64,000 nucleotides of DNA from Bifidobacterium breve (lineage in GTDB: Bacteria > Actinomycetota > Actinomycetes > Nanopelagicales > Nanopelagicaceae), in NCBI GenBank assembly GCA_945881945.1, contig CAMCVO010000004.1, positions 1 through 64,000 of the forward strand, given 5' to 3'. The notes under the pieces are model-generated. The model ran no database searches, was not told where the DNA came from, and saw nothing but the letters and a program-made list of their open reading frames with translations. Numbering within the stretch: position 1 is the stretch's first letter; the number at the start of each line of letters is the position of its first letter. The translations under genes were made by a program, and so were the position numbers. Below are positions 1 through 64,000 of the stretch, piece by piece.

Positions 1-186
1 AAGTGGTTCAACTCTGAAAAGGGTTTCGGTTTCATTGCAGTTGATGGTGGCGGACAAGATGTTTTCGTTCACTACTCAGCAATCCAAGGAAACGGTTACA
101 AGTCCCTTGAAGAGGGTCAGGCAGTTACATTCGAAGTAGTCCAAGGTCCAAAAGGTCCTCAGGCTGACGCTGTAAACCCTGCATAA
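1..186 (+). CDS. Cold-shock protein (CspA family), 5' truncated by window edge
   Basis: The frame is open from base 1 and ends with TAA at 184-186, giving 61 residues of a cold-shock-domain protein that lacks only its first few residues. The RNP1 motif KGFGFI and the RNP2 motif VFVHYSAI are both visible, followed by the usual [18 protein letters not shown]-terminal part. CspA-like proteins are small single-stranded RNA/DNA binding OB-fold proteins that melt mRNA structure. A hairpin terminator follows about 45 bases downstream, so the gene is probably monocistronic. Confidence 0.95.
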
Positions 187-230
187 ATAACCATTAACCT
201 TCTTAAGTTTAATACTTAAGATTAAAGAAT

Positions 231-265
231 TAAGGCCTACTAGAAATAGTAGGTCTTATTTTTTT
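231..265 (+). terminator. Rho-independent terminator of the cold-shock gene
   Basis: A stem built on CCTACTA (236-242) and TAGTAGG (247-253), with a GAAA loop and further A-T and G-T pairs outward to 231/258, is followed by seven T residues at 259-265. It lies between two convergent genes; the stop codon of the minus-strand peptidase (256-258) is inside it. Confidence 0.85.
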
Positions 266-849
266 GGCTCAGGTGGCAATACCGCAGGTACCACAACTCT
301 TGGTTTTAAATCTTTACCAGCTTGCCATGCTTGTAGATATTTAAATGGTGGCGTCTTTCCTTTGCTTTCTAAACCAACTCCACGCCTGATCCACCAAATA
401 CCTTTTTCAGTTGGGTATGAGATACCAAAATGTAAATGTGCTTTAGTTCCCCTGGCACTGCCAGTAGATCCAATCTCACCTAATTTTTCACCGCTTGTAA
501 CGCGATAGCCGGGCACAATCTTGCTTTCAATTTTTAAAAGGTGGCTGCCGTAGTAACGAAGACCATCATCTCCAATCACTGACACTGACAACCCCCCGCG
601 ATCTGCTCCGAGATTTGTTTTACCACTCCATCGATCAACAGTATTTACCTCATCTACTACGCCAGCAATTGGGGAGACAAAGGCACAACCTTTTTTACCA
701 AAAATATCAGCCGCTGGATAATCATGGTGATACCTTGAGTAGGTAACGGTGCAACCTGCAACTGGGAAGGTGTAGATGGGGGCGGCCTGTGCTGCATGAG
801 TAGATGTAAATAGAAGTGTGGCAACAATAAGTGCAATTTTGGAGTTCAC
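256..849 (-). CDS. Secreted M23-family (LytM-like) metallopeptidase
   Basis: A 197-residue protein with a Sec signal peptide (hydrophobic ALIVATLLF, then an A-A-Q-A cleavage region) and one M23 peptidase domain. The zinc-binding pattern is present: an H-x(4)-D type segment (HHDYPAADIF) and the HLHFG motif near the end. M23 enzymes cut glycine-containing or cross-linking peptides in peptidoglycan outside the membrane; some are structural only. I prefer the GTG start at 849 over an ATG at 888, because AGGA lies 11 bases upstream of the GTG and the signal peptide then begins at once. It converges on the cold-shock gene. The substrate and whether it acts in division are unknown. Confidence 0.85.
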   Translation of the reverse strand: MNSKIALIVATLLFTSTHAAQAAPIYTFPVAGCTVTYSRYHHDYPAADIFGKKGCAFVSPIAGVVDEVNTVDRWSGKTNLGADRGGLSVSVIGDDGLRYYGSHLLKIESKIVPGYRVTSGEKLGEIGSTGSARGTKAHLHFGISYPTEKGIWWIRRGVGLESKGKTPPFKYLQAWQAGKDLKPRVVVPAVLPPEPKK

Positions 850-940
850 GCTTTTTATTATCCTGTGTGAGCATGTGAATATTGGCAATTAATACTTAGT
901 GTTGCCTTCGATGTAAGGTATGACACTCACCTCTTTATTA

Positions 941-1014
941 GGGGCGGTAGCTCAGTTGGTTAGAGCCCCGGACTCATAATCCGGTCGTCGTAGGTTCGAG
1001 CCCTACCCGCCCCA
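941..1014 (+). tRNA. tRNA with CAT anticodon (tRNA-Met, or tRNA-Ile2 if lysidinylated)
   Basis: Full cloverleaf of 74 nt. The acceptor stem is GGGGCGG/CCGCCCC with discriminator A1014. The D arm contains TAGCTCAGTTGGTTAGA, the anticodon stem CCGGA/TCCGG carries the loop CTCATAA (anticodon CAT), and the T arm contains GGTTCGAGCC. It lacks the initiator-type acceptor mismatch, so elongator Met or the lysidine-modified Ile2 are the choices; sequence alone does not decide. No CCA is encoded: the next base is C1015 and then the ATG of the following CDS at 1016. Confidence 0.95.
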
Positions 1015-1015
1015 C

Positions 1016-1852
1016 ATGATCAAATTAGATGGTGGACTATCTACCGCATTAGAAAATAATGGAAATAAATTAACTACCTCACTTTGGAGCGGTGAGTTAA
1101 TCAGATCAAAACCTGCTGAAATTACCAAAGCACATTTGGATTTTATTAAGGCTGGGGCGCAAATAATCATTAGTGCCTCCTATCAACTCTCTTACGCAGG
1201 CTGTGGTGCGCGTGGTTGGAGTGAGTCAGAAACTGACCAAGCTTTAATCACCTCAACTCAATTAGCAAAAAATGCGGTAGCTCAAAGTGGTGAGAGTGTG
1301 AAGGTGGCAGCATCAATTGGTCCATATGGCGCATCACTTGCCGATGGTTCTGAATACAAAGGCAATTATGGGGTTAGAAAATCTGTGTTGAAGGATTTCC
1401 ATGCCAGGCGACTGGAGAAATTGATTTTGAGCTCACCGGATTATCTAGCACTTGAAACTATGCCTGATATCTCAGAGGTTGCAATATTGCTGGAATTACT
1501 CGATGGCTGTCCAATTCCATTCTGGATCTCTTACTCATGTCGAGAGGGCAATCAAACAAATGCTGGACAAAGTTTTCAAGAAGCAGTTGATGTGGCACAG
1601 GTAGCGATGGCTGTTGGAGTTAATTGCACCAAACCAGAGTTAATTACTAATCTACTGCAGTCAGCCAAGGCTGAAATTCCATATATCGTCTATCCCAATG
1701 CTGGAAAGGTATGGGATGCAGAAGTGAAAGAATGGTTGGGCGTGAGTACAACTGGGTTTGCAGCGAATTTAGTTGATCAATGGAATAACCTAGGTGCAAC
1801 AATAATTGGGGGATGCTGTGGTATCGGAGCTAAAGAGATTAGTGAGATGTAA
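1016..1852 (+). CDS. mmuM: Homocysteine S-methyltransferase (MmuM-like)
   Basis: A 278-residue protein of the Pfam S-methyl_trans family. It shows the N-terminal LDGGLST motif and the three zinc-ligand cysteines: one in GVNCTKP and the GGCCG pair near the C-terminus. Members transfer a methyl group from S-methylmethionine (or a related methyl donor) to homocysteine, giving methionine. The ATG sits one base after the 3' end of the upstream tRNA and has no Shine-Dalgarno, so the message is probably leaderless after tRNA processing. The following cupin gene starts directly after its stop codon. Length fits the family (about 300 aa). The methyl donor is inferred from the family only. Confidence 0.88.
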   Translation: MIKLDGGLSTALENNGNKLTTSLWSGELIRSKPAEITKAHLDFIKAGAQIIISASYQLSYAGCGARGWSESETDQALITSTQLAKNAVAQSGESVKVAASIGPYGASLADGSEYKGNYGVRKSVLKDFHARRLEKLILSSPDYLALETMPDISEVAILLELLDGCPIPFWISYSCREGNQTNAGQSFQEAVDVAQVAMAVGVNCTKPELITNLLQSAKAEIPYIVYPNAGKVWDAEVKEWLGVSTTGFAANLVDQWNNLGATIIGGCCGIGAKEISEM

Positions 1853-2215
1853 TTGACCAATTCAAATGAGTTTAATTTAATCCAAAGTGATCTAATTGAT
1901 TCAGTGATTGAATCTACTAATGACCTGAGCTTAAAAACCCTATTAACTGGCTCGCAAAGCTCTGGATTAATCAGCATTACTGAAGTTTCTATAGATGGTG
2001 AGCATCGAAAACTAAGGAGTGATTCCAGGCTAAGAATTTACTACGTATTATCTGGTGATTTGGAGTTTTCAGTCAACGATAATCCTGTAATCAAATTAGC
2101 CAAGGGGGATCTATTAACTTTGCCCAGTGGATCTGAATATAACTTAACTGGAACAGCCAATTACTTGGTTATTAACACCCCGGCGTTTCAAACAGGTGAT
2201 GACACATATTTATAG
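1853..2215 (+). CDS. Small cupin-domain protein
   Basis: A 120-residue protein read from a TTG that directly follows the TAA of the methyltransferase gene, so the two are translationally linked. The core is a single cupin beta-barrel: a YYVLSGDLEFSVN segment, then a KGDLLTLPSGSEYNL segment, matching the two conserved cupin motifs, although few of the metal-binding His/Glu residues are kept. Such proteins may be small isomerases, binding proteins or non-catalytic sensors. It may belong to the same pathway as the methyltransferase, but no function can be assigned. Confidence 0.7.
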   Translation: MTNSNEFNLIQSDLIDSVIESTNDLSLKTLLTGSQSSGLISITEVSIDGEHRKLRSDSRLRIYYVLSGDLEFSVNDNPVIKLAKGDLLTLPSGSEYNLTGTANYLVINTPAFQTGDDTYL

Positions 2216-2227
2216 GCGGTCTTTTGC

Positions 2228-2992
2228 TTATCTGATGTAAGTTGCACCGTTTACATCAAAAGTTGCACCAGTCATCTGTATATTTTTTCCTGATGCCAAA
2301 AATGCGACGAGGTTTGCTATCTCCAGCGGTGGTACCCATTCGCCCATTGCTAATGTCGCAGTTACAGCATCTTCTCCCCCTAAAGATTTTGCTGAAGCTT
2401 CTGACATTGCCGTTCTTACAATTCCTGGTGCAATTAAATAGGCATAAATACCATTTTTTGCATAAGCTCTGGCTACCGTTTTAATCAGTGCTGGCAATAC
2501 CGATTTAGATGCGGCATAGGCTCCTAAATTTGGATTACCAGAGCCACGTTGGGCAGCCCAGCTAGAAAGCCCAATTATATTTCCGCCGCCGTTTTCCAAA
2601 AAATGCAGAACTGCTTCACGAATTAAAAATGCGGGGGCAGTGGCATTGACTGCGATCGATTCATGCCAAGATTTGCTCCATTTTTCAAATGAATCTGTAA
2701 TTGCAGCTTCTGGCATTATCGCCGCATTAAGAATAAGCACATCTATTTTTCCTTGCCATTGCAGGGCTGAGCTCCAGAGTTTCTGGTAGCCATTCACATC
2801 AGATAAGTCGGCGCTAATCAGGATTTTTTGATGATCTGGGATCTGCGCAGTCGCTTTTTTTGCACCTTCTAAATCTTTCCCATAGTGAGCAATCACATTT
2901 GCGCCAGAATTTCCCAAGACGCGGGCTATTTCACTACCAATTCCCTTTGAAGTGCCGGTAACAAGAATCGTTTTACCTGATAAATCTTCCAT
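2228..2992 (-). CDS. SDR-family NAD(P)-dependent oxidoreductase
   Basis: A 254-residue classical short-chain dehydrogenase. The Rossmann motif TGTSKGIG is at residues 12-19, NAA at about 89-91, serines at 143-144, and the catalytic Y159-x3-K163 in AYAASK. An AAGGAG Shine-Dalgarno sits five bases upstream of the ATG. It is a clear paralogue of the SDR at 14038-14805: both start with a Leu-Ser-Gly-Lys-Thr-Ile-Leu-Val-Thr-Gly stretch, share a QRGS region before the catalytic Tyr, and end in DVNGA(T/S)YIR. It converges on the cupin gene and is divergent from the Fe-S/FAD dehydrogenase gene. Substrate unknown; oxidation of an alcohol or reduction of a ketone in the neighbouring pathway is likely. 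Confidence 0.88.
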   Translation of the reverse strand: MEDLSGKTILVTGTSKGIGSEIARVLGNSGANVIAHYGKDLEGAKKATAQIPDHQKILISADLSDVNGYQKLWSSALQWQGKIDVLILNAAIMPEAAITDSFEKWSKSWHESIAVNATAPAFLIREAVLHFLENGGGNIIGLSSWAAQRGSGNPNLGAYAASKSVLPALIKTVARAYAKNGIYAYLIAPGIVRTAMSEASAKSLGGEDAVTATLAMGEWVPPLEIANLVAFLASGKNIQMTGATFDVNGATYIR

Positions 2993-3093
2993 CTAAACTC
3001 CTTCAAGGCAATGGCATGCAAGTAGCAGTATCCTATGCTAACGAGAAATAAGGCATATAATTTTAACTTGAAAATAGCTATAGGAGTTTGAAT

Positions 3094-4851
3094 TTGAGAG
3101 TTTTAGCAAGAGGTATTACCAAGTATGGGAGAACTATCTCATTCAAATTTAATGGGCGGTCATTATCAGGGGTTGAGGGTGATTCAGTTGCATCAGCATT
3201 AATCAATAATGGCGTGCATGGTTTTCGAGGCACAGAGGCTGATGAAGAGCGTGGTTTGTTTTGTGGTATGGGCGTATGCAACGAGTGCTTAATACAAATT
3301 GATGGCGAGCAAGGATTGTTAGCATGCATGACCTCACTTGAGGATCAAATGGATATTATGGTTCAGCCACAACACAAATCCAAGCCAGATTTTGAAGTGG
3401 ATGTTCAAATAAACTCTCTACCTGAAGTGGAGTTAAAGACTCAGGTATTGGTCATTGGTGCCGGCCCAGCCGGTATGACCATCGCATCAAAATTAGCTAA
3501 GTATGGGGTTGATGTTTTGGTTATTGATGAAAGAAAAATATCGGGTGGTCAGTACTTTAAGCAGCCAGCACAAAAGTTTGAAATAGTTGAGAATAAACTT
3601 GATTTTCAATATCGCAAGGGCAGAGCACTAATTAATGATCTAGACAAAAGTGGTGCCAAGATTATGCATGGTGTGAAAATTTGGGCAGCAGATGGATCTG
3701 AAAAATTCTTTGCCTATGATGATTGCAATAAATATTTTATTTCAACCAATAAAGTGGTAATAGCAACTGGTGCTTTTGAAAAAGGATTGGCATTTCCTGG
3801 CTGGACTCTTCCTGGCGTAATGACAACCGGGGCTGGGCAATCCCTATTGCGCAGTTATCAGGTTGCCCCCGGGGAGGCAATTGCTATCGCCGGAAATGGG
3901 CCGTTAAATTTGCAGCTTGCTGCCGAATTATTAAGGGCTGGAGCTAAGGTAAAAGTTGTCGCAGAAACAGCTAGTTTGTTTAATTTTAAAAACGTAATTC
4001 GTGGGTTTTTTCTATTTATTAGCTCACCCAGAACAGCCTTAAACGGATTGGGATATGTGGCCACTATTTTCAAGTCAGGAACTAAAATACTAACCGGACA
4101 GGTAATAATCGAAGCATATGGTGCAGAAAAGGTTCAAGGGGCAAAGTTTGCCCCAATTGATAGCCAAGGTAAACCTAAATCTGATCCTAAAAATATTTCA
4201 AATTTTCAAGTTGATTCAGTAACTATTGGTTATGGATTTTCACCTTCTAACGAAATAGCCAGAATTTTAGATTGTCACCACAACATAGATGAAAAGTGGG
4301 GGTACTTAACCACTACGCGGGATTTGATGGGTACTACAAATTTGCCAAATGTTTGGGTGATCGGTGACGGCTCGGGAATAAACGGAGCTCAAGTGGCAAA
4401 ATCTAACGCTAGTTTATTAGCACTTGAAATGTTGAGGCTGGCAAAAATTAAAAAGGGATTACTTCTAAAACTACAAATGCAGTTGGCAACCTTTACATTG
4501 AAAAACCAATTATTTTTCCAAAAAATACTTTGGAAAGTATTTAATGCCCCTTTGATAGTGGATCAGGTTGCCACCCCAGAAACATACATCTGTCGTTGTC
4601 TTAGCATTTCTTTAACCCAGGCAAAATCTGCTATTTCAGAACACACCTTAAGTGCCGGGGCAGCCAAACGGATTAATCGAGTAGGAATGGGGCGCTGTCA
4701 AGGTCGTTATTGCTCTCCGGTCATCCAAAAATTGATTTCAGAAAATACAGGGTCAGAGTTAAACCAATTTTCGGGATTTGCACCACAAGTCCCGATTAAG
4801 CCCGTTCCAATTGGAGTAATCGCTCAGCTAGATCCAGAAGCGATTAAATAG
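3094..4851 (+). CDS. Fused [2Fe-2S]/FAD oxidoreductase (HcnA-HcnB / sarcosine-opine dehydrogenase type)
   Basis: A 585-residue fusion. Residues 1-95 are a Fer2_4-type [2Fe-2S] domain with cysteines C57, C62, C65 and C78. Residues 115-480 are a FAD/NAD-type disulfide-reductase fold with GAGPAG at 122-127 and a second GNGPLN dinucleotide site. The C-terminus is a BFD-like [2Fe-2S] domain with C500, C502, C535 and C540. This order resembles HcnA joined to HcnB, and the alpha subunits of opine, sarcosine and D-hydroxyproline dehydrogenases. I choose the TTG at 3094, since AGGAG at 3082-3086 is seven bases away; a TTG at 3088 is too close. No DAO-type partner gene is adjacent; such subunits are found at 19477 and 24074. 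It is first gene of the run to 11.5 kb. Confidence 0.85.
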   Translation: MRVLARGITKYGRTISFKFNGRSLSGVEGDSVASALINNGVHGFRGTEADEERGLFCGMGVCNECLIQIDGEQGLLACMTSLEDQMDIMVQPQHKSKPDFEVDVQINSLPEVELKTQVLVIGAGPAGMTIASKLAKYGVDVLVIDERKISGGQYFKQPAQKFEIVENKLDFQYRKGRALINDLDKSGAKIMHGVKIWAADGSEKFFAYDDCNKYFISTNKVVIATGAFEKGLAFPGWTLPGVMTTGAGQSLLRSYQVAPGEAIAIAGNGPLNLQLAAELLRAGAKVKVVAETASLFNFKNVIRGFFLFISSPRTALNGLGYVATIFKSGTKILTGQVIIEAYGAEKVQGAKFAPIDSQGKPKSDPKNISNFQVDSVTIGYGFSPSNEIARILDCHHNIDEKWGYLTTTRDLMGTTNLPNVWVIGDGSGINGAQVAKSNASLLALEMLRLAKIKKGLLLKLQMQLATFTLKNQLFFQKILWKVFNAPLIVDQVATPETYICRCLSISLTQAKSAISEHTLSAGAAKRINRVGMGRCQGRYCSPVIQKLISENTGSELNQFSGFAPQVPIKPVPIGVIAQLDPEAIK

Positions 4852-4961
4852 ATGAGTTTCTTCAATTAGAGCCAGAAGCTTGCTGGTGGATTCTTCGCTT
4901 TAAACAGGATAAGTTTTGATATGGTTAGAGCGCTTTGCAAACATTCAAGAATGAGGGTTCG

Positions 4962-6350
4962 ATGAGTTTATCTTCAAGTAGTTCTTCAGTTGAAAAAGAT
5001 AAGAAGTATTTTTTTCATCCCTTTACTGCGCTTAAGGCCCATGAGTCTGATGGTGGAAAAATTATTGTTGAAGGTAAAGGTTCGACCTTAACAGACTCTC
5101 AAGGAAATAAAATTTTAGACGGCATGGCTGGTCTTTGGTGCGTGAATCTTGGATATGGAAATACAGAGCTTGCTGGTGCAATTGATGCCCAGGTTAAAAA
5201 GCTTTCTTACTATCACAGCTTCTCCGGCATGGGTACTGATCTTGCAGGACAACTCTCGGAACAAATCATCAATATGTGTCCAGTTCCTATGTCAAAAGTG
5301 TTTTTTGGAAACAGTGGTTCAGATGCAAATGACACAAATGTAAAAATTGTTTGGTTCTATAACAACGCAATTGGACGCCCAAATAAAAAGAAAATTATTT
5401 CAAGAACCCGTGGTTATCATGGCGTGACAATTATGTCGGCAGGGCTTACTGGTTTAAAAAACTTACATGATGGTTTTGATTTGCCTCTGTCCACAGTTCG
5501 CCATGTGCGTCCACCACACAGGTTATGGGAAAAAGCACCAGGTGCTACCGATGCGCAATTTGCCCAAACCCTTGCTGATGAGCTGGAGACATTAATCCTT
5601 GCAGAGGGCCCCGATACAGTTGCAGCTTTTATTGCAGAACCAATTCAAGCAGCCGGTGGCGTGATCGTGCCTCCAAATGAGTATTTCCCAGCAATCACAA
5701 AAGTTTTGAAAAAGTATGACATTTTACTTATTGCAGATGAAGTAGTGACTGGTTTTGGCCGCTTGGGTCAGATGTTTGGAACAGAGACCTTTGCAATGCA
5801 GCCTGACATAATCACAATTGCGAAAGGTTTAACTTCAGCTTACATACCGCTTTCAGGTTCAGTTGTTTCGGAAAAAATCTGGTCAGTTCTTAGAGATGGC
5901 AGTGTTCAATACGGAGCCTTTGGCCATGGCTACACATATTCAGCTCATCCTGTAGCTGCTGCTTGTGCGTTGAAGAATTTAGAGATCATTAAGCGCGATA
6001 AATTAACTGAAACAACCACCAAGCAAGGAAAATTACTGCACGAGCTGCTGCAAAACTACTTTGCGAATCATCCACTAGTTGGAGAAATTCGTGGACAAGG
6101 TTTAATTGGCGCCATTGAATTAGTGGCGAATAAAGAAACTCCTAAACCATTTGATCCAGCGCTGAAAGTAGCTCCTCAGATGGCTAGAAGGTCTATGGAA
6201 TTAGGGGTCTTAACTAGAGCATTGCCTGCATCAGATACTCTGTCTTTCTCTCCCCCATTCATTGTCACTGATAGTGAGTTAGAGGTAATTGTGAAAACTG
6301 TTCATCAGGCAGTAAATGAAATAGGTAAAGAGCTGGGTTTATATAGTTAA
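4962..6350 (+). CDS. Class III omega-aminotransferase (beta-alanine/pyruvate type)
   Basis: A 462-residue PLP enzyme of aminotransferase class III. It has the phosphate-binding NSGSDAND segment (117-124), DEVVTGFGR (259-267) and the Schiff-base lysine K288 in TIAKGL. Family members move amino groups from omega-amino acids, amines or taurine-like compounds to pyruvate or 2-oxoglutarate. The ATG at 4962 is preceded by GAGGG four bases away; an upstream TTG at 4935 lacks such a site. The stop overlaps the next start (TAATG at 6348-6352). The operon context suggests it removes or supplies an amino group for the GcvP-like step downstream. Donor substrate not determinable. Confidence 0.9.
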   Translation: MSLSSSSSSVEKDKKYFFHPFTALKAHESDGGKIIVEGKGSTLTDSQGNKILDGMAGLWCVNLGYGNTELAGAIDAQVKKLSYYHSFSGMGTDLAGQLSEQIINMCPVPMSKVFFGNSGSDANDTNVKIVWFYNNAIGRPNKKKIISRTRGYHGVTIMSAGLTGLKNLHDGFDLPLSTVRHVRPPHRLWEKAPGATDAQFAQTLADELETLILAEGPDTVAAFIAEPIQAAGGVIVPPNEYFPAITKVLKKYDILLIADEVVTGFGRLGQMFGTETFAMQPDIITIAKGLTSAYIPLSGSVVSEKIWSVLRDGSVQYGAFGHGYTYSAHPVAAACALKNLEIIKRDKLTETTTKQGKLLHELLQNYFANHPLVGEIRGQGLIGAIELVANKETPKPFDPALKVAPQMARRSMELGVLTRALPASDTLSFSPPFIVTDSELEVIVKTVHQAVNEIGKELGLYS

Positions 6351-7537
6351 TGGCCTCCAACTTCAAGCTGGGTTTAATCATAAACCCAGTTGCAGGTATG
6401 GGTGGAAAAGTTGGATTGCACGGGACAGACAATGATTTAGCACAAATCGCAATTTCGCATGGTGCAGAGAAAATTTCTTTTGATCGAGCTCAGCGAACTA
6501 TCTCTATGTTGGTGACTGAGCAGGACAATATTGACTTTTACTCACCCGGTGGAGTTATGGGTGGTGAATTACTTGAGATGCTGGGAATTAACTTTTTTGA
6601 AATTGATTTAAATGAAAACTTGTATTTCAACAAAACAAATCACCTTCACACGCAAAATGCTGCATTAAAAATGTTAGATCATAAGGTTGATGTAATAATT
6701 TTTGCAGGTGGTGATGGAACTGCTCGTGATGTATTTACAGCAGTTGGCAGCAAGGTTCCTATTTTGGGTATTCCTTCTGGCGTTAAAATGCGCAGCGGAG
6801 TTTTTGCGAATTACCCAGAGCATGCGGCTATGATAATTCTAGATGCACTTGCGGCAGCGCAAGATGGGAAAAATTTTGAACTTACAAATGCTGATGTTTT
6901 GGACGCTTCGATAGATTCTAGAGAATACTCAAACTCTCAATTTTTCGGCAGCGCCAGAACTTTTAAGGCACCGAATAGAATCACTAATCCAAAGGTAAAC
7001 TCCCATTCAAATCAAGATGTAGCTCTTATGGAGCTAGCAGCCCACCTATCAAAAAATCTTGAGCCAGATCGTTTATATCTATTTGGACCTGGGCAGAGTG
7101 CCAAAGCTATATTGAGTAATTTAGGCTCCTCGTTTGCAAATCAAGATCAATCCGGAGTTGATGCCTACTATGCAGGTGAAATTATCGGTCAGGACTTAAG
7201 CGAAAAGGCGATACTTGATTTACTCAGCCGATTTGATGATAAACGCAAATTTCAAGCACCCTTGCTATACCTTGGCGTGATCGGTGGGCAAGGGTTTCTG
7301 CTGGGCCGGGGAAATCAACAACTTAGCTATGAGGTAATCTCCAAGATTGGCGTTGGAAACATATATGTACTGGCCAACTCTGGGAAAATTAACCAAATCG
7401 TCCCATCAAGGCTCTATGTTGATTTTGGAGACGCAGTTCACTTTAAAATTTTCTCCGATTATATAAAGGTGCATGTGGCTATAGACCGAACCTTGGTCTG
7501 TAAAGTATTGTCCTCAGGTGTTCAATCTAATCAGTAA
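6350..7537 (+). CDS. ATP-NAD kinase-like / AcoX-like protein
   Basis: A 395-residue protein with the diacylglycerol/NAD-kinase superfamily core. It opens with LGLIINPVAGMGGKVGL, and the nucleotide-binding GGDGTARD is at residues 120-127, followed by a GIPSGVKM loop. Its length and layout match the AcoX/ATP-NAD-kinase-like group rather than housekeeping NAD kinase (about 300 aa). AcoX proteins sit in catabolic operons and their substrate is not settled. The start overlaps the aminotransferase stop by one base, so the two are translationally coupled. It may phosphorylate a pathway metabolite or a cofactor. Confidence 0.78.
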   Translation: MASNFKLGLIINPVAGMGGKVGLHGTDNDLAQIAISHGAEKISFDRAQRTISMLVTEQDNIDFYSPGGVMGGELLEMLGINFFEIDLNENLYFNKTNHLHTQNAALKMLDHKVDVIIFAGGDGTARDVFTAVGSKVPILGIPSGVKMRSGVFANYPEHAAMIILDALAAAQDGKNFELTNADVLDASIDSREYSNSQFFGSARTFKAPNRITNPKVNSHSNQDVALMELAAHLSKNLEPDRLYLFGPGQSAKAILSNLGSSFANQDQSGVDAYYAGEIIGQDLSEKAILDLLSRFDDKRKFQAPLLYLGVIGGQGFLLGRGNQQLSYEVISKIGVGNIYVLANSGKINQIVPSRLYVDFGDAVHFKIFSDYIKVHVAIDRTLVCKVLSSGVQSNQ

Positions 7538-7584
7538 TTGTTTAGTCGGTTTGGTTAGAGTTGATCTAAGAACAGGGGGAAATC

Positions 7585-9003
7585 ATGAGTAAGGATGGCA
7601 ATGCTTTGCCTACTCCTCATCCATTTATGGCCAACACTGCACCGGGCAGTTTTCAAGAGATGCTCCGGGTAGCAAAGGTAAATGACATTGAAGAATTGTT
7701 TGAGCAAATTCCACAGGATCATAAATTTACTGGTGAATGGAATTTTGATTCAGCTATTCCATCAGAGGCTTCACTATATAAACATTTGACAGGTATTCTG
7801 CGCAAAAATAGATCAGGCGAAGAAAATTTAAACTTTTTAGGAGCTGGTTGTTGGCAGCATTATGTGCCAGCAATCTGTGATGAAATGGTAACTAGAACAG
7901 AATTTCTTACTCCAGTATGGGGAACTCCATCTTCTGACCATGGAAGAAATCAAGTTTGGTTTGAATTTCAAAGTCAAATAGGTGAATTAGTTGGTATGGA
8001 GTTTGTGGGATTACCTTTGTACAGTTTTGGAACTGCCGGTGGCCATGCAATTAGAATGGCAGCAAGAATTACTGGTCGCAATAAAGTAATTGTTCCAAGA
8101 TCATTAGATCCAGAAAGATTAGCTGTATTTAAAACTTATTGTGGATTTAAGGAATTATCAGGTTACATAGAAATAGTTTATGTAAACCTTGATCCTAAAA
8201 CTGGTCGCATTGATTTGATGGATATGAAATCAAAGCTCTCTTCAGATGTGGCTGCTGTGTACTTTGATAACCCTAACTATTTAGGTGTAATCGAATCAGA
8301 GGCTAAAGAATTAGTCGCTTTAGCTAAAACAGTTGGGGCTGAAGTAATTGTGGGTGTGGATCCAATTTCTCTTGGAGTTCTTACGCCACCTAGTGAGTAC
8401 GGCGCTGACATTATTGTTGGAACTACCCAACCACTAGGTGTTCACATGAATGCCGGTGGTGGAGCGGGTGGCTTTATCGCAACGCGCGATGATGAGAAAT
8501 ACGCACGTGAATTTCCAACCCTTCAAGTAAGTCTTACCGGAACTAGCGTTCCTGGCGAAATGGCATTTGGCCTGACCTTATTTGAGCAATCTTCATATGG
8601 ATCACGAGAACATGGAAAAGATTGGACTGGCAACTCTGTTTATCTCTGGACAGTTGCAAATGCTACGTATATGTCATTGCTGGGGCCAACTGGATTTAAA
8701 GAGATCGGTAATACGATTTTACAAAGAAGTCATTATGCAGCTAAGCAGCTTGCAGACATTTCAGGTATCAAAATTACCTGGGGTTCCGGATATTTTAAAG
8801 AGTTTGTGGTTAATTTTGATGGAACTAAAAAATCAGTAGCAACAATAAATAAAGCCCTACTTGAAAAGAATATTTTTGGTGGAAAGGATTTGTCTTTAGA
8901 CTTTCCAGAACTTGGTCAATCGGCTTTGTATTGTGTTACCGAGATTCATACCTTAGAAGATATACAAAACTTAGTTAGCGCGATTAAAGAGGTAATAAAA
9001 TGA
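7585..9003 (+). CDS. Divergent GcvPA-like subunit (glycine decarboxylase P-protein, subunit 1)
   Basis: A 472-residue protein with the PLP-dependent fold-type I layout of GcvPA. The FLGAG-x-W-x-HYVPA motif (84-95) and the FEFQSQIGELVGM helix (126-138) align with canonical GcvPA. The normally conserved YTPYQPEISQG stretch is replaced by WGTPSSDHGR (112-121), and YDGAT by YSFGTAG. Canonical GcvPA/GcvPB form the glycine-decarboxylating P-protein, which loads an aminomethyl group on lipoyl-GcvH. Neither GcvH nor GcvT is in this operon. A GGGGGA Shine-Dalgarno precedes the ATG. The altered active-site loop suggests a different amino-acid substrate or a stand-alone decarboxylase. It overlaps the next gene by 4 bp (ATGA). 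Confidence 0.82.
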   Translation: MSKDGNALPTPHPFMANTAPGSFQEMLRVAKVNDIEELFEQIPQDHKFTGEWNFDSAIPSEASLYKHLTGILRKNRSGEENLNFLGAGCWQHYVPAICDEMVTRTEFLTPVWGTPSSDHGRNQVWFEFQSQIGELVGMEFVGLPLYSFGTAGGHAIRMAARITGRNKVIVPRSLDPERLAVFKTYCGFKELSGYIEIVYVNLDPKTGRIDLMDMKSKLSSDVAAVYFDNPNYLGVIESEAKELVALAKTVGAEVIVGVDPISLGVLTPPSEYGADIIVGTTQPLGVHMNAGGGAGGFIATRDDEKYAREFPTLQVSLTGTSVPGEMAFGLTLFEQSSYGSREHGKDWTGNSVYLWTVANATYMSLLGPTGFKEIGNTILQRSHYAAKQLADISGIKITWGSGYFKEFVVNFDGTKKSVATINKALLEKNIFGGKDLSLDFPELGQSALYCVTEIHTLEDIQNLVSAIKEVIK

Positions 9004-10556
9004 TTAAATCTAAGATTCGCAAATATCATGCTCCGGTTTGGGATGAGCCTTTGGTCATGCAAATGGGTAAAGCTGGAAGGCGTGGGGCAATTGCTCCAGT
9101 AACTGAAGGTGCTATCGCCTCCGCTGTTGGTCCAGCCATAGATTTGATTCCTGCATCAATGCGCAGATTGAATGTATTGGATTTACCAGAGCTTTCTGAG
9201 TTTGAAGTACAACGCCATTATTTACATCTATCCCAACAAACCTTAGGAATGATGGGAATTAGCTTATTTGGTACCTGCACTATGAAATACAATCCAAGAG
9301 TTAATGAAAGAATTGTTTATCAACCTTTTGTCTCTGAGGTTCACCCTCATCAAGATCCTTCAACTATGCAAGGAATACTTGAGGTTGTAAACCGATTTGA
9401 TCATTTGTTACGAAAATTATCAGGCCTAGACAAGTTTGTTTTTCAAGCAGGTGGCGGAGCCGATGCAGCTTATACGCAAGCTTGTATTACCCGTGCTTAC
9501 CATGCCTCAAGAGGTGAACTTGCCCAACGTAATGAAATAATTACTACCGCTCAAGCACATCCATGTAATCCTGCAACTGCAGCTGCTGCAGGTTTTAAAA
9601 TTATTACATTAGCTCTTGAAGATGATGGCTATCCTTCAGTTGAATCTTTGCGATCTGTAGTCTCTGAAAGGACTGCAGCATTAATGGTGAACAACCCAGA
9701 TGACATAGGTATTTACAATCCAAAGATTAAAGAATGGGTTGATATTGTCCATGAAGCTGGAGGTTTGTGTTTTTACGATCACGCCAATTTCAATGGGGTA
9801 ATGACTCGAATTCGTGCTGCAGATATCGGTTTTGACGCATGTATGTACATGCTTCATAAAACATTTGGTGGTCCAAAGGGTGGTGGTGGCCCAGCTGTTG
9901 GTGCATACGGGTGTAATGAAAAGTTAATTCCATTCCTACCAGGCCCAATTGTTGAGACCAATAAAGATGGTTCCTTTTATCTTAGAGATTCAAATCCTAA
10001 TGGCGTAGCAAGGATCAGAGAGTTTCTTGGCAATATTCCAACTGTTATTCGGGCATATTCTTGGACCAGATCTATGGGCATCGAAGGATTACGAGATGCT
10101 GCAAATATTTCTGTTTTAGCTAATAACTACATGGAAAAAAGATTATTAGAAATTCCAGGAGTGACTAAGGGTATGCCTGATGTAAAGGGGCGTAGGCTGG
10201 AAATGACAAGATATAGCCTAGGTGAGTTAACTGATCAAACGGGCGTATCATGTATTGACATTCAAAATCGAATGACCGATTTTGGTGTCGACGCCTACTG
10301 GTTAAGTCATGAGCCATGGTTTATCCCGGAGCCATTCACGCCCGAAGCTGGTGAGTTGTGGTCTGTAGAAGACATCGATTACTGGATTGATGTCTTGGAA
10401 ACCGTTTGTACTGAAGCAAGAACTAATCCAGAGATTGTAAAAACAGCGCCACATAATCAAGTAGTTCATAAACAAAATTCAACAAATTTAAGTGACCCAC
10501 AAAAATGGGCTACAACTTGGCGTGCATACAAGCGTAAGTATGCAGTCACAGATTAA
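9000..10556 (+). CDS. Divergent GcvPB-like subunit (PLP-binding P-protein, subunit 2)
   Basis: A 518-residue partner of the preceding gene, overlapping it by ATGA. It keeps the CTMKYNP motif (93-99) and the PLP lysine K287 in LHKTF, followed by a glycine-rich GGGGP loop. Around the active site it departs from canonical GcvPB: HKTF(S/T)xPHGGGG is HKTFGGPKGGGG, and AHGTNPAS is AHPCNPAT (186-192). The fold and the PLP site are intact, so an active decarboxylase is expected, but the substrate may not be glycine. The housekeeping glycine cleavage genes are not in this window. Function as a heterodimer with the 7585-9003 product is inferred from pairing and coupling. Confidence 0.82.
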   Translation: MIKSKIRKYHAPVWDEPLVMQMGKAGRRGAIAPVTEGAIASAVGPAIDLIPASMRRLNVLDLPELSEFEVQRHYLHLSQQTLGMMGISLFGTCTMKYNPRVNERIVYQPFVSEVHPHQDPSTMQGILEVVNRFDHLLRKLSGLDKFVFQAGGGADAAYTQACITRAYHASRGELAQRNEIITTAQAHPCNPATAAAAGFKIITLALEDDGYPSVESLRSVVSERTAALMVNNPDDIGIYNPKIKEWVDIVHEAGGLCFYDHANFNGVMTRIRAADIGFDACMYMLHKTFGGPKGGGGPAVGAYGCNEKLIPFLPGPIVETNKDGSFYLRDSNPNGVARIREFLGNIPTVIRAYSWTRSMGIEGLRDAANISVLANNYMEKRLLEIPGVTKGMPDVKGRRLEMTRYSLGELTDQTGVSCIDIQNRMTDFGVDAYWLSHEPWFIPEPFTPEAGELWSVEDIDYWIDVLETVCTEARTNPEIVKTAPHNQVVHKQNSTNLSDPQKWATTWRAYKRKYAVTD

Positions 10557-10573
10557 GGTCTTGGACACACTTA

Positions 10574-11515
10574 TTGTCTGAGTATAAATTTGCTGTCGTA
10601 GGGGCGGGCAGTATTGGAGTTGGATGGTCGATTGTTTTTGCGCGTGCAGGGTATAGCGTTTGTGTTTTTGACATAAAACCTGAGATCTTAGATCGGTTTT
10701 GGGTTCAAATAAATAGCAAGTTAAAACTGCTGGCAGAGAATGACTTATTGCAGGAGGATTTGGAAGCTATAAGTAAGAGAATTACAACAACTACAGAGTT
10801 GTCACAGGCGTTAACTGGTGCAGATTACGTGCAAGAATGTGGCCCAGAAGAATTACAGATCAAGCAGAATATTTATAAAAAATTAGAAGAACTTTCTAGT
10901 CCAAATGCAATACTAGCTAGTTCTTCATCAGCATTAACTACAACGCAGTTTGCCTCAGATCTTCCGACTAAACATAGGTGCTTGGTCGTTCACCCCGGTA
11001 ATCCACCATATTTACTTGCCATAGCAGAGGTGGTCCCTGCATCATTTACTTCAAATCATTGCGTGGAGGAAACATTTAAGATTCTAAGATCTGTAGAAAT
11101 GGCCCCCATACTTGTATCTCATGAGCCAAAAGGCTTTGTATTCAATCGAATACAGGGTGCGGTTTTGCGTGAGGCTTACTCACTTGTGCGTGACGGTGTT
11201 ATCTCCCCTCAAGATTTAGATTTAATAGTTACTGAGGGTTTAGGTAAACGTTGGTCCATCGTTGGACCCTTTGCGACTGCAGCACTTAATGTGCAAGGTG
11301 GCATAAAAGCCCATGCGGCACGGATGGGACAAAGTTATTTTGAGATGGGGCAAAGCAGAGGTCAAAATGAACCTTGGAGTGCAGAGCTAATTGAAAAAGT
11401 ATCTAAAGATATTGAGATAAAACTCAATAATTCAGATTGGCTAATCAATGTTGAAAAAAGAGATTTGGCGTTGATGAAGATAACTAAGCTATTACTGGAA
11501 ATCATCAAGCCATAA
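10574..11515 (+). CDS. 3-hydroxyacyl-CoA dehydrogenase-like enzyme (lambda-crystallin / L-gulonate dehydrogenase type)
   Basis: A 313-residue NAD-dependent dehydrogenase. An N-terminal Rossmann site GAGSIG (10-15) is followed by the SSSSAL segment and HPGNPP, with the probable catalytic His at residue 140. The HPxNPP pattern and single-domain length fit the lambda-crystallin/L-gulonate 3-dehydrogenase/carnitine dehydrogenase group more than fatty-acid beta-oxidation enzymes. The start is a TTG, 17 bases after the GcvPB-like stop, so it probably ends the plus-strand operon. It converges on the CoA-transferase genes six bases later. A hydroxy acid or hydroxyacyl-CoA intermediate is the likely substrate. 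Confidence 0.82.
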   Translation: MSEYKFAVVGAGSIGVGWSIVFARAGYSVCVFDIKPEILDRFWVQINSKLKLLAENDLLQEDLEAISKRITTTTELSQALTGADYVQECGPEELQIKQNIYKKLEELSSPNAILASSSSALTTTQFASDLPTKHRCLVVHPGNPPYLLAIAEVVPASFTSNHCVEETFKILRSVEMAPILVSHEPKGFVFNRIQGAVLREAYSLVRDGVISPQDLDLIVTEGLGKRWSIVGPFATAALNVQGGIKAHAARMGQSYFEMGQSRGQNEPWSAELIEKVSKDIEIKLNNSDWLINVEKRDLALMKITKLLLEIIKP

Positions 11516-11521
11516 ACTGCT

Positions 11522-12301
11522 TTATCTGTCAGAAGTTTTAATCAGTTCGCGTATCTTGGTGAGCTCCACCGGCTTTGGTTGTTCAGTAATCTTCATTGAT
11601 TGTGAAAATTTCAATTCCCAACCGGTATTTTCAATAACCTGTTCTTTACTCACGCCGGGATGAAGGTGAGTCATTGTTAGTTCTAGCGTTTTAGGATCTG
11701 GCTCAAGAATCCCCAAATTAGTTATCACTTTACTTGGCCCACCACCACGTAAGCCATATTTTTCTCGAGAGCCCACTCCATCACCAAATCCCATCGAAGT
11801 CACGAAATCAACTTGGTTTACAAAAGCTCGTTTTGTCTGATTAATTATTATAATTACCTCTTTACAAGCCCCTGCAATTTCAGTTGCACCTCCAGCACCT
11901 GGCAGTCTGACTTTTGGCGCTTGGTATGTCTGTCCAATATAAGTGGTATTGATATTTGCATATCTATCAATTTGAGCTGCGCCAAGAAAACCAACATCAA
12001 TTCGTCCTGACTGAAGCCAATAATTGAAAATTTCTGGCATACCAACAACTGTTAGTGCTTCATTGGCAAGTTCTCCATCTCCAATTGAAAGTGGCAATTT
12101 TTGGGGGTTTGTATTGACTGTTCCAGATTCATAAATTAGGAATAAGTTAGGCGCGTGCATAGATTTAGCAAGAATTGCAGCCGTACTTGGGATACCAATT
12201 CCAACAAAGCAAGTATCAGTGTTCTTAAGTATTTTTGCAGCGGTAATTGTCATGATTTCGTCATCACTCCAGGTTAAATCACTATCGAGTTTGCTACTCA
12301 T
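11522..12301 (-). CDS. CoA-transferase beta subunit (GctB/IpdB-like)
   Basis: A 259-residue family I CoA-transferase subunit. The catalytic-glutamate motif is present in LIYESG (E58), which in family I enzymes forms the glutamyl-CoA thioester, so transferase chemistry is likely retained. Other conserved pieces are GGGGATEIA-like (PGAGGATEIAG) and an EPDPKTLELT segment. The length and sequence resemble glutaconate CoA-transferase B and the actinobacterial IpdB group. It overlaps the alpha subunit gene by ATGA (12298-12301). It probably activates or deactivates an acid product of the neighbouring pathway; the acid is unknown. Confidence 0.87.
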   Translation of the reverse strand: MSSKLDSDLTWSDDEIMTITAAKILKNTDTCFVGIGIPSTAAILAKSMHAPNLFLIYESGTVNTNPQKLPLSIGDGELANEALTVVGMPEIFNYWLQSGRIDVGFLGAAQIDRYANINTTYIGQTYQAPKVRLPGAGGATEIAGACKEVIIIINQTKRAFVNQVDFVTSMGFGDGVGSREKYGLRGGGPSKVITNLGILEPDPKTLELTMTHLHPGVSKEQVIENTGWELKFSQSMKITEQPKPVELTKIRELIKTSDR

Positions 12302-13128
12302 GACTTTGGCCCCTTTGCATTAGATTCTTTATGAATAACATCATCTAACCAAGTCAAGAATGTATCTCTCTCCTTTGCAATTTTGTCCCAGGCGATATAT
12401 GCACTGTTATCCCGCTCGTAATAACCCGAAGCATAAGAAGGCCAAGCGCCCCTGGGTGCTAATGAGATTACATCAATTTGAATATTAGGAATGATGATTG
12501 AATTAAATTTGGGCGTGAATTCTTCTACAACTTCTTCAACTGTTACTAAAACTTTTTTCGCAGCAAACACTGCTTCTCGAGCTACCCCTGTTATCCCCCA
12601 TAACATTACATTTCCAGCCTTATCAGCTTGCTGGGCATGGAGAACTGTTACATCAGGATTAATTGCCGATACCGCGGTTAAAACCTCGTCACTGAAAGGA
12701 GAATTTATCTCCACTACCCCGGAGGTCTGATCAAAAAGATCTGAACCTCGGTACCCTCGCATCACCGTAAAGGGCAATCCTGATGCGCCTGCCACATATT
12801 TATTTGTTAGTCCAGCGTGGGTATGTTCCTCGATTTCCAATTTTTGCGGCCAACTGTTCTGATAAGCATCGCGAAATCGATGTAATGAACCAACGCCAGG
12901 ATTTCCTCCCCAAGAAAAGATCAATTTTTTTATGCATCCTGCACCAATCATTTGGTCATAGATCAAATCTGGAGTCAACCTGATCGCCGTAAGGTCCTTT
13001 ATCTTCTGACGAATGATTTCATGGCCAGCAGCAAATGGAATTAAGTGAGTGAAACCCTCCATGGCAATGGTTTCACCATCTTTCACAAACTCATTTATGG
13101 CACTAGATAAATCTGCAAATTTCACCAT
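12298..13128 (-). CDS. CoA-transferase alpha subunit (GctA/IpdA-like)
   Basis: A 276-residue family I CoA-transferase subunit with the N-terminal DGETIAMEGFTHLIPFAAGHEIIRQ-type opening and a WGGNPGVGS loop. The PDVTVLHAQQADKAGN segment is typical of the alpha subunits. It is the first gene of a two-gene minus-strand operon with the beta subunit. The 158-bp region upstream is shared with the divergent SDR gene at 13287 and holds a perfect 10-bp palindrome. Canonical partners are glutaconyl-, 3-oxoacyl- or ring-cleavage-product CoA esters; none can be chosen from sequence alone. Confidence 0.87.
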   Translation of the reverse strand: MVKFADLSSAINEFVKDGETIAMEGFTHLIPFAAGHEIIRQKIKDLTAIRLTPDLIYDQMIGAGCIKKLIFSWGGNPGVGSLHRFRDAYQNSWPQKLEIEEHTHAGLTNKYVAGASGLPFTVMRGYRGSDLFDQTSGVVEINSPFSDEVLTAVSAINPDVTVLHAQQADKAGNVMLWGITGVAREAVFAAKKVLVTVEEVVEEFTPKFNSIIIPNIQIDVISLAPRGAWPSYASGYYERDNSAYIAWDKIAKERDTFLTWLDDVIHKESNAKGPKS

Positions 13129-13211
13129 GTTCTGACTCTTTTCAATTGAAATTACTCAACTTTAGGATGAAGCAAATATACAACAGCAAACTCTAACCCG
13201 TATAATAATGG

Positions 13212-13221
13212 TTACCGGTAA
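13212..13221. promoter_or_regulatory. Perfect palindrome TTACCGGTAA in a divergent promoter region
   Basis: The 10-bp palindrome lies between the start of the CoA-transferase operon (minus) and the SDR operon (plus). A TATAAT-like hexamer is just upstream at about 13201-13206. A symmetric site with a central CG at such a place fits a LacI- or GntR-type operator serving both operons, but no regulator gene is nearby. Confidence 0.35.
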
Positions 13222-13286
13222 AAATAGAAAACCACTACTTTGAAAGGTTCCCTCTTTCATAGAGAATCTTTCAATGAGGAGCTCAC

Positions 13287-14036
13287 ATGATGCTACCTAA
13301 TATGTCAGGCAAAATTGCAGTTGTGACTGGCGGATCCTCTGGCATCGGAGCAGCGATCGTCAATCGATTTCTTGAAAAAGGTGCGACGGTAATCTCGTTA
13401 GATTTGGTCAAACCAACTAATCAAAATCAGCAGGCGATACATTTTGATTGTGATTTGACTCATGAAGAATCTGTTTCACTGGCTTTTACAGATATTAAAA
13501 AGAATTATGGCTCGGTAGACATAATCTGTGCCAATGCCGGAATTGTTCCTGCTTGGAGTCGAATTACAGATACAGAATTTTCTGATTGGAAAAAAGTTAT
13601 AGATGTAAATGTGAATTCACTTTTTTTAACAATATCAAAGGGTGCTGAATTGTTGAAGAGTGGCACAGGAACCGTAGTAATTACTGGATCGTTAAACTCT
13701 TGGAAAGGTGATGCCAATATAGCTTCTTATGTTGCGAGCAAACATGCAGCGCTTGGGCTTTTGAAATCTGCGGCATTAGATTTAGGCCGAGAAGGTATCA
13801 GAGTAAATGGAGTAGCACCTGGGCCTATCGCAACACAGGCGCTAATATCAAGAGTGAAAAGTAGAATAAAAAAGGATGATAAAGATGTTGAAAGTTTTAT
13901 TCAAAAGTTTGCGGAAGCAACTGCCTTGAAAAGAATTGCAACTATTGATGAGGTGGTAAATACAATAGACTTTCTAGCAAACGAACAGTCCTCAGGAATA
14001 ACTGGGCAGTTAATAGCAGTAGATTGCGGTGTATAA
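13287..14036 (+). CDS. SDR-family NAD(P)-dependent oxidoreductase
   Basis: A 249-residue classical SDR. It has TGGSSGIG at residues 14-21, CANAG at about 81-85, catalytic Ser135, Tyr148 and Lys152 (YVASK), and an NGVAPGPI segment after the active site. GAGGAG lies seven bases before the ATG at 13287. It is first in a two-gene plus-strand operon with the SDR at 14038. The C-terminus (GITGQLIAVDCGV) is of the usual 3-oxoacyl-ACP-reductase-like type. Substrate unknown; the divergent CoA-transferase genes suggest a hydroxy or keto acid in the same pathway. Confidence 0.88.
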   Translation: MMLPNMSGKIAVVTGGSSGIGAAIVNRFLEKGATVISLDLVKPTNQNQQAIHFDCDLTHEESVSLAFTDIKKNYGSVDIICANAGIVPAWSRITDTEFSDWKKVIDVNVNSLFLTISKGAELLKSGTGTVVITGSLNSWKGDANIASYVASKHAALGLLKSAALDLGREGIRVNGVAPGPIATQALISRVKSRIKKDDKDVESFIQKFAEATALKRIATIDEVVNTIDFLANEQSSGITGQLIAVDCGV

Positions 14037-14037
14037 A

Positions 14038-14805
14038 ATGAGTTACGACTTGTCAGGTAAAACCATCCTGGTTACCGGCGCTTCTCGTGGTATCGGCGCT
14101 GCTATTGCAAAATCATGTGCCCTTGCCGGTGCTCATGTAATCTCACACTTCAACTCACATGCAGATGGTGCCACTGAGAATATGAAGGATATTCCCGATT
14201 CACACAAGAGTTTTATAATGCAGAATCTATCTGAACCTGGTTCGGGTAGACAGCTCTGGCACAAGGCAATCAAAGCATCTAAAAAAATCGATATCTTTAT
14301 CAATAATGCGGCAGTTAATATCGAAACGCCATTTGATTCAGCAGTTGATGAATGGGACAAAGGGTGGTTAGAAACTTTTCAGGTTAATGTCTATGAACCG
14401 GCAAATATTATGAAGGAAGCCCTATCTCACTTCCAAACACAGGGTGCAGGTGTAATTATTAGTATGTCGAGTTGGTCTGGACAACGAGGTTCAGCCTTGC
14501 CAACTTTGCCAGCATACGCAGCTTCAAAAGCAGCAGTGAAAGCTTTAACCCAAACTATTGCCAAGAATTATGCTAAAGATGGCGTACTTGCATATGTTAT
14601 TTCTCCTGGAATTGTAAAAACTAGAATGTCGGATTTGGCTGCTGTTGTGCGCGGTGGTGAGGAATCGATGAAATCTCAGTTAGTTATGGGAGAACTGGTT
14701 AAACCAAGTGAATTAGGAGAGCTAGTTGTATTTCTCTCTTCTGGAGCCTGTCGACATCTAACCGGCTCGACAATTGATGTAAATGGCGCCTCTTATATTC
14801 GTTAA
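14038..14805 (+). CDS. SDR-family NAD(P)-dependent oxidoreductase
   Basis: A 255-residue classical SDR with TGASRGIG (13-20), NNAA (89-92), Ser144/145, Tyr160 and Lys164. I choose the ATG at 14038, one base after the TAA of the upstream SDR; an in-frame GTG at 14029 would overlap that gene and has no better site. It is paralogous to the SDR at 2228-2992 (same N-terminus, QRGS loop and DVNGA(S/T)YIR end), which suggests an ancient duplication within this metabolic region. Two SDRs in tandem suggest consecutive or alternative redox steps. Confidence 0.88.
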   Translation: MSYDLSGKTILVTGASRGIGAAIAKSCALAGAHVISHFNSHADGATENMKDIPDSHKSFIMQNLSEPGSGRQLWHKAIKASKKIDIFINNAAVNIETPFDSAVDEWDKGWLETFQVNVYEPANIMKEALSHFQTQGAGVIISMSSWSGQRGSALPTLPAYAASKAAVKALTQTIAKNYAKDGVLAYVISPGIVKTRMSDLAAVVRGGEESMKSQLVMGELVKPSELGELVVFLSSGACRHLTGSTIDVNGASYIR

Positions 14806-14828
14806 ATACTCAATTACTTTCCCTAGGG

Positions 14829-15302
14829 CTAATTTCTATTTATAGAGTGCATTGTGTCCCGATGAAAATCAATCGTTGAAACCGCATATAAGCGTAAACT
14901 TTTTATAACCCAGCCGCTCTTTGTTCTTTTAAATTCACTCTGATATCCACCCCACAAATGCCCAATCTCACTCTTGTTTCTGTATCGATGCCATGCATAC
15001 AGATAACAAGAACTGGTTGCTGTCTCTGCATCAGCACTTAAAATTAAGAAGTTAGAAATATGATGACTTGTAGCTGTAAAAGTTGTGGATAAGCCTTTGC
15101 TCACCATCTCAAAAATTTGATCCTGCCCATTCAGATTATCAACCTCCGGGCCGTAATCAACCACCGCATCAATAGCAAAGAGTTCACTTAGCTCTTTCGG
15201 CATGTTCCTATCAAAGAAATAGCAGTATTTTTTCATTAGATCTTCTATAGCAATTCGATCATTCGGAGTGATCGTCAAATCATTTGGAATATTCGTTGTC
15301 AT
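14829..15302 (-). CDS. SnoaL-like (NTF2-fold) protein
   Basis: A 157-residue single-domain protein of the SnoaL-like/nuclear-transport-factor-2 fold. The N-terminal helix pair contains IEDLMKKYCYFFDRNMPKEL and the phrase FAIDAVVDYG; a HHISNFLI strand carries the usual pocket His; the end is GWVIKSLRL. Members include small dehydratases, isomerases and ring-hydroxylating dioxygenase beta-like proteins. I use the ATG at 15302, with AAGGAAG upstream. It converges with the SDR pair and is divergent from the amino-acid ABC importer. No specific reaction can be named. Confidence 0.75.
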   Translation of the reverse strand: MTTNIPNDLTITPNDRIAIEDLMKKYCYFFDRNMPKELSELFAIDAVVDYGPEVDNLNGQDQIFEMVSKGLSTTFTATSHHISNFLILSADAETATSSCYLYAWHRYRNKSEIGHLWGGYQSEFKRTKSGWVIKSLRLYAVSTIDFHRDTMHSINRN

Positions 15303-15518
15303 TGCCCAAGGCTTCCTTAACTTAAGTGAAAATACCAAACCTGCACAGGATTAGTGATGGGTGAAAGGTACCTTGAGGGCCATTTTGAGTGAGAATCACC
15401 TGAGACGCAAAGATTACTTTTCTGTAACAATCCTATTCAACCTGCCAAAATCCTTTTTTTGGGGGTATGGCAAGGCTAGGGTTGAGCCTTCGCTCAAAGA
15501 GAAATACATGGAGTTTAG

Positions 15519-16280
15519 ATGACGCAATCCCAAGTACTCATGGAGCTAACTGGCGTTCGAAAAACTTTTGGAAAAGTAGAAGTGCTTCACCATATTGATT
15601 TGAAAATTAATAAGGGAAGCCATGCAGTTATTTTTGGTCCATCAGGTTCGGGTAAGTCAACTTTACTTCGGTGTATGAATTTACTGGAAGAGCCAGATGA
15701 AGGCTCAATAAAATTCATGCAAGATGAATTTGGTCCTGGTGACAAAACCAATAAGCAGGTCAATCGAAAGAAGCCAATTGAATTAAGACGAAAAGTGGGA
15801 ATGGTATTTCAACAGTTTAATTTATTTCCACACTTATCAGCACTTGATAATCTTGCATTGCCATATCGCTCGGTTAGAGGGGGCTCTGTAAAAGATGCAC
15901 AAGAGCGTGCTGCACATGAGCTCAAGAAGGTTGGCTTACTAAAATTAGCAGCAAATTATCCTTCAGAGCTATCAGGTGGGCAACAGCAAAGAGTTGCAAT
16001 AGCAAGAGCGTTAAGCCTTGATCCTGAATTAATGCTATTTGATGAACCTACTTCAGCACTAGATCCTGAATTAGTTGGTGAAGTTCTTGGAGTTATGCGT
16101 GACCTAGCTGAAAGTGGCATGACCATGGTTGTCGTGACTCATGAAATGAATTTTGCTCGTGAAATTGGTGATTTGAATGTATTCATGGAGGATGGCAATG
16201 TTGTGGCAACAGGTGGTGCGGACTTCTTTGAGAGCTGCACGAACGAGCGTGCTAAACAATTTATAGGATCGGTGCTGTAA
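15519..16280 (+). CDS. Amino-acid ABC transporter, ATP-binding protein (GlnQ/HisP type)
   Basis: A 253-residue ABC ATPase. Walker A GPSGSGKST is at residues 40-48, the Q-loop in VFQQFNLFPHL, signature LSGGQQQR (151-158), Walker B LMLFDEPTSAL, and the His switch in VVTHEM. The HisP/GlnQ pattern is typical of polar-amino-acid importers. GGAG precedes the ATG by five bases, and a small hairpin (15482-15497) lies in the 5' region. The stop overlaps the permease start (TAATG). With the next two genes it forms a complete importer that feeds the catabolic genes around it. Confidence 0.93.
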   Translation: MTQSQVLMELTGVRKTFGKVEVLHHIDLKINKGSHAVIFGPSGSGKSTLLRCMNLLEEPDEGSIKFMQDEFGPGDKTNKQVNRKKPIELRRKVGMVFQQFNLFPHLSALDNLALPYRSVRGGSVKDAQERAAHELKKVGLLKLAANYPSELSGGQQQRVAIARALSLDPELMLFDEPTSALDPELVGEVLGVMRDLAESGMTMVVVTHEMNFAREIGDLNVFMEDGNVVATGGADFFESCTNERAKQFIGSVL

Positions 16281-17032
16281 TGGATGAGGGTGGCGTAGCT
16301 CCAATAAATTTCATGTGGCACCTGGTTTGGGATTACAAAGCCGAACTTTTCAAGGGGCTGCTGACCGCAGTAGGTGTATCTATTTGCGCCCTAATAATCT
16401 CGCTGGCCGTTGGCATGCTCTTTGCACTAGCAAGAATGAGTAGATACAAAATTGTCTCTGGATTTGCAACCGCTTATGTAAATATATTCCGAGGAATACC
16501 TGCCCTAGTGAGTGTAATCTGGGTTTACTTTGGCTGGTCTCTACTGTTTGGTCACAATTTCACCGTATTCCAAGCAGGCGTTATAGCTTTAACTCTTTTG
16601 TACTCATCATTTTTTTGTGAAATTTTTCGTTCTGCATTACAAGCAATCCCTAAGGGTCAAAGAGAAGCAGGAATGGCTCTTGGTATGACACGGGGTAAAA
16701 TCTTTAAGTCAATTTTGGCACCACAATCGATCAAAATTGCTATCCCTAATATTGGCAGCATGTATATCGGAATGATCAAAGATACTTCTACCTTTGCAAT
16801 TATTGGCATGGTTGAGGTTGTACGAGTTACTCAAAACTTAAATTCAACATACTTCCAACCATTTGTTCTTTATACGGCTGCAGCCGGCCTTTATGTAGCG
16901 ATAGCCTTTTTAATTGATTTTATATTCAGGAATGTTGAATTAAATATGGCATATCCACCACGGGGCCGCATATCTAAGTTTCTCAATCGCAAAAAGAAAG
17001 CCTCTGTCGAGAAAATTATTTCTTCGACGTGA
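16280..17032 (+). CDS. Amino-acid ABC transporter, permease (HisM/GlnP type)
   Basis: A 250-residue membrane protein of the His/Glu/Gln permease family with about five transmembrane segments. The EAA-type coupling loop is visible as QREAGMALGMTRGKIFKSILAPQ. Start is coupled to the ATPase gene by a one-base overlap. Only one permease gene is present, so the channel is probably a homodimer. The substrate-binding protein follows 55 bases later. Confidence 0.92.
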   Translation: MDEGGVAPINFMWHLVWDYKAELFKGLLTAVGVSICALIISLAVGMLFALARMSRYKIVSGFATAYVNIFRGIPALVSVIWVYFGWSLLFGHNFTVFQAGVIALTLLYSSFFCEIFRSALQAIPKGQREAGMALGMTRGKIFKSILAPQSIKIAIPNIGSMYIGMIKDTSTFAIIGMVEVVRVTQNLNSTYFQPFVLYTAAAGLYVAIAFLIDFIFRNVELNMAYPPRGRISKFLNRKKKASVEKIISST

Positions 17033-17087
17033 GTGTTTCTAAATTGTGATGAGAAAAGCAAAATATCTCTACCTAGGAAAGGGAAAA

Positions 17088-17909
17088 ATGCGTAAAAAAA
17101 TCGCTATAACCGCCGTGGCTTCACTTCTCGCATCAGCTGTTCTATTCACTGGTGCGTCGTCATCGGCTAATGCAGCAACAAAAAACTTGAATCTTGTTAA
17201 AAAGGGTTCTTTGGTTGTTGGTATGACTTTGCAATTTAAGCCTCAAATGTACTTAGACGCAGCTGGCAAACCAGCTGGCTATGACTATGAGTTATTGAAG
17301 CAACTTGCCAAAGACCTTAAGTTAAAGCTTGAGATTAAGAACATGGATTTTGCTGGATTGATTCCTGGATTAGTTTCCAGACAATTTGATCTAGTCTCTG
17401 TTGGGCTAACAAAAAATCCTGATAGAGAAAAATCAATTCTTTATGTTCGCGAATACATGCCTTACACCACCGTATTAGCAGCTCCTTACGGAGTAACTAA
17501 AGGTTCAACTAAAGATGCATGGAATGCTCCAGGAATCAAGATTACAGCACTTCAAGGAGCTGCTGCATCTAGAATCGTAAAGGCTGATTTCCCTAAGGCA
17601 ACTCTTGTTGAATTCCCACAACAAAATGATGCGTTTCTTGAGGTTGCCTCTCTACGTGCTAATGCAATAGTTGTTGAAGAGAACTTGCTTAACCAATTCA
17701 GCAAAACTAATCCATTCACATTACAAAAAATCAATTTGCCAGCACCATTAAGCCAGGCTTATGGTCAGTGGACTGTTCAACTAGGAAATACAGCTCTTCA
17801 AACTGAGCTTAAGAACTGGTTGTGCGGAAAGCAAAAGAGCAAATTCCTTGCTAATACGTTTAAAAAGCAAATGGGTTACACACAACCAGCACTACCACCC
17901 TGCGTTTAA
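17088..17909 (+). CDS. Amino-acid ABC transporter, substrate-binding protein
   Basis: A 273-residue SBP_bac_3 family protein. The ATG at 17088 is preceded by AGGAAAGGG and starts directly with a signal peptide (KK, hydrophobic AITAVASLLASAVLF, Ala-Asn-Ala cleavage region). An in-frame ATG at 17046 gives a poorer signal and lacks a site. The mature part has the GYDYELLKQLAKDL segment that follows the ligand cleft strand. There is no lipobox cysteine, so it may be free or membrane-held by the uncleaved signal. A strong terminator follows. Polar amino acids or related compounds are the likely ligands. Confidence 0.9.
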   Translation: MRKKIAITAVASLLASAVLFTGASSSANAATKNLNLVKKGSLVVGMTLQFKPQMYLDAAGKPAGYDYELLKQLAKDLKLKLEIKNMDFAGLIPGLVSRQFDLVSVGLTKNPDREKSILYVREYMPYTTVLAAPYGVTKGSTKDAWNAPGIKITALQGAAASRIVKADFPKATLVEFPQQNDAFLEVASLRANAIVVEENLLNQFSKTNPFTLQKINLPAPLSQAYGQWTVQLGNTALQTELKNWLCGKQKSKFLANTFKKQMGYTQPALPPCV

Positions 17910-17962
17910 CGAGTATAAGCAATACTTGGAAATTTGAAGCTTAAAGCTTTAGTTTTCCAAAT

Positions 17963-18003
17963 AAAGAGATGGCGATCATAAACATGATTGCCATCTCTTT
18001 TAA
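17963..18003 (+). terminator. Rho-independent terminator after the amino-acid ABC operon
   Basis: An 11-bp stem AAAGAGATGGC (17963-17973) with GCCATCTCTTT (17990-18000) is extended inward by ATCAT/ATGAT around the loop AAAC, and is followed by T residues. An in-frame ATG at 17988 lies inside this hairpin, which argues against that start for the next gene. Confidence 0.85.
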
Positions 18004-18041
18004 CTTATAAAAGTCAGATACATCTGAGAGGGAAATCTTTA

Positions 18042-19475
18042 GTGCAAGAATTTGATTTAGTGGTTATAGGCGGAGGCCCTGCTGGCATTGCTGCGGCTAC
18101 AGCTGCTTCAAATCACAATCTCAATGTGTTGCTTATTGATGAACGCTCCACATTAGGCGGTCAAATATACAAAAGAGTTGGGCCAGGTTTTGAAGTGAAA
18201 GATTCAATCAAACTTGGTGCAGATTATTTACGAGGTGAAATTTTAATTAAATCTTTGAGTAAATCTAATGCAGAAATAATGCTAGAGACCACAGTTTTAT
18301 CTGTTGAAGACTCACAAGTTATTGTTGTAACCGCAGATAATAAATATGACTCCATTAAGTATAAAAAATTACTCATCACACCAGGTGCTTACGATAGACC
18401 GGTTGTTTTTCCTGGATGGACATTACCGGGGGTTATCACTGCAGGCGCAGCGCAGTCATTGGTCAAAACTCAACGTGTTTTGCCAGGCTCAAGAATATTC
18501 TTTGCTGGAAGTGGCCCACTAGCTCTTGCTTTCCCTGCTCAACTATCAAAAATGGGAGCTAACATTGTTGGCATTATCGAAGCAGCACCTCGCCCTGGGT
18601 TTGTTAAAATATTTAGAATTGCCAGGTCCTTGAGGGGAAATTTAGATTTAATTAGGGATGCATTTTTTTATCAATTTCATCTTGTTAAAAGTAGAATAAG
18701 AATTCAATATGGTCGAATAATTGTCAGTGCAAATGGCACAGATAGATTAGAGTCGATAACTTACGCTCGAGTAGATAAGAATTGGCGCCCAATTTCAGGC
18801 ACTGAGAAAACTGTACCTGCTGACACATTATGCATTGGATACGGTTTTTTTCCTTCCGTGGAGCTTTTCAAGATATTAAACTGTGAGATGTCATACGATG
18901 AAAGCAGGGGTGGAACAGTCGTTCAATTAGATGAATGGGGTTCAACATCTTTGCCAAATGTTTTTGGTGCAGGTGATGGCACCGGTGTCTCCGGTTCATA
19001 CGTGGCAATTTTAAATGGACAAATAGCGGCACTGAGAATTGCATATGAGCTTGATAAAATCTCGGAAAAAACTCTATTTAACTTGTCAAAAAGTATTAGA
19101 AAAGAAGTGAATCTTCGCAAAAAATTTCAAAAAGCAATTAATCATGCCTACGCTGTAAAATCTGGAATATACCAATTGGCAAGTAGTGAAACTATAATTT
19201 GTCGATGCGAATCGATCCCCTTGAAAGATTTACTTCCAATTATTGAATCAACCTCAGATTTTTCTGTAGTAAAAGCATATAGTCGATGTGGCATGGGATT
19301 GTGTCAGGGACGAAACTGTCAACGACAGGTTTCAGCATTAATTGCCGCCAAGCATGGACTTGATCTAGGTAAAATTCCTGGAACAACCCCAAGGTTTCCG
19401 GCAAAACCAGTTTTACTGGGGCAAATTGCGGACAGTTCAATACGTGATGAAAAATACTTCATTGATGAGCAATAA
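18042..19475 (+). CDS. FAD-dependent oxidoreductase, HcnB / opine-dehydrogenase alpha-like subunit
   Basis: A 477-residue protein. An N-terminal FAD site GGGPAG (10-15) is followed by a second dinucleotide site (AGSGPLAL), and a BFD-like [2Fe-2S] domain at the C-terminus has C387, C389, C421 and C426. This matches HcnB of hydrogen-cyanide synthase, opine oxidase subunit A and the LhpF-type subunit of D-hydroxyproline dehydrogenase. I use the GTG at 18042, because GAGAGGG lies upstream. The DAO-type gene follows one base after its stop, and a small [2Fe-2S] protein that would complete the trimer is encoded at 22630-22944. Electrons probably go to the respiratory chain. Confidence 0.86.
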   Translation: MQEFDLVVIGGGPAGIAAATAASNHNLNVLLIDERSTLGGQIYKRVGPGFEVKDSIKLGADYLRGEILIKSLSKSNAEIMLETTVLSVEDSQVIVVTADNKYDSIKYKKLLITPGAYDRPVVFPGWTLPGVITAGAAQSLVKTQRVLPGSRIFFAGSGPLALAFPAQLSKMGANIVGIIEAAPRPGFVKIFRIARSLRGNLDLIRDAFFYQFHLVKSRIRIQYGRIIVSANGTDRLESITYARVDKNWRPISGTEKTVPADTLCIGYGFFPSVELFKILNCEMSYDESRGGTVVQLDEWGSTSLPNVFGAGDGTGVSGSYVAILNGQIAALRIAYELDKISEKTLFNLSKSIRKEVNLRKKFQKAINHAYAVKSGIYQLASSETIICRCESIPLKDLLPIIESTSDFSVVKAYSRCGMGLCQGRNCQRQVSALIAAKHGLDLGKIPGTTPRFPAKPVLLGQIADSSIRDEKYFIDEQ

Positions 19476-19476
19476 A

Positions 19477-20685
19477 ATGACATCATCTTTTTTGCCTGGC
19501 TATCTGGATCGAAAAGAGAATTTGGCTGATCTGCCAAAGGTGACTGATGTTGCAATTATTGGAGGTGGTTTACTAGGGACCGCCTTGGCATACTATTTAT
19601 CAAAATTTGGTATAGAAGTAACATTGTTAGAGAGAAGTGATTTAAATAGAGAAGCCTCTGGTACAAATGCAGGAAGTTTCCACTTTCAAATAGCACTCCA
19701 TCAATTAACAAAGAACCTTACCGAGAGTGAAGAAAAACGACTCTCAGATGAGGTGAAATTACAGCTGGACGCAGCAATTTTATGGGACACCCTGGAAAAA
19801 GAGTTAGATGCCGATCTTGGGGTTCATTTCACGGGTGGATTTATGGTTGCTGAGACTGAGGAGGAGTTGAAGGTTCTACGGGATAAGCAATCAATCGAGA
19901 ATAAAGCTGGTCTAGAGACTCATGTTTTAACTGGCGATGAAATGCGAAGCTTTGCGCCATATTTGGCTCCAGATCTCTCTGGGATCGCATATTGCCCTCG
20001 GGAAGGTCATGCAAATCCACTACTGGTTGGTCCTACTTACGCATTTCGTGCCATGGAGTTAGGTGCAAAAATTAGAACTAATTGTGAAGTATTAAAGATC
20101 GAACCTCTTGATAATGCCTCACCGTATAGATTTAAATTGAAAACAAGTAGAGGAGATATTAGTTGTAATCGATTAGTTAATGCTGGAGGTGCTTGGACAG
20201 CTGAACTATCGGCTCAATTAGGAATTAAACACCCAATGGGATTAAGTGGTCTTCATGTAAACGTGACTGAGCCTCATGAGTTCTTTTTAAAGTCTATGGT
20301 TCAGCATATTGGTCGAAGATTAACTTTGAAGCAAACACCAAACAACACTTTTATAATTGGTGGTGGCTGGCCATCACGTACTGAAAATTATCCCCGTCGA
20401 TACTCAAATTACTGGGCAAGTGCTGCCGGGAATGTGGCAGTGGCGGTTCGGGTACTGCCAATTTTAAAAGATGTTCGATTACTGCGTGTATGGTCAGGAG
20501 TATGGGCTTATACAAAAGATTTTAAGCCAATTCTTGGTGAGTCTGAAAAAGTCCCTGGTTACCACGTTGCCATGGTTCCTACTGGATTTACCCTAGGGCC
20601 CATGGTCGCACGAACTCTAGCGGAGTATATGCACAGTCCAGCAAATAAAAATATTATACCCAAAGAGTTTAGTGTAGATAGATAG
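19477..20685 (+). CDS. DAO-family FAD oxidoreductase (HcnC / D-amino-acid dehydrogenase-like catalytic subunit)
   Basis: A 402-residue DAO-fold flavoenzyme with the FAD site GGGLLG (29-34) and the C-terminal GxxP-like segment GYHVAMVPTGFTLGP. Members oxidise the C-N bond of D-amino acids, sarcosine, glycine, opines or D-hydroxyproline. The ATG at 19477 starts one base after the preceding stop; an in-frame ATG at 19465 is an alternative. Its place right behind an HcnB-like gene fits the catalytic subunit of an HcnABC/LhpBEF-type complex. The DapA-family lyase next door could process the resulting imine or cyclic imino acid. Confidence 0.87.
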   Translation: MTSSFLPGYLDRKENLADLPKVTDVAIIGGGLLGTALAYYLSKFGIEVTLLERSDLNREASGTNAGSFHFQIALHQLTKNLTESEEKRLSDEVKLQLDAAILWDTLEKELDADLGVHFTGGFMVAETEEELKVLRDKQSIENKAGLETHVLTGDEMRSFAPYLAPDLSGIAYCPREGHANPLLVGPTYAFRAMELGAKIRTNCEVLKIEPLDNASPYRFKLKTSRGDISCNRLVNAGGAWTAELSAQLGIKHPMGLSGLHVNVTEPHEFFLKSMVQHIGRRLTLKQTPNNTFIIGGGWPSRTENYPRRYSNYWASAAGNVAVAVRVLPILKDVRLLRVWSGVWAYTKDFKPILGESEKVPGYHVAMVPTGFTLGPMVARTLAEYMHSPANKNIIPKEFSVDR

Positions 20686-20708
20686 GTTAAGTATGATTGG
20701 ATTTAGAT

Positions 20709-21638
20709 ATGAATAGAGACTCAGTAACCTGGTCAGGCTATTGGCCGGCAAGCCCAACACCATTTCACGAAAATGGTGAAATCGATTTCAAACGATTTAG
20801 TAATCTCATTAAATGGTATATGGATAATGGAATGCATGGAATATTTCTAAATGGAACTACTGGTGAATGGTTTTCCCAAAGCATTAGCGAAAGAATGCAA
20901 GTTTTGGAGTTTGTATTAGCTGAGGTAAAGAACCGAGTTCCAGTCGTGGTTGGAGTAACAACTTTCACAGCTAAAGAATCGATAGATTTAGGCAAGCACG
21001 CTATGAAAGCTGGTGCGGCTGGCGTCTGTGCATCGGCGCCTGCATACTCAAAACCATTGCCTGATGAGACTGTCGTGTACTTTGAAGAGTTATCAAAAGG
21101 AATAGATGGTCCCTTAATGGTTTATAACTGGCCCCATGGCACAAATATCGAGATAGAAGGTGAGCTAGCCAGCAAACTCGCAGACATTGGAAATATCGTA
21201 GCAATTAAAAATAGCACTGGTGATGCAAATCAGTTTCGAAAAACTACTCAAGAGGTAGTAGAAAGAATTAGAGTTTTTGGAAATTTCATGGTTCCTGATA
21301 ATTTCAAATTTTTACAGGAGTTTGGTGGGGATGGAACTATCGGAGGTGGATCAATATATGGAAAGCCAGATCCCAAATTTTGGGAAGACTATTGGAACAA
21401 AAACTATTCTCCTGCTCTAGATCATGCAGTGGCTAATGAAGTATTACTCTCAAAGCTTTGGCAGCCAGGTGGTTGGCGTGGAATCTATGGCGCCTACCAA
21501 AGTCAATTAAAAGCAATTATGAAAATGATTGGAGTTGATGCTGGCACGGTCAGGCCACCGAGATTACCCATCACCGATCAAGAGGCGCTAAAAAAAATAC
21601 GAACAATTTTAATTGAATGCAATATTTCAGTTTCATAA
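20709..21638 (+). CDS. DapA-family lyase/deaminase
   Basis: A 309-residue (beta/alpha)8 aldolase of the dihydrodipicolinate synthase family. It has the GTTGEW motif, the tyrosine in MVYNWPHGTN and the Schiff-base lysine in VAIKNSTGD. This family includes DapA, N-acetylneuraminate lyase, KDG aldolase and 1-pyrroline-4-hydroxy-2-carboxylate deaminase. Beside HcnB/HcnC-like subunits a deaminase or aldolase acting on their product is more likely than lysine synthesis. The start is ATG 20709 or TTG 20697; neither has a strong ribosome site. The YNWP in place of the usual YNxP-R pattern suggests an unusual substrate. Confidence 0.85.
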   Translation: MNRDSVTWSGYWPASPTPFHENGEIDFKRFSNLIKWYMDNGMHGIFLNGTTGEWFSQSISERMQVLEFVLAEVKNRVPVVVGVTTFTAKESIDLGKHAMKAGAAGVCASAPAYSKPLPDETVVYFEELSKGIDGPLMVYNWPHGTNIEIEGELASKLADIGNIVAIKNSTGDANQFRKTTQEVVERIRVFGNFMVPDNFKFLQEFGGDGTIGGGSIYGKPDPKFWEDYWNKNYSPALDHAVANEVLLSKLWQPGGWRGIYGAYQSQLKAIMKMIGVDAGTVRPPRLPITDQEALKKIRTILIECNISVS

Positions 21639-21682
21639 GTTAGAATAATTGGGGTTAGTAAAATGAACAGGAGTCAAACTCG

Positions 21683-22627
21683 ATGATAAATTTTCGTGGC
21701 GTGGACCATGCTGGTATTGGGGTTGCAAATATGGACCAAGCTCTTGAATTTTGGGGGGCAAAACTAGGTTTCACAGATTTATATTTTGACTACACCGGTC
21801 CAGTCCCTGGCTTAGAAGAGATTTGTAAGAAAACCGATGTGAAAGCTCGCATAGTAATGCTGGGTAATCGCAATTCCACCAGACTCGGACCAGGAAAAGT
21901 TAAGTTAGTTCAACGTTTAGATGGAAATGGAGCACCAGCTTATCCACCAGGAATTGGTTATGGCGAAGTGGGCTTAGCAGAAGTCTGCCTACACACCTTA
22001 CACACTGAAAAAATATTTCGACATCTAGTAGATAATTTAAATTGTAAATCACTTATGGAGCCGCTTAGCGCAAGTGTTGGGGAACAAAAAATTGATCTTG
22101 ATATTGCCTACATTGCAGACCCATGGATGGGCAAGGTTGAACTTATTGATTGGAAAGGTTTATGGACCTCACGTCCAGCTGAGCCACGCATTGAAGGAGT
22201 GAATCACGTTGCATTTGGCGTTCATGACATGAAAGTAACAACAGATTTTTATAAGCAACTTGGATTTAGAGACCAGATTTTTGAATCAAAAGAATTTTTT
22301 GAACCAATGGCTCCTTGGTATCAAATTGGCCGTAACCTGCCAGGCCACCATATGACCTTATGGCTATCTGGTGAGGGAGCCGGCATAGAACCTGTTCGAC
22401 TTACACCGCTTTGGGAGGATTGCCGGGGTGAATGGGGGCATGTTGGGCCAATGGATTTTGGTATTGGGGTCCAAAATATTAAGAAGGCTGTAGAGACTTT
22501 AAAACAATTAGGAGTTGAAACTCATAGCGAAATTCAAACTTTAGATGTTGGAAAATCAGAATTTAAATACGTCTACTTTAAGGATCCCGATGACCAGTAC
22601 GTCTCTCTGGTCGAAAGTACCTATTAA
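21683..22627 (+). CDS. Two-domain VOC (glyoxalase/dioxygenase) family protein
   Basis: A 314-residue protein made of two vicinal-oxygen-chelate domains: the first begins VDHAGIGVANMDQALEFW, the second VNHVAFGVHDM about 175 residues later. The C-terminal YVYFKDPDDQYVSLVE segment supplies a typical Glu metal ligand. Such proteins are metal-dependent extradiol dioxygenases, epimerases or glyoxalases. AGGAG precedes the ATG by nine bases. It follows the DapA-like gene by 44 bases and probably belongs to the same operon. The reaction is unknown. Confidence 0.82.
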   Translation: MINFRGVDHAGIGVANMDQALEFWGAKLGFTDLYFDYTGPVPGLEEICKKTDVKARIVMLGNRNSTRLGPGKVKLVQRLDGNGAPAYPPGIGYGEVGLAEVCLHTLHTEKIFRHLVDNLNCKSLMEPLSASVGEQKIDLDIAYIADPWMGKVELIDWKGLWTSRPAEPRIEGVNHVAFGVHDMKVTTDFYKQLGFRDQIFESKEFFEPMAPWYQIGRNLPGHHMTLWLSGEGAGIEPVRLTPLWEDCRGEWGHVGPMDFGIGVQNIKKAVETLKQLGVETHSEIQTLDVGKSEFKYVYFKDPDDQYVSLVESTY

Positions 22628-22629
22628 AT

Positions 22630-22944
22630 TTACTTTGAGGGAGTCAATCCATCTTGAGTACGAATATCCATACCTTCCTTTACCCAAGTCATACATGCTC
22701 TCGTATTTGGTAATCCATTCACGACAACTAAGCAATCAAAACAAACACCCATACCACAGAAAACTCCACGAGCCTGCCCTTGAATTGTTGTTCGCATAGC
22801 AGTGATGCCCTCAGCTAGCAAAACTGTCGCAACGCTCTCTCCTAAATATGCAACTTTTAAATTTCCATTTAATTTAATGCTCACCTCTTTGCCGCGGGCG
22901 AAATCTTCATTAGATGGCAATCTTTTTGACATTGGCTGTTCCAC
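22630..22944 (-). CDS. Small [2Fe-2S] protein (HcnA-like / LhpE-like subunit)
   Basis: A 104-residue Fer2_4 protein. The cluster cysteines are C63, C68, C71 and C84 in the pattern GVFCGMGVCFDC...RACMTW, the same as the N-terminal domain of the fused enzyme at 3094-4851. It corresponds to HcnA of hydrogen-cyanide synthase or LhpE of D-hydroxyproline dehydrogenase. It is encoded on the opposite strand to the HcnB- and HcnC-like genes at 18.0-20.7 kb, ending three bases from the VOC gene, so the three subunits would not be co-transcribed. The start could be ATG 22944 or 22932. Confidence 0.85.
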   Translation of the reverse strand: MEQPMSKRLPSNEDFARGKEVSIKLNGNLKVAYLGESVATVLLAEGITAMRTTIQGQARGVFCGMGVCFDCLVVVNGLPNTRACMTWVKEGMDIRTQDGLTPSK

Positions 22945-22980
22945 CAGACTAGTTTGCCAATCTACGATACGATTTGCAAC

Positions 22981-24069
22981 ATGAGTTCATCGCTTTTTTC
23001 TCCAATCAAAATTCGCTCAACTGAATTTCGTAATCGTGTTTGGGTCAGCCCAATGTGTCAGTATTCGGCTGATAACGGGGTGGTTGGTGATTGGCACAAA
23101 GTCCACTTGGGATCTTTCGCAACTGGTGGTGTGGGTTTGATAATGGTTGAGGCTACTGGTGTTGAGCCAGAAGGTCGGATCTCGGTGGGGTGCACAGGTC
23201 TGTGGTCTGAGGAACAGGCTCAGGCTTTCAAGCCAATAATTAAATTTGTTCATGATCAAGGTGCAAAAATTGGCATTCAATTAGCGCACGCAGGGCGTAA
23301 GGGATCCACAATGTTGCCCTGGGATGATCATGAAATAGCAGCTCAAAATGAAGGGGGCTGGACAACAATAAGTGCCAGCGCAATAAGCTATAAGGATTTT
23401 CCAGTCCCAAAACAGATGTCTGTCGAGGAAATACAAACATTAGCTAATAAATTTGTGGAAGCAAGCACTAGAGCAGTTAAGGCAGGTTTTGACGTAATTG
23501 AACTACATGCTGCGCATGGCTACTTGTTTCATCAATTTCTCTCACCAATAACAAATCAGCGCCAAGACGCTTACGGCGGTAGCTTTGAAAACAGAATAAG
23601 ATTTTTAGTTGAAACTTCTGAACTTGTTAGAGTAGCTATTGGGTCAGAAATACCATTGTTTGTGCGGATTTCAGCCACAGACTGGGTAGAGGGTGGATGG
23701 GATACTGAACAATCAATCCGACTATGTAAAATCTTAAAAGAAGTAGGAGTTGATTTGATCGATGTATCTTCAGGTGGATTGGTGCATGATGCAAAGATTG
23801 TAACTGGACCAGGATATCAAGTTGGCTTTGCCGCAGAAATAAAAAATGGATCAAAGATAATGACATCAGCGGTCGGACAGATTAATGATCCTGCCCAAGC
23901 CGAAGATATTATTAAGAATAAAAATATTGATGCTGTAATGATCGGTCGACAGATGCTACGAAACCCCAGATGGGCAATTGGAGCTGCCGAGGAGTTGGGT
24001 GAGAAGATTTCTTGGTCAGTTCAGCTTGAAAGAGCCCGAAAACTTGGTGCTAGAAAATCACCTCAATAA
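22981..24069 (+). CDS. Old-yellow-enzyme family NADH:flavin oxidoreductase (YqjM type)
   Basis: A 362-residue FMN TIM-barrel enzyme. Cys26 in VSPMCQYSA matches the regulatory cysteine of YqjM-type ene-reductases; QLAHAGRKG supplies a substrate-binding His, and HGYLFHQFLSP is typical. Lengths fit YqjM (about 340 aa), not the long Fe-S-containing trimethylamine dehydrogenase group. The ATG at 22981 has no Shine-Dalgarno and is only 36 bases from the divergent ferredoxin start, so a leaderless message is likely. Family members reduce activated C=C bonds; the substrate here is unknown. A second family member is at 37162. Confidence 0.87.
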   Translation: MSSSLFSPIKIRSTEFRNRVWVSPMCQYSADNGVVGDWHKVHLGSFATGGVGLIMVEATGVEPEGRISVGCTGLWSEEQAQAFKPIIKFVHDQGAKIGIQLAHAGRKGSTMLPWDDHEIAAQNEGGWTTISASAISYKDFPVPKQMSVEEIQTLANKFVEASTRAVKAGFDVIELHAAHGYLFHQFLSPITNQRQDAYGGSFENRIRFLVETSELVRVAIGSEIPLFVRISATDWVEGGWDTEQSIRLCKILKEVGVDLIDVSSGGLVHDAKIVTGPGYQVGFAAEIKNGSKIMTSAVGQINDPAQAEDIIKNKNIDAVMIGRQMLRNPRWAIGAAEELGEKISWSVQLERARKLGARKSPQ

Positions 24070-24073
24070 GTCT

Positions 24074-25225
24074 CTAAAACCTTTGAGGGGAAAAAGGCTT
24101 TAGGTCAACGCTAGAGGTCCCATTCACTACAAGTTCAGTTAATACCTGACCCATTAACGGTGATGCTGTAAAGCCCATGTATGGGTACATGCCGATATAA
24201 GCACCAGGGGTGTTTGGCACCATACCAATTATGGGGTTGTGATCTGGGGTTCCGTTACCAACACCAATCCATGTCCGAATCAAATTAATTTTACTTATTG
24301 AAGGACAAACCTTTAGTGCAACTTTTAGATTTGACTGTAAAGAGTCAATATTGAAAGTTGGTTCGCCATTATTTTTATACTTAGCTGGCCACCCTCCCCC
24401 AATTAAAAGAGAACCAGAGTTCGCCTGCTTAAAGGTTAATTTCTCGGTAGTGAAATAAATCAAATGATTTACAAATTTTTCAACCTGCTCTGTGACTGAA
24501 ACTTGAACAGGCACGTCCGTAATGGGTAGATCTATTCCAAAAAATTTAGCTAGCTTTGGTAATCCTGCATTGGCAGTTAATACAATTTGATTGGCAACAA
24601 ACTCACCATTACTTGTTTTAAAGTGAAATTTACTAGACTCCTTAGAAATTTCGAAAACTTCTATGCCCGTATGAATCTCTGCTCCCATTTCCTGCGCTCG
24701 TGCGGCAAATGCCGGTGCAGTAGTTAACGGATTGGCCTTACCCTCAATCGGACAAAAGGCTGCACCGAGCATGCTTTGTGAGATATATGGTGCCTTTTCT
24801 TTTAATTCATTTCGATCAATTAATCTGGAGTTAATTCCAATACTATTTTCTAGTTCAATTTTTCTAGCCAAAGCCAGCATGTCAGAACTTGTTTGGGCAA
24901 CCATTAGTCCTCCGTTGCCACCTACCTCTAAATCAACTTTAAGCTCGGTTGAAAGGGTTTTCCACATCTTCAAAGATTCTGCTAGAAAATTTAATCCTGG
25001 AAGGAAATTCTTTGCCCACTCATCGCCAAGTTCATCAAACGGTTCAAATTGAATTTGCCCATGCAAGCTGCCAGCATTTCTACCAGAGGCCTGGGTGTTT
25101 AAATCATATTTTTCTAGGAGGGCAACCTTTACTCCAGCCTTAGCCAAGTTATATGTGGTGGCACATCCTGCGGCTCCGCCTCCCACAACAATGACATCAA
25201 ATTGCTTTCTAGATATAATATCCAT
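24074..25225 (-). CDS. DAO-family FAD oxidoreductase
   Basis: A 383-residue DAO-fold flavoenzyme with FAD site GGGAAG (15-20) and the late GAYIGMYPYMGFTASP segment. It resembles the enzyme at 19477 and could be a second catalytic subunit for the [2Fe-2S]/FAD module, or partner of the fused subunit at 3094. I use the ATG at 25225, because a longer start at 25240 adds residues without similarity to the family. The upstream TTATCT hexamer six bases before the ATG suggests a leaderless message. It is divergent from a second DapA-family gene at 25290 and converges on the OYE gene. Confidence 0.85.
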   Translation of the reverse strand: MDIISRKQFDVIVVGGGAAGCATTYNLAKAGVKVALLEKYDLNTQASGRNAGSLHGQIQFEPFDELGDEWAKNFLPGLNFLAESLKMWKTLSTELKVDLEVGGNGGLMVAQTSSDMLALARKIELENSIGINSRLIDRNELKEKAPYISQSMLGAAFCPIEGKANPLTTAPAFAARAQEMGAEIHTGIEVFEISKESSKFHFKTSNGEFVANQIVLTANAGLPKLAKFFGIDLPITDVPVQVSVTEQVEKFVNHLIYFTTEKLTFKQANSGSLLIGGGWPAKYKNNGEPTFNIDSLQSNLKVALKVCPSISKINLIRTWIGVGNGTPDHNPIIGMVPNTPGAYIGMYPYMGFTASPLMGQVLTELVVNGTSSVDLKPFSPQRF

Positions 25226-25289
25226 TGTCGTAGATAACATATAAGTATAGTATCGTACGCCAAATCATATTCAACTTGTCAGGAGTCAT

Positions 25290-26222
25290 GTGAAAGAAAA
25301 TTTCGTAGGCAGTTATGGAGTATTGGTCACTCCTTTCACGGATGATGGTAAATCTGTCGATACTCAAAAACTGAAAAATCTTATTGACTGGCAGATTAAA
25401 TCCAAAGCTCCGGGAATCATAATTCTGGGCACCACCGGTGAATTTTTAGCGGTAAGTGATGAAGAACGTGATTTGATTATTGAAACAACAGTAAAACATG
25501 TTGCAGGCCGAATTAAAGTATTGGTGGGAACTACCAACGCTTTTACTCCCACCGCGGTTCGCTATAGCAAGCAGGCTCAAGAATTTGGTTGTGATGGTTT
25601 AATGATTTTGCCACCTTACTATTACACGCCTACCCAAGATGAGATTTATCAGTACTACAAATCAATTTGTGAAGTAGTTTCGATTCCAATCATGCTCTAC
25701 AACAATCCATTCACATCAAATGTGGATATGCCGGCGAAACTAGTAGCAAAACTTGCTAAATCATTTGAACAAATCAGATATATAAAAGAGGCTAGTCAAG
25801 ATATCGCCAGGGTTAGAGATGTAATTGAAGAGTCAGATGGCTTAGTTAAGGTATTTGCGGGTGAGCGAGTTGTTGAGTCTTATCAGTTAGGCGCAACTGG
25901 CTATGTTAATCCCTATGCAAATTACATACCTGAGGCTTCAACCATAATTTGCACCTATCTGGCTTCAAATAAAATTGAGAATGCAAAGTCCATCAACAGA
26001 TATATTGCCAAGATTGATCATATTATTGCTGAAGGCCACCCAACATATGGGCATCAATGCTATTCAAAAGCGCTTGCGGCTGTTCGGGGCTACCCAGTAG
26101 GTGATGTGAGGCCTCCACTCACTAAGTTCAAAGAATTAGGTGAAGATGGCCGTATTCGAGTTGAGAAGATTAAAATTTTAATGGATGAACTAGATCAACT
26201 GCTGCTTACCCTGGCTAGTTAA
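25290..26222 (+). CDS. DapA-family lyase/deaminase
   Basis: A 310-residue dihydrodipicolinate-synthase-family enzyme with ILGTTGEF, the tyrosine in MLYNNPFTSN and the Schiff-base lysine in IRYIKEASQD. It is closer to the standard YNNP pattern than the copy at 20709. The start is GTG with AGGAG four bases upstream; an ATG two bases earlier is out of frame and stops at once. Together with the divergent DAO enzyme it forms an oxidase/lyase pair like the one at 19.5-21.6 kb. True DapA is possible, but the context favours catabolism. It overlaps the end of the convergent DsbA-like gene by 8 bp. Confidence 0.85.
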   Translation: MKENFVGSYGVLVTPFTDDGKSVDTQKLKNLIDWQIKSKAPGIIILGTTGEFLAVSDEERDLIIETTVKHVAGRIKVLVGTTNAFTPTAVRYSKQAQEFGCDGLMILPPYYYTPTQDEIYQYYKSICEVVSIPIMLYNNPFTSNVDMPAKLVAKLAKSFEQIRYIKEASQDIARVRDVIEESDGLVKVFAGERVVESYQLGATGYVNPYANYIPEASTIICTYLASNKIENAKSINRYIAKIDHIIAEGHPTYGHQCYSKALAAVRGYPVGDVRPPLTKFKELGEDGRIRVEKIKILMDELDQLLLTLAS

Positions 26223-26823
26223 AGATTGGTTTCACGGTCCTAGTTCGTTTCATCTCAAAAAATCCACTATAGCTTGCTACACCAACCACAGAGTCAAATA
26301 ACTTTCCAGCCTCCTCCCCCTTTGGAGCTGGAGAAATTACGGGGCCAAAGAAAGCAACTTCATCAACACTAATAATTGGCGTGCCAACATCTTCCCCTAC
26401 TTTACTTATCCCAGCGTTATGACTTTCCAAAATAACTGAGTCTAAGCTTTCATCTTGCGCATACTTTATAAAATCACTTGGTAGTTCAGTTTTTGCAATT
26501 GCTTTTACGTTTAATTCTTCAGAGAATTTCATTTTATTTAAATGAATCTCTTCACCAAACGCTGTGTACAGATCTCCTTTAATTTTTGGGCCATAAATTT
26601 TTTCTGCTTGAGAAATTATTCGTAGGGGTCCTAAGGCTTTTTTCGCATTATCTAAATACTCTGCGGAGATAGTAGGCCTGTCCTTATTCAAAAAATAAAG
26701 ACTCATTACATTCCAAGTAATATCTACATTACGAACCGCAGATACTTCACACAGCCATCTTGAGGTCATCCAAGCCCATGGGCACAAGGTGTCAAACCAC
26801 AATGAAACACTTTGCTTTGTCAT
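26215..26823 (-). CDS. DsbA-family protein, mycothiol-dependent nitroreductase-like
   Basis: A 202-residue thioredoxin-fold protein of the DsbA/2-hydroxychromene-carboxylate-isomerase group. The active-site region reads DTLCPWAWMTSRW: Cys14 is present, but the second cysteine of a CPWC motif is Ala17. This arrangement is close to the actinobacterial Rv2466c-like proteins that act with mycothiol. A single cysteine would favour mycothiol conjugation or a transferase role over disulfide exchange. It starts two bases after the amidohydrolase stop, so it is probably the last gene of the dipeptide-transporter operon. Confidence 0.72.
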   Translation of the reverse strand: MTKQSVSLWFDTLCPWAWMTSRWLCEVSAVRNVDITWNVMSLYFLNKDRPTISAEYLDNAKKALGPLRIISQAEKIYGPKIKGDLYTAFGEEIHLNKMKFSEELNVKAIAKTELPSDFIKYAQDESLDSVILESHNAGISKVGEDVGTPIISVDEVAFFGPVISPAPKGEEAGKLFDSVVGVASYSGFFEMKRTRTVKPIFN

Positions 26824-26825
26824 GT

Positions 26826-28025
26826 TTATAACCTACTCTCAACTATTTGACCATTTTGCATTACTAAGTCAATATTTCGCAAGTTTTGAGGATCATCCAA
26901 TGGGTTATTTCGTAATGCAATAACATCCCCATAAAAACCAGTTTTGATTTGTCCTAATTTATTCTCTTGCCTAATTAAAGAAGCTGCAGTTGAAGTAATT
27001 GATTGCAGTGCTTTTACTGTACTAAGACCTGCTTCATGCATTAAAAATAATTCATGTAACGCCGCAGGAACCCCATCAACAAGATCTCCGGGAGGATAGT
27101 CAGTTCCATTTGTCATTTTAATCCCAGCTTTTATTGCCAATTTTACGCTCGCAAGATGTCGATCACTTACTGCAAGGCAATTTTGAATTGATGATTCTTC
27201 AAAGCCTTTTTCGCGCATCCAACTTTCTGATCTAGTTACGCATAAAGTTGGTGAATAGAAGACATCTTTTGCTGCCATGGCATCTACTGTCTGTTGATCC
27301 ATAACATAACCATGCTCAAATGAACGCACACCAAGGCGAAGGGCTTGTTGAATTGCGGTTGATTCTCCCGCGTGTGCAACTACATAAGTATCATGCTCTT
27401 GAGCTGCCTTCACTGCACCAGCAATCTCATCATCTGTCATCTCTGGATCCTCTGGACTTTCACCAGCCCTAGCCAAACCACCTGTAATAAATATTTTTAA
27501 GTGATCTGCGCCAGCCTCTAATTCATTGATTGCAGCTTGATAAAAGCCATCAAAATCCTTGGCATAGCTGCAAGCGGAACCTTTTCCATGTCCCTCCGGA
27601 GTTGATAATGCTCGGCCCGCACCAAAAATTCTAGGACCATTAAACCAGCCTGCGACAGCAGCTCTGCGTAAAGCAAGATCTACTTGATTTTGCTCGTGTA
27701 CACATCGAATAGTTGTGATGCCAGCATGAAGAGCATCATGTGCTCGCTCGGCAGCACGAAAAGCAGTTATTGCAGGATCCTCATTTGGATCCGTAAGCGA
27801 GAATGGAAATACAACTGATAGATGAGTATGGCAGGAAATCAATCCAGGAAATAAGTATCTTCCATCTAAATCAATTGTGGGCTCTTGATTTTTGGCTAGA
27901 TTTCTATTGAAGGTTGTTGAAGCCCCTACGTCGACAATTTCACCTTGATCATTAGTCCGGATTGCATCAAATTTACTTATTTCACCATTGAGTACATCTA
28001 CTATTTTTGCATTGACAAGAAGCAT
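26826..28025 (-). CDS. Metal-dependent amidohydrolase (imidodipeptidase/prolidase-like)
   Basis: A 399-residue amidohydrolase-superfamily protein. It has HTH at 66-68, probable carboxylated Lys177 in HLKIFITGG, His218, His238 and Asp309 in NGTDYPPGD, the full binuclear metal set. This layout, with a carboxylated lysine, is that of the superfamily's Xaa-Pro/Xaa-Arg dipeptidases; imidazolonepropionase-like enzymes are an alternative. I use the ATG at 28025, 11 bases after the DppF stop; a longer frame to 28088 would overlap dppF by 52 bp and adds non-conserved residues. Its place in a dipeptide importer operon supports a cytoplasmic dipeptidase. Confidence 0.82.
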   Translation of the reverse strand: MLLVNAKIVDVLNGEISKFDAIRTNDQGEIVDVGASTTFNRNLAKNQEPTIDLDGRYLFPGLISCHTHLSVVFPFSLTDPNEDPAITAFRAAERAHDALHAGITTIRCVHEQNQVDLALRRAAVAGWFNGPRIFGAGRALSTPEGHGKGSACSYAKDFDGFYQAAINELEAGADHLKIFITGGLARAGESPEDPEMTDDEIAGAVKAAQEHDTYVVAHAGESTAIQQALRLGVRSFEHGYVMDQQTVDAMAAKDVFYSPTLCVTRSESWMREKGFEESSIQNCLAVSDRHLASVKLAIKAGIKMTNGTDYPPGDLVDGVPAALHELFLMHEAGLSTVKALQSITSTAASLIRQENKLGQIKTGFYGDVIALRNNPLDDPQNLRNIDLVMQNGQIVESRL

Positions 28026-28036
28026 GATAGGTGTGC

Positions 28037-29008
28037 TTAATCTAGTGAAATAGAGTTTGGAGAAGTGCCAGCATTTTGCAGAACGCATGCTACATCTCGG
28101 TTATCGCTGAGTCTTACTAGTCGTGGCTCACTAATTCGGCAATCTGGTTTTGCCAGTTGGCACCTTGGATGGAATCGGCAGCCAGTTGGAGGGCTCAATG
28201 GATTTGGCACATCACCTGGTAAATCCTTAGGCATGAACGAATTACCGTCCGCATGCGGAATCGCAGAAATAAGAGCTTTTGTGTATGGATGGGAGGGGTT
28301 GTTCCAAATTTGGTCAACAGTTCCAATTTCAACAATCTTTCCTAAATACATAACTGCCACTCGATCTGAAATTCTACGCACGATAGATAAATCGTGTGAA
28401 ACAAAAATCATGCCCATTTTGAATTCTTCAACTAACTTCACTAAAAGATTGGCTACTTGAGCTTGAGATGAGGTGTCTAAAGCTGATATTGGCTCATCTG
28501 CAATTATTGCAGTAGGCGATGCTGCAAGAGCTCGAGCAATAGAAATTCTCTGCCTTTGCCCTCCAGAAAACTGATGTGGGAACCTAGAAATAGCAGCCCG
28601 AGGTAATCCAACTTTTTCCAGCAAATCCTCCGCTTTTGCCAATGCATTTTTCTTCGACATCCCAGCTACTAGCAATCCATCAGCAATTTGTACGCCAATT
28701 TTTCGACGTGGATTTAATGATCCATAGGGATCCTGGAAAATCATTTGCAAATTTCTGAAGTGGCTTGGTCGCTGCCCACGAGTCAACTTTTTCACTACCT
28801 GACCGTCAAAAGTTATTTCACCTTGTGACGGTTGTAAAATACCAACAATTGCTTTTCCTAAGGTTGATTTTCCACAACCGGACTCCCCCACCAATCCAAG
28901 GATCTCGCCAGAATTCAGAGTTAAATCAACGCCAGCAACAGCGCGCACTGTATTCCCATTACGGTAATAATCCACCACAACATCAGAGAGCTTGATTATC
29001 TCTTTCAT
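28037..29008 (-). CDS. dppF: Dipeptide/oligopeptide ABC transporter, ATP-binding protein (DppF/OppF)
   Basis: A 323-residue ABC ATPase with Walker A GESGCGKST, Q-loop in MIFQDPYGSLNPR, signature FSGGQRQR, Walker B and the late H-switch region. The C-terminal oligo_HPY extension contains GCRFHPRC, typical of Opp/Dpp ATPases. Its ATG overlaps the DppD stop by four bases. It is fifth of a seven-gene minus-strand operon (dppA to the DsbA-like gene). Sub-family naming (Dpp or Opp) is by resemblance. Confidence 0.92.
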   Translation of the reverse strand: MKEIIKLSDVVVDYYRNGNTVRAVAGVDLTLNSGEILGLVGESGCGKSTLGKAIVGILQPSQGEITFDGQVVKKLTRGQRPSHFRNLQMIFQDPYGSLNPRRKIGVQIADGLLVAGMSKKNALAKAEDLLEKVGLPRAAISRFPHQFSGGQRQRISIARALAASPTAIIADEPISALDTSSQAQVANLLVKLVEEFKMGMIFVSHDLSIVRRISDRVAVMYLGKIVEIGTVDQIWNNPSHPYTKALISAIPHADGNSFMPKDLPGDVPNPLSPPTGCRFHPRCQLAKPDCRISEPRLVRLSDNRDVACVLQNAGTSPNSISLD

Positions 29009-29991
29009 TTGTCACCTTCCTTGCTTGAAAGGAAAGGGTTTACTGGACAGAAAATCCTATGCGAAGCAGATATTTGAAGTGAGCCTGGTAAATCATTCTT
29101 ACAACTATCAACAGCATGAATACATCTTGGGTGGAAAGCACAACCTCTTGGAAAATTTCCTAATTCTGGTGGCATTCCTTCAATCGACGTTAAATTCTTC
29201 GAAGCAGATTTTACCTTCCCTGGTAGAGCTGCAATAAGTCCCTTTGTGTAAGGATGACGTGCATTTTTAAGAATTTCAGATGTAGGTCCAGATTCAACCT
29301 CTGAGCCAGCATACATAATAAGAATTCTGTCGGTAAGCGATGACAGGACGCCAAGATCATGTGTTATGACCATAACCGAAAGCTTTCGATCATTTCTTAA
29401 CTGATGAAGTAATTTTAGAATTCCAGCCTGCACTGTCACATCTAAAGCAGTTGTAGGTTCGTCGGCAATCAATAATTTTGGTTCGCATGCGAGTGCGCTA
29501 GCAATTGCAATTCTCTGTCTCATTCCTCCAGAAAATTGAGTTGGATGTGCAGTAAGAGCAGCTGCTGGATCTGGAATTTTGACAGTTGCCAATAGATCTA
29601 ACGCAACTTTTCGGGCCGCTTCTTTACTTACCTTACGGTGGTGCAGTAAGTGCTCAGTCAATTGCACCTCAATTGTTAGCATCGGGTGCAGGGAGGTCAT
29701 AGGGTCTTGAAAAATCATTGCAATTTCTTTGCCACGTAGATCTCGATACTCACGTTTGGTACTTGCTAATATTTCACGACCATTAAAATTTATCGATCCA
29801 CTCGCTCGACCCTTATAAGGTAACAATCCAAGCAGGCTGAGTGCGGTCATGGTTTTTCCACTACCACTCTCACCTGCAATGCCTAGAATTTCTCCGTGGC
29901 CAACATCAAAGGACAAGTTACGAACCGCCTGTGCATCACCACTGCCGGTGGCCAGAGTGACTGTCAGATCTTTTACAGATAATAGGCTCAT
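29005..29991 (-). CDS. dppD: Dipeptide/oligopeptide ABC transporter, ATP-binding protein (DppD/OppD)
   Basis: A 328-residue ABC ATPase with Walker A GESGSGKTM, MIFQDPMTSLHPM, signature FSGGMRQR and the oligo_HPY end GCAFHPRC. It pairs with the DppF-like protein to form the heterodimeric motor. Start and stop overlap or touch the neighbouring genes (29991, 29005-29008), showing tight coupling. Confidence 0.92.
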   Translation of the reverse strand: MSLLSVKDLTVTLATGSGDAQAVRNLSFDVGHGEILGIAGESGSGKTMTALSLLGLLPYKGRASGSINFNGREILASTKREYRDLRGKEIAMIFQDPMTSLHPMLTIEVQLTEHLLHHRKVSKEAARKVALDLLATVKIPDPAAALTAHPTQFSGGMRQRIAIASALACEPKLLIADEPTTALDVTVQAGILKLLHQLRNDRKLSVMVITHDLGVLSSLTDRILIMYAGSEVESGPTSEILKNARHPYTKGLIAALPGKVKSASKNLTSIEGMPPELGNFPRGCAFHPRCIHAVDSCKNDLPGSLQISASHRIFCPVNPFLSSKEGDK

Positions 29992-30857
29992 TAGTCTCGC
30001 AATGCTTTGGCGGTTCTAGGATCTAGCGCATCTCTTAAAGCATCTCCAATAAAATTAAATGCAAGTACCGCCGTTAAGATTGCTAGGCCAGGAAATAGAC
30101 CAACCCACCAACGATCAAAATTTGCCGCTCCCATGGAAACCATGGCACCCCACTCAGCTGTTGGCGGTTGGGCACCCAAACCTAAGAATGACAAACCAGA
30201 GAGCAGTAACAAAGCGTTTCCAACCTCAAGTGATGCCAAGACGAAAACTGGGCCAGAAAGGTTTGGTCGTAAATCAACAAACATTGTCCGACGGGAAGAA
30301 GATCCAAGTAGTGCTGATGCTGTCACATAATCATTTTGCTTGGCATTTAGAATTAAACCTCTAACTAGTCGAGCATAAACTGGCCAAGCAACGATGGTGA
30401 TAGCAATAACAGCATTTCTAATCTGTGGCCCTAACGCAGCAGCAACTGCCATAGCTAGAACAATTCCTGGAAATGCAAAGAAAATATCAGTTACTCGCAT
30501 CAAAAATGAATCTACTTTTCCACCAGCGTAACCTGAGATTGCGCCAACAATTGAACCTAATGTAGCTGAGAGAAAAACTAGAAGTATTGAGTAGGGAAGG
30601 GATATTCGAGCACCATAAACAATTCGGCTCCATATATCTCTATTCAATTCATCTGTTCCCATCCAATGAACACTAGATGGTGACAAAAACTTATCTGCAT
30701 CCTGTGCATTTGGATCAAACGGTGCAATCCAGGGAGCAAATACCGCCAAAAAAGTCCAGGTTGCAATAATCCCAATGCCAACTACTGCTAACGGCTGACG
30801 CCATATTGATTCCGAGTTTTTAGGTTTATTACTACTTTTAAGAAGATTTAATTTCAT
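29991..30857 (-). CDS. dppC: Dipeptide/oligopeptide ABC transporter, permease (DppC)
   Basis: A 288-residue permease with one N-terminal transmembrane segment, the GTDELNRDIWSRIVYGARISL motif characteristic of DppC/OppC, and the coupling loop near TASALLGSSSRR. About six transmembrane segments. It overlaps the DppB stop by four bases. Confidence 0.92.
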   Translation of the reverse strand: MKLNLLKSSNKPKNSESIWRQPLAVVGIGIIATWTFLAVFAPWIAPFDPNAQDADKFLSPSSVHWMGTDELNRDIWSRIVYGARISLPYSILLVFLSATLGSIVGAISGYAGGKVDSFLMRVTDIFFAFPGIVLAMAVAAALGPQIRNAVIAITIVAWPVYARLVRGLILNAKQNDYVTASALLGSSSRRTMFVDLRPNLSGPVFVLASLEVGNALLLLSGLSFLGLGAQPPTAEWGAMVSMGAANFDRWWVGLFPGLAILTAVLAFNFIGDALRDALDPRTAKALRD

Positions 30858-31927
30858 TTTGAATCTTTCATCTGCGGGTCAATGACCCGGTAGAGAATAT
30901 CCACAAGTAGATTCATGAAGATATAAACGGTAGCAACCACCATACTCACGCCCATAATTCCAGGCAAATCTAATCCGATAGCTGCTCGATATGCATATTG
31001 ACCTAGACCGGGCCATGAGAAAACATTTTCAACAAGTACTGATCCTGCTAACAAGCTTGCAAATGCCACGCCAGCTACCGTGATAATTGAAAGTAAGGCT
31101 GGGCGAAGTACATGCCGGCGGATAACCAAATACTCAGGCAATCCCTTGGCTCTTGCTGCTCTCACGTAATCATTTCCTAAAATTTCTAGTATCGATGCCC
31201 GAGTAAACCTTGTCAGCACTCCGATTGCATAAATAGCCAAAACCATTGCTGGTAACAGTAAATAGGAGAATGCCTGTTTAAAGGTATCAAAATCCCCTGC
31301 TATCAAGGCATCGATTGTAAAAAGGCCAGTTACATTGGCCGGCGGTTCACCACCTGGCTCAAGCCTGCCCGTTCCTGGTGCCCATCCCAGTACAAAGAAA
31401 AATATATAAAATGCTGTTAATGCGGTCCAAAATGCTGGCATTGAGACACCAGTTAAACTAAATACTCTAATTATTTGGTCAGGTAATTTATCTCGCGTTA
31501 TTGCTGAAACAATTCCTAGGAAAAGTCCTACAAAAAATGATAAAAACACAGCCACTGCAGCAATTTCTAAAGTTGCGGGAAAATACTCCCGTAAATCTTC
31601 AATAACAGGTCGCTTAGATGATAGCGACACTCCAAAATCACCTTGAAGTAAATTTCCTAAATATTTAATGTATTGAACTGGAACAGGCTGGTCCAATCCA
31701 AACTCTTTTTCAAACGCCGCCACAATAGCGGGGTCGCTGTACGCGCTCTGCCCAAGATTAGCTGCTACCGGATCTCCGGGAACTAGTTGGGTAATGGTAA
31801 AAGATATAAAGGTAACGCCAATTACTAAGAGAATGCTGGTTAGTAGACGGCGGACTATAAAAGGAGTGAAGCCAGTTCCAGAAAGAAGGCGCTTTTTCAA
31901 GCCCTGCTTACCTAGAACTGGCTCCAT
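30854..31927 (-). CDS. dppB: Dipeptide/oligopeptide ABC transporter, permease (DppB)
   Basis: A 357-residue permease with the N-terminal RRLLTSILLVIGVTFISF segment and the LVPGDPVAANLG loop typical of DppB. The coupling loop is NDYVRAARAKGLPE and about six transmembrane helices are visible. It lies 29 bases downstream of the binding-protein gene in the same operon. Confidence 0.92.
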   Translation of the reverse strand: MEPVLGKQGLKKRLLSGTGFTPFIVRRLLTSILLVIGVTFISFTITQLVPGDPVAANLGQSAYSDPAIVAAFEKEFGLDQPVPVQYIKYLGNLLQGDFGVSLSSKRPVIEDLREYFPATLEIAAVAVFLSFFVGLFLGIVSAITRDKLPDQIIRVFSLTGVSMPAFWTALTAFYIFFFVLGWAPGTGRLEPGGEPPANVTGLFTIDALIAGDFDTFKQAFSYLLLPAMVLAIYAIGVLTRFTRASILEILGNDYVRAARAKGLPEYLVIRRHVLRPALLSIITVAGVAFASLLAGSVLVENVFSWPGLGQYAYRAAIGLDLPGIMGVSMVVATVYIFMNLLVDILYRVIDPQMKDSK

Positions 31928-31956
31928 ATCAATCTATTTTAAATTAAATAAATTAA

Positions 31957-33543
31957 TTATTTAATTTCGGAAAGATTTACTTTCCAGATTGGGTGATCTT
32001 GTACTCCACGAACAGACTTATTTGCTACCAAGATTGCAGCAGGCTGAACTAGAGGAATAAGTGGACTGCGCTTGTTCATCTCTTTCTGCCATTCAGTAAA
32101 TAGTGCTGCTCTCTTTTTAGCATTGGTCTCAGTAGATGCTTGCGTCTGGAGATTGGTGATTACTGAATCTGATCCAGCAGCCCAACCCATTCGAAGACCT
32201 ACCTTAGTTCCAGGACTAAAGCTCTCTGTGTAGTTTGTTGAATCTGGCCAGTCTGGACCCCATAACCAAAGACCCATTTCTTCTTTGTTATCACGGTACA
32301 GAGGAAGAGAAACAGCAATTGGCGCACCAGTTAGTTTTGGCTTGAAACCAATCGCACGAAGATCCTCTTCAACAAGTGCTGCTAGGGAACCAAAATTCAG
32401 TCCGTTAACAGCTCCACCATCGCCCCAGTATCCAATTGAAACTGGTGTGTCCTTGATTCCGCAGGCATCAAAAGCTGTCTTTGCGCGAGCAGTATCTTGC
32501 ACAATTGCATCCTTTTGAGACAAGGCTCCAGAGAAGAAGCTTGGAATGATTCCTGGTGCTTGGATTGCTCCAAGACCGGCATACCGAACAATCTTCTTGT
32601 AGTTAATTCCATATCTAACAGCTTCAATACATTTCGCATCAGCAGTGAATTTTGTTGCTGGAGAGAAAGTTGAATTCTGGCTTAGATAGAAGAAGAAAAC
32701 GTTTGAGGCCTTACCAGTAACAACGTTTACCTTATTTCCAAGGTTTGTTGCCTGATCTGGAGAAAGATCAACTGCAATTGAGGAGCTTCCCTTAATTACG
32801 TTTAGGCGTTGAACGTTAACTGGAACGTTACGAACAATGATCTTGTCATAGCCAGCTTTTGCAGCACCCCAGTATTTTGTGTTCTTATTCAAAACAACCT
32901 CAGTTGTTAGGTTAAATGAACTCAATACGTAAGGTCCGCTACCTGCAGATTGGGTCTTTAAAAACTCAAGAGCCTTATCTGCGGTGTTTGCATCAGCAGC
33001 ATCTGATCCGCCATTTGCCTTCACAACTTTGCTATTTAAGATACCTAGCGCAGGAGAAGTAACAATAGCTAGAACCTGAGGAGTTGCCTTCTCAGTTGTT
33101 AACACTACAGTTGAAGCGTTTGGCGCAGAAACTGTAATGCCATTCATCAATGATGATGGATTTCCTTTAACGTTCTTTAAACGATTTAAGGAGAAAACTA
33201 CATCTGCTGAGGTAATTTTTGTACCATCAGCAAATTTAGCTCGTGAATCAATAGTAAATGTGAATTGAGTTGCTCCAGCATTTACACTCCACTTAGATGC
33301 AATGCCTGGAACTTGTGTTGAAGCATCGCCACCCTTGTAGGTGAGTAAAGTTTCATAAAGTGCACGATTGATCATATTTCCAGTTTGCTCAAATGATCGC
33401 GCAGGATCTGTTGAAGTTAACTGAAATACAGTTTCAACCGTAAGATTTTTTGTTGCGGCAATAGCTGGTGCTGCTACAAGTCCAGTAGTAACCAAAGCTG
33501 TAGAGACTGCAATGCTTGCAACCTTTTTGAAGCTGATCTTCAT
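31957..33543 (-). CDS. dppA: Dipeptide/oligopeptide ABC transporter, substrate-binding protein (DppA type)
   Basis: A 528-residue SBP_bac_5 protein. The ATG at 33543 is preceded by AGGAAAGG, and the protein starts with a signal peptide (KISFKK, hydrophobic core, Ala-Ile-Ala end). An in-frame ATG at 33573 adds ten residues before the signal. The mature domain has the SVNAGATQFTFTID and FADGTKITSADVVFSLNRL segments of the family. No lipobox cysteine is seen. It is first gene of the transporter operon, behind a 259-bp leader region with a hairpin and GCCCA repeats. Confidence 0.9.
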   Translation of the reverse strand: MKISFKKVASIAVSTALVTTGLVAAPAIAATKNLTVETVFQLTSTDPARSFEQTGNMINRALYETLLTYKGGDASTQVPGIASKWSVNAGATQFTFTIDSRAKFADGTKITSADVVFSLNRLKNVKGNPSSLMNGITVSAPNASTVVLTTEKATPQVLAIVTSPALGILNSKVVKANGGSDAADANTADKALEFLKTQSAGSGPYVLSSFNLTTEVVLNKNTKYWGAAKAGYDKIIVRNVPVNVQRLNVIKGSSSIAVDLSPDQATNLGNKVNVVTGKASNVFFFYLSQNSTFSPATKFTADAKCIEAVRYGINYKKIVRYAGLGAIQAPGIIPSFFSGALSQKDAIVQDTARAKTAFDACGIKDTPVSIGYWGDGGAVNGLNFGSLAALVEEDLRAIGFKPKLTGAPIAVSLPLYRDNKEEMGLWLWGPDWPDSTNYTESFSPGTKVGLRMGWAAGSDSVITNLQTQASTETNAKKRAALFTEWQKEMNKRSPLIPLVQPAAILVANKSVRGVQDHPIWKVNLSEIK

Positions 33544-33587
33544 CGGTTTGCCTTTCCTACCTAGGTTCATCAAAAGAGAGGGCCTAG

Positions 33588-33620
33588 CGCCATCTCAATC
33601 GTTCTTCGAACTGAGTGGCG
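33588..33620 (-). promoter_or_regulatory. Hairpin in the dpp operon leader
   Basis: A nine-pair stem (CGCCA/TGGCG plus CTCA/TGAG with one bulged base) is continued by a four-pair inner helix around a TTC loop. On the minus strand it lies about 45-77 bases upstream of the dppA start, probably in the 5' untranslated region. It has no T-run, so it is not a normal terminator; a stabilising or regulatory role is possible. Confidence 0.4.
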
Positions 33621-33708
33621 AAATTCTGCCCACTACCCCTACGTAAGTCAATCTGACAGGGTGCACCAGCACCGCCCCCAAAGGCCCTAAATCATGTATT
33701 CAGACAAC

Positions 33709-33736
33709 GCCCAGTAATGGCCCAATAACTTGCCCA
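33709..33736. repeat. Helically phased GCCCA direct repeats upstream of dppA
   Basis: GCCCA occurs at 33709, 33720 and 33732, that is every 11-12 bases, with the first two copies extended to GCCCA(G/A)TAA. The related GCCCT at 33684 and GCCCC at 33756 lie nearby. Spacing of one helical turn upstream of an operon suggests binding sites for a regulator on one DNA face; no regulator gene is adjacent. Confidence 0.35.
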
Positions 33737-33802
33737 AATCACCCTAGGCAGAATGGCCCCTCTCCTGTTGTTTTTAGCTTGCCAATTTTTTAAATGTCGA
33801 TA

Positions 33803-34936
33803 TTAATTTGCAACTAAGTCAGTTGAGTGCTTATTCAACTTACGGCCACCATTTTCTTCGACCACAATAACATCTTCAACTCGCACACCAACTTTACCCG
33901 GCCAAAACACTGATGGCTCAATCGTAAAAGTCATTCCCACCTCTAATGGTGTGTGATCCTCCTCGGAAATATAAGGAAACTCATGAACATCTAAACCAAT
34001 ACAGTGACCAGTTCTATGTCTAAACCAATCACCGTAACCACCCTCAACGATTACATCTCTGGTGGCTTTATGCACCTGCGATGCTAACACTCCTGGTTTT
34101 ACTGATGCTATTCCTGCAGCCTGTGCAGCCATAACTAACTCATAAACCTTTTGATACTCCCCTGAAGGATCTCCAACAAAAATAGTTCGTCCAAAATCTG
34201 AACAATAGCCATTTACAACTGAACCAAAATCAAAGGAGACTCCCATGCCACCTACAATTGGGTTGCTACTTCTTCGATCTGATGCATCGCGATTATTTTT
34301 TGGACCCATCGACCAAACTGCAGTGTCAAATGACTCGGTCTTAGAACCCTTTTCATTCATCTGAAAATTAACTTCAGTTTTTAGGTCTAGCTCTGAGACA
34401 CCAACCGTTACTCGGTTTTCAACATTAGCCAAAACTTCATCAACTAAGAGGCAAGCCTTACTCATTTGCTCTATCTCTTCTTTGGATTTAATCCTTCTCA
34501 ATTTATTAACTAATTCTTCAGCATTTACAATTGTTGCTTCTGGAAAAATTTGCATTATGTGAATTAGAGTTTCACTCCAGGTTCTGGCACTCACTGCTAT
34601 TTTCTTTACCTTGCCAAAACTTTCCGCTACCATTTTAAATTTCGCATGAGCATCATCTGTTTCATTGACCGTCACGGTGCCTGGGTGCACCCCATTTGGT
34701 GAATCAAACTCAACAATCATTCTCGGTAGGACAATCTTTAGCTCACTCTTAGGGCTTAAAAAAGCACCTGCTACCCAGTGGTGGGTATAGGCAACATTGC
34801 CAAATGTAACCACTCGGCGCTCTGTACCTAACAAGTAATCTAAATCAGCTGAATGCTTTGGAAGAAAGATCAAGTCCACAGACTCTTTTTCCATCAAGGC
34901 GTAAAGTTTTTTACGCCGTTCTTCATAATTAAACAT
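33803..34936 (-). CDS. M24-family metallopeptidase (Xaa-Pro aminopeptidase/prolidase type)
   Basis: A 377-residue creatinase/prolidase-fold protein. An N-terminal creatinase-N domain (to about 135) is followed by the pita-bread domain with the five metal ligands D236, D247, H311, E340 and E354. The HRTGHCIGLDVHE motif is intact. Such enzymes cut Xaa-Pro bonds or hydrolyse N-methylated compounds such as creatine. It lies immediately upstream of the dipeptide-importer operon on the same strand. Together with the amidohydrolase, it points to use of proline- or hydroxyproline-containing peptides; creatinase-like activity is the alternative. Confidence 0.87.
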   Translation of the reverse strand: MFNYEERRKKLYALMEKESVDLIFLPKHSADLDYLLGTERRVVTFGNVAYTHHWVAGAFLSPKSELKIVLPRMIVEFDSPNGVHPGTVTVNETDDAHAKFKMVAESFGKVKKIAVSARTWSETLIHIMQIFPEATIVNAEELVNKLRRIKSKEEIEQMSKACLLVDEVLANVENRVTVGVSELDLKTEVNFQMNEKGSKTESFDTAVWSMGPKNNRDASDRRSSNPIVGGMGVSFDFGSVVNGYCSDFGRTIFVGDPSGEYQKVYELVMAAQAAGIASVKPGVLASQVHKATRDVIVEGGYGDWFRHRTGHCIGLDVHEFPYISEEDHTPLEVGMTFTIEPSVFWPGKVGVRVEDVIVVEENGGRKLNKHSTDLVAN

Positions 34937-34955
34937 TGGTATCCTTTGTTAAATT

Positions 34956-35351
34956 CTAACTTAGTGGCAACTCATCTTCATGGTTATGAATTAACTGCCA
35001 TCCCTGCGGAAATTTTCGCCAAATTCCAGTATTGCGAACCTCTCTGCTTGGTGAGGAATTGTTCTTGTAAATAACCTTCAGATAATGCCTGGCCACAGCA
35101 AAATCACCGTAGACATCAATAACTGGGTCAGTTGCGTCAATCTTCTCAACTTGTGGTGCGCTTGGATCATTTGGTCGCCGACCACGAATTTCATTAAGTC
35201 CTTTTAGACCAAATGCTAAATCTCTCTCTGATGAATCCCATACCGTGCAATCTTCGTTAATGAACTTATCGATTTTCGGGCGGTCTTTTTCAATAAAGCC
35301 CTGGTACATCGTCAATACACCATTCCACATATATTCTTGATCAACGTTCAT
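34956..35351 (-). CDS. SnoaL-like domain protein
   Basis: A 131-residue NTF2-fold protein with an N-terminal helix pair, an FINEDCTVWDSSE strand, and a DVYGDFAVARHYLKVIY strand pair followed by WRKFPQGWQLIHNH. This resembles DUF4440/SnoaL_3 proteins, whose roles range from small catalysts to binding proteins. It sits between the M24 peptidase and the DUF885 gene (19 and 27 bases), probably in one operon. No reaction can be named. Confidence 0.7.
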   Translation of the reverse strand: MNVDQEYMWNGVLTMYQGFIEKDRPKIDKFINEDCTVWDSSERDLAFGLKGLNEIRGRRPNDPSAPQVEKIDATDPVIDVYGDFAVARHYLKVIYKNNSSPSREVRNTGIWRKFPQGWQLIHNHEDELPLS

Positions 35352-35378
35352 ATTTCCCCATTTCCTTATCAGAAAGTG

Positions 35379-37031
35379 CTAAGCGTTTTTTAAAATAGAA
35401 CCAATCTCTGAAGCATCTCCTAAGAACTCAAACCGGAGTAAGGATAGCGGGACGTTGCCGTTTTTCCATAGATAGTCATGAAATTCTTGCATGTTGAAAG
35501 CTTCAGATTTCGCCTTTTTGTCCGAAACTACATCGGAAAAAAGCTTAAGTATCTGAGTTTTGCCAATTTGATAGGTTAATGCTTGGCCAGGAGAGGAAGA
35601 GAAGAATACGGCCTCTTCATACGCTGTCTCATGGTCCATCGGGACCTTTTTCTCAAGATATGCAGTAGCAGAGGCAATATCCAATCTACCCGTGGCAAGA
35701 CCGACATCAACTATCACGCGCATTGCCCGTAGCTTCATGAAGTTATACATAACGGTTTGGCTATGCACTTTGTCATCAAACAATCCCGCAGCTAGTAGTA
35801 ACTCTTCATTGTAAAAAGCAATACCCTCATTGACCCCAGAATCGTAGTAATAGCGCCGTAATACCCGCTCATGTCGCCAAGAGATTGCTAACTGTTGGTA
35901 GTGAGCTCCTTCATGAACAATTCCGGCTCGGGCATCTCTGGCATTTGCAGCATAAAAATACGGCAATTTGTTGTGTGGCTCTGGAACGTATGAATAACCA
36001 TCCTCATCTACGCGCGATGGGCCAGTTAAATCATCAGTTACCCCTAGCCACTTGATTGGAGCTAAGTAGGCGGGCAAGGGTGCATTTAGGTAATGCTTTA
36101 ATGTTTGAGGTTGAGAGAGAATGCCTTGCTCTGCATAAAATTGACGTACTTGCCTCTCATCATTTGCCTCATTTTTAACTTGTTCTGCAGCACTACTTGG
36201 TATCGCAGGTATTGCAATTTTTTTGTGCTTATTCAAGCTAATCTGTTCAAGAACGACTGCCCTATCCCACTCCAGCTCACCAATCATATTTAATTCGTGG
36301 GTAGTAAATGGCACAAGTGCAACTTTCTTGAAGAACCATTCATAATTATCTTTTCCAATTGCTGAAATTGGCTTAAAGGAATCCAAATTGGATATTAGCC
36401 ATTCGCGATAATTAACAAATGCACCAATTGCTTTCTTTGTCGATGCCTCAAGCGCATCTGCTAAATCTTGGTCTACAAATTCTGCCAATTCTTTACTCAT
36501 AGTATTTAGCTGATTTTCAATATCCTTTAATAGATCAATTGCAACTACTGCGTAGGCTTTAACTGCGTTATTCGCTAAGTTTTTAATTCCTGAGCTCAAA
36601 ATCTCTTCAGTAAAATTGAGGGCAAACACAACATCTCTAACAATTTCGTCATTGACTTGAATAGGTAATAACAAATCAAAAACTACTCCTGCAGTTTGGT
36701 CAATATAAAAACGAGGTTGTTGTTGCCAGACTTTCAAATAATCTAACTCCCAATAAACTCTATGGATAGCACTGCCAATTAATTGATAATCAACCCAAGA
36801 CTCTTTGCTGACCTTCAGTGAATTAACTGTGCCAGCATCTATGGCTTTCCATCGTTTTTGAAAATCTGAAATTGCATTCTGATAACCAGCAACATCCTGA
36901 GAGCTCCATGCTGGTTTCCAATTCTTGTTCCGTTCAATTCTTGGAATATCATCATGTGATCTAGGTTGTTGCAAAGTCCGCCAGCGCCAAAAATCAATTC
37001 CTAACGCTTCAATTGCTTTTTCAGTACTCAT
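35379..37031 (-). CDS. DUF885-family putative metallopeptidase
   Basis: A 550-residue protein with the DUF885 hallmark zinc motif H373-E374-x-x-H377 (VHEGAHYQQ) and the late SSSPGQALTYQIGKTQI segment. DUF885 proteins are predicted zinc peptidases/carboxypeptidases, in bacteria often secreted, but no signal peptide is visible here, so it is probably cytoplasmic. It is the first gene of the minus-strand run DUF885, SnoaL, M24, followed by the dipeptide importer, which supports a peptidase role on imported peptides. Confidence 0.82.
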   Translation of the reverse strand: MSTEKAIEALGIDFWRWRTLQQPRSHDDIPRIERNKNWKPAWSSQDVAGYQNAISDFQKRWKAIDAGTVNSLKVSKESWVDYQLIGSAIHRVYWELDYLKVWQQQPRFYIDQTAGVVFDLLLPIQVNDEIVRDVVFALNFTEEILSSGIKNLANNAVKAYAVVAIDLLKDIENQLNTMSKELAEFVDQDLADALEASTKKAIGAFVNYREWLISNLDSFKPISAIGKDNYEWFFKKVALVPFTTHELNMIGELEWDRAVVLEQISLNKHKKIAIPAIPSSAAEQVKNEANDERQVRQFYAEQGILSQPQTLKHYLNAPLPAYLAPIKWLGVTDDLTGPSRVDEDGYSYVPEPHNKLPYFYAANARDARAGIVHEGAHYQQLAISWRHERVLRRYYYDSGVNEGIAFYNEELLLAAGLFDDKVHSQTVMYNFMKLRAMRVIVDVGLATGRLDIASATAYLEKKVPMDHETAYEEAVFFSSSPGQALTYQIGKTQILKLFSDVVSDKKAKSEAFNMQEFHDYLWKNGNVPLSLLRFEFLGDASEIGSILKNA

Positions 37032-37161
37032 TCGAGCCCCTTACATAGATTTCTGGCTTAAAATGTCATCAGAAGAATATCATAAAGGTCTATTCAAAAT
37101 AATTCTGGCAGTTTGATACTTTTGAATTTCAATTACAACCAAGGGGGTCTTTCTTAGAAGT

Positions 37162-38241
37162 TTAGTAAGGCAGAGTTTTTCTAGGTTTTCCTTGTTTGTA
37201 TTGATTCAACCACTCTAGATCAACGCCTAAAACTTCAGCAGTTGTTAATACCCAATTCGGATTTCGTAAAAACTCTCTTCCCAACATCACAGCATCTGCC
37301 TTATTACTTCTCACTATCTCTTCTGCAAAAAGAGGATCGGTTATAACACCCACTGCGCAAGTTAACATCTGACTACTATTTTTAATGTCTTCAGAGAATT
37401 TAACTTGATATCCAGGTGCTACAGGATAAGAAATGTCAGATTTGATTCCTCCGGAGGAGCAGTCGATTAAATCAACTCCAAGAGGTAACAATTTTTTTGC
37501 TAGTTCAGAGTTTTCCAGCGTGCTCCAGCCACCTTCTATCCAATCATGGGAGGATGTTCGTAAAAAAAGTGGGCGATTGATCGGCCAAACTTCTCGAATT
37601 GCTTTCACAACCTCAGTAACAAATCTAGTTCGGTTTTCAAAACTTCCACCATATTGATCTTTCCTGTGGTTAGTTATGGGTGAAAGAAATGAGTGGATCA
37701 GATAACCATGTGCTCCATGAATTTCAACCACATTAAATCCAGCTTTTAGCGATCGAGTGGCAGCCTGACGATACTGATCAATAATTGAATGAATTTCTTC
37801 TTCGGTCAAGGAGCGAGGTTTAGGCAACTTTCCAAAGGCAATTTCACTTGGAGCTACCGCCTGCCAGCCTCCAGAGTTAGCATCGACATAATCTTGACCT
37901 TGCCATGGTGTGGTGGTGGAAGATTTTTGACCTGCATGCCAGAGCTGGATACCAATTTTTACTCCTTGTAAATGAACAAAATCAACAATGGTTCTCCAGG
38001 CATCAACTTGTTCATCATTCCAAATCCCTGTGTCATGTAGCGTAGAGCGAGCACTAGGTGAAATCCCAGATGCCTCAGTCATGATTAGACCCACCTTGCC
38101 CATTGCATATTTGCCCAAATGAACCGTGTGCCAGGTATTAGGAAGGCCATCTATTGCAGAGTATTGGCACATGGGCGAAAGCCATATTCGATTGGGAATT
38201 ATCAGATCACGAATCTTCAACTCATCAAAAAGACCAGGCAT
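37162..38241 (-). CDS. Old-yellow-enzyme family NADH:flavin oxidoreductase (YqjM type)
   Basis: A 359-residue FMN enzyme, paralogue of the one at 22981. It has Cys25 in LSPMCQYSA, QLWHAGQKS, and HGYLIHSFLSPITNH. YqjM-like ene-reductases act on alpha,beta-unsaturated carbonyls. It is divergent from the mycothiol-type gene at 38292 with 50 bases between. Two OYE copies within 15 kb of catabolic genes are notable in a compact genome. The substrate is unknown. Confidence 0.87.
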   Translation of the reverse strand: MPGLFDELKIRDLIIPNRIWLSPMCQYSAIDGLPNTWHTVHLGKYAMGKVGLIMTEASGISPSARSTLHDTGIWNDEQVDAWRTIVDFVHLQGVKIGIQLWHAGQKSSTTTPWQGQDYVDANSGGWQAVAPSEIAFGKLPKPRSLTEEEIHSIIDQYRQAATRSLKAGFNVVEIHGAHGYLIHSFLSPITNHRKDQYGGSFENRTRFVTEVVKAIREVWPINRPLFLRTSSHDWIEGGWSTLENSELAKKLLPLGVDLIDCSSGGIKSDISYPVAPGYQVKFSEDIKNSSQMLTCAVGVITDPLFAEEIVRSNKADAVMLGREFLRNPNWVLTTAEVLGVDLEWLNQYKQGKPRKTLPY

Positions 38242-38291
38242 GTGAACATCCTACAGATCTAAATTGATTATTTTTATATATAGTTAGGAGT

Positions 38292-38888
38292 ATGGAGAGT
38301 TTGATAGTCGCAGGTAATTGGGTCAACCTTGCTGCTGAAGAGCTGCATAAAACCTTGCTACCAACTACAGATTTAGATTGGGAAAGTAAGACCCCAGATT
38401 TAGATTGGACTCAGGCCCAAACTGCTATTCACACAATGCGTGCCTGTCTGGAATATTCCTATCAAGTTGTTGGAAAACGAATGGATACTTATCAGCCTGT
38501 CTTGTTTGAAAAAAAGCCACAGGCGAAGCCAATTGAGTATTTAACAATGATAAGTACGGCGGCCAAGGTTTTGCAAAAAGTTGTATCCAGCGCAAGTTTA
38601 GATGACCGGGCTTGGCACGCTTATGGAGTTTCAGATCCAGTTGGGTTTGCAGCAATGGGGGTTATTGAAGTCAGCGTGCATACTTATGATTTAGCAAAAG
38701 GCTTTGGCATAGATTTTGTTCCAAACACTCTTGCATCTGAATTTGCTATAAATAGAGTTTTTTCAGGAACTGTTGAATTCCCAAATTTTGAATCACATGG
38801 GCAACTTTTGTTATGGCTTGCAGGTCGAATCGAACTCTCAGGGGTAGCTAGAAGATCTGGGTGGAAATGGAATGGAACCCCTAGATAG
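38292..38888 (+). CDS. DinB/maleylpyruvate-isomerase-type mycothiol-dependent family protein
   Basis: A 198-residue protein of the DinB-like four-helix type found in mycothiol-using actinobacteria (TIGR03083/TIGR03086 relatives). The first metal-ligand His is at about residue 47 (AIHTMRACLE), and the second pair appears as EVSVHTYDLAKG (E134, H138). Members include mycothiol-dependent maleylpyruvate isomerase and mycothiol S-transferases. It converges on the MFS gene. The role may be detoxification or isomerisation of a reactive intermediate. Confidence 0.72.
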   Translation: MESLIVAGNWVNLAAEELHKTLLPTTDLDWESKTPDLDWTQAQTAIHTMRACLEYSYQVVGKRMDTYQPVLFEKKPQAKPIEYLTMISTAAKVLQKVVSSASLDDRAWHAYGVSDPVGFAAMGVIEVSVHTYDLAKGFGIDFVPNTLASEFAINRVFSGTVEFPNFESHGQLLLWLAGRIELSGVARRSGWKWNGTPR

Positions 38889-38902
38889 ATATAGTGTTTT
38901 CT

Positions 38903-40057
38903 TTACCGGCGCCAATTGACATAGCTAGAAATAAATAGCGAGGCTGACAAAAGTAGTAAAGCTGTTAGTGCATACATGAATCCGGTAATTCCCGTTACTT
39001 CTAATACAAATCCCAGTATTGGTGGAAAAATAAACCCACCAAACATTATTGAAAGCATCAATACAGTTGTTGCTACTGGAAAGCCTGGGGTTTTTCTTGC
39101 GACCCAACTGGAAGAATTTGGAAACAAAGGTCCAAGAAATAAGCCACAAATCGCTAAGAAAATTCCTAATTTTGATTCAAACACAAGCGCAAATCCAAAT
39201 GGAATTAAGGTTGAAAGGATGCAGAGCAAAATAATTCTTTCAGGCTCCATAACCTTTGCTAAAAAAACGCCCACAAATCGACCTATTGAAAAGAAGAAAT
39301 AGAATAATGCGCTGCTCAAAGCACCAGCCTCTAGAGTTCCGTCAACATTGCTAATGATGGTTGGCAGCCATGCACCAATTGAGTTTTCCAGCCCTGAATA
39401 AAAAGTAATTGCTAGCAAAACGATTGTTAATCTAATTTTATTTTCTTTAGTCTGTGAAGAGTGTGGGTACTTTTCAACTTTCCATCTTGCGCCAGTTAAG
39501 AATAAGGTTGCAATTAAAGAAATCCCGATCGCAGTAGTAACGATATAGGGAATAAAGCTTGCTCCCAATATTCCGATTGTGAATGGCCCTGCTAATGCCC
39601 CCGCCCCTGTTGCTGCACTGGCAAGGTTCATCCGTACGTGACTGGCATTACTACTTCTTGTAAATAATTGAAGTAAGGCAATACCAGTTGCGCCATAACC
39701 TAATCCAGCAAAGCATGCAGTAATAAAAATTGAGGTTGCGCTATCAAGAGTAACTACTCCAATAAACCCAATAAAAGCGATGGTGATGCCACATCTTATA
39801 AACCAAATTAAATCTTTTTTGGGGCCAAACAATTGGACAATAATTGTTCCCACTAAAGTATGTAGACTAAAACCTGCCAGCACTAAACCTGAATTTGAAA
39901 TGGATAGCTGAGATTTTTGTGCAATCCATGGAAGCATTGGACCCCAGCAAGTGGAAGTAAAGCCCATCATTGCAAATGCAATAGCCGAGCAGGTGAAGCC
40001 TCTTCTGGTCAGCTCTCGATTGATGACATTTAATTTACTATTTGACGGGTGATTCAC
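38903..40057 (-). CDS. Major facilitator superfamily transporter
   Basis: A 384-residue membrane protein with about 12 hydrophobic segments in two halves, joined by a basic loop (KVEKYPHSSQTKENK). An arginine-rich RFTRR-like cytoplasmic end is seen at the N-terminus (ELTRRGF). The start is a GTG at 40057 with a weak ribosome site. The family resembles sugar/organic-acid and efflux MFS members; direction and substrate cannot be told. It is divergent from the aldehyde dehydrogenase gene. Confidence 0.83.
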   Translation of the reverse strand: MNHPSNSKLNVINRELTRRGFTCSAIAFAMMGFTSTCWGPMLPWIAQKSQLSISNSGLVLAGFSLHTLVGTIIVQLFGPKKDLIWFIRCGITIAFIGFIGVVTLDSATSIFITACFAGLGYGATGIALLQLFTRSSNASHVRMNLASAATGAGALAGPFTIGILGASFIPYIVTTAIGISLIATLFLTGARWKVEKYPHSSQTKENKIRLTIVLLAITFYSGLENSIGAWLPTIISNVDGTLEAGALSSALFYFFFSIGRFVGVFLAKVMEPERIILLCILSTLIPFGFALVFESKLGIFLAICGLFLGPLFPNSSSWVARKTPGFPVATTVLMLSIMFGGFIFPPILGFVLEVTGITGFMYALTALLLLSASLFISSYVNWRR

Positions 40058-40235
40058 TTGATTAGCCTAGGCTCCTGAGCCAAAAACTAAAACTAAGGCA
40101 TAAATTGAGCCCTTCCTTGGGTAAATGATGGCATGGGCTGGAAGTTAGAGCATGGAGATAGGGGTACATTTATTTGCAGGCTAAGATTTACTCCTGGGTA
40201 AAAATCCATTTAATTGATTTGAGGGTCAAAATACT

Positions 40236-41627
40236 ATGCTCCTAGATGAAATAAAGTCTCCATATGATGGAGCAATTTTAGGACAGGTTCCGATTGCAAC
40301 GTTAGAGGATTTAAACCTTGTCCTGGCAAATGCACAGACAGGTGCAAATCTTTGGCGTCGAACACCAGCACATATTCGTAGCGAAGTACTATTAAAAGCG
40401 GCAGAAATAACTGCACAAAACATTGAAGAGTTGGCACAGACAATATCTGGTGAGACTGGAAAAAGTATTACCGAGGCAAGGGCTGAAGCCAGCCGGTGTC
40501 CTGAAATAATCAAACTATCAGCATTTGAAGGCTCTCAACTTTATGGCTCAACTTTGCCTTTAGATGCAAACAAAGGGACTGGGTTTGAAAAAATTGGTTT
40601 TACATTGCGTCAACCAGTTGGAGTTGTAGTTGCCATCAGTCCTTTCAATTACCCTGCGCTCTTAGTTCTTCATAAAATTGCTCCTGCTCTTGCAGTTGGA
40701 AATGCAGTTGTACTTAAACCTGCCAGGACAACACCTCTTTCTGCATTGCTGATTGCAAAATACTTTACTCAGGCCGGACTACCCGATAACGCCTTGCAAG
40801 TGATTACAGGTCCGGGATCAACGCTAGGCGATGCTCTAGTTTCAGATCCTCGCGTCCGAAAGGTTTCCTTTACCGGATCGACAAATACAGGGCGCCATAT
40901 TTCCTCAATTGCGGGAGTAAAAAAATTATCTCTTGAACTTGGTTCATCCTGTCCAGTCATAGTTCTAAATGATGCCGATATTGATCTTGCTACTGATGCT
41001 ATTGCAATCGGAGGGTATGTAAATGCGGGGCAAGTGTGTATTTCTGTGCAACGTGTTTTAGTAGACAAAAAGATAGTTAATGATTTCTTAGCTGCTCTAA
41101 AACCAAAAGTTGAAAGCATCAGGATTGGCAATCCGAAGAGTGCCGACACCAAGGTTGGAACATTGATCTCTGAAAAGGAAGCTGAGCGAGTTGAAAACTC
41201 GATCCGAAGTGCAGTTAAAGATGGTGCGAAATTACTCACTGGTGGAGATAGAGAGGGTGCGTTAGTAAGGCCGGCAATTGTTTATGATGTTAATCCAAAA
41301 TCACCATTTGCTCAGGAGGAGCTATTTGGACCAGCTATCTCTGTTAGTACCTTTGAAAATTTGCCTGAATCAATCGAAATGGCCAACGATTCAATTTATG
41401 GTCTTGGCGCTGGCATATTTACAAGAAATATTGATGCTGCAATTCAATCTGCTCGAGAGATAGATTCAGGCAATATCCATATTAATTGGACGCCACTTTG
41501 GCGTGCAGATTTAATGCCATACGGCGGATTGAAATCCTCTGGAATTGGCAAAGAAGGAGTTCGCTCAACTGTGAGCGAAATGACTGAGGAAAAAACCATT
41601 ATCCTCCATGGAAAAACCTGGAAGTAA
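40236..41627 (+). CDS. NAD(P)-dependent aldehyde dehydrogenase
   Basis: A 463-residue aldehyde dehydrogenase. The general base is E234 in LELGSS and the nucleophile C268 in NAGQVCIS; FTGSTNTGR marks the cofactor region. The LELGSSCP variant and length resemble lactaldehyde/glycolaldehyde and phosphonate- or sulfo-aldehyde dehydrogenases more than betaine aldehyde dehydrogenase. In D-hydroxyproline breakdown an aldehyde dehydrogenase oxidises 2-oxoglutarate semialdehyde, and this gene could fill that step, but it is about 20 kb from the oxidase genes. GAGGG lies ten bases before the ATG. Confidence 0.88.
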   Translation: MLLDEIKSPYDGAILGQVPIATLEDLNLVLANAQTGANLWRRTPAHIRSEVLLKAAEITAQNIEELAQTISGETGKSITEARAEASRCPEIIKLSAFEGSQLYGSTLPLDANKGTGFEKIGFTLRQPVGVVVAISPFNYPALLVLHKIAPALAVGNAVVLKPARTTPLSALLIAKYFTQAGLPDNALQVITGPGSTLGDALVSDPRVRKVSFTGSTNTGRHISSIAGVKKLSLELGSSCPVIVLNDADIDLATDAIAIGGYVNAGQVCISVQRVLVDKKIVNDFLAALKPKVESIRIGNPKSADTKVGTLISEKEAERVENSIRSAVKDGAKLLTGGDREGALVRPAIVYDVNPKSPFAQEELFGPAISVSTFENLPESIEMANDSIYGLGAGIFTRNIDAAIQSAREIDSGNIHINWTPLWRADLMPYGGLKSSGIGKEGVRSTVSEMTEEKTIILHGKTWK

Positions 41628-41755
41628 TCTAAGTAGACTTAATTAGCAAAATAGATTGGATAACTGAATTGATAAGAAAATGGGCATTAAAGCAGACAAG
41701 AGTAGTTTCTTTAAAGAATTCTAATCGCTACACCAGCAGTAGAATCTAAGCATCG

Positions 41756-42001
41756 ATGAATCCCATAAATTATTATCGTTTTGGCGCATATACAGTTACA
41801 ACAATGGGTCTAATTAATATGCCATACCAAATAGGTTTGCAAGGAAACTTTGTTAAAAGTTTATTTCTAGTATTGGTTGGTGTAGTGATTTTTGTTTTGA
41901 CACTTGTGCCATTTTTTAAATCGGTAATGTTAAAGACCCCAAGCAAATTAATTGCCGGCATATTATTTTTAACGCTCATAATTTATGGTTTCTTGATTTA
42001 A
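41756..42001 (+). CDS. Small membrane protein, unknown
   Basis: An 81-residue hydrophobic protein with two clear membrane segments (LFLVLVGVVIFVLTLVPFF and a C-terminal LIAGILFLTLIIYGFLI) and a short N-terminal part. I do not recognise a family. It lies five bases before the next small gene and is probably cotranscribed with it and the muramidase gene. No Shine-Dalgarno is evident. It marks the change from the catabolic region to housekeeping genes. Confidence 0.6.
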   Translation: MNPINYYRFGAYTVTTMGLINMPYQIGLQGNFVKSLFLVLVGVVIFVLTLVPFFKSVMLKTPSKLIAGILFLTLIIYGFLI

Positions 42002-42005
42002 TCTT

Positions 42006-42266
42006 ATGGATTTAGCGCAGCTAAAAATTCAATGGAATGACGTACTAGATCAACTCCTTGAACAGGACCGAATTGCTTGGTTGGCCTTTTTTGATGCCCG
42101 GCTTGTCGCCTATGAAGATGATCAATTAACCTTAGATTTTGCTGATAGCCAAAAGTTTGCAAACCCTCATGATTTCAAGAAAGTTCGTAATCCATCCCAC
42201 ACTCAAGCTTTAATTGAAGCGATTAAATCAGTTTTAGGGATATCACCCACGATAATAGAGCGGTGA
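42006..42266 (+). CDS. Small protein resembling a DnaX (tau) C-terminal-type domain
   Basis: An 86-residue soluble protein. The pattern W-x(2)-VLDQLLEQDRIAWLAFFDARLVAYEDDQLTL-DF recalls the small domain near the C-terminus of actinobacterial DNA polymerase III gamma/tau, which has a tryptophan-led helix, a variable loop and a DxLTLxF strand. Here it stands alone, with no ATPase part. The TGA stop overlaps the GTG start of the muramidase gene (GTGA at 42263-42266). Function unknown; the resemblance is by eye only. Confidence 0.5.
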   Translation: MDLAQLKIQWNDVLDQLLEQDRIAWLAFFDARLVAYEDDQLTLDFADSQKFANPHDFKKVRNPSHTQALIEAIKSVLGISPTIIER

Positions 42267-43882
42267 AAAAACTAACTGCTGCGGTAATTGCATTTATAGT
42301 TTTTATGGGCTTGTTGCCATCTGCAAATGGGGCTACTGCAAAAACATTGGTTTCATTTAATGTTGAGAGCACGCCAAATGCTGGTGAATCATTAATTACA
42401 TTTTATGGCCAGGTTAAACCAGCAGCTAAAGCTAAAATTACTATTCAAAGTTTTGATGGTGTCGCCTGGAAAGAGACATCACTTAAAACAACTGCATCTG
42501 CCGTTGGCTCCTGGCGGATAACAACAGTTGCCACTGCAATTAAAGCTGAAGGTCAGTATCGGGCCACTGGTTTAGTTGGAAAGAAAAAAACTATTTCAAA
42601 GACAGCCAACTTTAAGGTTGATAACTCAAAAACATTTGCCAGTAATAATGCCCTGTTTATAACTGAAGCGACAAGTAAATTAACGGGCGGGAGAATTCAA
42701 GGTTCAGATATCAGTAGATGGCAACACCCAAATGATCTACCAATTGATTTTAAAATGAAATTTGATGCAGGAATGCGCTTCGTATTAATCAAAGGATCAG
42801 ATTCGCAAGAGCAAGCTGATCTGACAACCATGAAGTGGTTAGTTGGCGATCGAAATGCGGCGCAAGCTGCTGGTCTTTACACTGGCATGTATCACTTTGC
42901 ATACTTACCAAATAGCGAAGATAAGGATTACATAATTCGTGATGCAAAAGCCCAAGCACAAAAAGTAATTTGGCGATTAGCCTCTTTAGGTGGATATAAC
43001 GAGCGAGATCTACCTGTTGCACTTGATTTAGAAACAAATTGCGTGAAAAAAAGTGGTAGTAATTGCGTAAAAACCATGCCACGAAAATTGGTGACTTTAT
43101 GGGCAGAGACATGGCTACAAACTGTGGAGGAAAAAACTGGTCGCAAACCATTTCTCTACTCCTATGCCCAGTTTTTAGAGATGGCAATGGAACGAAGCGA
43201 AGTGCTGCGCCAGTATCCACTCTGGCTAGCTCACTATGGAATAAATCCTGCTGATCCAATTGCTCAGCCAGGGCAACGAACAAATATTGGTTGCTTTGTC
43301 CATTCTTGGAGCACCGCAAACTGTTCATCACAATGGCAAATTTGGCAGTACTCCTCCTGTGGTATCGGAAAGAAATATGGCGTGCCCAGCTCTAGGTTAG
43401 ATTTAAATGTATTTAGGGGAACACCAGATCAATTCATGTCTCTGATTAAAGGTAAGTGGCAGCCAGAGGCGGCTGACATGATGCCCATTAATGAGCCCAC
43501 AAGGATGAATCTGATTTCAACAACAAGTACTGATACCAATAAACCTGTGGTTATAAATATTGAAGTTTTTAGAAGTATTGGCACCCCAGTTGTTACCGGC
43601 ACAGTGGTATTTAGGCCAACAGATAAAAATATTAAGGTGAAAAAACAAACCCCGGTTCGCGCTGCTAGCGGAAGGTGGGAGTTAAGTATCGAAGGCCTGC
43701 CTGCAGGTGTAACAGCCGGAACCTTAAATTATGTAGATATCTCAAAGACTCACGCTGATAATGAAATCCCATTCACCATTAACCTGATGCAAGGTCCAGA
43801 ATTACCAAAACCAACACCAACCCCAAAGCCTACGGTGAGTAAAAAACCAACAGATAGCTGCGCTAAACAAATAAAGCATTAA
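42263..43882 (+). CDS. Secreted GH25 muramidase with flanking beta-domains
   Basis: A 539-residue exported protein. A signal peptide (KK, hydrophobic AVIAFIVFMGLL, Ala-Asn-Gly) is followed by an Ig-like beta-domain (about 30-120), then a GH25 lysozyme domain (about 143-385) with D149 in GSDISRW and the D255-x-E257 acid pair in ALDLET, then a second beta-domain and a Pro/Thr/Lys-rich tail with a single late Cys. GH25 enzymes cleave the MurNAc-GlcNAc bond of peptidoglycan. Start is GTG, coupled to the preceding stop. Cell-wall turnover is likely; bacteriolytic use is possible. Confidence 0.88.
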   Translation: MKKLTAAVIAFIVFMGLLPSANGATAKTLVSFNVESTPNAGESLITFYGQVKPAAKAKITIQSFDGVAWKETSLKTTASAVGSWRITTVATAIKAEGQYRATGLVGKKKTISKTANFKVDNSKTFASNNALFITEATSKLTGGRIQGSDISRWQHPNDLPIDFKMKFDAGMRFVLIKGSDSQEQADLTTMKWLVGDRNAAQAAGLYTGMYHFAYLPNSEDKDYIIRDAKAQAQKVIWRLASLGGYNERDLPVALDLETNCVKKSGSNCVKTMPRKLVTLWAETWLQTVEEKTGRKPFLYSYAQFLEMAMERSEVLRQYPLWLAHYGINPADPIAQPGQRTNIGCFVHSWSTANCSSQWQIWQYSSCGIGKKYGVPSSRLDLNVFRGTPDQFMSLIKGKWQPEAADMMPINEPTRMNLISTTSTDTNKPVVINIEVFRSIGTPVVTGTVVFRPTDKNIKVKKQTPVRAASGRWELSIEGLPAGVTAGTLNYVDISKTHADNEIPFTINLMQGPELPKPTPTPKPTVSKKPTDSCAKQIKH

Positions 43883-43907
43883 TTCTTTCCACTACGCTTA
43901 ACCCATT

Positions 43908-45014
43908 ATGGCCAAACAATTATCGGGTGGAGTTTTTCGCTCCGATTTAAAACTCTCCGACGAGCGAGATATCTACTATTACGATAGTAAAGAGATTTCT
44001 CGTACAGCTATCGATAAGCGTGATAACAAAGCACAACCAGGTATTGGCCAACTTCGCTTAGATCCATTAGTAAATGAGTGGGTGGCGGTGGCTTCACACC
44101 GGCAACATCGAGTATTTCTGCCACCAAAGGAGCTTTGCCCATTATGTGTTTCTAATGGCGAAAAATTAACTGAGATTCCAGATAGCAATTATGAGGTCGT
44201 GGTTTTTACCAATCGCTCACCAGCATTGACTACGCCAGGAGATAATTACAAACTGCCTGATGTTATTGGTTTTGATACCCCAAATGCTGATGCTGCAGGT
44301 GCTTGCGAAGTTGTTTGTTACACCCAAGATCATGGATCAACCTTTGCCCAACTTAGCCTCAAGCAAATTAGAACAGTTTTAGAGGCTTGGAAGGATCGAG
44401 ATGCGGCGTTATCAAAACTTTCCTATATTGAGTATGTATTTCCATTTGAAAATCGAGGCGAGGAGGTTGGGGTAACACTTTCTCATCCACATGGCCAGAT
44501 TTATGCCTATTCATTTATTCCACCAAGAGTTGAAAAAATGTTACAAGCTGCTGCCTCACATCTTGCCAAAACTGGCCGACTCTTACTAGATGATGTAATC
44601 GCTCGGGAGATTAAAGATAAGAAGCGGATAATTTGTGAAAATAGTGAGTGGATTGCATTTGTGCCATATGCAGCTAGGTATCCATTTGAAATTCATATTG
44701 CGCCAAAGCGCGCAGTGGCAAGTATTAGTGAGTTAGATGAGAATCAATCCCAACTCTTTCCAGCCTTAGCTAAAGAGGTTTTAACTCGATTAGATGGTGT
44801 ATTTGGAATCGAAATGGCATACATCGCCTCTTGGTATCAAGCGCCAGTAAATGTTGGACGAGATAGCATGAGATTGCACTGGCAGATCGTCTCGGTCAGG
44901 CGCCAACCTGGAAAATTAAAGTACTTATCTGGTTCTGAGTCAGCAATGGGTGCATTTATTATGGATCTAGAGCCAGAGCAATCGGCCAAGCAATTACAAG
45001 AGGTTAAGTACTAA
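43908..45014 (+). CDS. galT: Galactose-1-phosphate uridylyltransferase
   Basis: A 368-residue GalT. The active-site HPH is at H193-P-H195 in LSHPHGQIYAY, the zinc-binding CPLC is at the front, and a HIAPKRAVASISEL segment lies in the second half. The enzyme exchanges UMP between glucose-1-P and galactose-1-P in the Leloir pathway. No galK or galE is in the window, so galactose use would need genes elsewhere. Its stop codon overlaps the stop of the convergent ACT gene (45011-45014). Confidence 0.93.
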   Translation: MAKQLSGGVFRSDLKLSDERDIYYYDSKEISRTAIDKRDNKAQPGIGQLRLDPLVNEWVAVASHRQHRVFLPPKELCPLCVSNGEKLTEIPDSNYEVVVFTNRSPALTTPGDNYKLPDVIGFDTPNADAAGACEVVCYTQDHGSTFAQLSLKQIRTVLEAWKDRDAALSKLSYIEYVFPFENRGEEVGVTLSHPHGQIYAYSFIPPRVEKMLQAAASHLAKTGRLLLDDVIAREIKDKKRIICENSEWIAFVPYAARYPFEIHIAPKRAVASISELDENQSQLFPALAKEVLTRLDGVFGIEMAYIASWYQAPVNVGRDSMRLHWQIVSVRRQPGKLKYLSGSESAMGAFIMDLEPEQSAKQLQEVKY

Positions 45015-45250
45015 TCAACTGGGGTAATTGAAATTACCTCAACCCCACCAATTGAGGTTAAGACATTTACTAAATCTGTTGGATCACTGCCTGGAACTGC
45101 AATTGTGATGTCATCAATGCCGCGGCCATTTTCACTTCGTAATACAACTAAGCCACGAATATCTCCGCCGGCAAATCCAATTGCAGATGCCACCGCACCA
45201 AGGGATCCTGGACGGTCAGGAAGTGAAACCTGAACTCTAAAGAGGGCCAT
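45011..45250 (-). CDS. Stand-alone ACT-domain protein
   Basis: A 79-residue single ACT domain with the ligand-loop motif LPDRPGSLGAVASAIGFAGGDI. ACT domains bind amino acids and control enzymes or act as small sensors. The ATG at 45250 is one base (C) after the 3' end of tRNA-Asn, so there is no Shine-Dalgarno and the message would be leaderless once the tRNA is cut off. It overlaps the galT stop in convergent orientation. Target unknown. Confidence 0.85.
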   Translation of the reverse strand: MALFRVQVSLPDRPGSLGAVASAIGFAGGDIRGLVVLRSENGRGIDDITIAVPGSDPTDLVNVLTSIGGVEVISITPVD

Positions 45251-45251
45251 G

Positions 45252-45324
45252 CTCCCTGACTTGGACTCGAACCAAGAACCTGCCGGTTAACAGCCGGCTG
45301 CTCTGCCAATTGAGCTATCAGGGA
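45252..45324 (-). tRNA. tRNA-Asn (GTT)
   Basis: A full 73-nt cloverleaf. Acceptor stem TCCCTGA/TCAGGGA with discriminator G, D arm TAGCTCAATTGGCAGA, anticodon stem GCCGG/CCGGC with loop CTGTTAA (anticodon GTT), and T arm GGTTCGAGTCC. No CCA is encoded; C and the ATG of the ACT gene follow directly. Confidence 0.96.
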
Positions 45325-45357
45325 AAAATCAATCTAATCAAAGATTGCTGAGGGCAA

Positions 45358-45385
45358 ATAGTAGCGAAAAATTAAAGCCGCTCAA
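45358..45385 (-). promoter_or_regulatory. Sigma-70 type promoter of tRNA-Asn
   Basis: On the minus strand, TTGAGC (45385-45380) and TACTAT (45363-45358) are separated by 16 bases, about 35 bases before the tRNA 5' end. This promoter would drive both the tRNA and the ACT gene behind it. Confidence 0.55.
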
Positions 45386-45409
45386 ACCTACGCCTAATTT
45401 ATTCAAGTT

Positions 45410-47218
45410 TTAACTCTCCCCTAGTGCTAACTCTTTTTGTACACGCCTGGCTGCCTCCATGCCAACTAACTGCGTGAAAATCTCCTGATACTGCGCATCA
45501 TTTTCTACTGGATTTAATCGTTGCAATGTGGATTTAATCTCAGCAATTGATCTGCTCAATGCCACCTCGCGCAACCTGGCAAAAATGCTGGTTATGTATC
45601 GATCTGATACCTCACCATCTGTTCTGATTGGCTCCACCGTTAACTCAGTGATTAAGGATTTAAGCTCATCAGAATCTGCCTTATCAATTAACTCTTGAAT
45701 ATTAAATTCACTTTGATTATCAATTAAAGCCCGCAGTTGATTATAAAGAGCAAATGAGAAGGCGGTTGGCTCTAAATCCACCCAACTATGAGACAGAGTT
45801 GGCAGTTGTAATCTAACCTTTAATACCTCACGCTCTAGTACTAAAACTGGATCAGTTAGATTTACTCGTTTGTCGCTTACAGTATTAGTTGCACCACCAC
45901 TTTTCTTAACTGCAGTTGAAACAATATCAACCTCCATACCCAGCCAGCCGGCAAGTAACCTGACATACTCTGGCCGCAATGAAGCATCTCTTATCTTGCC
46001 AATTAATGGCGCAACTTGGTTTAGCGCATTAACTCTGCCTTCAGCGGCTGTGATGTCATAGTTTGCAATCACAGATTTAATGGCAAACTCAAAAAGTGGC
46101 ACTCTTCTTGCCACTAAGTTTCTCACCGCATCATTGCCTTGAGCTTGGCGCAACTCACATGGATCCATACCACTTGGCTCAACTGCCACAAATGTTTGCG
46201 CAACAAATTTTTGATCATCTTCAAATGCTCGAAGAGCAGCTTTTTGACCAGCTGCATCACCATCAAAGGTGAAGATTACCTCTCCTCTAAATGCATCTGC
46301 ATCCATTAGCAATCTTCTAATTATTCGAATATGTTCATCACCAAATGCTGTGCCACAGGTGGCAACTGCGGTGGTAACACCTGCTAGATGAGCTGCCATC
46401 ACATCGGTATAACCTTCAACAATTACAACTTGGCGATTTTTTGCAATCTCTTTTTTGGCCATATCTAAGCCATATAAAATTTGATTCTTTTTATAAACTG
46501 GTGTCTCTGGAGAGTTTAAATACTTTGGCCCAGTATCAACCTCATCACTTGCTAGCTTTCTGGCACCAAATCCGACCACATCCCCTGAGATATCTTTAAC
46601 TGGCCAAATTAATCGATTGCGATATCTATCAATCATTCCCTTGGCACCCTCTTTAACTAGGCCGGCAAGATTTAACTCCTCATCGGTGAAACCTTTTCCC
46701 TTAAGATTTTTATAAAGCCCATCCCACTCATCTGGGGCGTAGCCGACATTAAAGTTTTTAGCAGCATCTCGATCAAAGCCTCGCTTTGTTAAGAAATCTC
46801 TACCATGTTGGGCAGCTGGAAGTTGTAATTGCTCCTGATAAAAAATGGAGGCAGCAGTATTTGCTGCTACCAACCTAGATCTATTAATTGATGGCCCAGT
46901 ACTTACCCCACCTGCTTCATACCGCAGGGTGTAACCAATTCGATCAGCTAATCGCTCAACAGTTTCAGTAAAGGTTAGATGCTCTAGCTTCATAATAAAT
47001 GCAATTACATCACCGCCCACCTGACATCCAAAGCAGTGAAAGAATCCTTTACTTGGTGTTACATGAAATGAGGGACTTTTCTCATCATGAAATGGGCACA
47101 ATCCTTTTTTCTGACCACCACCAGCATTTTTAAGCTGAACATAATCACCAACAACATCATCAATCGCGGAATGATCTCGGATGTATGTAACATCCTCATC
47201 TTTAATTCGGCCGGCCAT
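45410..47218 (-). CDS. dnaG: DNA primase
   Basis: A 602-residue primase. The CHC2 zinc finger is seen at the N-terminus (LCPFHDEKSPSFHV and HCFGCQVGGD), then the catalytic core with the VEGYTDVMAAHLAG Toprim motif and the FDGDAAGQKAALRAF acidic loop, and a DnaB-binding C-terminal domain. It makes RNA primers for replication. It follows dgt by 35 bases on the same strand, the same dgt-dnaG order as in mycobacteria, where I know it. Confidence 0.97.
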   Translation of the reverse strand: MAGRIKDEDVTYIRDHSAIDDVVGDYVQLKNAGGGQKKGLCPFHDEKSPSFHVTPSKGFFHCFGCQVGGDVIAFIMKLEHLTFTETVERLADRIGYTLRYEAGGVSTGPSINRSRLVAANTAASIFYQEQLQLPAAQHGRDFLTKRGFDRDAAKNFNVGYAPDEWDGLYKNLKGKGFTDEELNLAGLVKEGAKGMIDRYRNRLIWPVKDISGDVVGFGARKLASDEVDTGPKYLNSPETPVYKKNQILYGLDMAKKEIAKNRQVVIVEGYTDVMAAHLAGVTTAVATCGTAFGDEHIRIIRRLLMDADAFRGEVIFTFDGDAAGQKAALRAFEDDQKFVAQTFVAVEPSGMDPCELRQAQGNDAVRNLVARRVPLFEFAIKSVIANYDITAAEGRVNALNQVAPLIGKIRDASLRPEYVRLLAGWLGMEVDIVSTAVKKSGGATNTVSDKRVNLTDPVLVLEREVLKVRLQLPTLSHSWVDLEPTAFSFALYNQLRALIDNQSEFNIQELIDKADSDELKSLITELTVEPIRTDGEVSDRYITSIFARLREVALSRSIAEIKSTLQRLNPVENDAQYQEIFTQLVGMEAARRVQKELALGES

Positions 47219-47253
47219 ACTTCCTATCCTAGTTTCAAAAGCGACAAGTTAAA

Positions 47254-48498
47254 TTAACCCCTGTTAACAAGGCGATTATGCAGGGTTAGGGCTCCTGGAT
47301 CTGTCAGAGAAGCCACTTGATCAATTACTACCCGAAGTCGGGCTTGATCAGTTTGTGCTCGCTGCCAATCTTGCAGGAAAAAACTCTCCAAGGTATCTGG
47401 TGCACTAGCCAAAATCGCCTCCACCAATTGGGTCAGAATCTTTTGTTGTTCGGCGTATCTAATCTGTGAGTCGGTTGCATTGATTACATAATGACCAGCC
47501 ATTGATTTTAGTAATGCCACCTCAACTCGTTGAGCTCTAGGAACTACTAAATTAGCGTTATATCTAGTTAAATCACCATCACCATACTTTTCTTGGGTTG
47601 CCACCTCTGCTGCTTGGGCAAATCTGCCAATTAATTGGCTGGCTAGATCTTTAAGTCTGGCAAGTGAGCGGTGTGTGCCATCGTAGTAACGTGGCCAGCA
47701 AGATAATTTCTGTAAGGAGTTTAAGGCGCTCTGCATTTCACTCTCAGTAATATCGGATAAATACATCTGCTGAGCAACTATAAATAGCTTTGGTAAGTCA
47801 GTACTTAATTGATCTAATTTAATTTGACCAGATACTAATGAGTCCTCTAAATCATGAACGCTATAGGCAATATCATCAGACCAATCCATGATCTGTGCCT
47901 CCATTGAGCTCTTGCCAGAGTCAACACCCTCTCGATACCAATTAAAGATCTCTAAATCATCTTCATAGACACCAAACTTTTTAGCATTAACTGCTCTAGT
48001 CCATGGGTACTTTGTCGCTGCATCTAGGGATGCTCTAGTTAAATTCAAACCAATTGATTTACCATCTGGCAAAACTGTCTTTGCCTCTAACCTAATTAAC
48101 AATCTAAGACTTTGGGCATTTCCCTCAAAACCACCACATGATTGGGCAATCAGATTAAGAACTTCCTCCCCATTATGACCAAATGGTGGATGGCCAATGT
48201 CATGAGCAAGACATGCTCCCTCCATTAAATCTGGATCAGCACCGAGGGCAGCTCCTAATTCGCGGCCAACCTGTGCGCACTCAAGTGAGTGAGAAAGTCT
48301 GGTTCTTGGAAAATCAGTTGCCCATGGAACTGCAACCTGAGTTTTAGCTGCCAACCTGCGAAGTGCAAATGAGTGAATGATTCGTGCGCGATCTCTAGCA
48401 AACTCAGTTCGACCACCACGTTTTGCCGGCTCATCTAAAAATCTTGCCCGATCAAAATCTGAGTACCCAGGGTGCTCATTTGCTGCTCTGATTACCAT
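47254..48498 (-). CDS. dgt: dGTP triphosphohydrolase-like protein
   Basis: A 414-residue HD-domain protein. The motif LAHDIGHPPFGHNGEEVL holds the HD metal ligands, and the N-terminal RTRLSHSLECAQVGRELG region is typical. Enzymes of this family hydrolyse dNTPs to nucleosides and triphosphate, balancing the dNTP pool. It lies upstream of dnaG in one minus-strand operon. Confidence 0.93.
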   Translation of the reverse strand: MVIRAANEHPGYSDFDRARFLDEPAKRGGRTEFARDRARIIHSFALRRLAAKTQVAVPWATDFPRTRLSHSLECAQVGRELGAALGADPDLMEGACLAHDIGHPPFGHNGEEVLNLIAQSCGGFEGNAQSLRLLIRLEAKTVLPDGKSIGLNLTRASLDAATKYPWTRAVNAKKFGVYEDDLEIFNWYREGVDSGKSSMEAQIMDWSDDIAYSVHDLEDSLVSGQIKLDQLSTDLPKLFIVAQQMYLSDITESEMQSALNSLQKLSCWPRYYDGTHRSLARLKDLASQLIGRFAQAAEVATQEKYGDGDLTRYNANLVVPRAQRVEVALLKSMAGHYVINATDSQIRYAEQQKILTQLVEAILASAPDTLESFFLQDWQRAQTDQARLRVVIDQVASLTDPGALTLHNRLVNRG

Positions 48499-48544
48499 TT
48501 AGTAATCCTATCTGCCCACGCCTTACTTAGAAATTGCACTTAAA

Positions 48545-49159
48545 TTACTTAGGCTTTTTACCTGAGTTAAATTTAGGCAGATGAAGATCAAAGTAAATTG
48601 AGATAATTCGAGTGATAACCACGATGCCAGCACCTGATATTGCTGAGATTGTTATATCAACCTCAAGTTGATAAAGGCTTACAAATGTAATCGCCCCCAT
48701 TAATGAGGATGTGCCAATAGTTTCTCGATGCAGAAGAACTGGTTCGACCTGACATAAAACATCGCGAAGTAATCCACCAGTTACTGCGGTAATTACACCC
48801 AAAATAATTGCGGCTAGCCAAGAGACCTCTTGTTTGAAAGCAAGGTATGAGCCAGAGATTGTGGCAATAGCCAAGCCAAAGGTATCCATAACCAATAATG
48901 TTTTTCCGATCCGAGTAACTCTTCTAAAAACTAAAGTAATAAGCACCGCACTTAACACCGCCACCGTTATCCACGGATCACTAATCCAAACTGGTTTTAA
49001 TCCTAAAAATACATTTCGCAATGTACCGCCGGAAACTGAAGCAACTGCGGCAATAAAAGCTATGCCGCCATAATCTAATCCTTTATCTGCTGCAATCCGT
49101 GCGCCAACTAAGGCAAAGACTAAGGTTGATAAAAGGTCTAGGACCGGTAGTAACTCCAT
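48545..49159 (-). CDS. TRIC-family (UPF0126/YadS-like) membrane protein
   Basis: A 204-residue membrane protein made of two related halves of three helices each. Each half has the glycine-rich hinge typical of UPF0126 (GGTLRNVFLG in the first, GGLLRDVL in the second). Bacterial TRIC proteins are monovalent-cation channels; a glycine uptake role has also been suggested for some. It follows the DUF218 gene by three bases. Confidence 0.87.
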   Translation of the reverse strand: MELLPVLDLLSTLVFALVGARIAADKGLDYGGIAFIAAVASVSGGTLRNVFLGLKPVWISDPWITVAVLSAVLITLVFRRVTRIGKTLLVMDTFGLAIATISGSYLAFKQEVSWLAAIILGVITAVTGGLLRDVLCQVEPVLLHRETIGTSSLMGAITFVSLYQLEVDITISAISGAGIVVITRIISIYFDLHLPKFNSGKKPK

Positions 49160-49162
49160 GGC

Positions 49163-49804
49163 TTAAGGGTATAGATTTATTGAAATTAATCGATCACTTA
49201 ACTTAATTCCAAGTCGGCCAACTGTTATATATGCCAAATACGCACCAGCCTCCCGCGCTAAGTACTTATATCCAGAGTTTGCAACCGATGCCGGTCCAGT
49301 TTCAACTGGCGCACAGGATGCGATGAGTCCTAAATCTTTAGCCATTTTTACAGAGCGAAAGCAGTGATATGGATCAGTCACAATTACAACTGAACTTAAC
49401 TTCACCTTTTTCATAGCCTCTGCATAAGCTTGTGTACTACCTAAGGTATCTCGCCCCTTTGCAATTGATGAGATATTAGATCTTTTAACACCATTATCAA
49501 TTAACCAAGCTCTACTAGCTGCTGCCTCAGTGGTTCGATCCCCCGGTGCACCAGAGCCCACAGTGTAAATTTTTGGTGCTAGCCCTGCTTTGTAAACCTT
49601 TAAACTCTCTTGCAATCTAGATTGCAATACCTCACTTGGCCGGCCATCAAATTGGGCAGCCCCCATTACTAAAATAACATCAGATTTAACTGGAGATGAG
49701 TTTCTTGCTGAGTACCATATACTTCCTGCTACATACAATGGAATGACAATAATTAGAAGTAAAACAAATGAGATTATCCGTCTAATAAATTTAAAGATAA
49801 ACAA
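49163..49804 (-). CDS. DUF218 / YdcF-SanA-like membrane-anchored protein
   Basis: A 213-residue protein with one N-terminal membrane helix (ISFVLLLIIVIPLYVAG) and a DUF218 domain: VILVMGAAQFDGRPSEVLQSRL, then TEAAASRAWLIDNGV and VTDPYHCFRS. SanA/YdcF proteins act in envelope integrity or bind S-adenosylmethionine; the precise role is unsettled. The stop-to-start spacing to dusB is 5 bases. Confidence 0.85.
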   Translation of the reverse strand: MFIFKFIRRIISFVLLLIIVIPLYVAGSIWYSARNSSPVKSDVILVMGAAQFDGRPSEVLQSRLQESLKVYKAGLAPKIYTVGSGAPGDRTTEAAASRAWLIDNGVKRSNISSIAKGRDTLGSTQAYAEAMKKVKLSSVVIVTDPYHCFRSVKMAKDLGLIASCAPVETGPASVANSGYKYLAREAGAYLAYITVGRLGIKLSDRLISINLYP

Positions 49805-49809
49805 TTACT

Positions 49810-50976
49810 TCATCCACCTGAAATTGCATCATCAATTGAAATGGTGGCAAACTCATCTGGATCATTTAACCAACCATCTGGCAGCTTTACCTCCCGGCCA
49901 TGGCTAGTTCTACCCCGTGGGCCATCGCCAACTGCTTGTGGATATGGCTGAGCTTCAACTTGTGATAACAATTGCTGCATTTGCGCTAGTGATTCAACCA
50001 TGCCAAGGGATGCTCGCACCTGCCGTGGTACTGAAAAACCCTTTAAATACCAGGCCATATGCTTTCTAATATCGCGCATTGCCCGATCCTCATTTTCAAA
50101 GTACTCAATTAGTAATTGACCATGGCGAATCATTATTTCGCGCACCTGGAATAGATTTGGATTTACTCGTTTATTTTCTCCATTGATAGCACTTACCAAA
50201 TCAGCAAATAACCATGGCCGGCCTAAGCATCCTCTGCCAACTACTACACCAGCACAACCAGTTTGATTAATCATATTTACTGCATCCTCACCAGACCAAA
50301 TATCACCATTTCCTAGTACTGGCACATCAGTATCTGATAAGTGTTCAACTAACTCTGTAATTTTATTCCAATCAGATCTGCCCTCATATAACTGGGCGGC
50401 AGTTCTAGCATGGAGCGCAACCCAGGTAACGCCAAGATCTGCTGCTGATTTTGCTGACTCTAAAAAGGTTTGATGATCTGAGTTAATACCAACTCGCATC
50501 TTTACCGTCACTGGAATTCCATACTTACTTGCACTCTTAACCGCTGCATCCACAATTGCTGAAAACAATTTGCGCTTAAATGGCAAAGCTGCCCCACCAC
50601 CACGGCGGGTAACTTTAGGAACTGGGCAACCAAAATTTAAATCTATGTGATCTGCTAAATCCTCACTACCTAGTAGGTCAACTGCTTTTCCTAACACAGT
50701 TGGATCAACGGCGTAGAGTTGAATAGATCTTGGGCTCTCACCAACTCCTGGCTTGATTAATCGAAAAGTTTCTTCTCGTCTTTCAATTAAGGCTCGGGCG
50801 GTGACCATCTCAGAGACAAAAAGACCAGCCCCTTGCTCTCTACATAATCTTCGAAATGCAGCATTTGTTATTCCCGCCATGGGGGCTAGAACTACCGGCG
50901 TACTTAGTACTACCTGATTGTTTTCAAATCTGCCATTAGAAATTGGCAGGGTAAGTGGCTTAACCTTGGTCAGCAA
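49810..50976 (-). CDS. dusB: tRNA-dihydrouridine synthase
   Basis: A 388-residue FMN TIM-barrel enzyme of the NifR3/DusB group. APMAGITNAAFRRLCREQGAGL is at the front, LNFGCPVPKVTRRGGGAAL carries the catalytic Cys, and VTVKMRVG and GRGCLGRPW bind FMN/phosphate. It reduces uridines in the tRNA D loop. It starts directly after the glyS stop, in one operon. Confidence 0.93.
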   Translation of the reverse strand: MLTKVKPLTLPISNGRFENNQVVLSTPVVLAPMAGITNAAFRRLCREQGAGLFVSEMVTARALIERREETFRLIKPGVGESPRSIQLYAVDPTVLGKAVDLLGSEDLADHIDLNFGCPVPKVTRRGGGAALPFKRKLFSAIVDAAVKSASKYGIPVTVKMRVGINSDHQTFLESAKSAADLGVTWVALHARTAAQLYEGRSDWNKITELVEHLSDTDVPVLGNGDIWSGEDAVNMINQTGCAGVVVGRGCLGRPWLFADLVSAINGENKRVNPNLFQVREIMIRHGQLLIEYFENEDRAMRDIRKHMAWYLKGFSVPRQVRASLGMVESLAQMQQLLSQVEAQPYPQAVGDGPRGRTSHGREVKLPDGWLNDPDEFATISIDDAISGG

Positions 50977-52356
50977 TTAGCAGCCTAATAATTTTGTGGC
51001 TAGATAATTTTGAACCTGATCGAGTGCAATACGAGATTGAGCCATACTGTCACGCTCTCGAATTGTTACCGCTTGATCCTCTAAGCTTTCAAAATCAATT
51101 GTGATACAAAATGGTGTGCCAATCTCATCTTGACGGCGATAACGTCTGCCGATCGCACCCGCATCATCAAAATCCACATTCCAATGCTTGCGCAAAGAGG
51201 TAGCTAAATCCTTAGCTTTTGGCGATAGATCAGCATTTCTTGATAGCGGCAGCACGCCAATCTTTACTGGGGCTAGTCGGTAATCTAATTTCATCAGCGC
51301 CCGCTTTTCCATCTCACCCTTGGAGTTTGGCGCCTCATCCTCGGTGTAGGCATCTAACATAAATGTAAGTGCGCAACGATCAACACCAGCTGCTGGTTCA
51401 ATTACATAAGGCGTCCAGCGCTCATTTTTTTCCTGATCAAACCAAGTTAAATTCTCACCCGATGCTCTTGAGTGTGATTTCAAATCAAAATCAGTTCGGT
51501 TAGCAATTCCTTCTAACTCACCCCACTCAGTTCCAGCAAACTCAAACTTGTACTCAATATCTGCAGTTCGCTTTGAGTAGTGAGAGAGTTTTTCCTTTGG
51601 ATGTTCAAAGACTCGAAGTCGATCTGGATTTATTCCTAAATCTTTATACCAAGCTAATCTGGTATCAATCCAGTATTGATGCCACTCTTCATCTGTTCCT
51701 GGGACAACAAAAAACTCCATCTCCATCTGTTCAAACTCACGAGTTCTAAAGATAAAGTTTCCTGGGGTAATCTCATTTCTAAAAGATTTACCAATCTGGC
51801 CAATACCAAATGGTGGTTTCTTACGCGAGGTTGATGCCACATTATCAAAGTTAATAAAGATTCCCTGTGCAGTCTCTGGTCGTAAATATGCCAAACCAGA
51901 TTCATCCTCTACTGGTCCAAGATAGGTTTTTAGCAAACCTGAAAATTGTTTAGGAGCGGTAAACTTTCCCTTGGTGCCACAGTTTGGGCAATTAATCTCA
52001 GTAAGTGAGGCAGCTTTTTTCTTATGCTTATTTTCATAAGCCTCTTCTAAATGATCAGCCCGGTGGCGCTTATGACAACTTGTGCACTCAGTTAATGGAT
52101 CAGAGAATGTCTCAACATGACCAGAGGCTTGCCAAACCTCGCGGGCTAAAATTACGCAAGAATCTAATCCGACTACATCATCTCTGCCTTGCACCATGGA
52201 TTTCCACCACTGGCGCTTAATATTATTTTTTAATTAAACTCCAAGTGGACCGTAATCCCAGGAGGCGCGAAGTCCGCCATAAATTTCAGATGAGGGGTAA
52301 ACAAAACCACGCCTCTTAGCTAAGGAAACAATTGTCTCTAAACGATCTTGGGCCAT
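50977..52356 (-). CDS. glyS: Glycine--tRNA ligase, interrupted by an in-frame TAA at codon 41
   Basis: This is the single-subunit (eukaryote-like alpha2) GlyRS. Read from the ATG at 52356, with GGAGA five bases upstream, the frame gives a family-typical N-terminus ([15 protein letters not shown], then [18 protein letters not shown]), then TAA, then [16 protein letters not shown] and the rest to 50977. Without the stop the length would be 459 residues, as expected. Homologues have GPLGVELK here, so TAA stands for GAA: one base change. The remainder has the [25 protein letters not shown] core and is intact. A shorter frame could start at ATG 52197 but would lack the N-terminal part of the catalytic domain. 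Sequencing error, readthrough and a real mutation are all possible. Confidence 0.88.
52234..52236 (-). other. In-frame TAA codon within glyS
   Basis: On the minus strand GTT (52239-52237) is followed by TAA (52236-52234) and TTA. The frame is unchanged on both sides: 120 bases from the ATG at 52356, and continuous to the end of the gene. A G in place of the first T would give GAA (Glu), the residue expected in GPLGVELK. Confidence 0.9.
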
Positions 52357-52475
52357 TTGATCTCCATCCGGCTGGCTGTCGGCGGCTTGCTATTGGCTTA
52401 AGTGTAGGGGTTAGGCATATCTATCTAGCCAAAGGCAAGGGTTATGGGCGGATCTAGGCTTGCGAGAAATGATAT

Positions 52476-52490
52476 TGATAATCATTATCA
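52476..52490. promoter_or_regulatory. Fur/Zur-type operator upstream of the ZIP transporter
   Basis: TGATAATCATTATCA is a perfect 7-1-7 inverted repeat and very close to the classical Fur-box (GATAATGATAATCATTATC). It lies four bases before a TATGAT -10 hexamer (52494-52499), so a bound repressor would block the promoter. The linked gene for a Fur-family protein makes a zinc-responsive (Zur) or iron-responsive site likely. Confidence 0.8.
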
Positions 52491-52493
52491 TTT

Positions 52494-52499
52494 TATGAT
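52494..52499 (+). promoter_or_regulatory. -10 element of the ZIP-fur operon, probable leaderless start
   Basis: TATGAT ends 11 bases before the ATG at 52511. Transcription would start within about five bases of the ATG, leaving no room for a Shine-Dalgarno, so translation is probably leaderless. Confidence 0.5.
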
Positions 52500-52510
52500 A
52501 CAGTCTTGGT

Positions 52511-53257
52511 ATGAACATCGCACTTGTACTTGCCGCAGTAACTGCCATAGCAACCACCATGGGTGGATTGCTCGCTATTAAGTCCCGTGATCGGCTGCAT
52601 ATAGTTCTTGGATTAGCAGCTGGATTACTTTTAGGTCTGGTTGCTTTTGATCTACTCCCCGAGGTTTTTGAGTTAAATACCAACGAAATACTGCACGCAC
52701 CAGCTGTATCGGTGGCATTTGTAGCTGGGTTTATGTTGCTACACCTATTTGAAAGAGCTTTAGGCTCACATGAACCATCAGATTCAGAGTATGCAACCGA
52801 TCATAAGCACACTCACAACATAGCTGGAACAGTTGGCGCACTAACCATGAGCGGCCATGTATTCCTAGATGGCGTCGCCCTTGGAATAGCCTTTCAAGTT
52901 AGCAATTCATTAGGGTTTGCAATATTTGTAGCACTTTTAGTGCATGCTTTTAGCGATGGATTAAACACTGTTTCATTATTGATTAAGAGTGGAAACTGGA
53001 CAAAACGAGGGATTTGGCTGCTTGGAGTTGATGCCGTCATGCGAATTGGCGGTGCGGCTTTTGGTACTTATATTTCAATTAGCGATCCACTCCTTGGTCT
53101 ATACCTTGCGGTATTTGCTGGAATGTTAATTTACTTAGCGACCTCACACATCTTGCCAGAGGCCCATGCCAAGCACAGTTCAAAGCTAACAATGCTTGCA
53201 ACATTTGTGGGAATCATTGTGATGTGGCTAGTGGTAGCCAATTTACCTCATGAGTAA
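52511..53257 (+). CDS. ZIP-family metal transporter
   Basis: A 248-residue membrane protein with about eight hydrophobic segments. The ZIP signature helices are visible: SGHVFLDGVALGIAF (fourth) and LVHAFSDGLNT (fifth), which line the metal site; a His-containing loop (DHKHTHNIAG) lies before them. ZIP proteins move Zn2+ or related divalent ions into the cytosol. It is controlled by the operator at 52476 and overlaps the Fur-family gene by 8 bp, forming an autoregulated pair. Confidence 0.88.
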   Translation: MNIALVLAAVTAIATTMGGLLAIKSRDRLHIVLGLAAGLLLGLVAFDLLPEVFELNTNEILHAPAVSVAFVAGFMLLHLFERALGSHEPSDSEYATDHKHTHNIAGTVGALTMSGHVFLDGVALGIAFQVSNSLGFAIFVALLVHAFSDGLNTVSLLIKSGNWTKRGIWLLGVDAVMRIGGAAFGTYISISDPLLGLYLAVFAGMLIYLATSHILPEAHAKHSSKLTMLATFVGIIVMWLVVANLPHE

Positions 53258-53615
53258 ATCACTCCCAGCTGTAATTACAACCCTTGAGCGCGCTGGAGGT
53301 TTTGCCAGTGCGCAGGAGGTTTTTCAATTAATGAGAAAACAGGGTAAGCCAACTGGATTAGCAACCGTTTATCGCGCATTGCAAAAGGCTGCTACTGATA
53401 ACACAGTAGATGTTATTAGAAAAGATGACGGTGAAGCTTTGTACCGATTATGCGCAACCGGACATCATCACCACTTAGTTTGCACCAGTTGTGGCAAAAC
53501 AGTTGAGGTTGAAGGAAGCGCTGTTGAAAAATGGGCAAATTCAGTTGCTAAAAACAATGGATTTAAAAAAGTTTCCCATGTGGTTGAGCTATTTGGTTTA
53601 TGCCAAAAGTGTTGA
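53250..53615 (+). CDS. zur: Fur-family metalloregulator (probable Zur)
   Basis: A 121-residue Fur-family repressor. A winged-helix part (GGFASAQEVFQLM...GLATVYRALQKA) is followed by the metal-sensing HHHHLVCTSCGK motif and a C-terminal GLCQKC, giving the two CxxC structural zinc pairs. Pairing with a ZIP importer, and the glyS/zur/uppS/recO neighbourhood familiar from mycobacteria, favour zinc sensing (Zur) over iron. It overlaps the importer gene by 8 bp and converges on uppS. Confidence 0.87.
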   Translation: MSKSLPAVITTLERAGGFASAQEVFQLMRKQGKPTGLATVYRALQKAATDNTVDVIRKDDGEALYRLCATGHHHHLVCTSCGKTVEVEGSAVEKWANSVAKNNGFKKVSHVVELFGLCQKC

Positions 53616-53616
53616 G

Positions 53617-54408
53617 TTAAGCCTTACCAAACCGTCTTTCACGCTCAGCATAAATCTCGATCGCCTTCCAGAGCGTTCGTCTATCAGCATCTGGCCAGAG
53701 CACATCAAGAAATACCATCTCCGCATAAGCTGATTGCCACATTAAGAAATTACTTGTTCGCTGCTCACCGGATGATCTTAAAAACAGATCGACATTACTC
53801 ATCTGTGGGGCGTAAAGATACTTACTAATTGATTTTTCTGAAAGAGAATCTGGCTTAATTTTTTTACGCATCGCATCTTTTGCAATCGCAACCGCAGCAT
53901 CTAACATCTCCGCCCTGCCACCATAATTAACACACATATTCAAAGTTAAAACCTTGTTGTTTTTAGTTAACTCTTGCGCCTGCTTTAACTCTGTTAATAC
54001 CCCACTCCATAATCTCTTCTCCCGGCCAACCCAGCGAATCTTGACTCCCAATTCATTCATCTCATCACGCCGCTTGCGCAAAACCTGACGATTAAACTCC
54101 ATTAAGAATTTGACCTCCTCTGGCGAGCGCTGCCAGTTTTCAGTTGAGAATGCATAAGCACTTAACTCTTTAACACCAATCTCAATTGCCCCATGCACCA
54201 TATCTAGTAACGAGGCCTCCCCTGCTTCATGTCCGGCAGTTCTTGGTAATCCCCGTTGTTTTGCCCATCTGCCATTGCCATCCATAACCAAGGCAACATG
54301 GTTTGGAATTTGTTTTGGATCTAACTTTGGTGGGGTAACACCGGTGCGATGGGGAGTTGGCGGTGTTACTTTTTTGCCCTTGCTTACCTTGCTCTTACTT
54401 TTAGCCAC
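53617..54408 (-). CDS. uppS: Isoprenyl (polyprenyl) diphosphate synthase, cis type
   Basis: A 263-residue cis-prenyltransferase with the catalytic Asp43 in VMDGNGRWAKQRGLPRTAGH and the late SSGEQRTSNFLMWQSAYAEMVF segment. It makes the long-chain polyprenyl phosphate carrier for cell-wall synthesis. A basic, low-complexity stretch of about 25 residues precedes the domain. It overlaps recO by 8 bp. Confidence 0.95.
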   Translation of the reverse strand: MAKSKSKVSKGKKVTPPTPHRTGVTPPKLDPKQIPNHVALVMDGNGRWAKQRGLPRTAGHEAGEASLLDMVHGAIEIGVKELSAYAFSTENWQRSPEEVKFLMEFNRQVLRKRRDEMNELGVKIRWVGREKRLWSGVLTELKQAQELTKNNKVLTLNMCVNYGGRAEMLDAAVAIAKDAMRKKIKPDSLSEKSISKYLYAPQMSNVDLFLRSSGEQRTSNFLMWQSAYAEMVFLDVLWPDADRRTLWKAIEIYAERERRFGKA

Positions 54409-55141
54409 GACTTATTCTCTCAACTAATGGCAGGGATCGTAAGCCTCGCTCTAAGTGCCACTGCAGGTAGGCAGCGATTAAGCCAGAGGCCTCATTTCGA
54501 TTCTTACTCTCACTCTCAACCGCTTGCTCCCAATCTCCGGTTAGTAAATTGGCCATCAAATCTAATGTTGCCTGGGCTGGAGCAGCAGATGCTGATGGCT
54601 TACAGCTTGGGCATACTGAGCCACCACCTTGCAGTGAGAAAAACTTGTGTGGACCTGGCGCATCACACCTTGAGCAAACTGTTAATGAAGGGGCGTATCC
54701 GGCAACTGCTAATGATCTCAGTAGGTAGGCATCTAAAATTAATGAGGCATCATATTTTTTCTCAGCTAAAACCTTTAACGATCCACTTACCAGTAGATAT
54801 TGTTGCAAGGCTGGCTCATGCTCTGCCTGGGTGAAACGCTCTGCTGCCTCCAAAATTGCACTTGCCACAGTCCAGCTTTGATAATCACTAGATAAAACAT
54901 CGCCATAATTTTCAATACTTACTACCTGGGTAATAGTGTCAAAGGTGCGGCCGGTATATAACTGCAGATCAACATAACTTGCCGGTTCCAGCCTGGCGCC
55001 AAATCTAGATTTAGTTCTACGTACACCCTTTGCCACCGCTTTGATCCGGCCATGTTCTTTTGTAAATAAGGTAATTATCCGATCTGCCTCACCAAGTTTT
55101 TGGGTGCGAAGCACAATCGCCTGATCTCGGTATAACGGCAT
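54401..55141 (-). CDS. recO: DNA repair protein RecO
   Basis: A 246-residue RecO. An N-terminal OB-fold (YRDQAIVLRTQKLGEADRII) is followed by a helical part and a zinc site CSRC...CPSC. RecO loads RecA with RecR in RecF-type repair. It lies 35 bases after leuA and overlaps uppS, so the three may be read together. Order recO-uppS is conserved in actinobacteria as I know it. Confidence 0.93.
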   Translation of the reverse strand: MPLYRDQAIVLRTQKLGEADRIITLFTKEHGRIKAVAKGVRRTKSRFGARLEPASYVDLQLYTGRTFDTITQVVSIENYGDVLSSDYQSWTVASAILEAAERFTQAEHEPALQQYLLVSGSLKVLAEKKYDASLILDAYLLRSLAVAGYAPSLTVCSRCDAPGPHKFFSLQGGGSVCPSCKPSASAAPAQATLDLMANLLTGDWEQAVESESKNRNEASGLIAAYLQWHLERGLRSLPLVERISRG

Positions 55142-55176
55142 ACCCCTAAGTTACTAGAGGAGTAAGACAGAGGCAG

Positions 55177-56919
<1,743 letters not shown>

Positions 56920-56926
56920 TTATTCT

Positions 56927-56976
56927 CCTCGTCGGTTAAAAGTGGTCTTCCGGTATGACCAACCTCCGCGACGAGG
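56927..56976 (-). promoter_or_regulatory. leuA leader: anti-Shine-Dalgarno and alternative hairpin
   Basis: On the minus strand CCTCGTCG (56976-56969) is the exact complement of CGACGAGG (56934-56927), which overlaps the leuA ribosome site. The same CGTCGCGG segment can also pair with CCGCGGCGGGG upstream, at the 3' end of the leader-peptide frame. The two pairings exclude each other, so ribosome stalling on leucine codons could switch leuA translation. Confidence 0.65.
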
Positions 56977-56983
56977 GGACCGG

Positions 56984-57070
56984 TTACTTGGCCCCGCCGC
57001 GGCAGGTAAGAAGCAGTGTTGACAGGAGCAATGAGGAGTTGAGTAAAGAGGTGGCACCTGTAATAAACAT
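56984..57070 (-). CDS. Leucine-rich leader peptide of leuA
   Basis: A 28-codon frame from ATG 57070 to TAA 56984. It starts MFITGATS and contains eight leucine codons, in the runs LL, LLL and LLL, using TTA, CTC, TTG, CTG and CTT. It ends CRGGAK just before the switch hairpins. Its place, 71 bases ahead of leuA, and its composition identify it as an attenuation leader. Such leader control of actinobacterial leuA has been described before. Confidence 0.75.
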   Translation of the reverse strand: MFITGATSLLNSSLLLSTLLLTCRGGAK

Positions 57071-57159
57071 GTAGCAAGGTTAACTCACCGATGAGAATTT
57101 AACCAAATTACTGGGTAAAAACCATTCTCTTTCTCTGACAAACTGCCTATCGTTTAGCC

Positions 57160-58575
57160 ATGGCGATTGCAACATCAAAGCCTTACTCCGCCCCAAGACC
57201 TGATGAGTATGCCCAAATTCCAGATCCAATAACGCGAAATAATTGGTTTGGCGATGCAAATCTGCCAGGTCCAAATCCAAAATTTGCAGATTTAATTACC
57301 GCAACCTTCATGATTAATACACCGAAGTTCTTGCTTGGTATGCAACGAAGGTATGGCGATAACTGCTCATTTTTCTTATCAAGAAGATTATTTATTGGAC
57401 TTTTCTCACCAAGTGCAGTTCATGAGGTAACTGTTGCTCAACAACATAAATTTGTTAAAGGTGTTGGTTTTGCCAGAATGCGAAAAGTTTTAGGTGAGGG
57501 ATTACTTACAAATGAGGAGCCAATCCACCTAGCTCACCGGCGAATGATGCAGCCACCATTTCACCATGGCAATTTAGATTCCTATGTCGCAATCATGCAT
57601 GAGTTAGTGAGTGAGCACACCAAAGCTTGGGAGGATAAGGCGAGCATTGAGTTAGCCCCTGAGATGATGGCGCTGACTCTTGAGATCGTATCTAGATGTT
57701 TATTTGGCTTGGACTCCCATCAATACACCGGTGCAATTGCAGAGTCTATGGAGGTAGCCATTGATCGAATTGAGCGAACTATGTTGCCTGGCCTTGATCG
57801 CTTTGATAAATCTGGCATTAAGTACTTTAAAGAGTTTGAGGTGGCATCTGATCGCTTGGTAGATATCGCAGAGGCGATCATTAATAAGCGGATTGAAAGT
57901 AATGAGAAGAAGGATGATGATTTATTAGGAATCTTGCTTCAAATGCGAGATCAAATCTCAAATGAACATATCCGAGATGAGGTTTTAACTTTAATTTTAA
58001 GTGGGCATGAGACAACGGCAAATGTAATGAGTTGGGCATTTTCATACCTTGCTAAAAATCCTCAAGTTAGAAAGCAATTAGAGGATGAGGCAGATAATGC
58101 AACTTGGATTAAGCAGGAGCGAACTCCGACCTATCTTGAATTAGAGGAGAGCTCAAAGGTGGCATCTGCAATTTTGCAGGAGACGATGCGGCTTGCTCCC
58201 CCAGTTTGGGTAGCTCCTCGAATTGCAACAACTGATTGCACAATTGATGGCATAAAGATTCCAAAGGGTGCGCATGTATTAGTTAGTCAGTATGTAACAC
58301 ATAGAAATCCAAGATTTTTCCCAGAGCCAGAGAAATGGCAACCAGATCGTTGGTTGGATTCAAACTTTGAAAAATCACTCCCTCGCGGGGCCTACTTCCC
58401 ATTTGGTGGCGGCAGTCGCAAATGTTTAGGTGAGTACTTCGCGCTCGCTGAAGCACGTTTAATCCTATTAATGGTGGCAAAAAACTTTAGATTAAGTGGA
58501 AAGTTTCCTAAAGCTCAACCAAGAGCTACTTATCGACCAAAGGGTGAGGTTAAAAACAAAGTTTCACTTCGTTAG
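57160..58575 (+). CDS. Cytochrome P450
   Basis: A 471-residue P450. The I-helix motif SGHETT is at 281-286, the ExxR pair E341/R344 in QETMRLAP, and the heme ligand Cys422 in FPFGGGSRKCLG. No membrane anchor is visible, so it is soluble and needs a separate ferredoxin and reductase, not encoded nearby. It resembles the CYP102/CYP197-like fatty-acid or terpenoid group by overall pattern only. It ends 4 bp inside the convergent DUF4389 gene. Confidence 0.93.
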   Translation: MAIATSKPYSAPRPDEYAQIPDPITRNNWFGDANLPGPNPKFADLITATFMINTPKFLLGMQRRYGDNCSFFLSRRLFIGLFSPSAVHEVTVAQQHKFVKGVGFARMRKVLGEGLLTNEEPIHLAHRRMMQPPFHHGNLDSYVAIMHELVSEHTKAWEDKASIELAPEMMALTLEIVSRCLFGLDSHQYTGAIAESMEVAIDRIERTMLPGLDRFDKSGIKYFKEFEVASDRLVDIAEAIINKRIESNEKKDDDLLGILLQMRDQISNEHIRDEVLTLILSGHETTANVMSWAFSYLAKNPQVRKQLEDEADNATWIKQERTPTYLELEESSKVASAILQETMRLAPPVWVAPRIATTDCTIDGIKIPKGAHVLVSQYVTHRNPRFFPEPEKWQPDRWLDSNFEKSLPRGAYFPFGGGSRKCLGEYFALAEARLILLMVAKNFRLSGKFPKAQPRATYRPKGEVKNKVSLR

Positions 58576-59171
58576 TTAAGTGAAAAAGATGGGTACTCAT
58601 CAGTTACCAGCAGGAGTGCGTATCCATATAACCGGTTCCAATAAGCAATCACCTTAATAACCTCCTCCGCCTTATCCTCTGGATAAAAGCCTTTAGTAAT
58701 CACGCTAAACCAGCTAATTAAAGTTAACGCAAAGGCGTAAATAGCGTAGATAATGCCAAGTAAGAACAATGGAATTGCTAGAAACCATTTAACTAATGGC
58801 ATCCAAGAAGAGAGTTTTTTGCCGCCATCTATCTCTGGATAGATAAGGCGCACCTTTTGATTTGCCTCAATCGATGGGTATTGATCGGTAAGCACTAAGA
58901 GATATGTATTTACTCGATTAGATAACTCAAGGAGGGCTTTGTTAAAAGCTAGAACATATGATGGATAGATATTTCGAAAGAGCATGGAGAGCACAACTGG
59001 TAGAACTAGCAAGCCACCGATCACTCCTGGAAGATCATCTGCGAACTCAGAGAAGCTGCTAAGAAATATCAATACTGGAACTGCTAAAAAGAGCCTAAAC
59101 AAGGCGGTGTTTTTATCTCGGTTATCTAGATCAACATGTATTTCGGTAATTATCTGATTACTCATAACCAC
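58572..59171 (-). CDS. DUF4389 membrane protein
   Basis: A 199-residue protein with two pairs of membrane helices. The DUF4389 signature appears twice: NRVNTYLLVLTDQYPS after the first pair and NRLYGYALLLVTDEYPS at the end. Function is unknown for the family. It converges on the P450 gene with a 4-bp overlap and follows glnA by 8 bases on the same strand. Confidence 0.82.
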   Translation of the reverse strand: MVMSNQIITEIHVDLDNRDKNTALFRLFLAVPVLIFLSSFSEFADDLPGVIGGLLVLPVVLSMLFRNIYPSYVLAFNKALLELSNRVNTYLLVLTDQYPSIEANQKVRLIYPEIDGGKKLSSWMPLVKWFLAIPLFLLGIIYAIYAFALTLISWFSVITKGFYPEDKAEEVIKVIAYWNRLYGYALLLVTDEYPSFSLN

Positions 59172-59179
59172 AACTCTAT

Positions 59180-60490
59180 CTAAAGAACTGGTAAATACCT
59201 GCTTAATTCATAGGCGCTAACCTGTTTTCGATACTCATCCCACTCAGCCCGCTTATTTCGCAACACATACTCAAAAACATCATCACCTAGTGTCTTCTTT
59301 ACCAACTCACTTTTTTCCATCGCACTTATCGCCTCCGCTAAATCAGTTGGCAGTGGAGTGGGATTTGAATTTTCAGTTAATTCATAATTTCCTTCAACAC
59401 CAGCAATTCCAGCGGCAATAATTACTGCAAATGCAAGGTATGGGTTGCAGGCAGAGTCAGGGGATCTAACCTCGATGCGAGTTGAGGCCTCTTTCTTCGG
59501 TTTATAAGTTGGAATTCTCACCATCGCATTGCGGTCAACTTGGGCCCAGGTTGCAAAGGCTGGTGCCTCACCCCCACCACTTAATCGTTTATAGGAGTTA
59601 ACCCATTGATTTGTGATGGCAGTTATCTCAGATGCATGTTTAATAATTCCAGCGGTGAATGATCTGCCAATCTTTGATAACTGCATTGGTGCACCCTCTT
59701 CATAAAATGCATTTTTCTCACCAGCAAACAAAGATATATGTGTGTGCATGGCAGAGCCAGGATGATTAGTAAATGGTTTTGGCATGAATGAGGCATAAAA
59801 CCCTTGATCTAATGCCACCTCTTTAACAACATGTCTAAATGTCATAATGTTATCTGCAGTTGATAATGCATCGGCATATCGTAAATCAATCTCTTGCTGG
59901 CCTGGCCCACCCTCATGGTGTGAGAACTCAACTGAGATTCCCATTGCTTCTAATATTGTGATTGCTTGTCTTCTAAAATCATGACCAACCACAGATGGTG
60001 TGTGATCAAAGTAGCCAGCTGAATCAACTGGAACTGGCTCCTGTCCTGGTTTTGGTTCATCTTTAAATAAGAAAAACTCAATCTCTGGATGGGTATAACA
60101 GGTGTAACCAAGTTTTGCCACCTTCTCTAAAGTTTGGCGCAGCACTCTTCTTGAATCAACTGAGGCTGGTGTGCCATCTGGCAATGAAATATCACAAAAC
60201 ATTCTGGCTGCCCCTGGTGATTCAGTTCGCCATGGCAGGATTGAAAAACTAGCTGGATCTGGTTTGGCCAACATATCGGCCTCAGTTATTCGAGCAAAGC
60301 CTTCAATTGCAGAGCCATCAAAGCCAATTCCTTCTGCGAATGCGTTCTCAAGCTCAGCCGGTGCAATTGCCACAGATTTTAGGAAACCTAATACATCGGT
60401 AAACCAAAGCCTGATAAATCTAATATTGCGCTCCTCTAAAGTGCGAAGCACAAATTGCTCTTGCTTGGTTAAATCACTTGGGGAGGTCAT
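59180..60490 (-). CDS. glnA: Glutamine synthetase, type I-alpha (GlnA2-like)
   Basis: A 436-residue glutamine synthetase. Metal and ATP segments are visible in EIEFFLF, the SHHEGGPGQQEIDLRY flap region and SAMHTHISLF, with the late PTYKPKKEASTRIEVRSPD. It is shorter than GSI-beta and lacks the adenylylation-site tyrosine region, which is the pattern of actinobacterial GlnA2. It makes glutamine from glutamate and ammonia. The housekeeping GlnA1 is not in the window; it could be elsewhere. Confidence 0.93.
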   Translation of the reverse strand: MTSPSDLTKQEQFVLRTLEERNIRFIRLWFTDVLGFLKSVAIAPAELENAFAEGIGFDGSAIEGFARITEADMLAKPDPASFSILPWRTESPGAARMFCDISLPDGTPASVDSRRVLRQTLEKVAKLGYTCYTHPEIEFFLFKDEPKPGQEPVPVDSAGYFDHTPSVVGHDFRRQAITILEAMGISVEFSHHEGGPGQQEIDLRYADALSTADNIMTFRHVVKEVALDQGFYASFMPKPFTNHPGSAMHTHISLFAGEKNAFYEEGAPMQLSKIGRSFTAGIIKHASEITAITNQWVNSYKRLSGGGEAPAFATWAQVDRNAMVRIPTYKPKKEASTRIEVRSPDSACNPYLAFAVIIAAGIAGVEGNYELTENSNPTPLPTDLAEAISAMEKSELVKKTLGDDVFEYVLRNKRAEWDEYRKQVSAYELSRYLPVL

Positions 60491-60557
60491 AGGGATATTA
60501 AAGCCGCTGTTGGTTACGGCTATGTTAACTGCGAAAAGATGCCAAATCTAAGCGTAA

Positions 60558-61064
60558 TTAGATTGCGAAAAACTCCGAAGAGTCCACTGATGTCCTAGCC
60601 GGCACACTCTTAGTCACCACCATATTGGCTGAGATCTTCACACCTTCTCCAATTGAAATATCACCGATTACTCGCGCCCCTGCACCAATTACCACTTGAT
60701 TTCCAATTGTTGGATGGCGCTTTCCACTGCCCCCTGATTTAGCACCCAAGGTAACATCATGATAAATCATCACATCATCACCAACTATTGCAGTTGCACC
60801 AATTACTACCCCCATGCCGTGATCGATAAAAAATCTCTTACCAATTTTTGCTGCTGGGTGAATCTCAATTCCAGTTACTGCTCTAATCCAGTTTGAGTAA
60901 ATCCTGGCTAATAACTTAAGTTTTATCTGCCAAAGAAGGTGGGCAATGCGATACCCCCAAACCGCATGCAAGCCTGGGTAGGTAAGTAATACCTCTAATC
61001 GATTACGCGCAGCTGGATCCTTAGCTAGCACAGTATCAATATCTTCAACAATGCTTTTGATCAT
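60558..61064 (-). CDS. cysE: Serine O-acetyltransferase
   Basis: A 168-residue left-handed-beta-helix acetyltransferase. The hexapeptide repeats run from [23 protein letters not shown] to MVVTKSVP, with the active-site His pair in IDHG and IYHDVT. It is a short CysE that lacks the long N-terminal helical domain of enteric forms. It acetylates serine for CysK. The ATG begins directly after the cysK stop, with no gap. Confidence 0.93.
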
Positions 61065-61991
61065 TTAATCTGTTAAATCTTCATATAAAACAGTTGAAAG
61101 ATAACGCTCACCAAATGAAGGAATGATTACTACGATATTCTTTCCAGCAAACTCGACTCGCTTTGCCACAACGGAAGCTGCCCAAAGCGCAGCACCTGAT
61201 GAGATACCAGCCAAGATTCCTTCTTCGCTTCCTGCACGTCGGGCATACTTAATTGCATCTGCAGCAGAGGCATCTAAAATTTCATCGTAAACATTTCGAT
61301 CCAACACTGGTGGCACAAAGTTTGGACCAATTCCTTGAATCGGATGTGAGCCTGGAGCGCCACCATTTAAAATAGGTGATGCTGCTGGTTCAACACCAAT
61401 CACCTTAATGCTTGATTTGCGCTCTTTGAGAAGTTGGCCTGTTCCGGTAATCGTGCCACCGGTTCCAATTCCAGAGATTAAAACATCAACTGTGCCATCA
61501 GTGTCTCGCCATATTTCTTCACCAGTTGTTTGGCGGTGAATGATGGGACCGGCAGCGTTTTCAAATTGGCGAACCATTACAGCGCCAGATTTTGCTAGCT
61601 CCTCTGATCTTGCAACAGCACCCTTCATGCCCTCTGCAGCTGGAGTCAAAATTAACTCAGCCCCGTATGCTCTAATTAATTTACGACGCTCCTTTGAGAC
61701 AGACTCTGGCATCGTTAAAATTACTTTGTAACCACGGGCTGCCCCGACCATAGCCAGTGCAACTCCAGTATTTCCCGAGGTTGCCTCAACAATTGTGCCA
61801 CCAGGCTTTAGTTCACCAGTTTTTTCAGCGGCATCAACCATGGCAATCGCAAGGCGATCTTTAACAGTTGCAGATGGGTTATAAAACTCAAGCTTTGCCC
61901 AAACATTAGCGGGGGCACCATCCATAATTTTATTAATTTTGACTAGCGGGGTATTTCCGAATATCTCAGTGATGTCGTTGTAAATCTTCAT
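61065..61991 (-). CDS. cysK: Cysteine synthase (O-acetylserine sulfhydrylase)
   Basis: A 308-residue PLP enzyme with Schiff-base Lys44 in PSATVKDR, the substrate loop TSGNTG and the phosphate cup GTGGTITG. It makes cysteine from O-acetylserine and sulfide. AGGAG lies eight bases before the ATG. A leader frame ending in Cys-Ser-Cys precedes it by 68 bases, so expression is probably tuned to charged tRNA-Cys. It forms a two-gene operon with cysE. Confidence 0.95.
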
Positions 61992-62058
61992 TTATTTCTC
62001 CTAAAAATTAATTGGTTGATTGAAAAAAGGGCAGATCAGGATGAGGTTAAAGAAAGTA

Positions 62059-62127
62059 TTAGCAGCTGCAAGATGTTGCAAGACCAAAATCAATTACCCG
62101 GCGGCGCGTAAACAGCCACTTGCGCAT
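62059..62127 (-). CDS. Cysteine leader peptide of the cysK-cysE operon
   Basis: A 22-codon frame from ATG 62127 to TAA 62059. It begins MRKWLFTRRR and ends ATSCSC, so two cysteine codons (TGC AGC TGC) come right before the stop. Short actinobacterial frames with terminal cysteine codons upstream of sulfur genes are known to act as cysteine-responsive attenuators. There is no clear Shine-Dalgarno for the leader. Confidence 0.6.
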   Translation of the reverse strand: MRKWLFTRRRVIDFGLATSCSC

Positions 62128-62218
62128 TGACTTAATCACGTGCTAAATCTAAAGTACCAATTGAGTTAAGGCTAATTGCAAATCATTTGCGTGTTTTAAC
62201 AATTACGCTTAAATAGGA

Positions 62219-63913
62219 TTAAGACTCATTCCAATGTGATGTAATCGGCAACCTTCGATCCTTACCAAAGGCTCTGCTGGAGATCTTCGTTCCAGGTGGA
62301 TACTGCCTTCTCTTGTACTCTGCCCTATCTACTAACCCCACCACCTTATCTACTACCGCTGGATTAAAACCTGCAGCCAGGGCGGCTGGTCGACCACCAT
62401 CTTGATCAATATAAATCTGCAGTATCTGATCCAATACTTTGTAATCTGGAAGTGAGTCAGAGTCCTTTTGATCAGCACGAAGCTCAGCACTTGGCTCTTT
62501 AGTAATTGAGTTATCAGGAATTGGCGGTGTTTGCCCCTGCAGGATCGCTAGATCATTACGCCATTTCGCTAATTGCCACACTTGGGTTTTATATAGATCC
62601 TTAATTGGCGCGAAGCCACCAACTGCATCCCCATACAAGGTGGAGTAGCCAACCGCTAACTCAGATTTATTTCCGGTGGCAAGAACTAGGTGGCCTTCTT
62701 GATTTGATAATCCCATCAAGGTCACACCCCGTACCCTGGCCTGCAGATTCTCCTCAGCTAGGCCAGCTAGATGAAGGTTTTCAATAAAGTTTGAAACCAT
62801 CGGTTGAATATCAATGATTCGATAATTTAAACCAATATTAATAGCTAAGGCCTTTGCATCGGTAAGTGAGTGATCGGATGAGAATTTACTTGGCATAGCA
62901 ATGCCATGGACTCGATTAGCACCAATCGCATCTGCGGCTAAGGCGGCAACTAACGCCGAATCGATGCCACCAGATAATCCCAAAACCACCGATTTAAAAT
63001 TGTTTTTCTCAACATAATCTCTAAGGCCAATTACCAGCCCTTGCCAGATCTGCTCTAAATCTCCCAGCCTTCTTGCTACCCCGGCGGTTATTTTCTTGTA
63101 CTTTAAAATCGGCGGATTTGAGATGATTAAATCTGGATCACTTGAGGCTAACTTCACATCAAGATCAATCACCATTAAGCCATCTTCAAATTGTGGGGCG
63201 CGGGCAATTATCTCCCCAGTTTGGGAGGTGACAATTGTGTCGCCATCAAAAACTAGATCATCTTGCCCACCAGTCATATTTACATATGCCAGGGGTGCAC
63301 CAATCTCCATCGCCCGCTTTTGAACCAAGGCCAATCTGGCATCATCTTTGTTTAACTCAAAGGGTGAGCCATTTGGCACCAAAAGTAATCCAATATTTCG
63401 CTTAGCTAGCTCTGCAACTGGTCCACCCGATTGCCAAATATCCTCACAAATTGCCACACCAATATCAACACCACAAACTCTAATAACTAGTGAGTGGTTG
63501 CCGGGGGCGAAGGTGCGATACTCATCAAAGACGCCGTAATTTGGCAGGTGGTGCTTGATATATGTGGCAACTACCTCACCGCGATATATAACCGCTACAC
63601 AATTTTGTGGCCTGCCAGTATCACTTTCACCTAAATAACCTACCAATAGAGTTAAATCACCATTGCCCTCATTATTAATTCGTATTGCAAGCTCTGCCAC
63701 AGCTGCAATTGAGGCGGCTCTAAATGATGCTCGGTTTGCTAAATCCTCCACTGGATACCCAGTTAAAATCATCTCTGGATAAACCACCACCACCGCTCCA
63801 GCGTTGGCGGCATCAAAGGCATGCTTTGAAACTAGATCTGAGTTTTTACGCAGATCACCCACTGTTGGATTGATCTGGGCTAAGGCAATTCGAATCTGAC
63901 CGGTATCGCTCAC
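62219..63913 (-). CDS. nadE: Glutamine-dependent NAD+ synthetase
   Basis: A 564-residue two-domain enzyme. The N-terminal nitrilase-type glutaminase has the nucleophile Cys156 in AICEDIW and a KHHLPNYGVFDEYR segment. The C-terminal synthetase has the PP-loop SGGIDS (314-319) and a TGNKSELAVGYSTLYGD segment. It amidates nicotinic-acid adenine dinucleotide to NAD with glutamine as nitrogen donor. It is divergent from the gene that starts at the window edge. Confidence 0.95.
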   Translation of the reverse strand: MSDTGQIRIALAQINPTVGDLRKNSDLVSKHAFDAANAGAVVVVYPEMILTGYPVEDLANRASFRAASIAAVAELAIRINNEGNGDLTLLVGYLGESDTGRPQNCVAVIYRGEVVATYIKHHLPNYGVFDEYRTFAPGNHSLVIRVCGVDIGVAICEDIWQSGGPVAELAKRNIGLLLVPNGSPFELNKDDARLALVQKRAMEIGAPLAYVNMTGGQDDLVFDGDTIVTSQTGEIIARAPQFEDGLMVIDLDVKLASSDPDLIISNPPILKYKKITAGVARRLGDLEQIWQGLVIGLRDYVEKNNFKSVVLGLSGGIDSALVAALAADAIGANRVHGIAMPSKFSSDHSLTDAKALAINIGLNYRIIDIQPMVSNFIENLHLAGLAEENLQARVRGVTLMGLSNQEGHLVLATGNKSELAVGYSTLYGDAVGGFAPIKDLYKTQVWQLAKWRNDLAILQGQTPPIPDNSITKEPSAELRADQKDSDSLPDYKVLDQILQIYIDQDGGRPAALAAGFNPAVVDKVVGLVDRAEYKRRQYPPGTKISSRAFGKDRRLPITSHWNES

Positions 63914-63992
63914 TTTTCAAGAGTACCTCAGGTGGCGCACTTGGTGGGAGTTAAGTTAAAGTACTACCACCTAGAAAAGACAGGGACCTTAA

Positions 63993-64000
63993 ATGGCCTT
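63993..64000 (+). CDS. Start of a plus-strand CDS, cut by window edge
   Basis: AGGGA (63982-63986) is six bases before an ATG at 63993, and the region is divergent from nadE. Only the first two codons (Met-Ala) are visible, so no product can be named. Confidence 0.3.

Follow-up and report, generated by a model that had tools for sequence, protein, structure and literature searches.

A divergent split P-protein pair with a NAD-kinase-family partner in a conserved catabolic island, a candidate PLP enzyme acting outside glycine cleavage

What does a split P-protein do in an operon that contains neither gcvT nor gcvH? The question is raised by two intact genes of the window (the whole 64,000-nucleotide stretch of DNA analysed here), called PA' and PB', which overlap each other by 4 nt, and by the gene that precedes them, called AX.

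6350..7537, forward strand: AX, NAD-kinase/DAGK-superfamily protein with GGDGT and G.P.GVKM.S motifs (Pfam PF01513); 1 nt overlap with the preceding ORF
7585..9003, forward strand: PA', GcvPA-like subunit, 472 aa (NCBIfam PRK00451, Pfam GDC-P)
9000..10556, forward strand: PB', GcvPB-like, PLP-binding subunit, 518 aa (NCBIfam PRK04366, Foldseek)

Family and fold of the pair are those of a P-protein. Pfam and NCBIfam assign it to GDC-P, GcvPA and GcvPB: PA' scores 428 bits against PRK00451 (cut-off 364) and PB' 481.8 bits against PRK04366 (cut-off 441). A structure model of PB', folded without PA' and of moderate confidence (pLDDT 77.7), has the GcvPB structures 9a73_B and 1wyt_B as its top Foldseek matches. 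The identity of PB' to canonical GcvPB is about 35%, and to a set of relatives in Actinomycetota, Alpha-, Beta- and Gammaproteobacteria and a haloarchaeal plasmid it is 52–90%. Because the pair exceeds the GcvPA and GcvPB cut-offs, automatic pipelines call it glycine dehydrogenase; in the annotated plasmid records examined it carries the names gcvPA and gcvPB.

The first-pass annotation had read these genes as a split P-protein that keeps its scaffold while segments near the active site are replaced, and suggested a GcvPA/GcvPB phylogeny, a genome search for a second gcvP and a neighbourhood conservation search, all of which we ran. Its reading of the letters was accurate. The scaffold motifs FLGAG..HYVPA, CTMKYNP and LHKTF are all present; WGTPSSDHGR stands in place of a YTPYQPEISQG-type loop, PKGGGG for PHGGGG and AHPCNPAT for AHGTNPAS; and the neighbours are, as it had stated, a class III aminotransferase, a NAD-kinase-like protein, a Fer2/FAD/BFD flavoprotein and a lambda-crystallin-like dehydrogenase.

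To see which residues have changed, we aligned 89 PB' and 87 PA' sequences, from about 88 relatives drawn from Actinomycetota, Proteobacteria and haloarchaea, with 12 canonical ones. Human residue numbering was confirmed on an alignment including the human structure.

7918..7947, forward strand: PA' residues 112-121, WGTPSSDHGR for YTPYQPEISQG, inside which lie human Y161/Y164 (alignments; site assignment PMC7259800)
8578..8631, forward strand: PA' residues 332-349, LFEQSSYGSREHGKDWTG in place of LQTREQHIRRDKATSNIC, human Q366-K376, the modelled H-interface (alignments; PMC7259800)
9555..9578, forward strand: PB' residues 186-193, AHPCNPAT (canonical AHG..), with His187 kept and G188 changed to P (alignment)
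9858..9860, forward strand: PB' Lys287, PLP Schiff-base lysine in MLHKTF, aligned to the GLDC PLP lysine (89/89)
9876..9878, forward strand: PB' Lys293, at the place of the conserved PHGGGG His (Lys in 88/89 of the clade, His in 12/12 of the canonical sequences)

The PLP lysine K287 and D260, the Asp to the pyridine nitrogen, are kept in all 89 PB' sequences, and His187 and His286 are retained as well. Around them, the changes S92T, G188P, H282M, N284M, H293K, Y355W, H401E, E402M and T434W are essentially clade-wide, with T92, M284, W355, E401 and M402 each found in 89/89. The Asn of NLHK hydrogen-bonds the PLP phosphate in mouse GLDC (PMC7850488); its equivalent is Met in every PB' (89/89).

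In PA', the YTPYQPE loop has become a WG-.PSSD.GR loop, of (V/S)WG-TPSSDHGR type, in essentially the entire clade. Active-site residues of human GLDC include Y161 and Y164 (PMC7259800), and PA' thus lacks the glycine-pocket tyrosines. A second change, overlooked by the first-pass annotation, turns REQHIRR.KATSNIC into.QSSYG.RE.GKDWTG. It falls on the H-protein interface of human GLDC, which consists of Q366, R373 and K376 in a docking model (PMC7259800), and the H-interface motif is not kept. The new segments are themselves fixed: D118, D346 and G349 occur in 87/87 PA' sequences and W347 in 86/87. Clade-wide conservation with fixed residues rules out a degenerate pseudogene pair. An additional anionic group may be bound by the new Lys293 together with the fixed segments SD.GR and KDWTG.

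In a concatenated PA+PB tree, PA'/PB' are set apart by a long-stemmed branch whose SH-aLRT support is 100. The tree is a quick search with SH-aLRT and no bootstrap, and some of its 12 canonical rows are long-branched; the pair does not cluster with any of these sampled canonical P-proteins and forms a separate clade outside them. A sister pair, P'' (L030, from a genome of the same family), is 44% identical to PB' and has the DHGR and EW.G changes in common with PA'/PB'. Unlike PA'/PB', it retains YT in the PA loop and the His in PB; it lies on a short contig.

Is the pair the glycine dehydrogenase of its host? The source genome, a 1.1 Mb MAG in 25 contigs that is 86% complete, codes elsewhere for a fused, canonical GcvP (947 aa), with gcvH 2.4 kb from gcvP and a separate gcvT. 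The second gcvP that the first-pass annotation proposed to look for is therefore there, in fused form and with gcvH and gcvT, and the pair is neither nested among the canonical proteins sampled nor the only gcvP of its genome. Likewise, a second, high-scoring canonical P-protein was found in 21/21 further PA'/PB' genomes checked, so that PA'/PB' is normally an additional paralogue. A Nanopelagicales MAG is among its closest relatives.

The distribution of the H-protein was followed with a GCV_H search of 49 PA'/PB' genomes, 47 of which have a match above the cut-off; this count includes a marginal, lipoyl-domain-like match of about 22 bits in the genome G065. In that search no bona fide H-protein was found in G065, G077 and G089, all three of them MAGs, whose sole GDC-P match is PA' itself. 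The pair thus occurs without a true H-protein in 3/49 genomes, and an H-protein is present in most others. The Acidimicrobiia MAG G065 carries the PA'/PB' locus on a chromosome contig of 3.0 Mb. In G065 and G089, GCV_T matches are mostly long fused proteins, probably dimethylglycine/sarcosine-type dehydrogenases. The evidence for absence of the H-protein from these three genomes is strong but, with MAGs, not final.

AX is tightly linked to the pair. It is the immediate neighbour of PA'-PB' in 80 of 88 loci, lying upstream in the same orientation in 56 and divergently in 24; in the remaining eight it is a few kb away in four and absent from the stretch in four, one of them at a contig end. AX diverges faster than its neighbours, the median identity among distant loci being 34% for AX, 59% for PA' and 64% for PB'. 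Its G120-T124 (GGDGT) and G144-M147 (in G.P.GVKM.S) are nevertheless invariant, as befits a NAD-kinase domain. The AlphaFold model (pLDDT 87) gave weak matches only in a fold search, the best being the kinase DgkB. A housekeeping NAD kinase is an unlikely identity for AX, as 5/5 genomes checked have a second NAD-kinase family member. Members of a wider AX family occur in Pseudoalteromonas and Aeromonas without PA'/PB' close by, and the family at large is therefore not confined to loci of this kind.

Beyond these three genes, the island extends to about 26 kb of the window.

2228..2992, reverse strand: SDR1, island dehydrogenase (22/77 distant loci at at least 50% identity)
3088..4851, forward strand: FS, fused Fer2/FAD/BFD flavoprotein of the SoxA/opine-oxidase alpha type
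4935..6350, forward strand: AT, class III aminotransferase; nearest solved structures named 4-aminobutyrate transaminase (32/77 distant loci at at least 50% identity)
10574..11515, forward strand: HD, lambda-crystallin/3-hydroxyacyl-CoA dehydrogenase type (NCBIfam PRK06129 above cut-off; nearest structures lambda-crystallin)
11522..13128, reverse strand: CTB and CTA, two CoA-transferase subunits; CTA nearest glutaconate CoA-transferase
13287..14805, forward strand: SDR2 and SDR3
15519..17909, forward strand: amino-acid-type ABC transporter, with ATPase, permease and solute-binding protein (by sequence; also adjoins PA'-PB' in relatives)
17988..22944, strand not specified: module 1, with FAD-BFD flavoprotein, SoxB/ThiO-like DAO, DapA-family enzyme, two-domain VOC-like protein (by sequence reading) and Fer2
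22954..26222, strand not specified: module 2, with OYE-type oxidoreductase, SoxB-like DAO and DapA-family enzyme

We compared every window gene up to about 35 kb with the 88 loci by tblastn, and the island genes recur across them, being conserved across Actinomycetota and Alphaproteobacteria and flanking AX and the pair in most lineages. The set common beyond close kin consists of SDR1, FS, the aminotransferase (about 58% identity), AX, PA', PB' and HD, together with the two SoxB-like DAO/DapA-family modules, Fer2, OYE, the CoA-transferase subunits and the amino-acid ABC transporter. HD is present in 35/77 distant loci at at least 40% identity, and the DapA-family enzyme of module 2 (DHDPS2) is about 60% identical in 27 distant loci. 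CTB and CTA recur in four Acidimicrobiia loci and on the haloarchaeal plasmid. On that plasmid PA'/PB' lie about 55 kb from an AX cluster that contains a class III aminotransferase, a DapA-family enzyme, SDRs and the CoA-transferase pair. In Chromatocurvus a dehydrogenase beside the aminotransferase exceeds the SSADH subfamily cut-off, and a Gemmobacter relative has a primary-amine oxidase nearby.

The clade divides into two subtypes. Subtype 1 (78 loci) has WG-T.SSD.GR-type loops; subtype 2, with nine loci in Rhodococcus, Streptomyces, Pseudomonas, Sphingomonas, Gemmobacter and Tamaricihabitans, is marked by VFG-EPSSDHGR-type loops, LPVRSWG and a Val insert in the glycine-rich loop of PB' (PKSGVGG). 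Of five island genes, one or more lie nearby in 71/78 loci of subtype 1 and in 0/9 of subtype 2; in their place, several subtype 2 loci have an acyl-CoA ligase, SDR or APC permease. The match of loop type and operon, a correlation that is partly phylogenetic, would fit loops that set the substrate.

What reaction, then, might the pair run? The reading that we favour, with about even confidence, is that PA'/PB' would be an H-protein-independent alpha-beta PLP enzyme, most likely a decarboxylase with a non-glycine alpha-amino acid as its substrate, and that the island would feed it and use its product. The pair represents a divergent line of split P-proteins and probably works outside the glycine cleavage system. 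The sarcosine-oxidase-type flavoproteins and DapA-family enzymes would release an amino acid intermediate, from which PA'/PB' would remove the carboxylate to give an amine. The amine would pass to the GABA-type aminotransferase, joined in some relatives by the SSADH-type dehydrogenase, and the dehydrogenase and CoA-transferase genes may also consume the product.

Decarboxylation is plausible from the chemistry of the family and from the neighbours: the GABA-transaminase-like aminotransferase, the SSADH-type dehydrogenase and the primary-amine oxidase are all compatible with an amine product. AX is probably needed for activity or modifies the substrate; a route over a phosphorylated amino acid, kinase then decarboxylase by analogy with PduX/CobD, would be speculation.

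The first-pass annotation had gone as far as a PLP decarboxylase for another amino acid. Its core, that the pair is a paralogue of the P-protein with a role other than cleaving glycine in the glycine cleavage system, is supported by the clade, the replaced motifs, the canonical gcvP, gcvH and gcvT of the host and the three MAGs in which the pair is the sole P-protein and no true H-protein was found; the decarboxylation is plausible. Its further remark, that the pathway matches no described one, agrees with a literature search of limited coverage, in which we found no account of this PA'/PB' system or pathway.

It is rather unlikely that PA'/PB' runs another PLP reaction instead, such as retro-aldol cleavage, racemisation, elimination from a hydroxy-amino acid phosphorylated by AX, or oxidative deamination. 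Enzymes of PLP fold type I change reaction type readily, which counts for such a switch, as does the ATP-dependent kinase fold linked to the pair. The loss of the Asn that contacts the PLP phosphate (N284 equivalent, Met in 89/89; PMC7850488) points the same way. However, the neighbouring GABA-type aminotransferase, SSADH-type dehydrogenase and amine oxidase suit an amine product. It also counts against a switch that we know of no P-protein homologue with another reaction.

Alternatively, though we consider this improbable, the pair could take a new amino acid substrate and still rely on a lipoyl acceptor, be it the H-protein of the glycine cleavage system or an E2-type lipoyl domain, to receive its product. 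AX accompanies an enzyme of two subunits that, in its canonical form, passes its product to lipoate, and most host genomes do have an H-protein (47/49 above the cut-off). Moreover, a putatively AcoX-like partner would have a parallel in the acetoin dehydrogenase complex, whose two-subunit E1 feeds lipoate (PMC10943186); the likeness of AX to AcoX is one of description, however. Against a lipoyl acceptor speak the replaced motif at the modelled P-H interface, the three MAGs without a true H-protein and the annotated neighbourhoods, in which no lipoyl-protein gene was noticed.

Finally, that PA'/PB' is an ordinary second glycine dehydrogenase using the H- and T-proteins of the genome is very improbable: the pair does score above the NCBIfam equivalog thresholds of both GcvPA and GcvPB and most host genomes have an H-protein, but the pocket and interface motifs are lost, the clade is separate, three MAGs have PA'/PB' without any true H-protein and the genes are linked to a catabolic island, not to gcvT or gcvH, so that residues, clade and co-occurrence lead us to discard an ordinary isozyme.

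Returning to the H-protein-independent enzyme, we propose more tentatively that AX-PA'-PB' may form a three-gene module of a new type, in which a lipoate-independent P-protein, relying on an ATP-dependent NAD-kinase-family partner, would be the hub of an undescribed pathway for N-substituted amino acids in bacteria and haloarchaea, with two subtypes for different substrates. If the pair is truly an H-independent decarboxylase, it is a natural system in which to ask what makes the P-protein depend on lipoate. Since automated cut-offs name the pair gcvPA/gcvPB, metabolic models probably place glycine cleavage where PA'/PB' runs another reaction.

Among known systems, the island resembles the hydroxyproline and sarcosine-type imino acid oxidation modules, in which Fer2, FAD-BFD, DAO and DapA-family genes stand together. 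To our knowledge, none of the known SoxA/SoxB-like and DapA-family modules includes a P-protein homologue. As pathway models, catabolism of ectoine, hydroxyproline, pantothenate, carnitine and mycosporine was considered; none is known to account for such a homologue.

AX is, by description, like AcoX in being a NAD-kinase-like protein coded beside a two-subunit enzyme; the neighbours of AcoX are acoABC and those of AX are PA'/PB' (PMC10943186). AcoX reportedly shows no kinase activity towards acetoin, NAD or pyruvate, and acetoin dehydrogenase required an AcoX-type kinase to be active in a heterologous host (PMC10943186). A search of Pseudomonas and Burkholderiaceae genomes gave no AcoX sequence to set beside AX; apart from AX itself, these genomes had a single further member of the NAD-kinase family. 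As a constant neighbour of the pair, AX offers a route to these long-unexplained AcoX-type kinases.

With the canonical split P-protein, PA'/PB' share the two overlapping genes, the fold, the PLP lysine, the pyridine Asp and the His of AH(G/P). They differ from it in the glycine-pocket loop and the modelled H-interface motif, in the Lys that replaces His beside the glycine-rich loop of PB' and the Met that replaces Asn at the PLP-phosphate contact, and in having AX as a partner and no linkage to gcvT or gcvH.

One related locus, in a metagenome-assembled genome (L032, CAMAYZ010000007.1), shows about 86-90% identity to the window. One genome, G008, carries two loci for PA'-PB', the diverged split GcvP-like pair: L034 (G008:C28) and L035 (G008:C75), with 82% and 80% identity to the window, respectively. 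Both contain AX, the NAD-kinase-family gene, and HD, the lambda-crystallin-type dehydrogenase gene; at one of the two, the aminotransferase gene is truncated by the contig end.

An additional split GcvP paralogue, P'', was found in the genome of a different member of the window's family (L030, G054:C2, 3284 bp). It shares 44% identity with PB', and its motifs, TGRSYEDHGR and HACGGPG, are intermediate.

Upstream of the catabolic island surrounding PA'-PB', the window encodes a homocysteine S-methyltransferase and, next after it, a cupin-type protein (1016-2215); homologues of these two genes are nearly absent from the related loci.

A Mesorhizobium locus (L080) holds a diaminopimelate-decarboxylase-like gene (13090-14514), flanked by PA'-PB' and an aminotransferase gene. 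On a Pseudoalteromonas plasmid (L126, 7436-9128), the gene of EpmC, the elongation factor P hydroxylase, is directly followed by an AX-family gene that overlaps it.

Follow-up and report, generated by a model that had tools for sequence, protein, structure and literature searches.

The bacterial alpha2 (dimeric) type of glycine--tRNA ligase (GlyRS), described by the profiles NF003211 and TIGR00389, carries a nearly invariant glutamate at residue 41. Of the pseudogenes with an internal stop in bacterial assemblies, an excerpt of the study by Cooley and Wright (2024, PMC11017572) attributes many to technical causes and reports them as commoner at low coverage; metagenome assemblies fall outside the scope of that study as excerpted. 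The gene described here, a glyS on the minus strand of a 64,000-nucleotide stretch (the window, 41.8% GC), resembles the spurious cases of that excerpt in being a conserved gene with an isolated stop that is absent from neighbours and lies in a draft assembly. It differs from other alpha2 GlyRS genes by a single TAA at the codon for Glu41. From the evidence below we infer a technical origin of this stop.

The interrupted glyS gene and its surroundings

The minus-strand frame running from the ATG at 52356 to the TAA at 50979–50977 comprises 460 codons including the final stop, and contains exactly one internal stop, a TAA at 52236–52234 (codon 41; local peptide GPLGV*LKNNIK). An initial annotation made from the sequence alone had described this frame as GlyRS on both sides of its only stop, and translation together with the NF003211 match bears this out. 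Codons 1–40 (52237..52356, minus strand) and codons 42–459 with the final stop (50977..52233, minus strand) are both intact and match the family, and the profile positions adjoin across the interruption (2–35 before, 37–454 after). Codons 42–459 alone score 607 bits against a curated cut-off of 312 for NF003211. Both the core synthetase domain (PF00587) and the anticodon-binding domain (PF03129) are found above cut-off, and the best solved chains (8u2q, 8sld and 8t5n) are all glycine--tRNA ligases. Across its full 459 residues the frame can be aligned at 98% identity with the protein of a relative (G005), and a chance match need not be considered. Support for the start at 52356 comes from relatives sharing the N terminus MAQDRLE, in some of which, such as L002, a stop directly precedes the methionine. 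The gene at 50977..52356 is thus an alpha2 glycine--tRNA ligase gene of 459 codons and a stop, matched by NF003211 and TIGR00389, and interrupted as assembled: family sequence is present on both sides, but the TAA at codon 41 closes the frame of the N-terminal segment and the core. An AlphaFold model of the read-through protein had a mean pLDDT of 54.7, too poor to use.

A dusB gene lies downstream of glyS, and a ZIP-type transporter gene and a Fur-family gene lie upstream in divergent orientation. The transporter region at 52601–53300 is 82–92% identical per 100 bases to congener G015 and 56–75% identical to congener G018 where aligned. For glyS and the sequence beyond 53600, G018 is a close match, mostly at over 80% identity. 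The segment 52601–53300 may therefore represent a block of recombination or gene replacement, ending before glyS, and the ancestry of the sequence may change around 52400–52600, upstream of the gene and not at codon 41. At the other end of the window, positions 1–261 match the Rfam cspA thermoregulator (87.3 bits, gathering threshold 78); the match is cut by the window start and probably belongs to a cold-shock gene.

Codon 41 in relatives and selection on the gene

The genus set consists of 25 genomes, 20 of which, including the genome of the window, match the 5' region of glyS. Codon 41 can be read in 18 of the 19 other congeners (the exception is G007, whose contig stops short of it) and encodes glutamate in every one, as GAG in 12 and as GAA in six. 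A wider set of 80 named loci has glutamate at this codon in 79 cases and a stop in none, the sole exception being an alanine in Ornithinicoccus halotolerans (L152). The expectation of glutamate at the position of the TAA is thus supported, and among the relatives read the stop is seen in the genome of the window only. The nearest named relatives are mostly unclassified actinobacterial metagenome-assembled genomes, with one Candidatus Nanopelagicaceae, at 84–87% protein identity. The source of the window would accordingly be a low-GC actinobacterium of a similar kind, probably from fresh water. Searches for the stop-bearing sequence elsewhere gave weak negatives: a degenerate pattern had no exact match in a collection of genomic contigs (genome_contigs), where an exact match was required and the own genome is perhaps excluded, and the exact pattern had none among viral contigs (viral_contigs), where glyS is not expected.

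It had been proposed that a single G-to-T change explains the stop. This is the minimum if the ancestral codon was GAA, as in six of the 18 congeners, but the two genomes nearest by DNA in the 5' region, G018 (95%) and G010 (94%), both have GAG, from which TAA is two bases away (52236 and 52234). Since GAA occurs in those six congeners, a silent step from GAG to GAA followed by the G-to-T change is a possible route. Only three positions between 52359 and 52211, namely 52323, 52236 and 52234, distinguish the window from G018. The change creates the palindrome TTTAATTAAA, which was considered as a sign of templated mutation and dropped as independent evidence: TAA is the only stop exactly two substitutions away from GAG, and the palindrome follows by necessity.

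Leaving out codon 41, glyS has dN/dS values of 0.022–0.060 against ten congeners. Compared with G018, codons 1–40 contain no nonsynonymous and one synonymous difference, and the part after the stop contains 12 nonsynonymous codons and 97 synonymous differences. Where all ten congeners agree, only one other residue differs in the window gene (Y98H), and signs of pseudogene decay, that is, relaxed selection or further lesions, were not found within it. The low dN/dS and the isolated Y98H indicate that this GlyRS has been under normal selection until now, and that the stop is either very recent or not real.

The first ATG downstream of the stop (Met54; 52195..52197, minus strand) appears to be unsuitable as an alternative start. 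As previously noted for this ATG, initiation there would remove 53 residues, and an alignment of 23 sequences shows that L42, K43, N45, W50 and W51 among them are invariant.

Internal stops in draft assemblies

The genome containing the window is a draft of 1.10 Mb in 25 contigs, estimated to be 86.35% complete, and the contig concerned (C4) is 84 kb long. A survey of the order found a glyS match in 262 of 296 genomes, and the best 150 of these 262 by score were examined. An in-frame stop was present in two of the 150, the window gene and the glyS of G117, and a hand count found none in the 12 single-contig genomes among the same 150. What would be expected of an artefact, a lesion confined to one draft and absent from closed genomes, is thus what these best 150 of 262 matches show. 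The gene in G117 (L185, G117:C44:12500-14200) is likewise an otherwise intact glyS with a single in-frame TAA in a multi-contig draft. Its stop is at residue 237, a tyrosine in the window protein, rather than at codon 41, and represents an independent event.

Other kinds of damage were observed in glyS of congeners. In G010 the frame is shifted near residue 310, and in G020 residues 168–294 have been lost with a change of frame. G010 furthermore carries an additional, incomplete copy of the 5' part, which sits at the end of a contig (L191) and also contains frame changes; loci L189, L190 and L191 cover the broken genes of these two genomes. In a survey of the phylum, apparent internal stops in G442, G557 and G339 among the matches listed were rejected, since in each case the alignment had run past the gene's natural stop at the C terminus. 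In G339 the frame additionally changes near residue 57.

As a control, alaS showed no internal stop in the best 150 of 281 genomes with a match. Excluding the window gene, one of 299 synthetase genes (149 glyS and 150 alaS, hand counts) has an internal stop, a rate that may under-count damaged genes because both surveys were confined to the best 150 by score. For about 1,100 genes this rate corresponds to 3.7 such stops in a genome (95% interval 0.1–20), and one internal stop in a 1.1 Mb draft is therefore not surprising.

On the same contig, frames of at least 100 codons were compared with G005 (21 genes), G014 (22) and G018 (13), the three gene sets overlapping, and none showed a further internal stop or a change of frame. 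This comparison raised three more flags: those at 54414 and 65089 are close to the ends of genes, and the one on the transporter against G018 is explained by a shorter alignment (coverage 86%, identity 63%). A codon-usage scan for in-frame stops over 83 kb of the contig, a weak scan, ranked glyS sixth of 89. The five candidates above it were discarded: those at 49165, 61067 and 45012 are ends of open frames, and those at 78866 and 79049 are antisense to a 398-codon minus-strand frame.

Origin of the stop codon

We consider it likely, with a probability of roughly three in four, that the TAA is absent from the living organism and represents a base-level consensus error of the draft assembly. 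This reading is favoured by the occurrence of the stop in this assembly only, the strong selection on the gene, the draft status of the genome and the comparable damage in other drafts. The error would have arisen from sequencing, from amplification or from the collapse of strain variants, and beneath it would lie an ordinary, intact and essential alpha2 glyS. Several observations sit less easily with it. A single miscall accounts for the two-base difference from the nearest relatives only if GAA was already present in the lineage; the contig is long, and its genes compared with G005, G014 and G018 are otherwise clean; the absence of internal stops from alaS in the best 150 of 281 genomes with a match speaks against such errors being common per gene; and the pseudogene study cited above carries the limitation of scope already mentioned. 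Nor is there a chimeric join at codon 41 to blame. A join at the stop was rejected, as identity profiles against ten relatives' sequences from nine genomes are alike on both sides, and both sides are equally close to G018.

The alternative that survives best, though we regard it as improbable, is that the nonsense mutation is genuine, arose very recently in the cell or strain that was sampled and is not functionally rescued, marking a dead or dying lineage or a minority allele taken up into the consensus. It would be consistent with a clean base substitution free of frameshift in an otherwise undecayed gene. Furthermore, 52236 and 52234 are the sole differences from G018 between 52322 and 52211, which looks like a short mutation cluster. 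In a population, however, a lethal allele would not be expected to dominate the consensus, and this explanation makes sense chiefly if the genome came from a single cell or if the assembly is very shallow.

It is far less probable that the stop is real and tolerated, with low-level readthrough of UAA or re-initiation just downstream yielding enough GlyRS. The frame and its length are intact, codon 41 tolerates at least one other residue (the alanine of L152), such that misread insertions might work, and an ATG follows at a distance of 39 bases from the first base of the TAA. Against this, an excerpt of work with E. coli reporters (PMC11126739) gives TAA as the least read-through stop, at a mean of 0.01–0.05% of wild type, and states that a T behind a stop codon raised termination accuracy; the base directly 3' of the internal TAA is a T. 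Both release factors, RF1 and RF2, are present in the genome, and none of the 31 tRNA loci found in this incomplete assembly has the anticodon UUA. TAA is moreover the commonest terminator, ending 47 of 67 frames of at least 200 codons over 83 kb of the contig. Re-initiation at Met54 would do without residues 41–53, several of them invariant. With RF1 and RF2 present, no UAA reader among the 31 tRNAs and TAA as the main terminator, readthrough or recoding of the glyS TAA is unsupported, and the initial annotation's option of readthrough finds no backing.

Slightly weaker still is the suggestion that a second, intact GlyRS is encoded in the missing part of the genome and that the window copy is a fresh pseudogene; the initial annotation had likewise named a second glyS elsewhere as an option. 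With an assembly about 86% complete, part of the genome is indeed unseen, and absence is no proof. The genome nevertheless contains one alpha2 GlyRS match, and the 5' part of glyS is present in one copy. A search for GlyQ found none in this 86.35% complete assembly, the same search being positive in eight of 14 controls. One alpha2 match each was found in the four congeners that are at least 90% complete (G001, G004, G005 and G014), and the window copy itself is under strong purifying selection. A second GlyRS gene was accordingly rejected as improbable, on an assembly of this completeness.

We give little credence to the more far-reaching proposal that the stop is real and fixed in the lineage, the cell living on a naturally throttled essential synthetase supplied by readthrough or re-initiation. 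Reassignment or specific recoding of TAA to glutamate, for which one could cite the expected residue and the continuing frame, can practically be dismissed: it is contradicted by the terminator usage, by the presence of RF1 and RF2 and by the lack of a UUA anticodon among the tRNAs found, and no relative read has a stop at codon 41. None of the marks of a recoded stop (a UAA-reading tRNA, conservation of the stop in relatives, and TAA otherwise unused or a release factor lost) was found here. The three options originally left side by side, namely an error, a mutation with readthrough and a second glyS, are thus no longer equal, the consensus error being favoured and the readthrough and second-gene options lacking support.

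Our literature search returned no paper tying metagenome-assembled genomes to a premature stop codon in an aminoacyl-tRNA synthetase, and none on a premature stop in Nanopelagicales. If real, the TAA would be a striking example of a nonsense codon naturally tolerated in a tRNA synthetase gene that exists in a single copy. If the favoured consensus error is correct, the living cell would have glutamate at codon 41 and make a normal GlyRS of 459 residues. The case calls for caution, as a small share of draft genomes contains single in-frame stops in essential genes, and such stops should be read as recoding only where sequencing reads support it.
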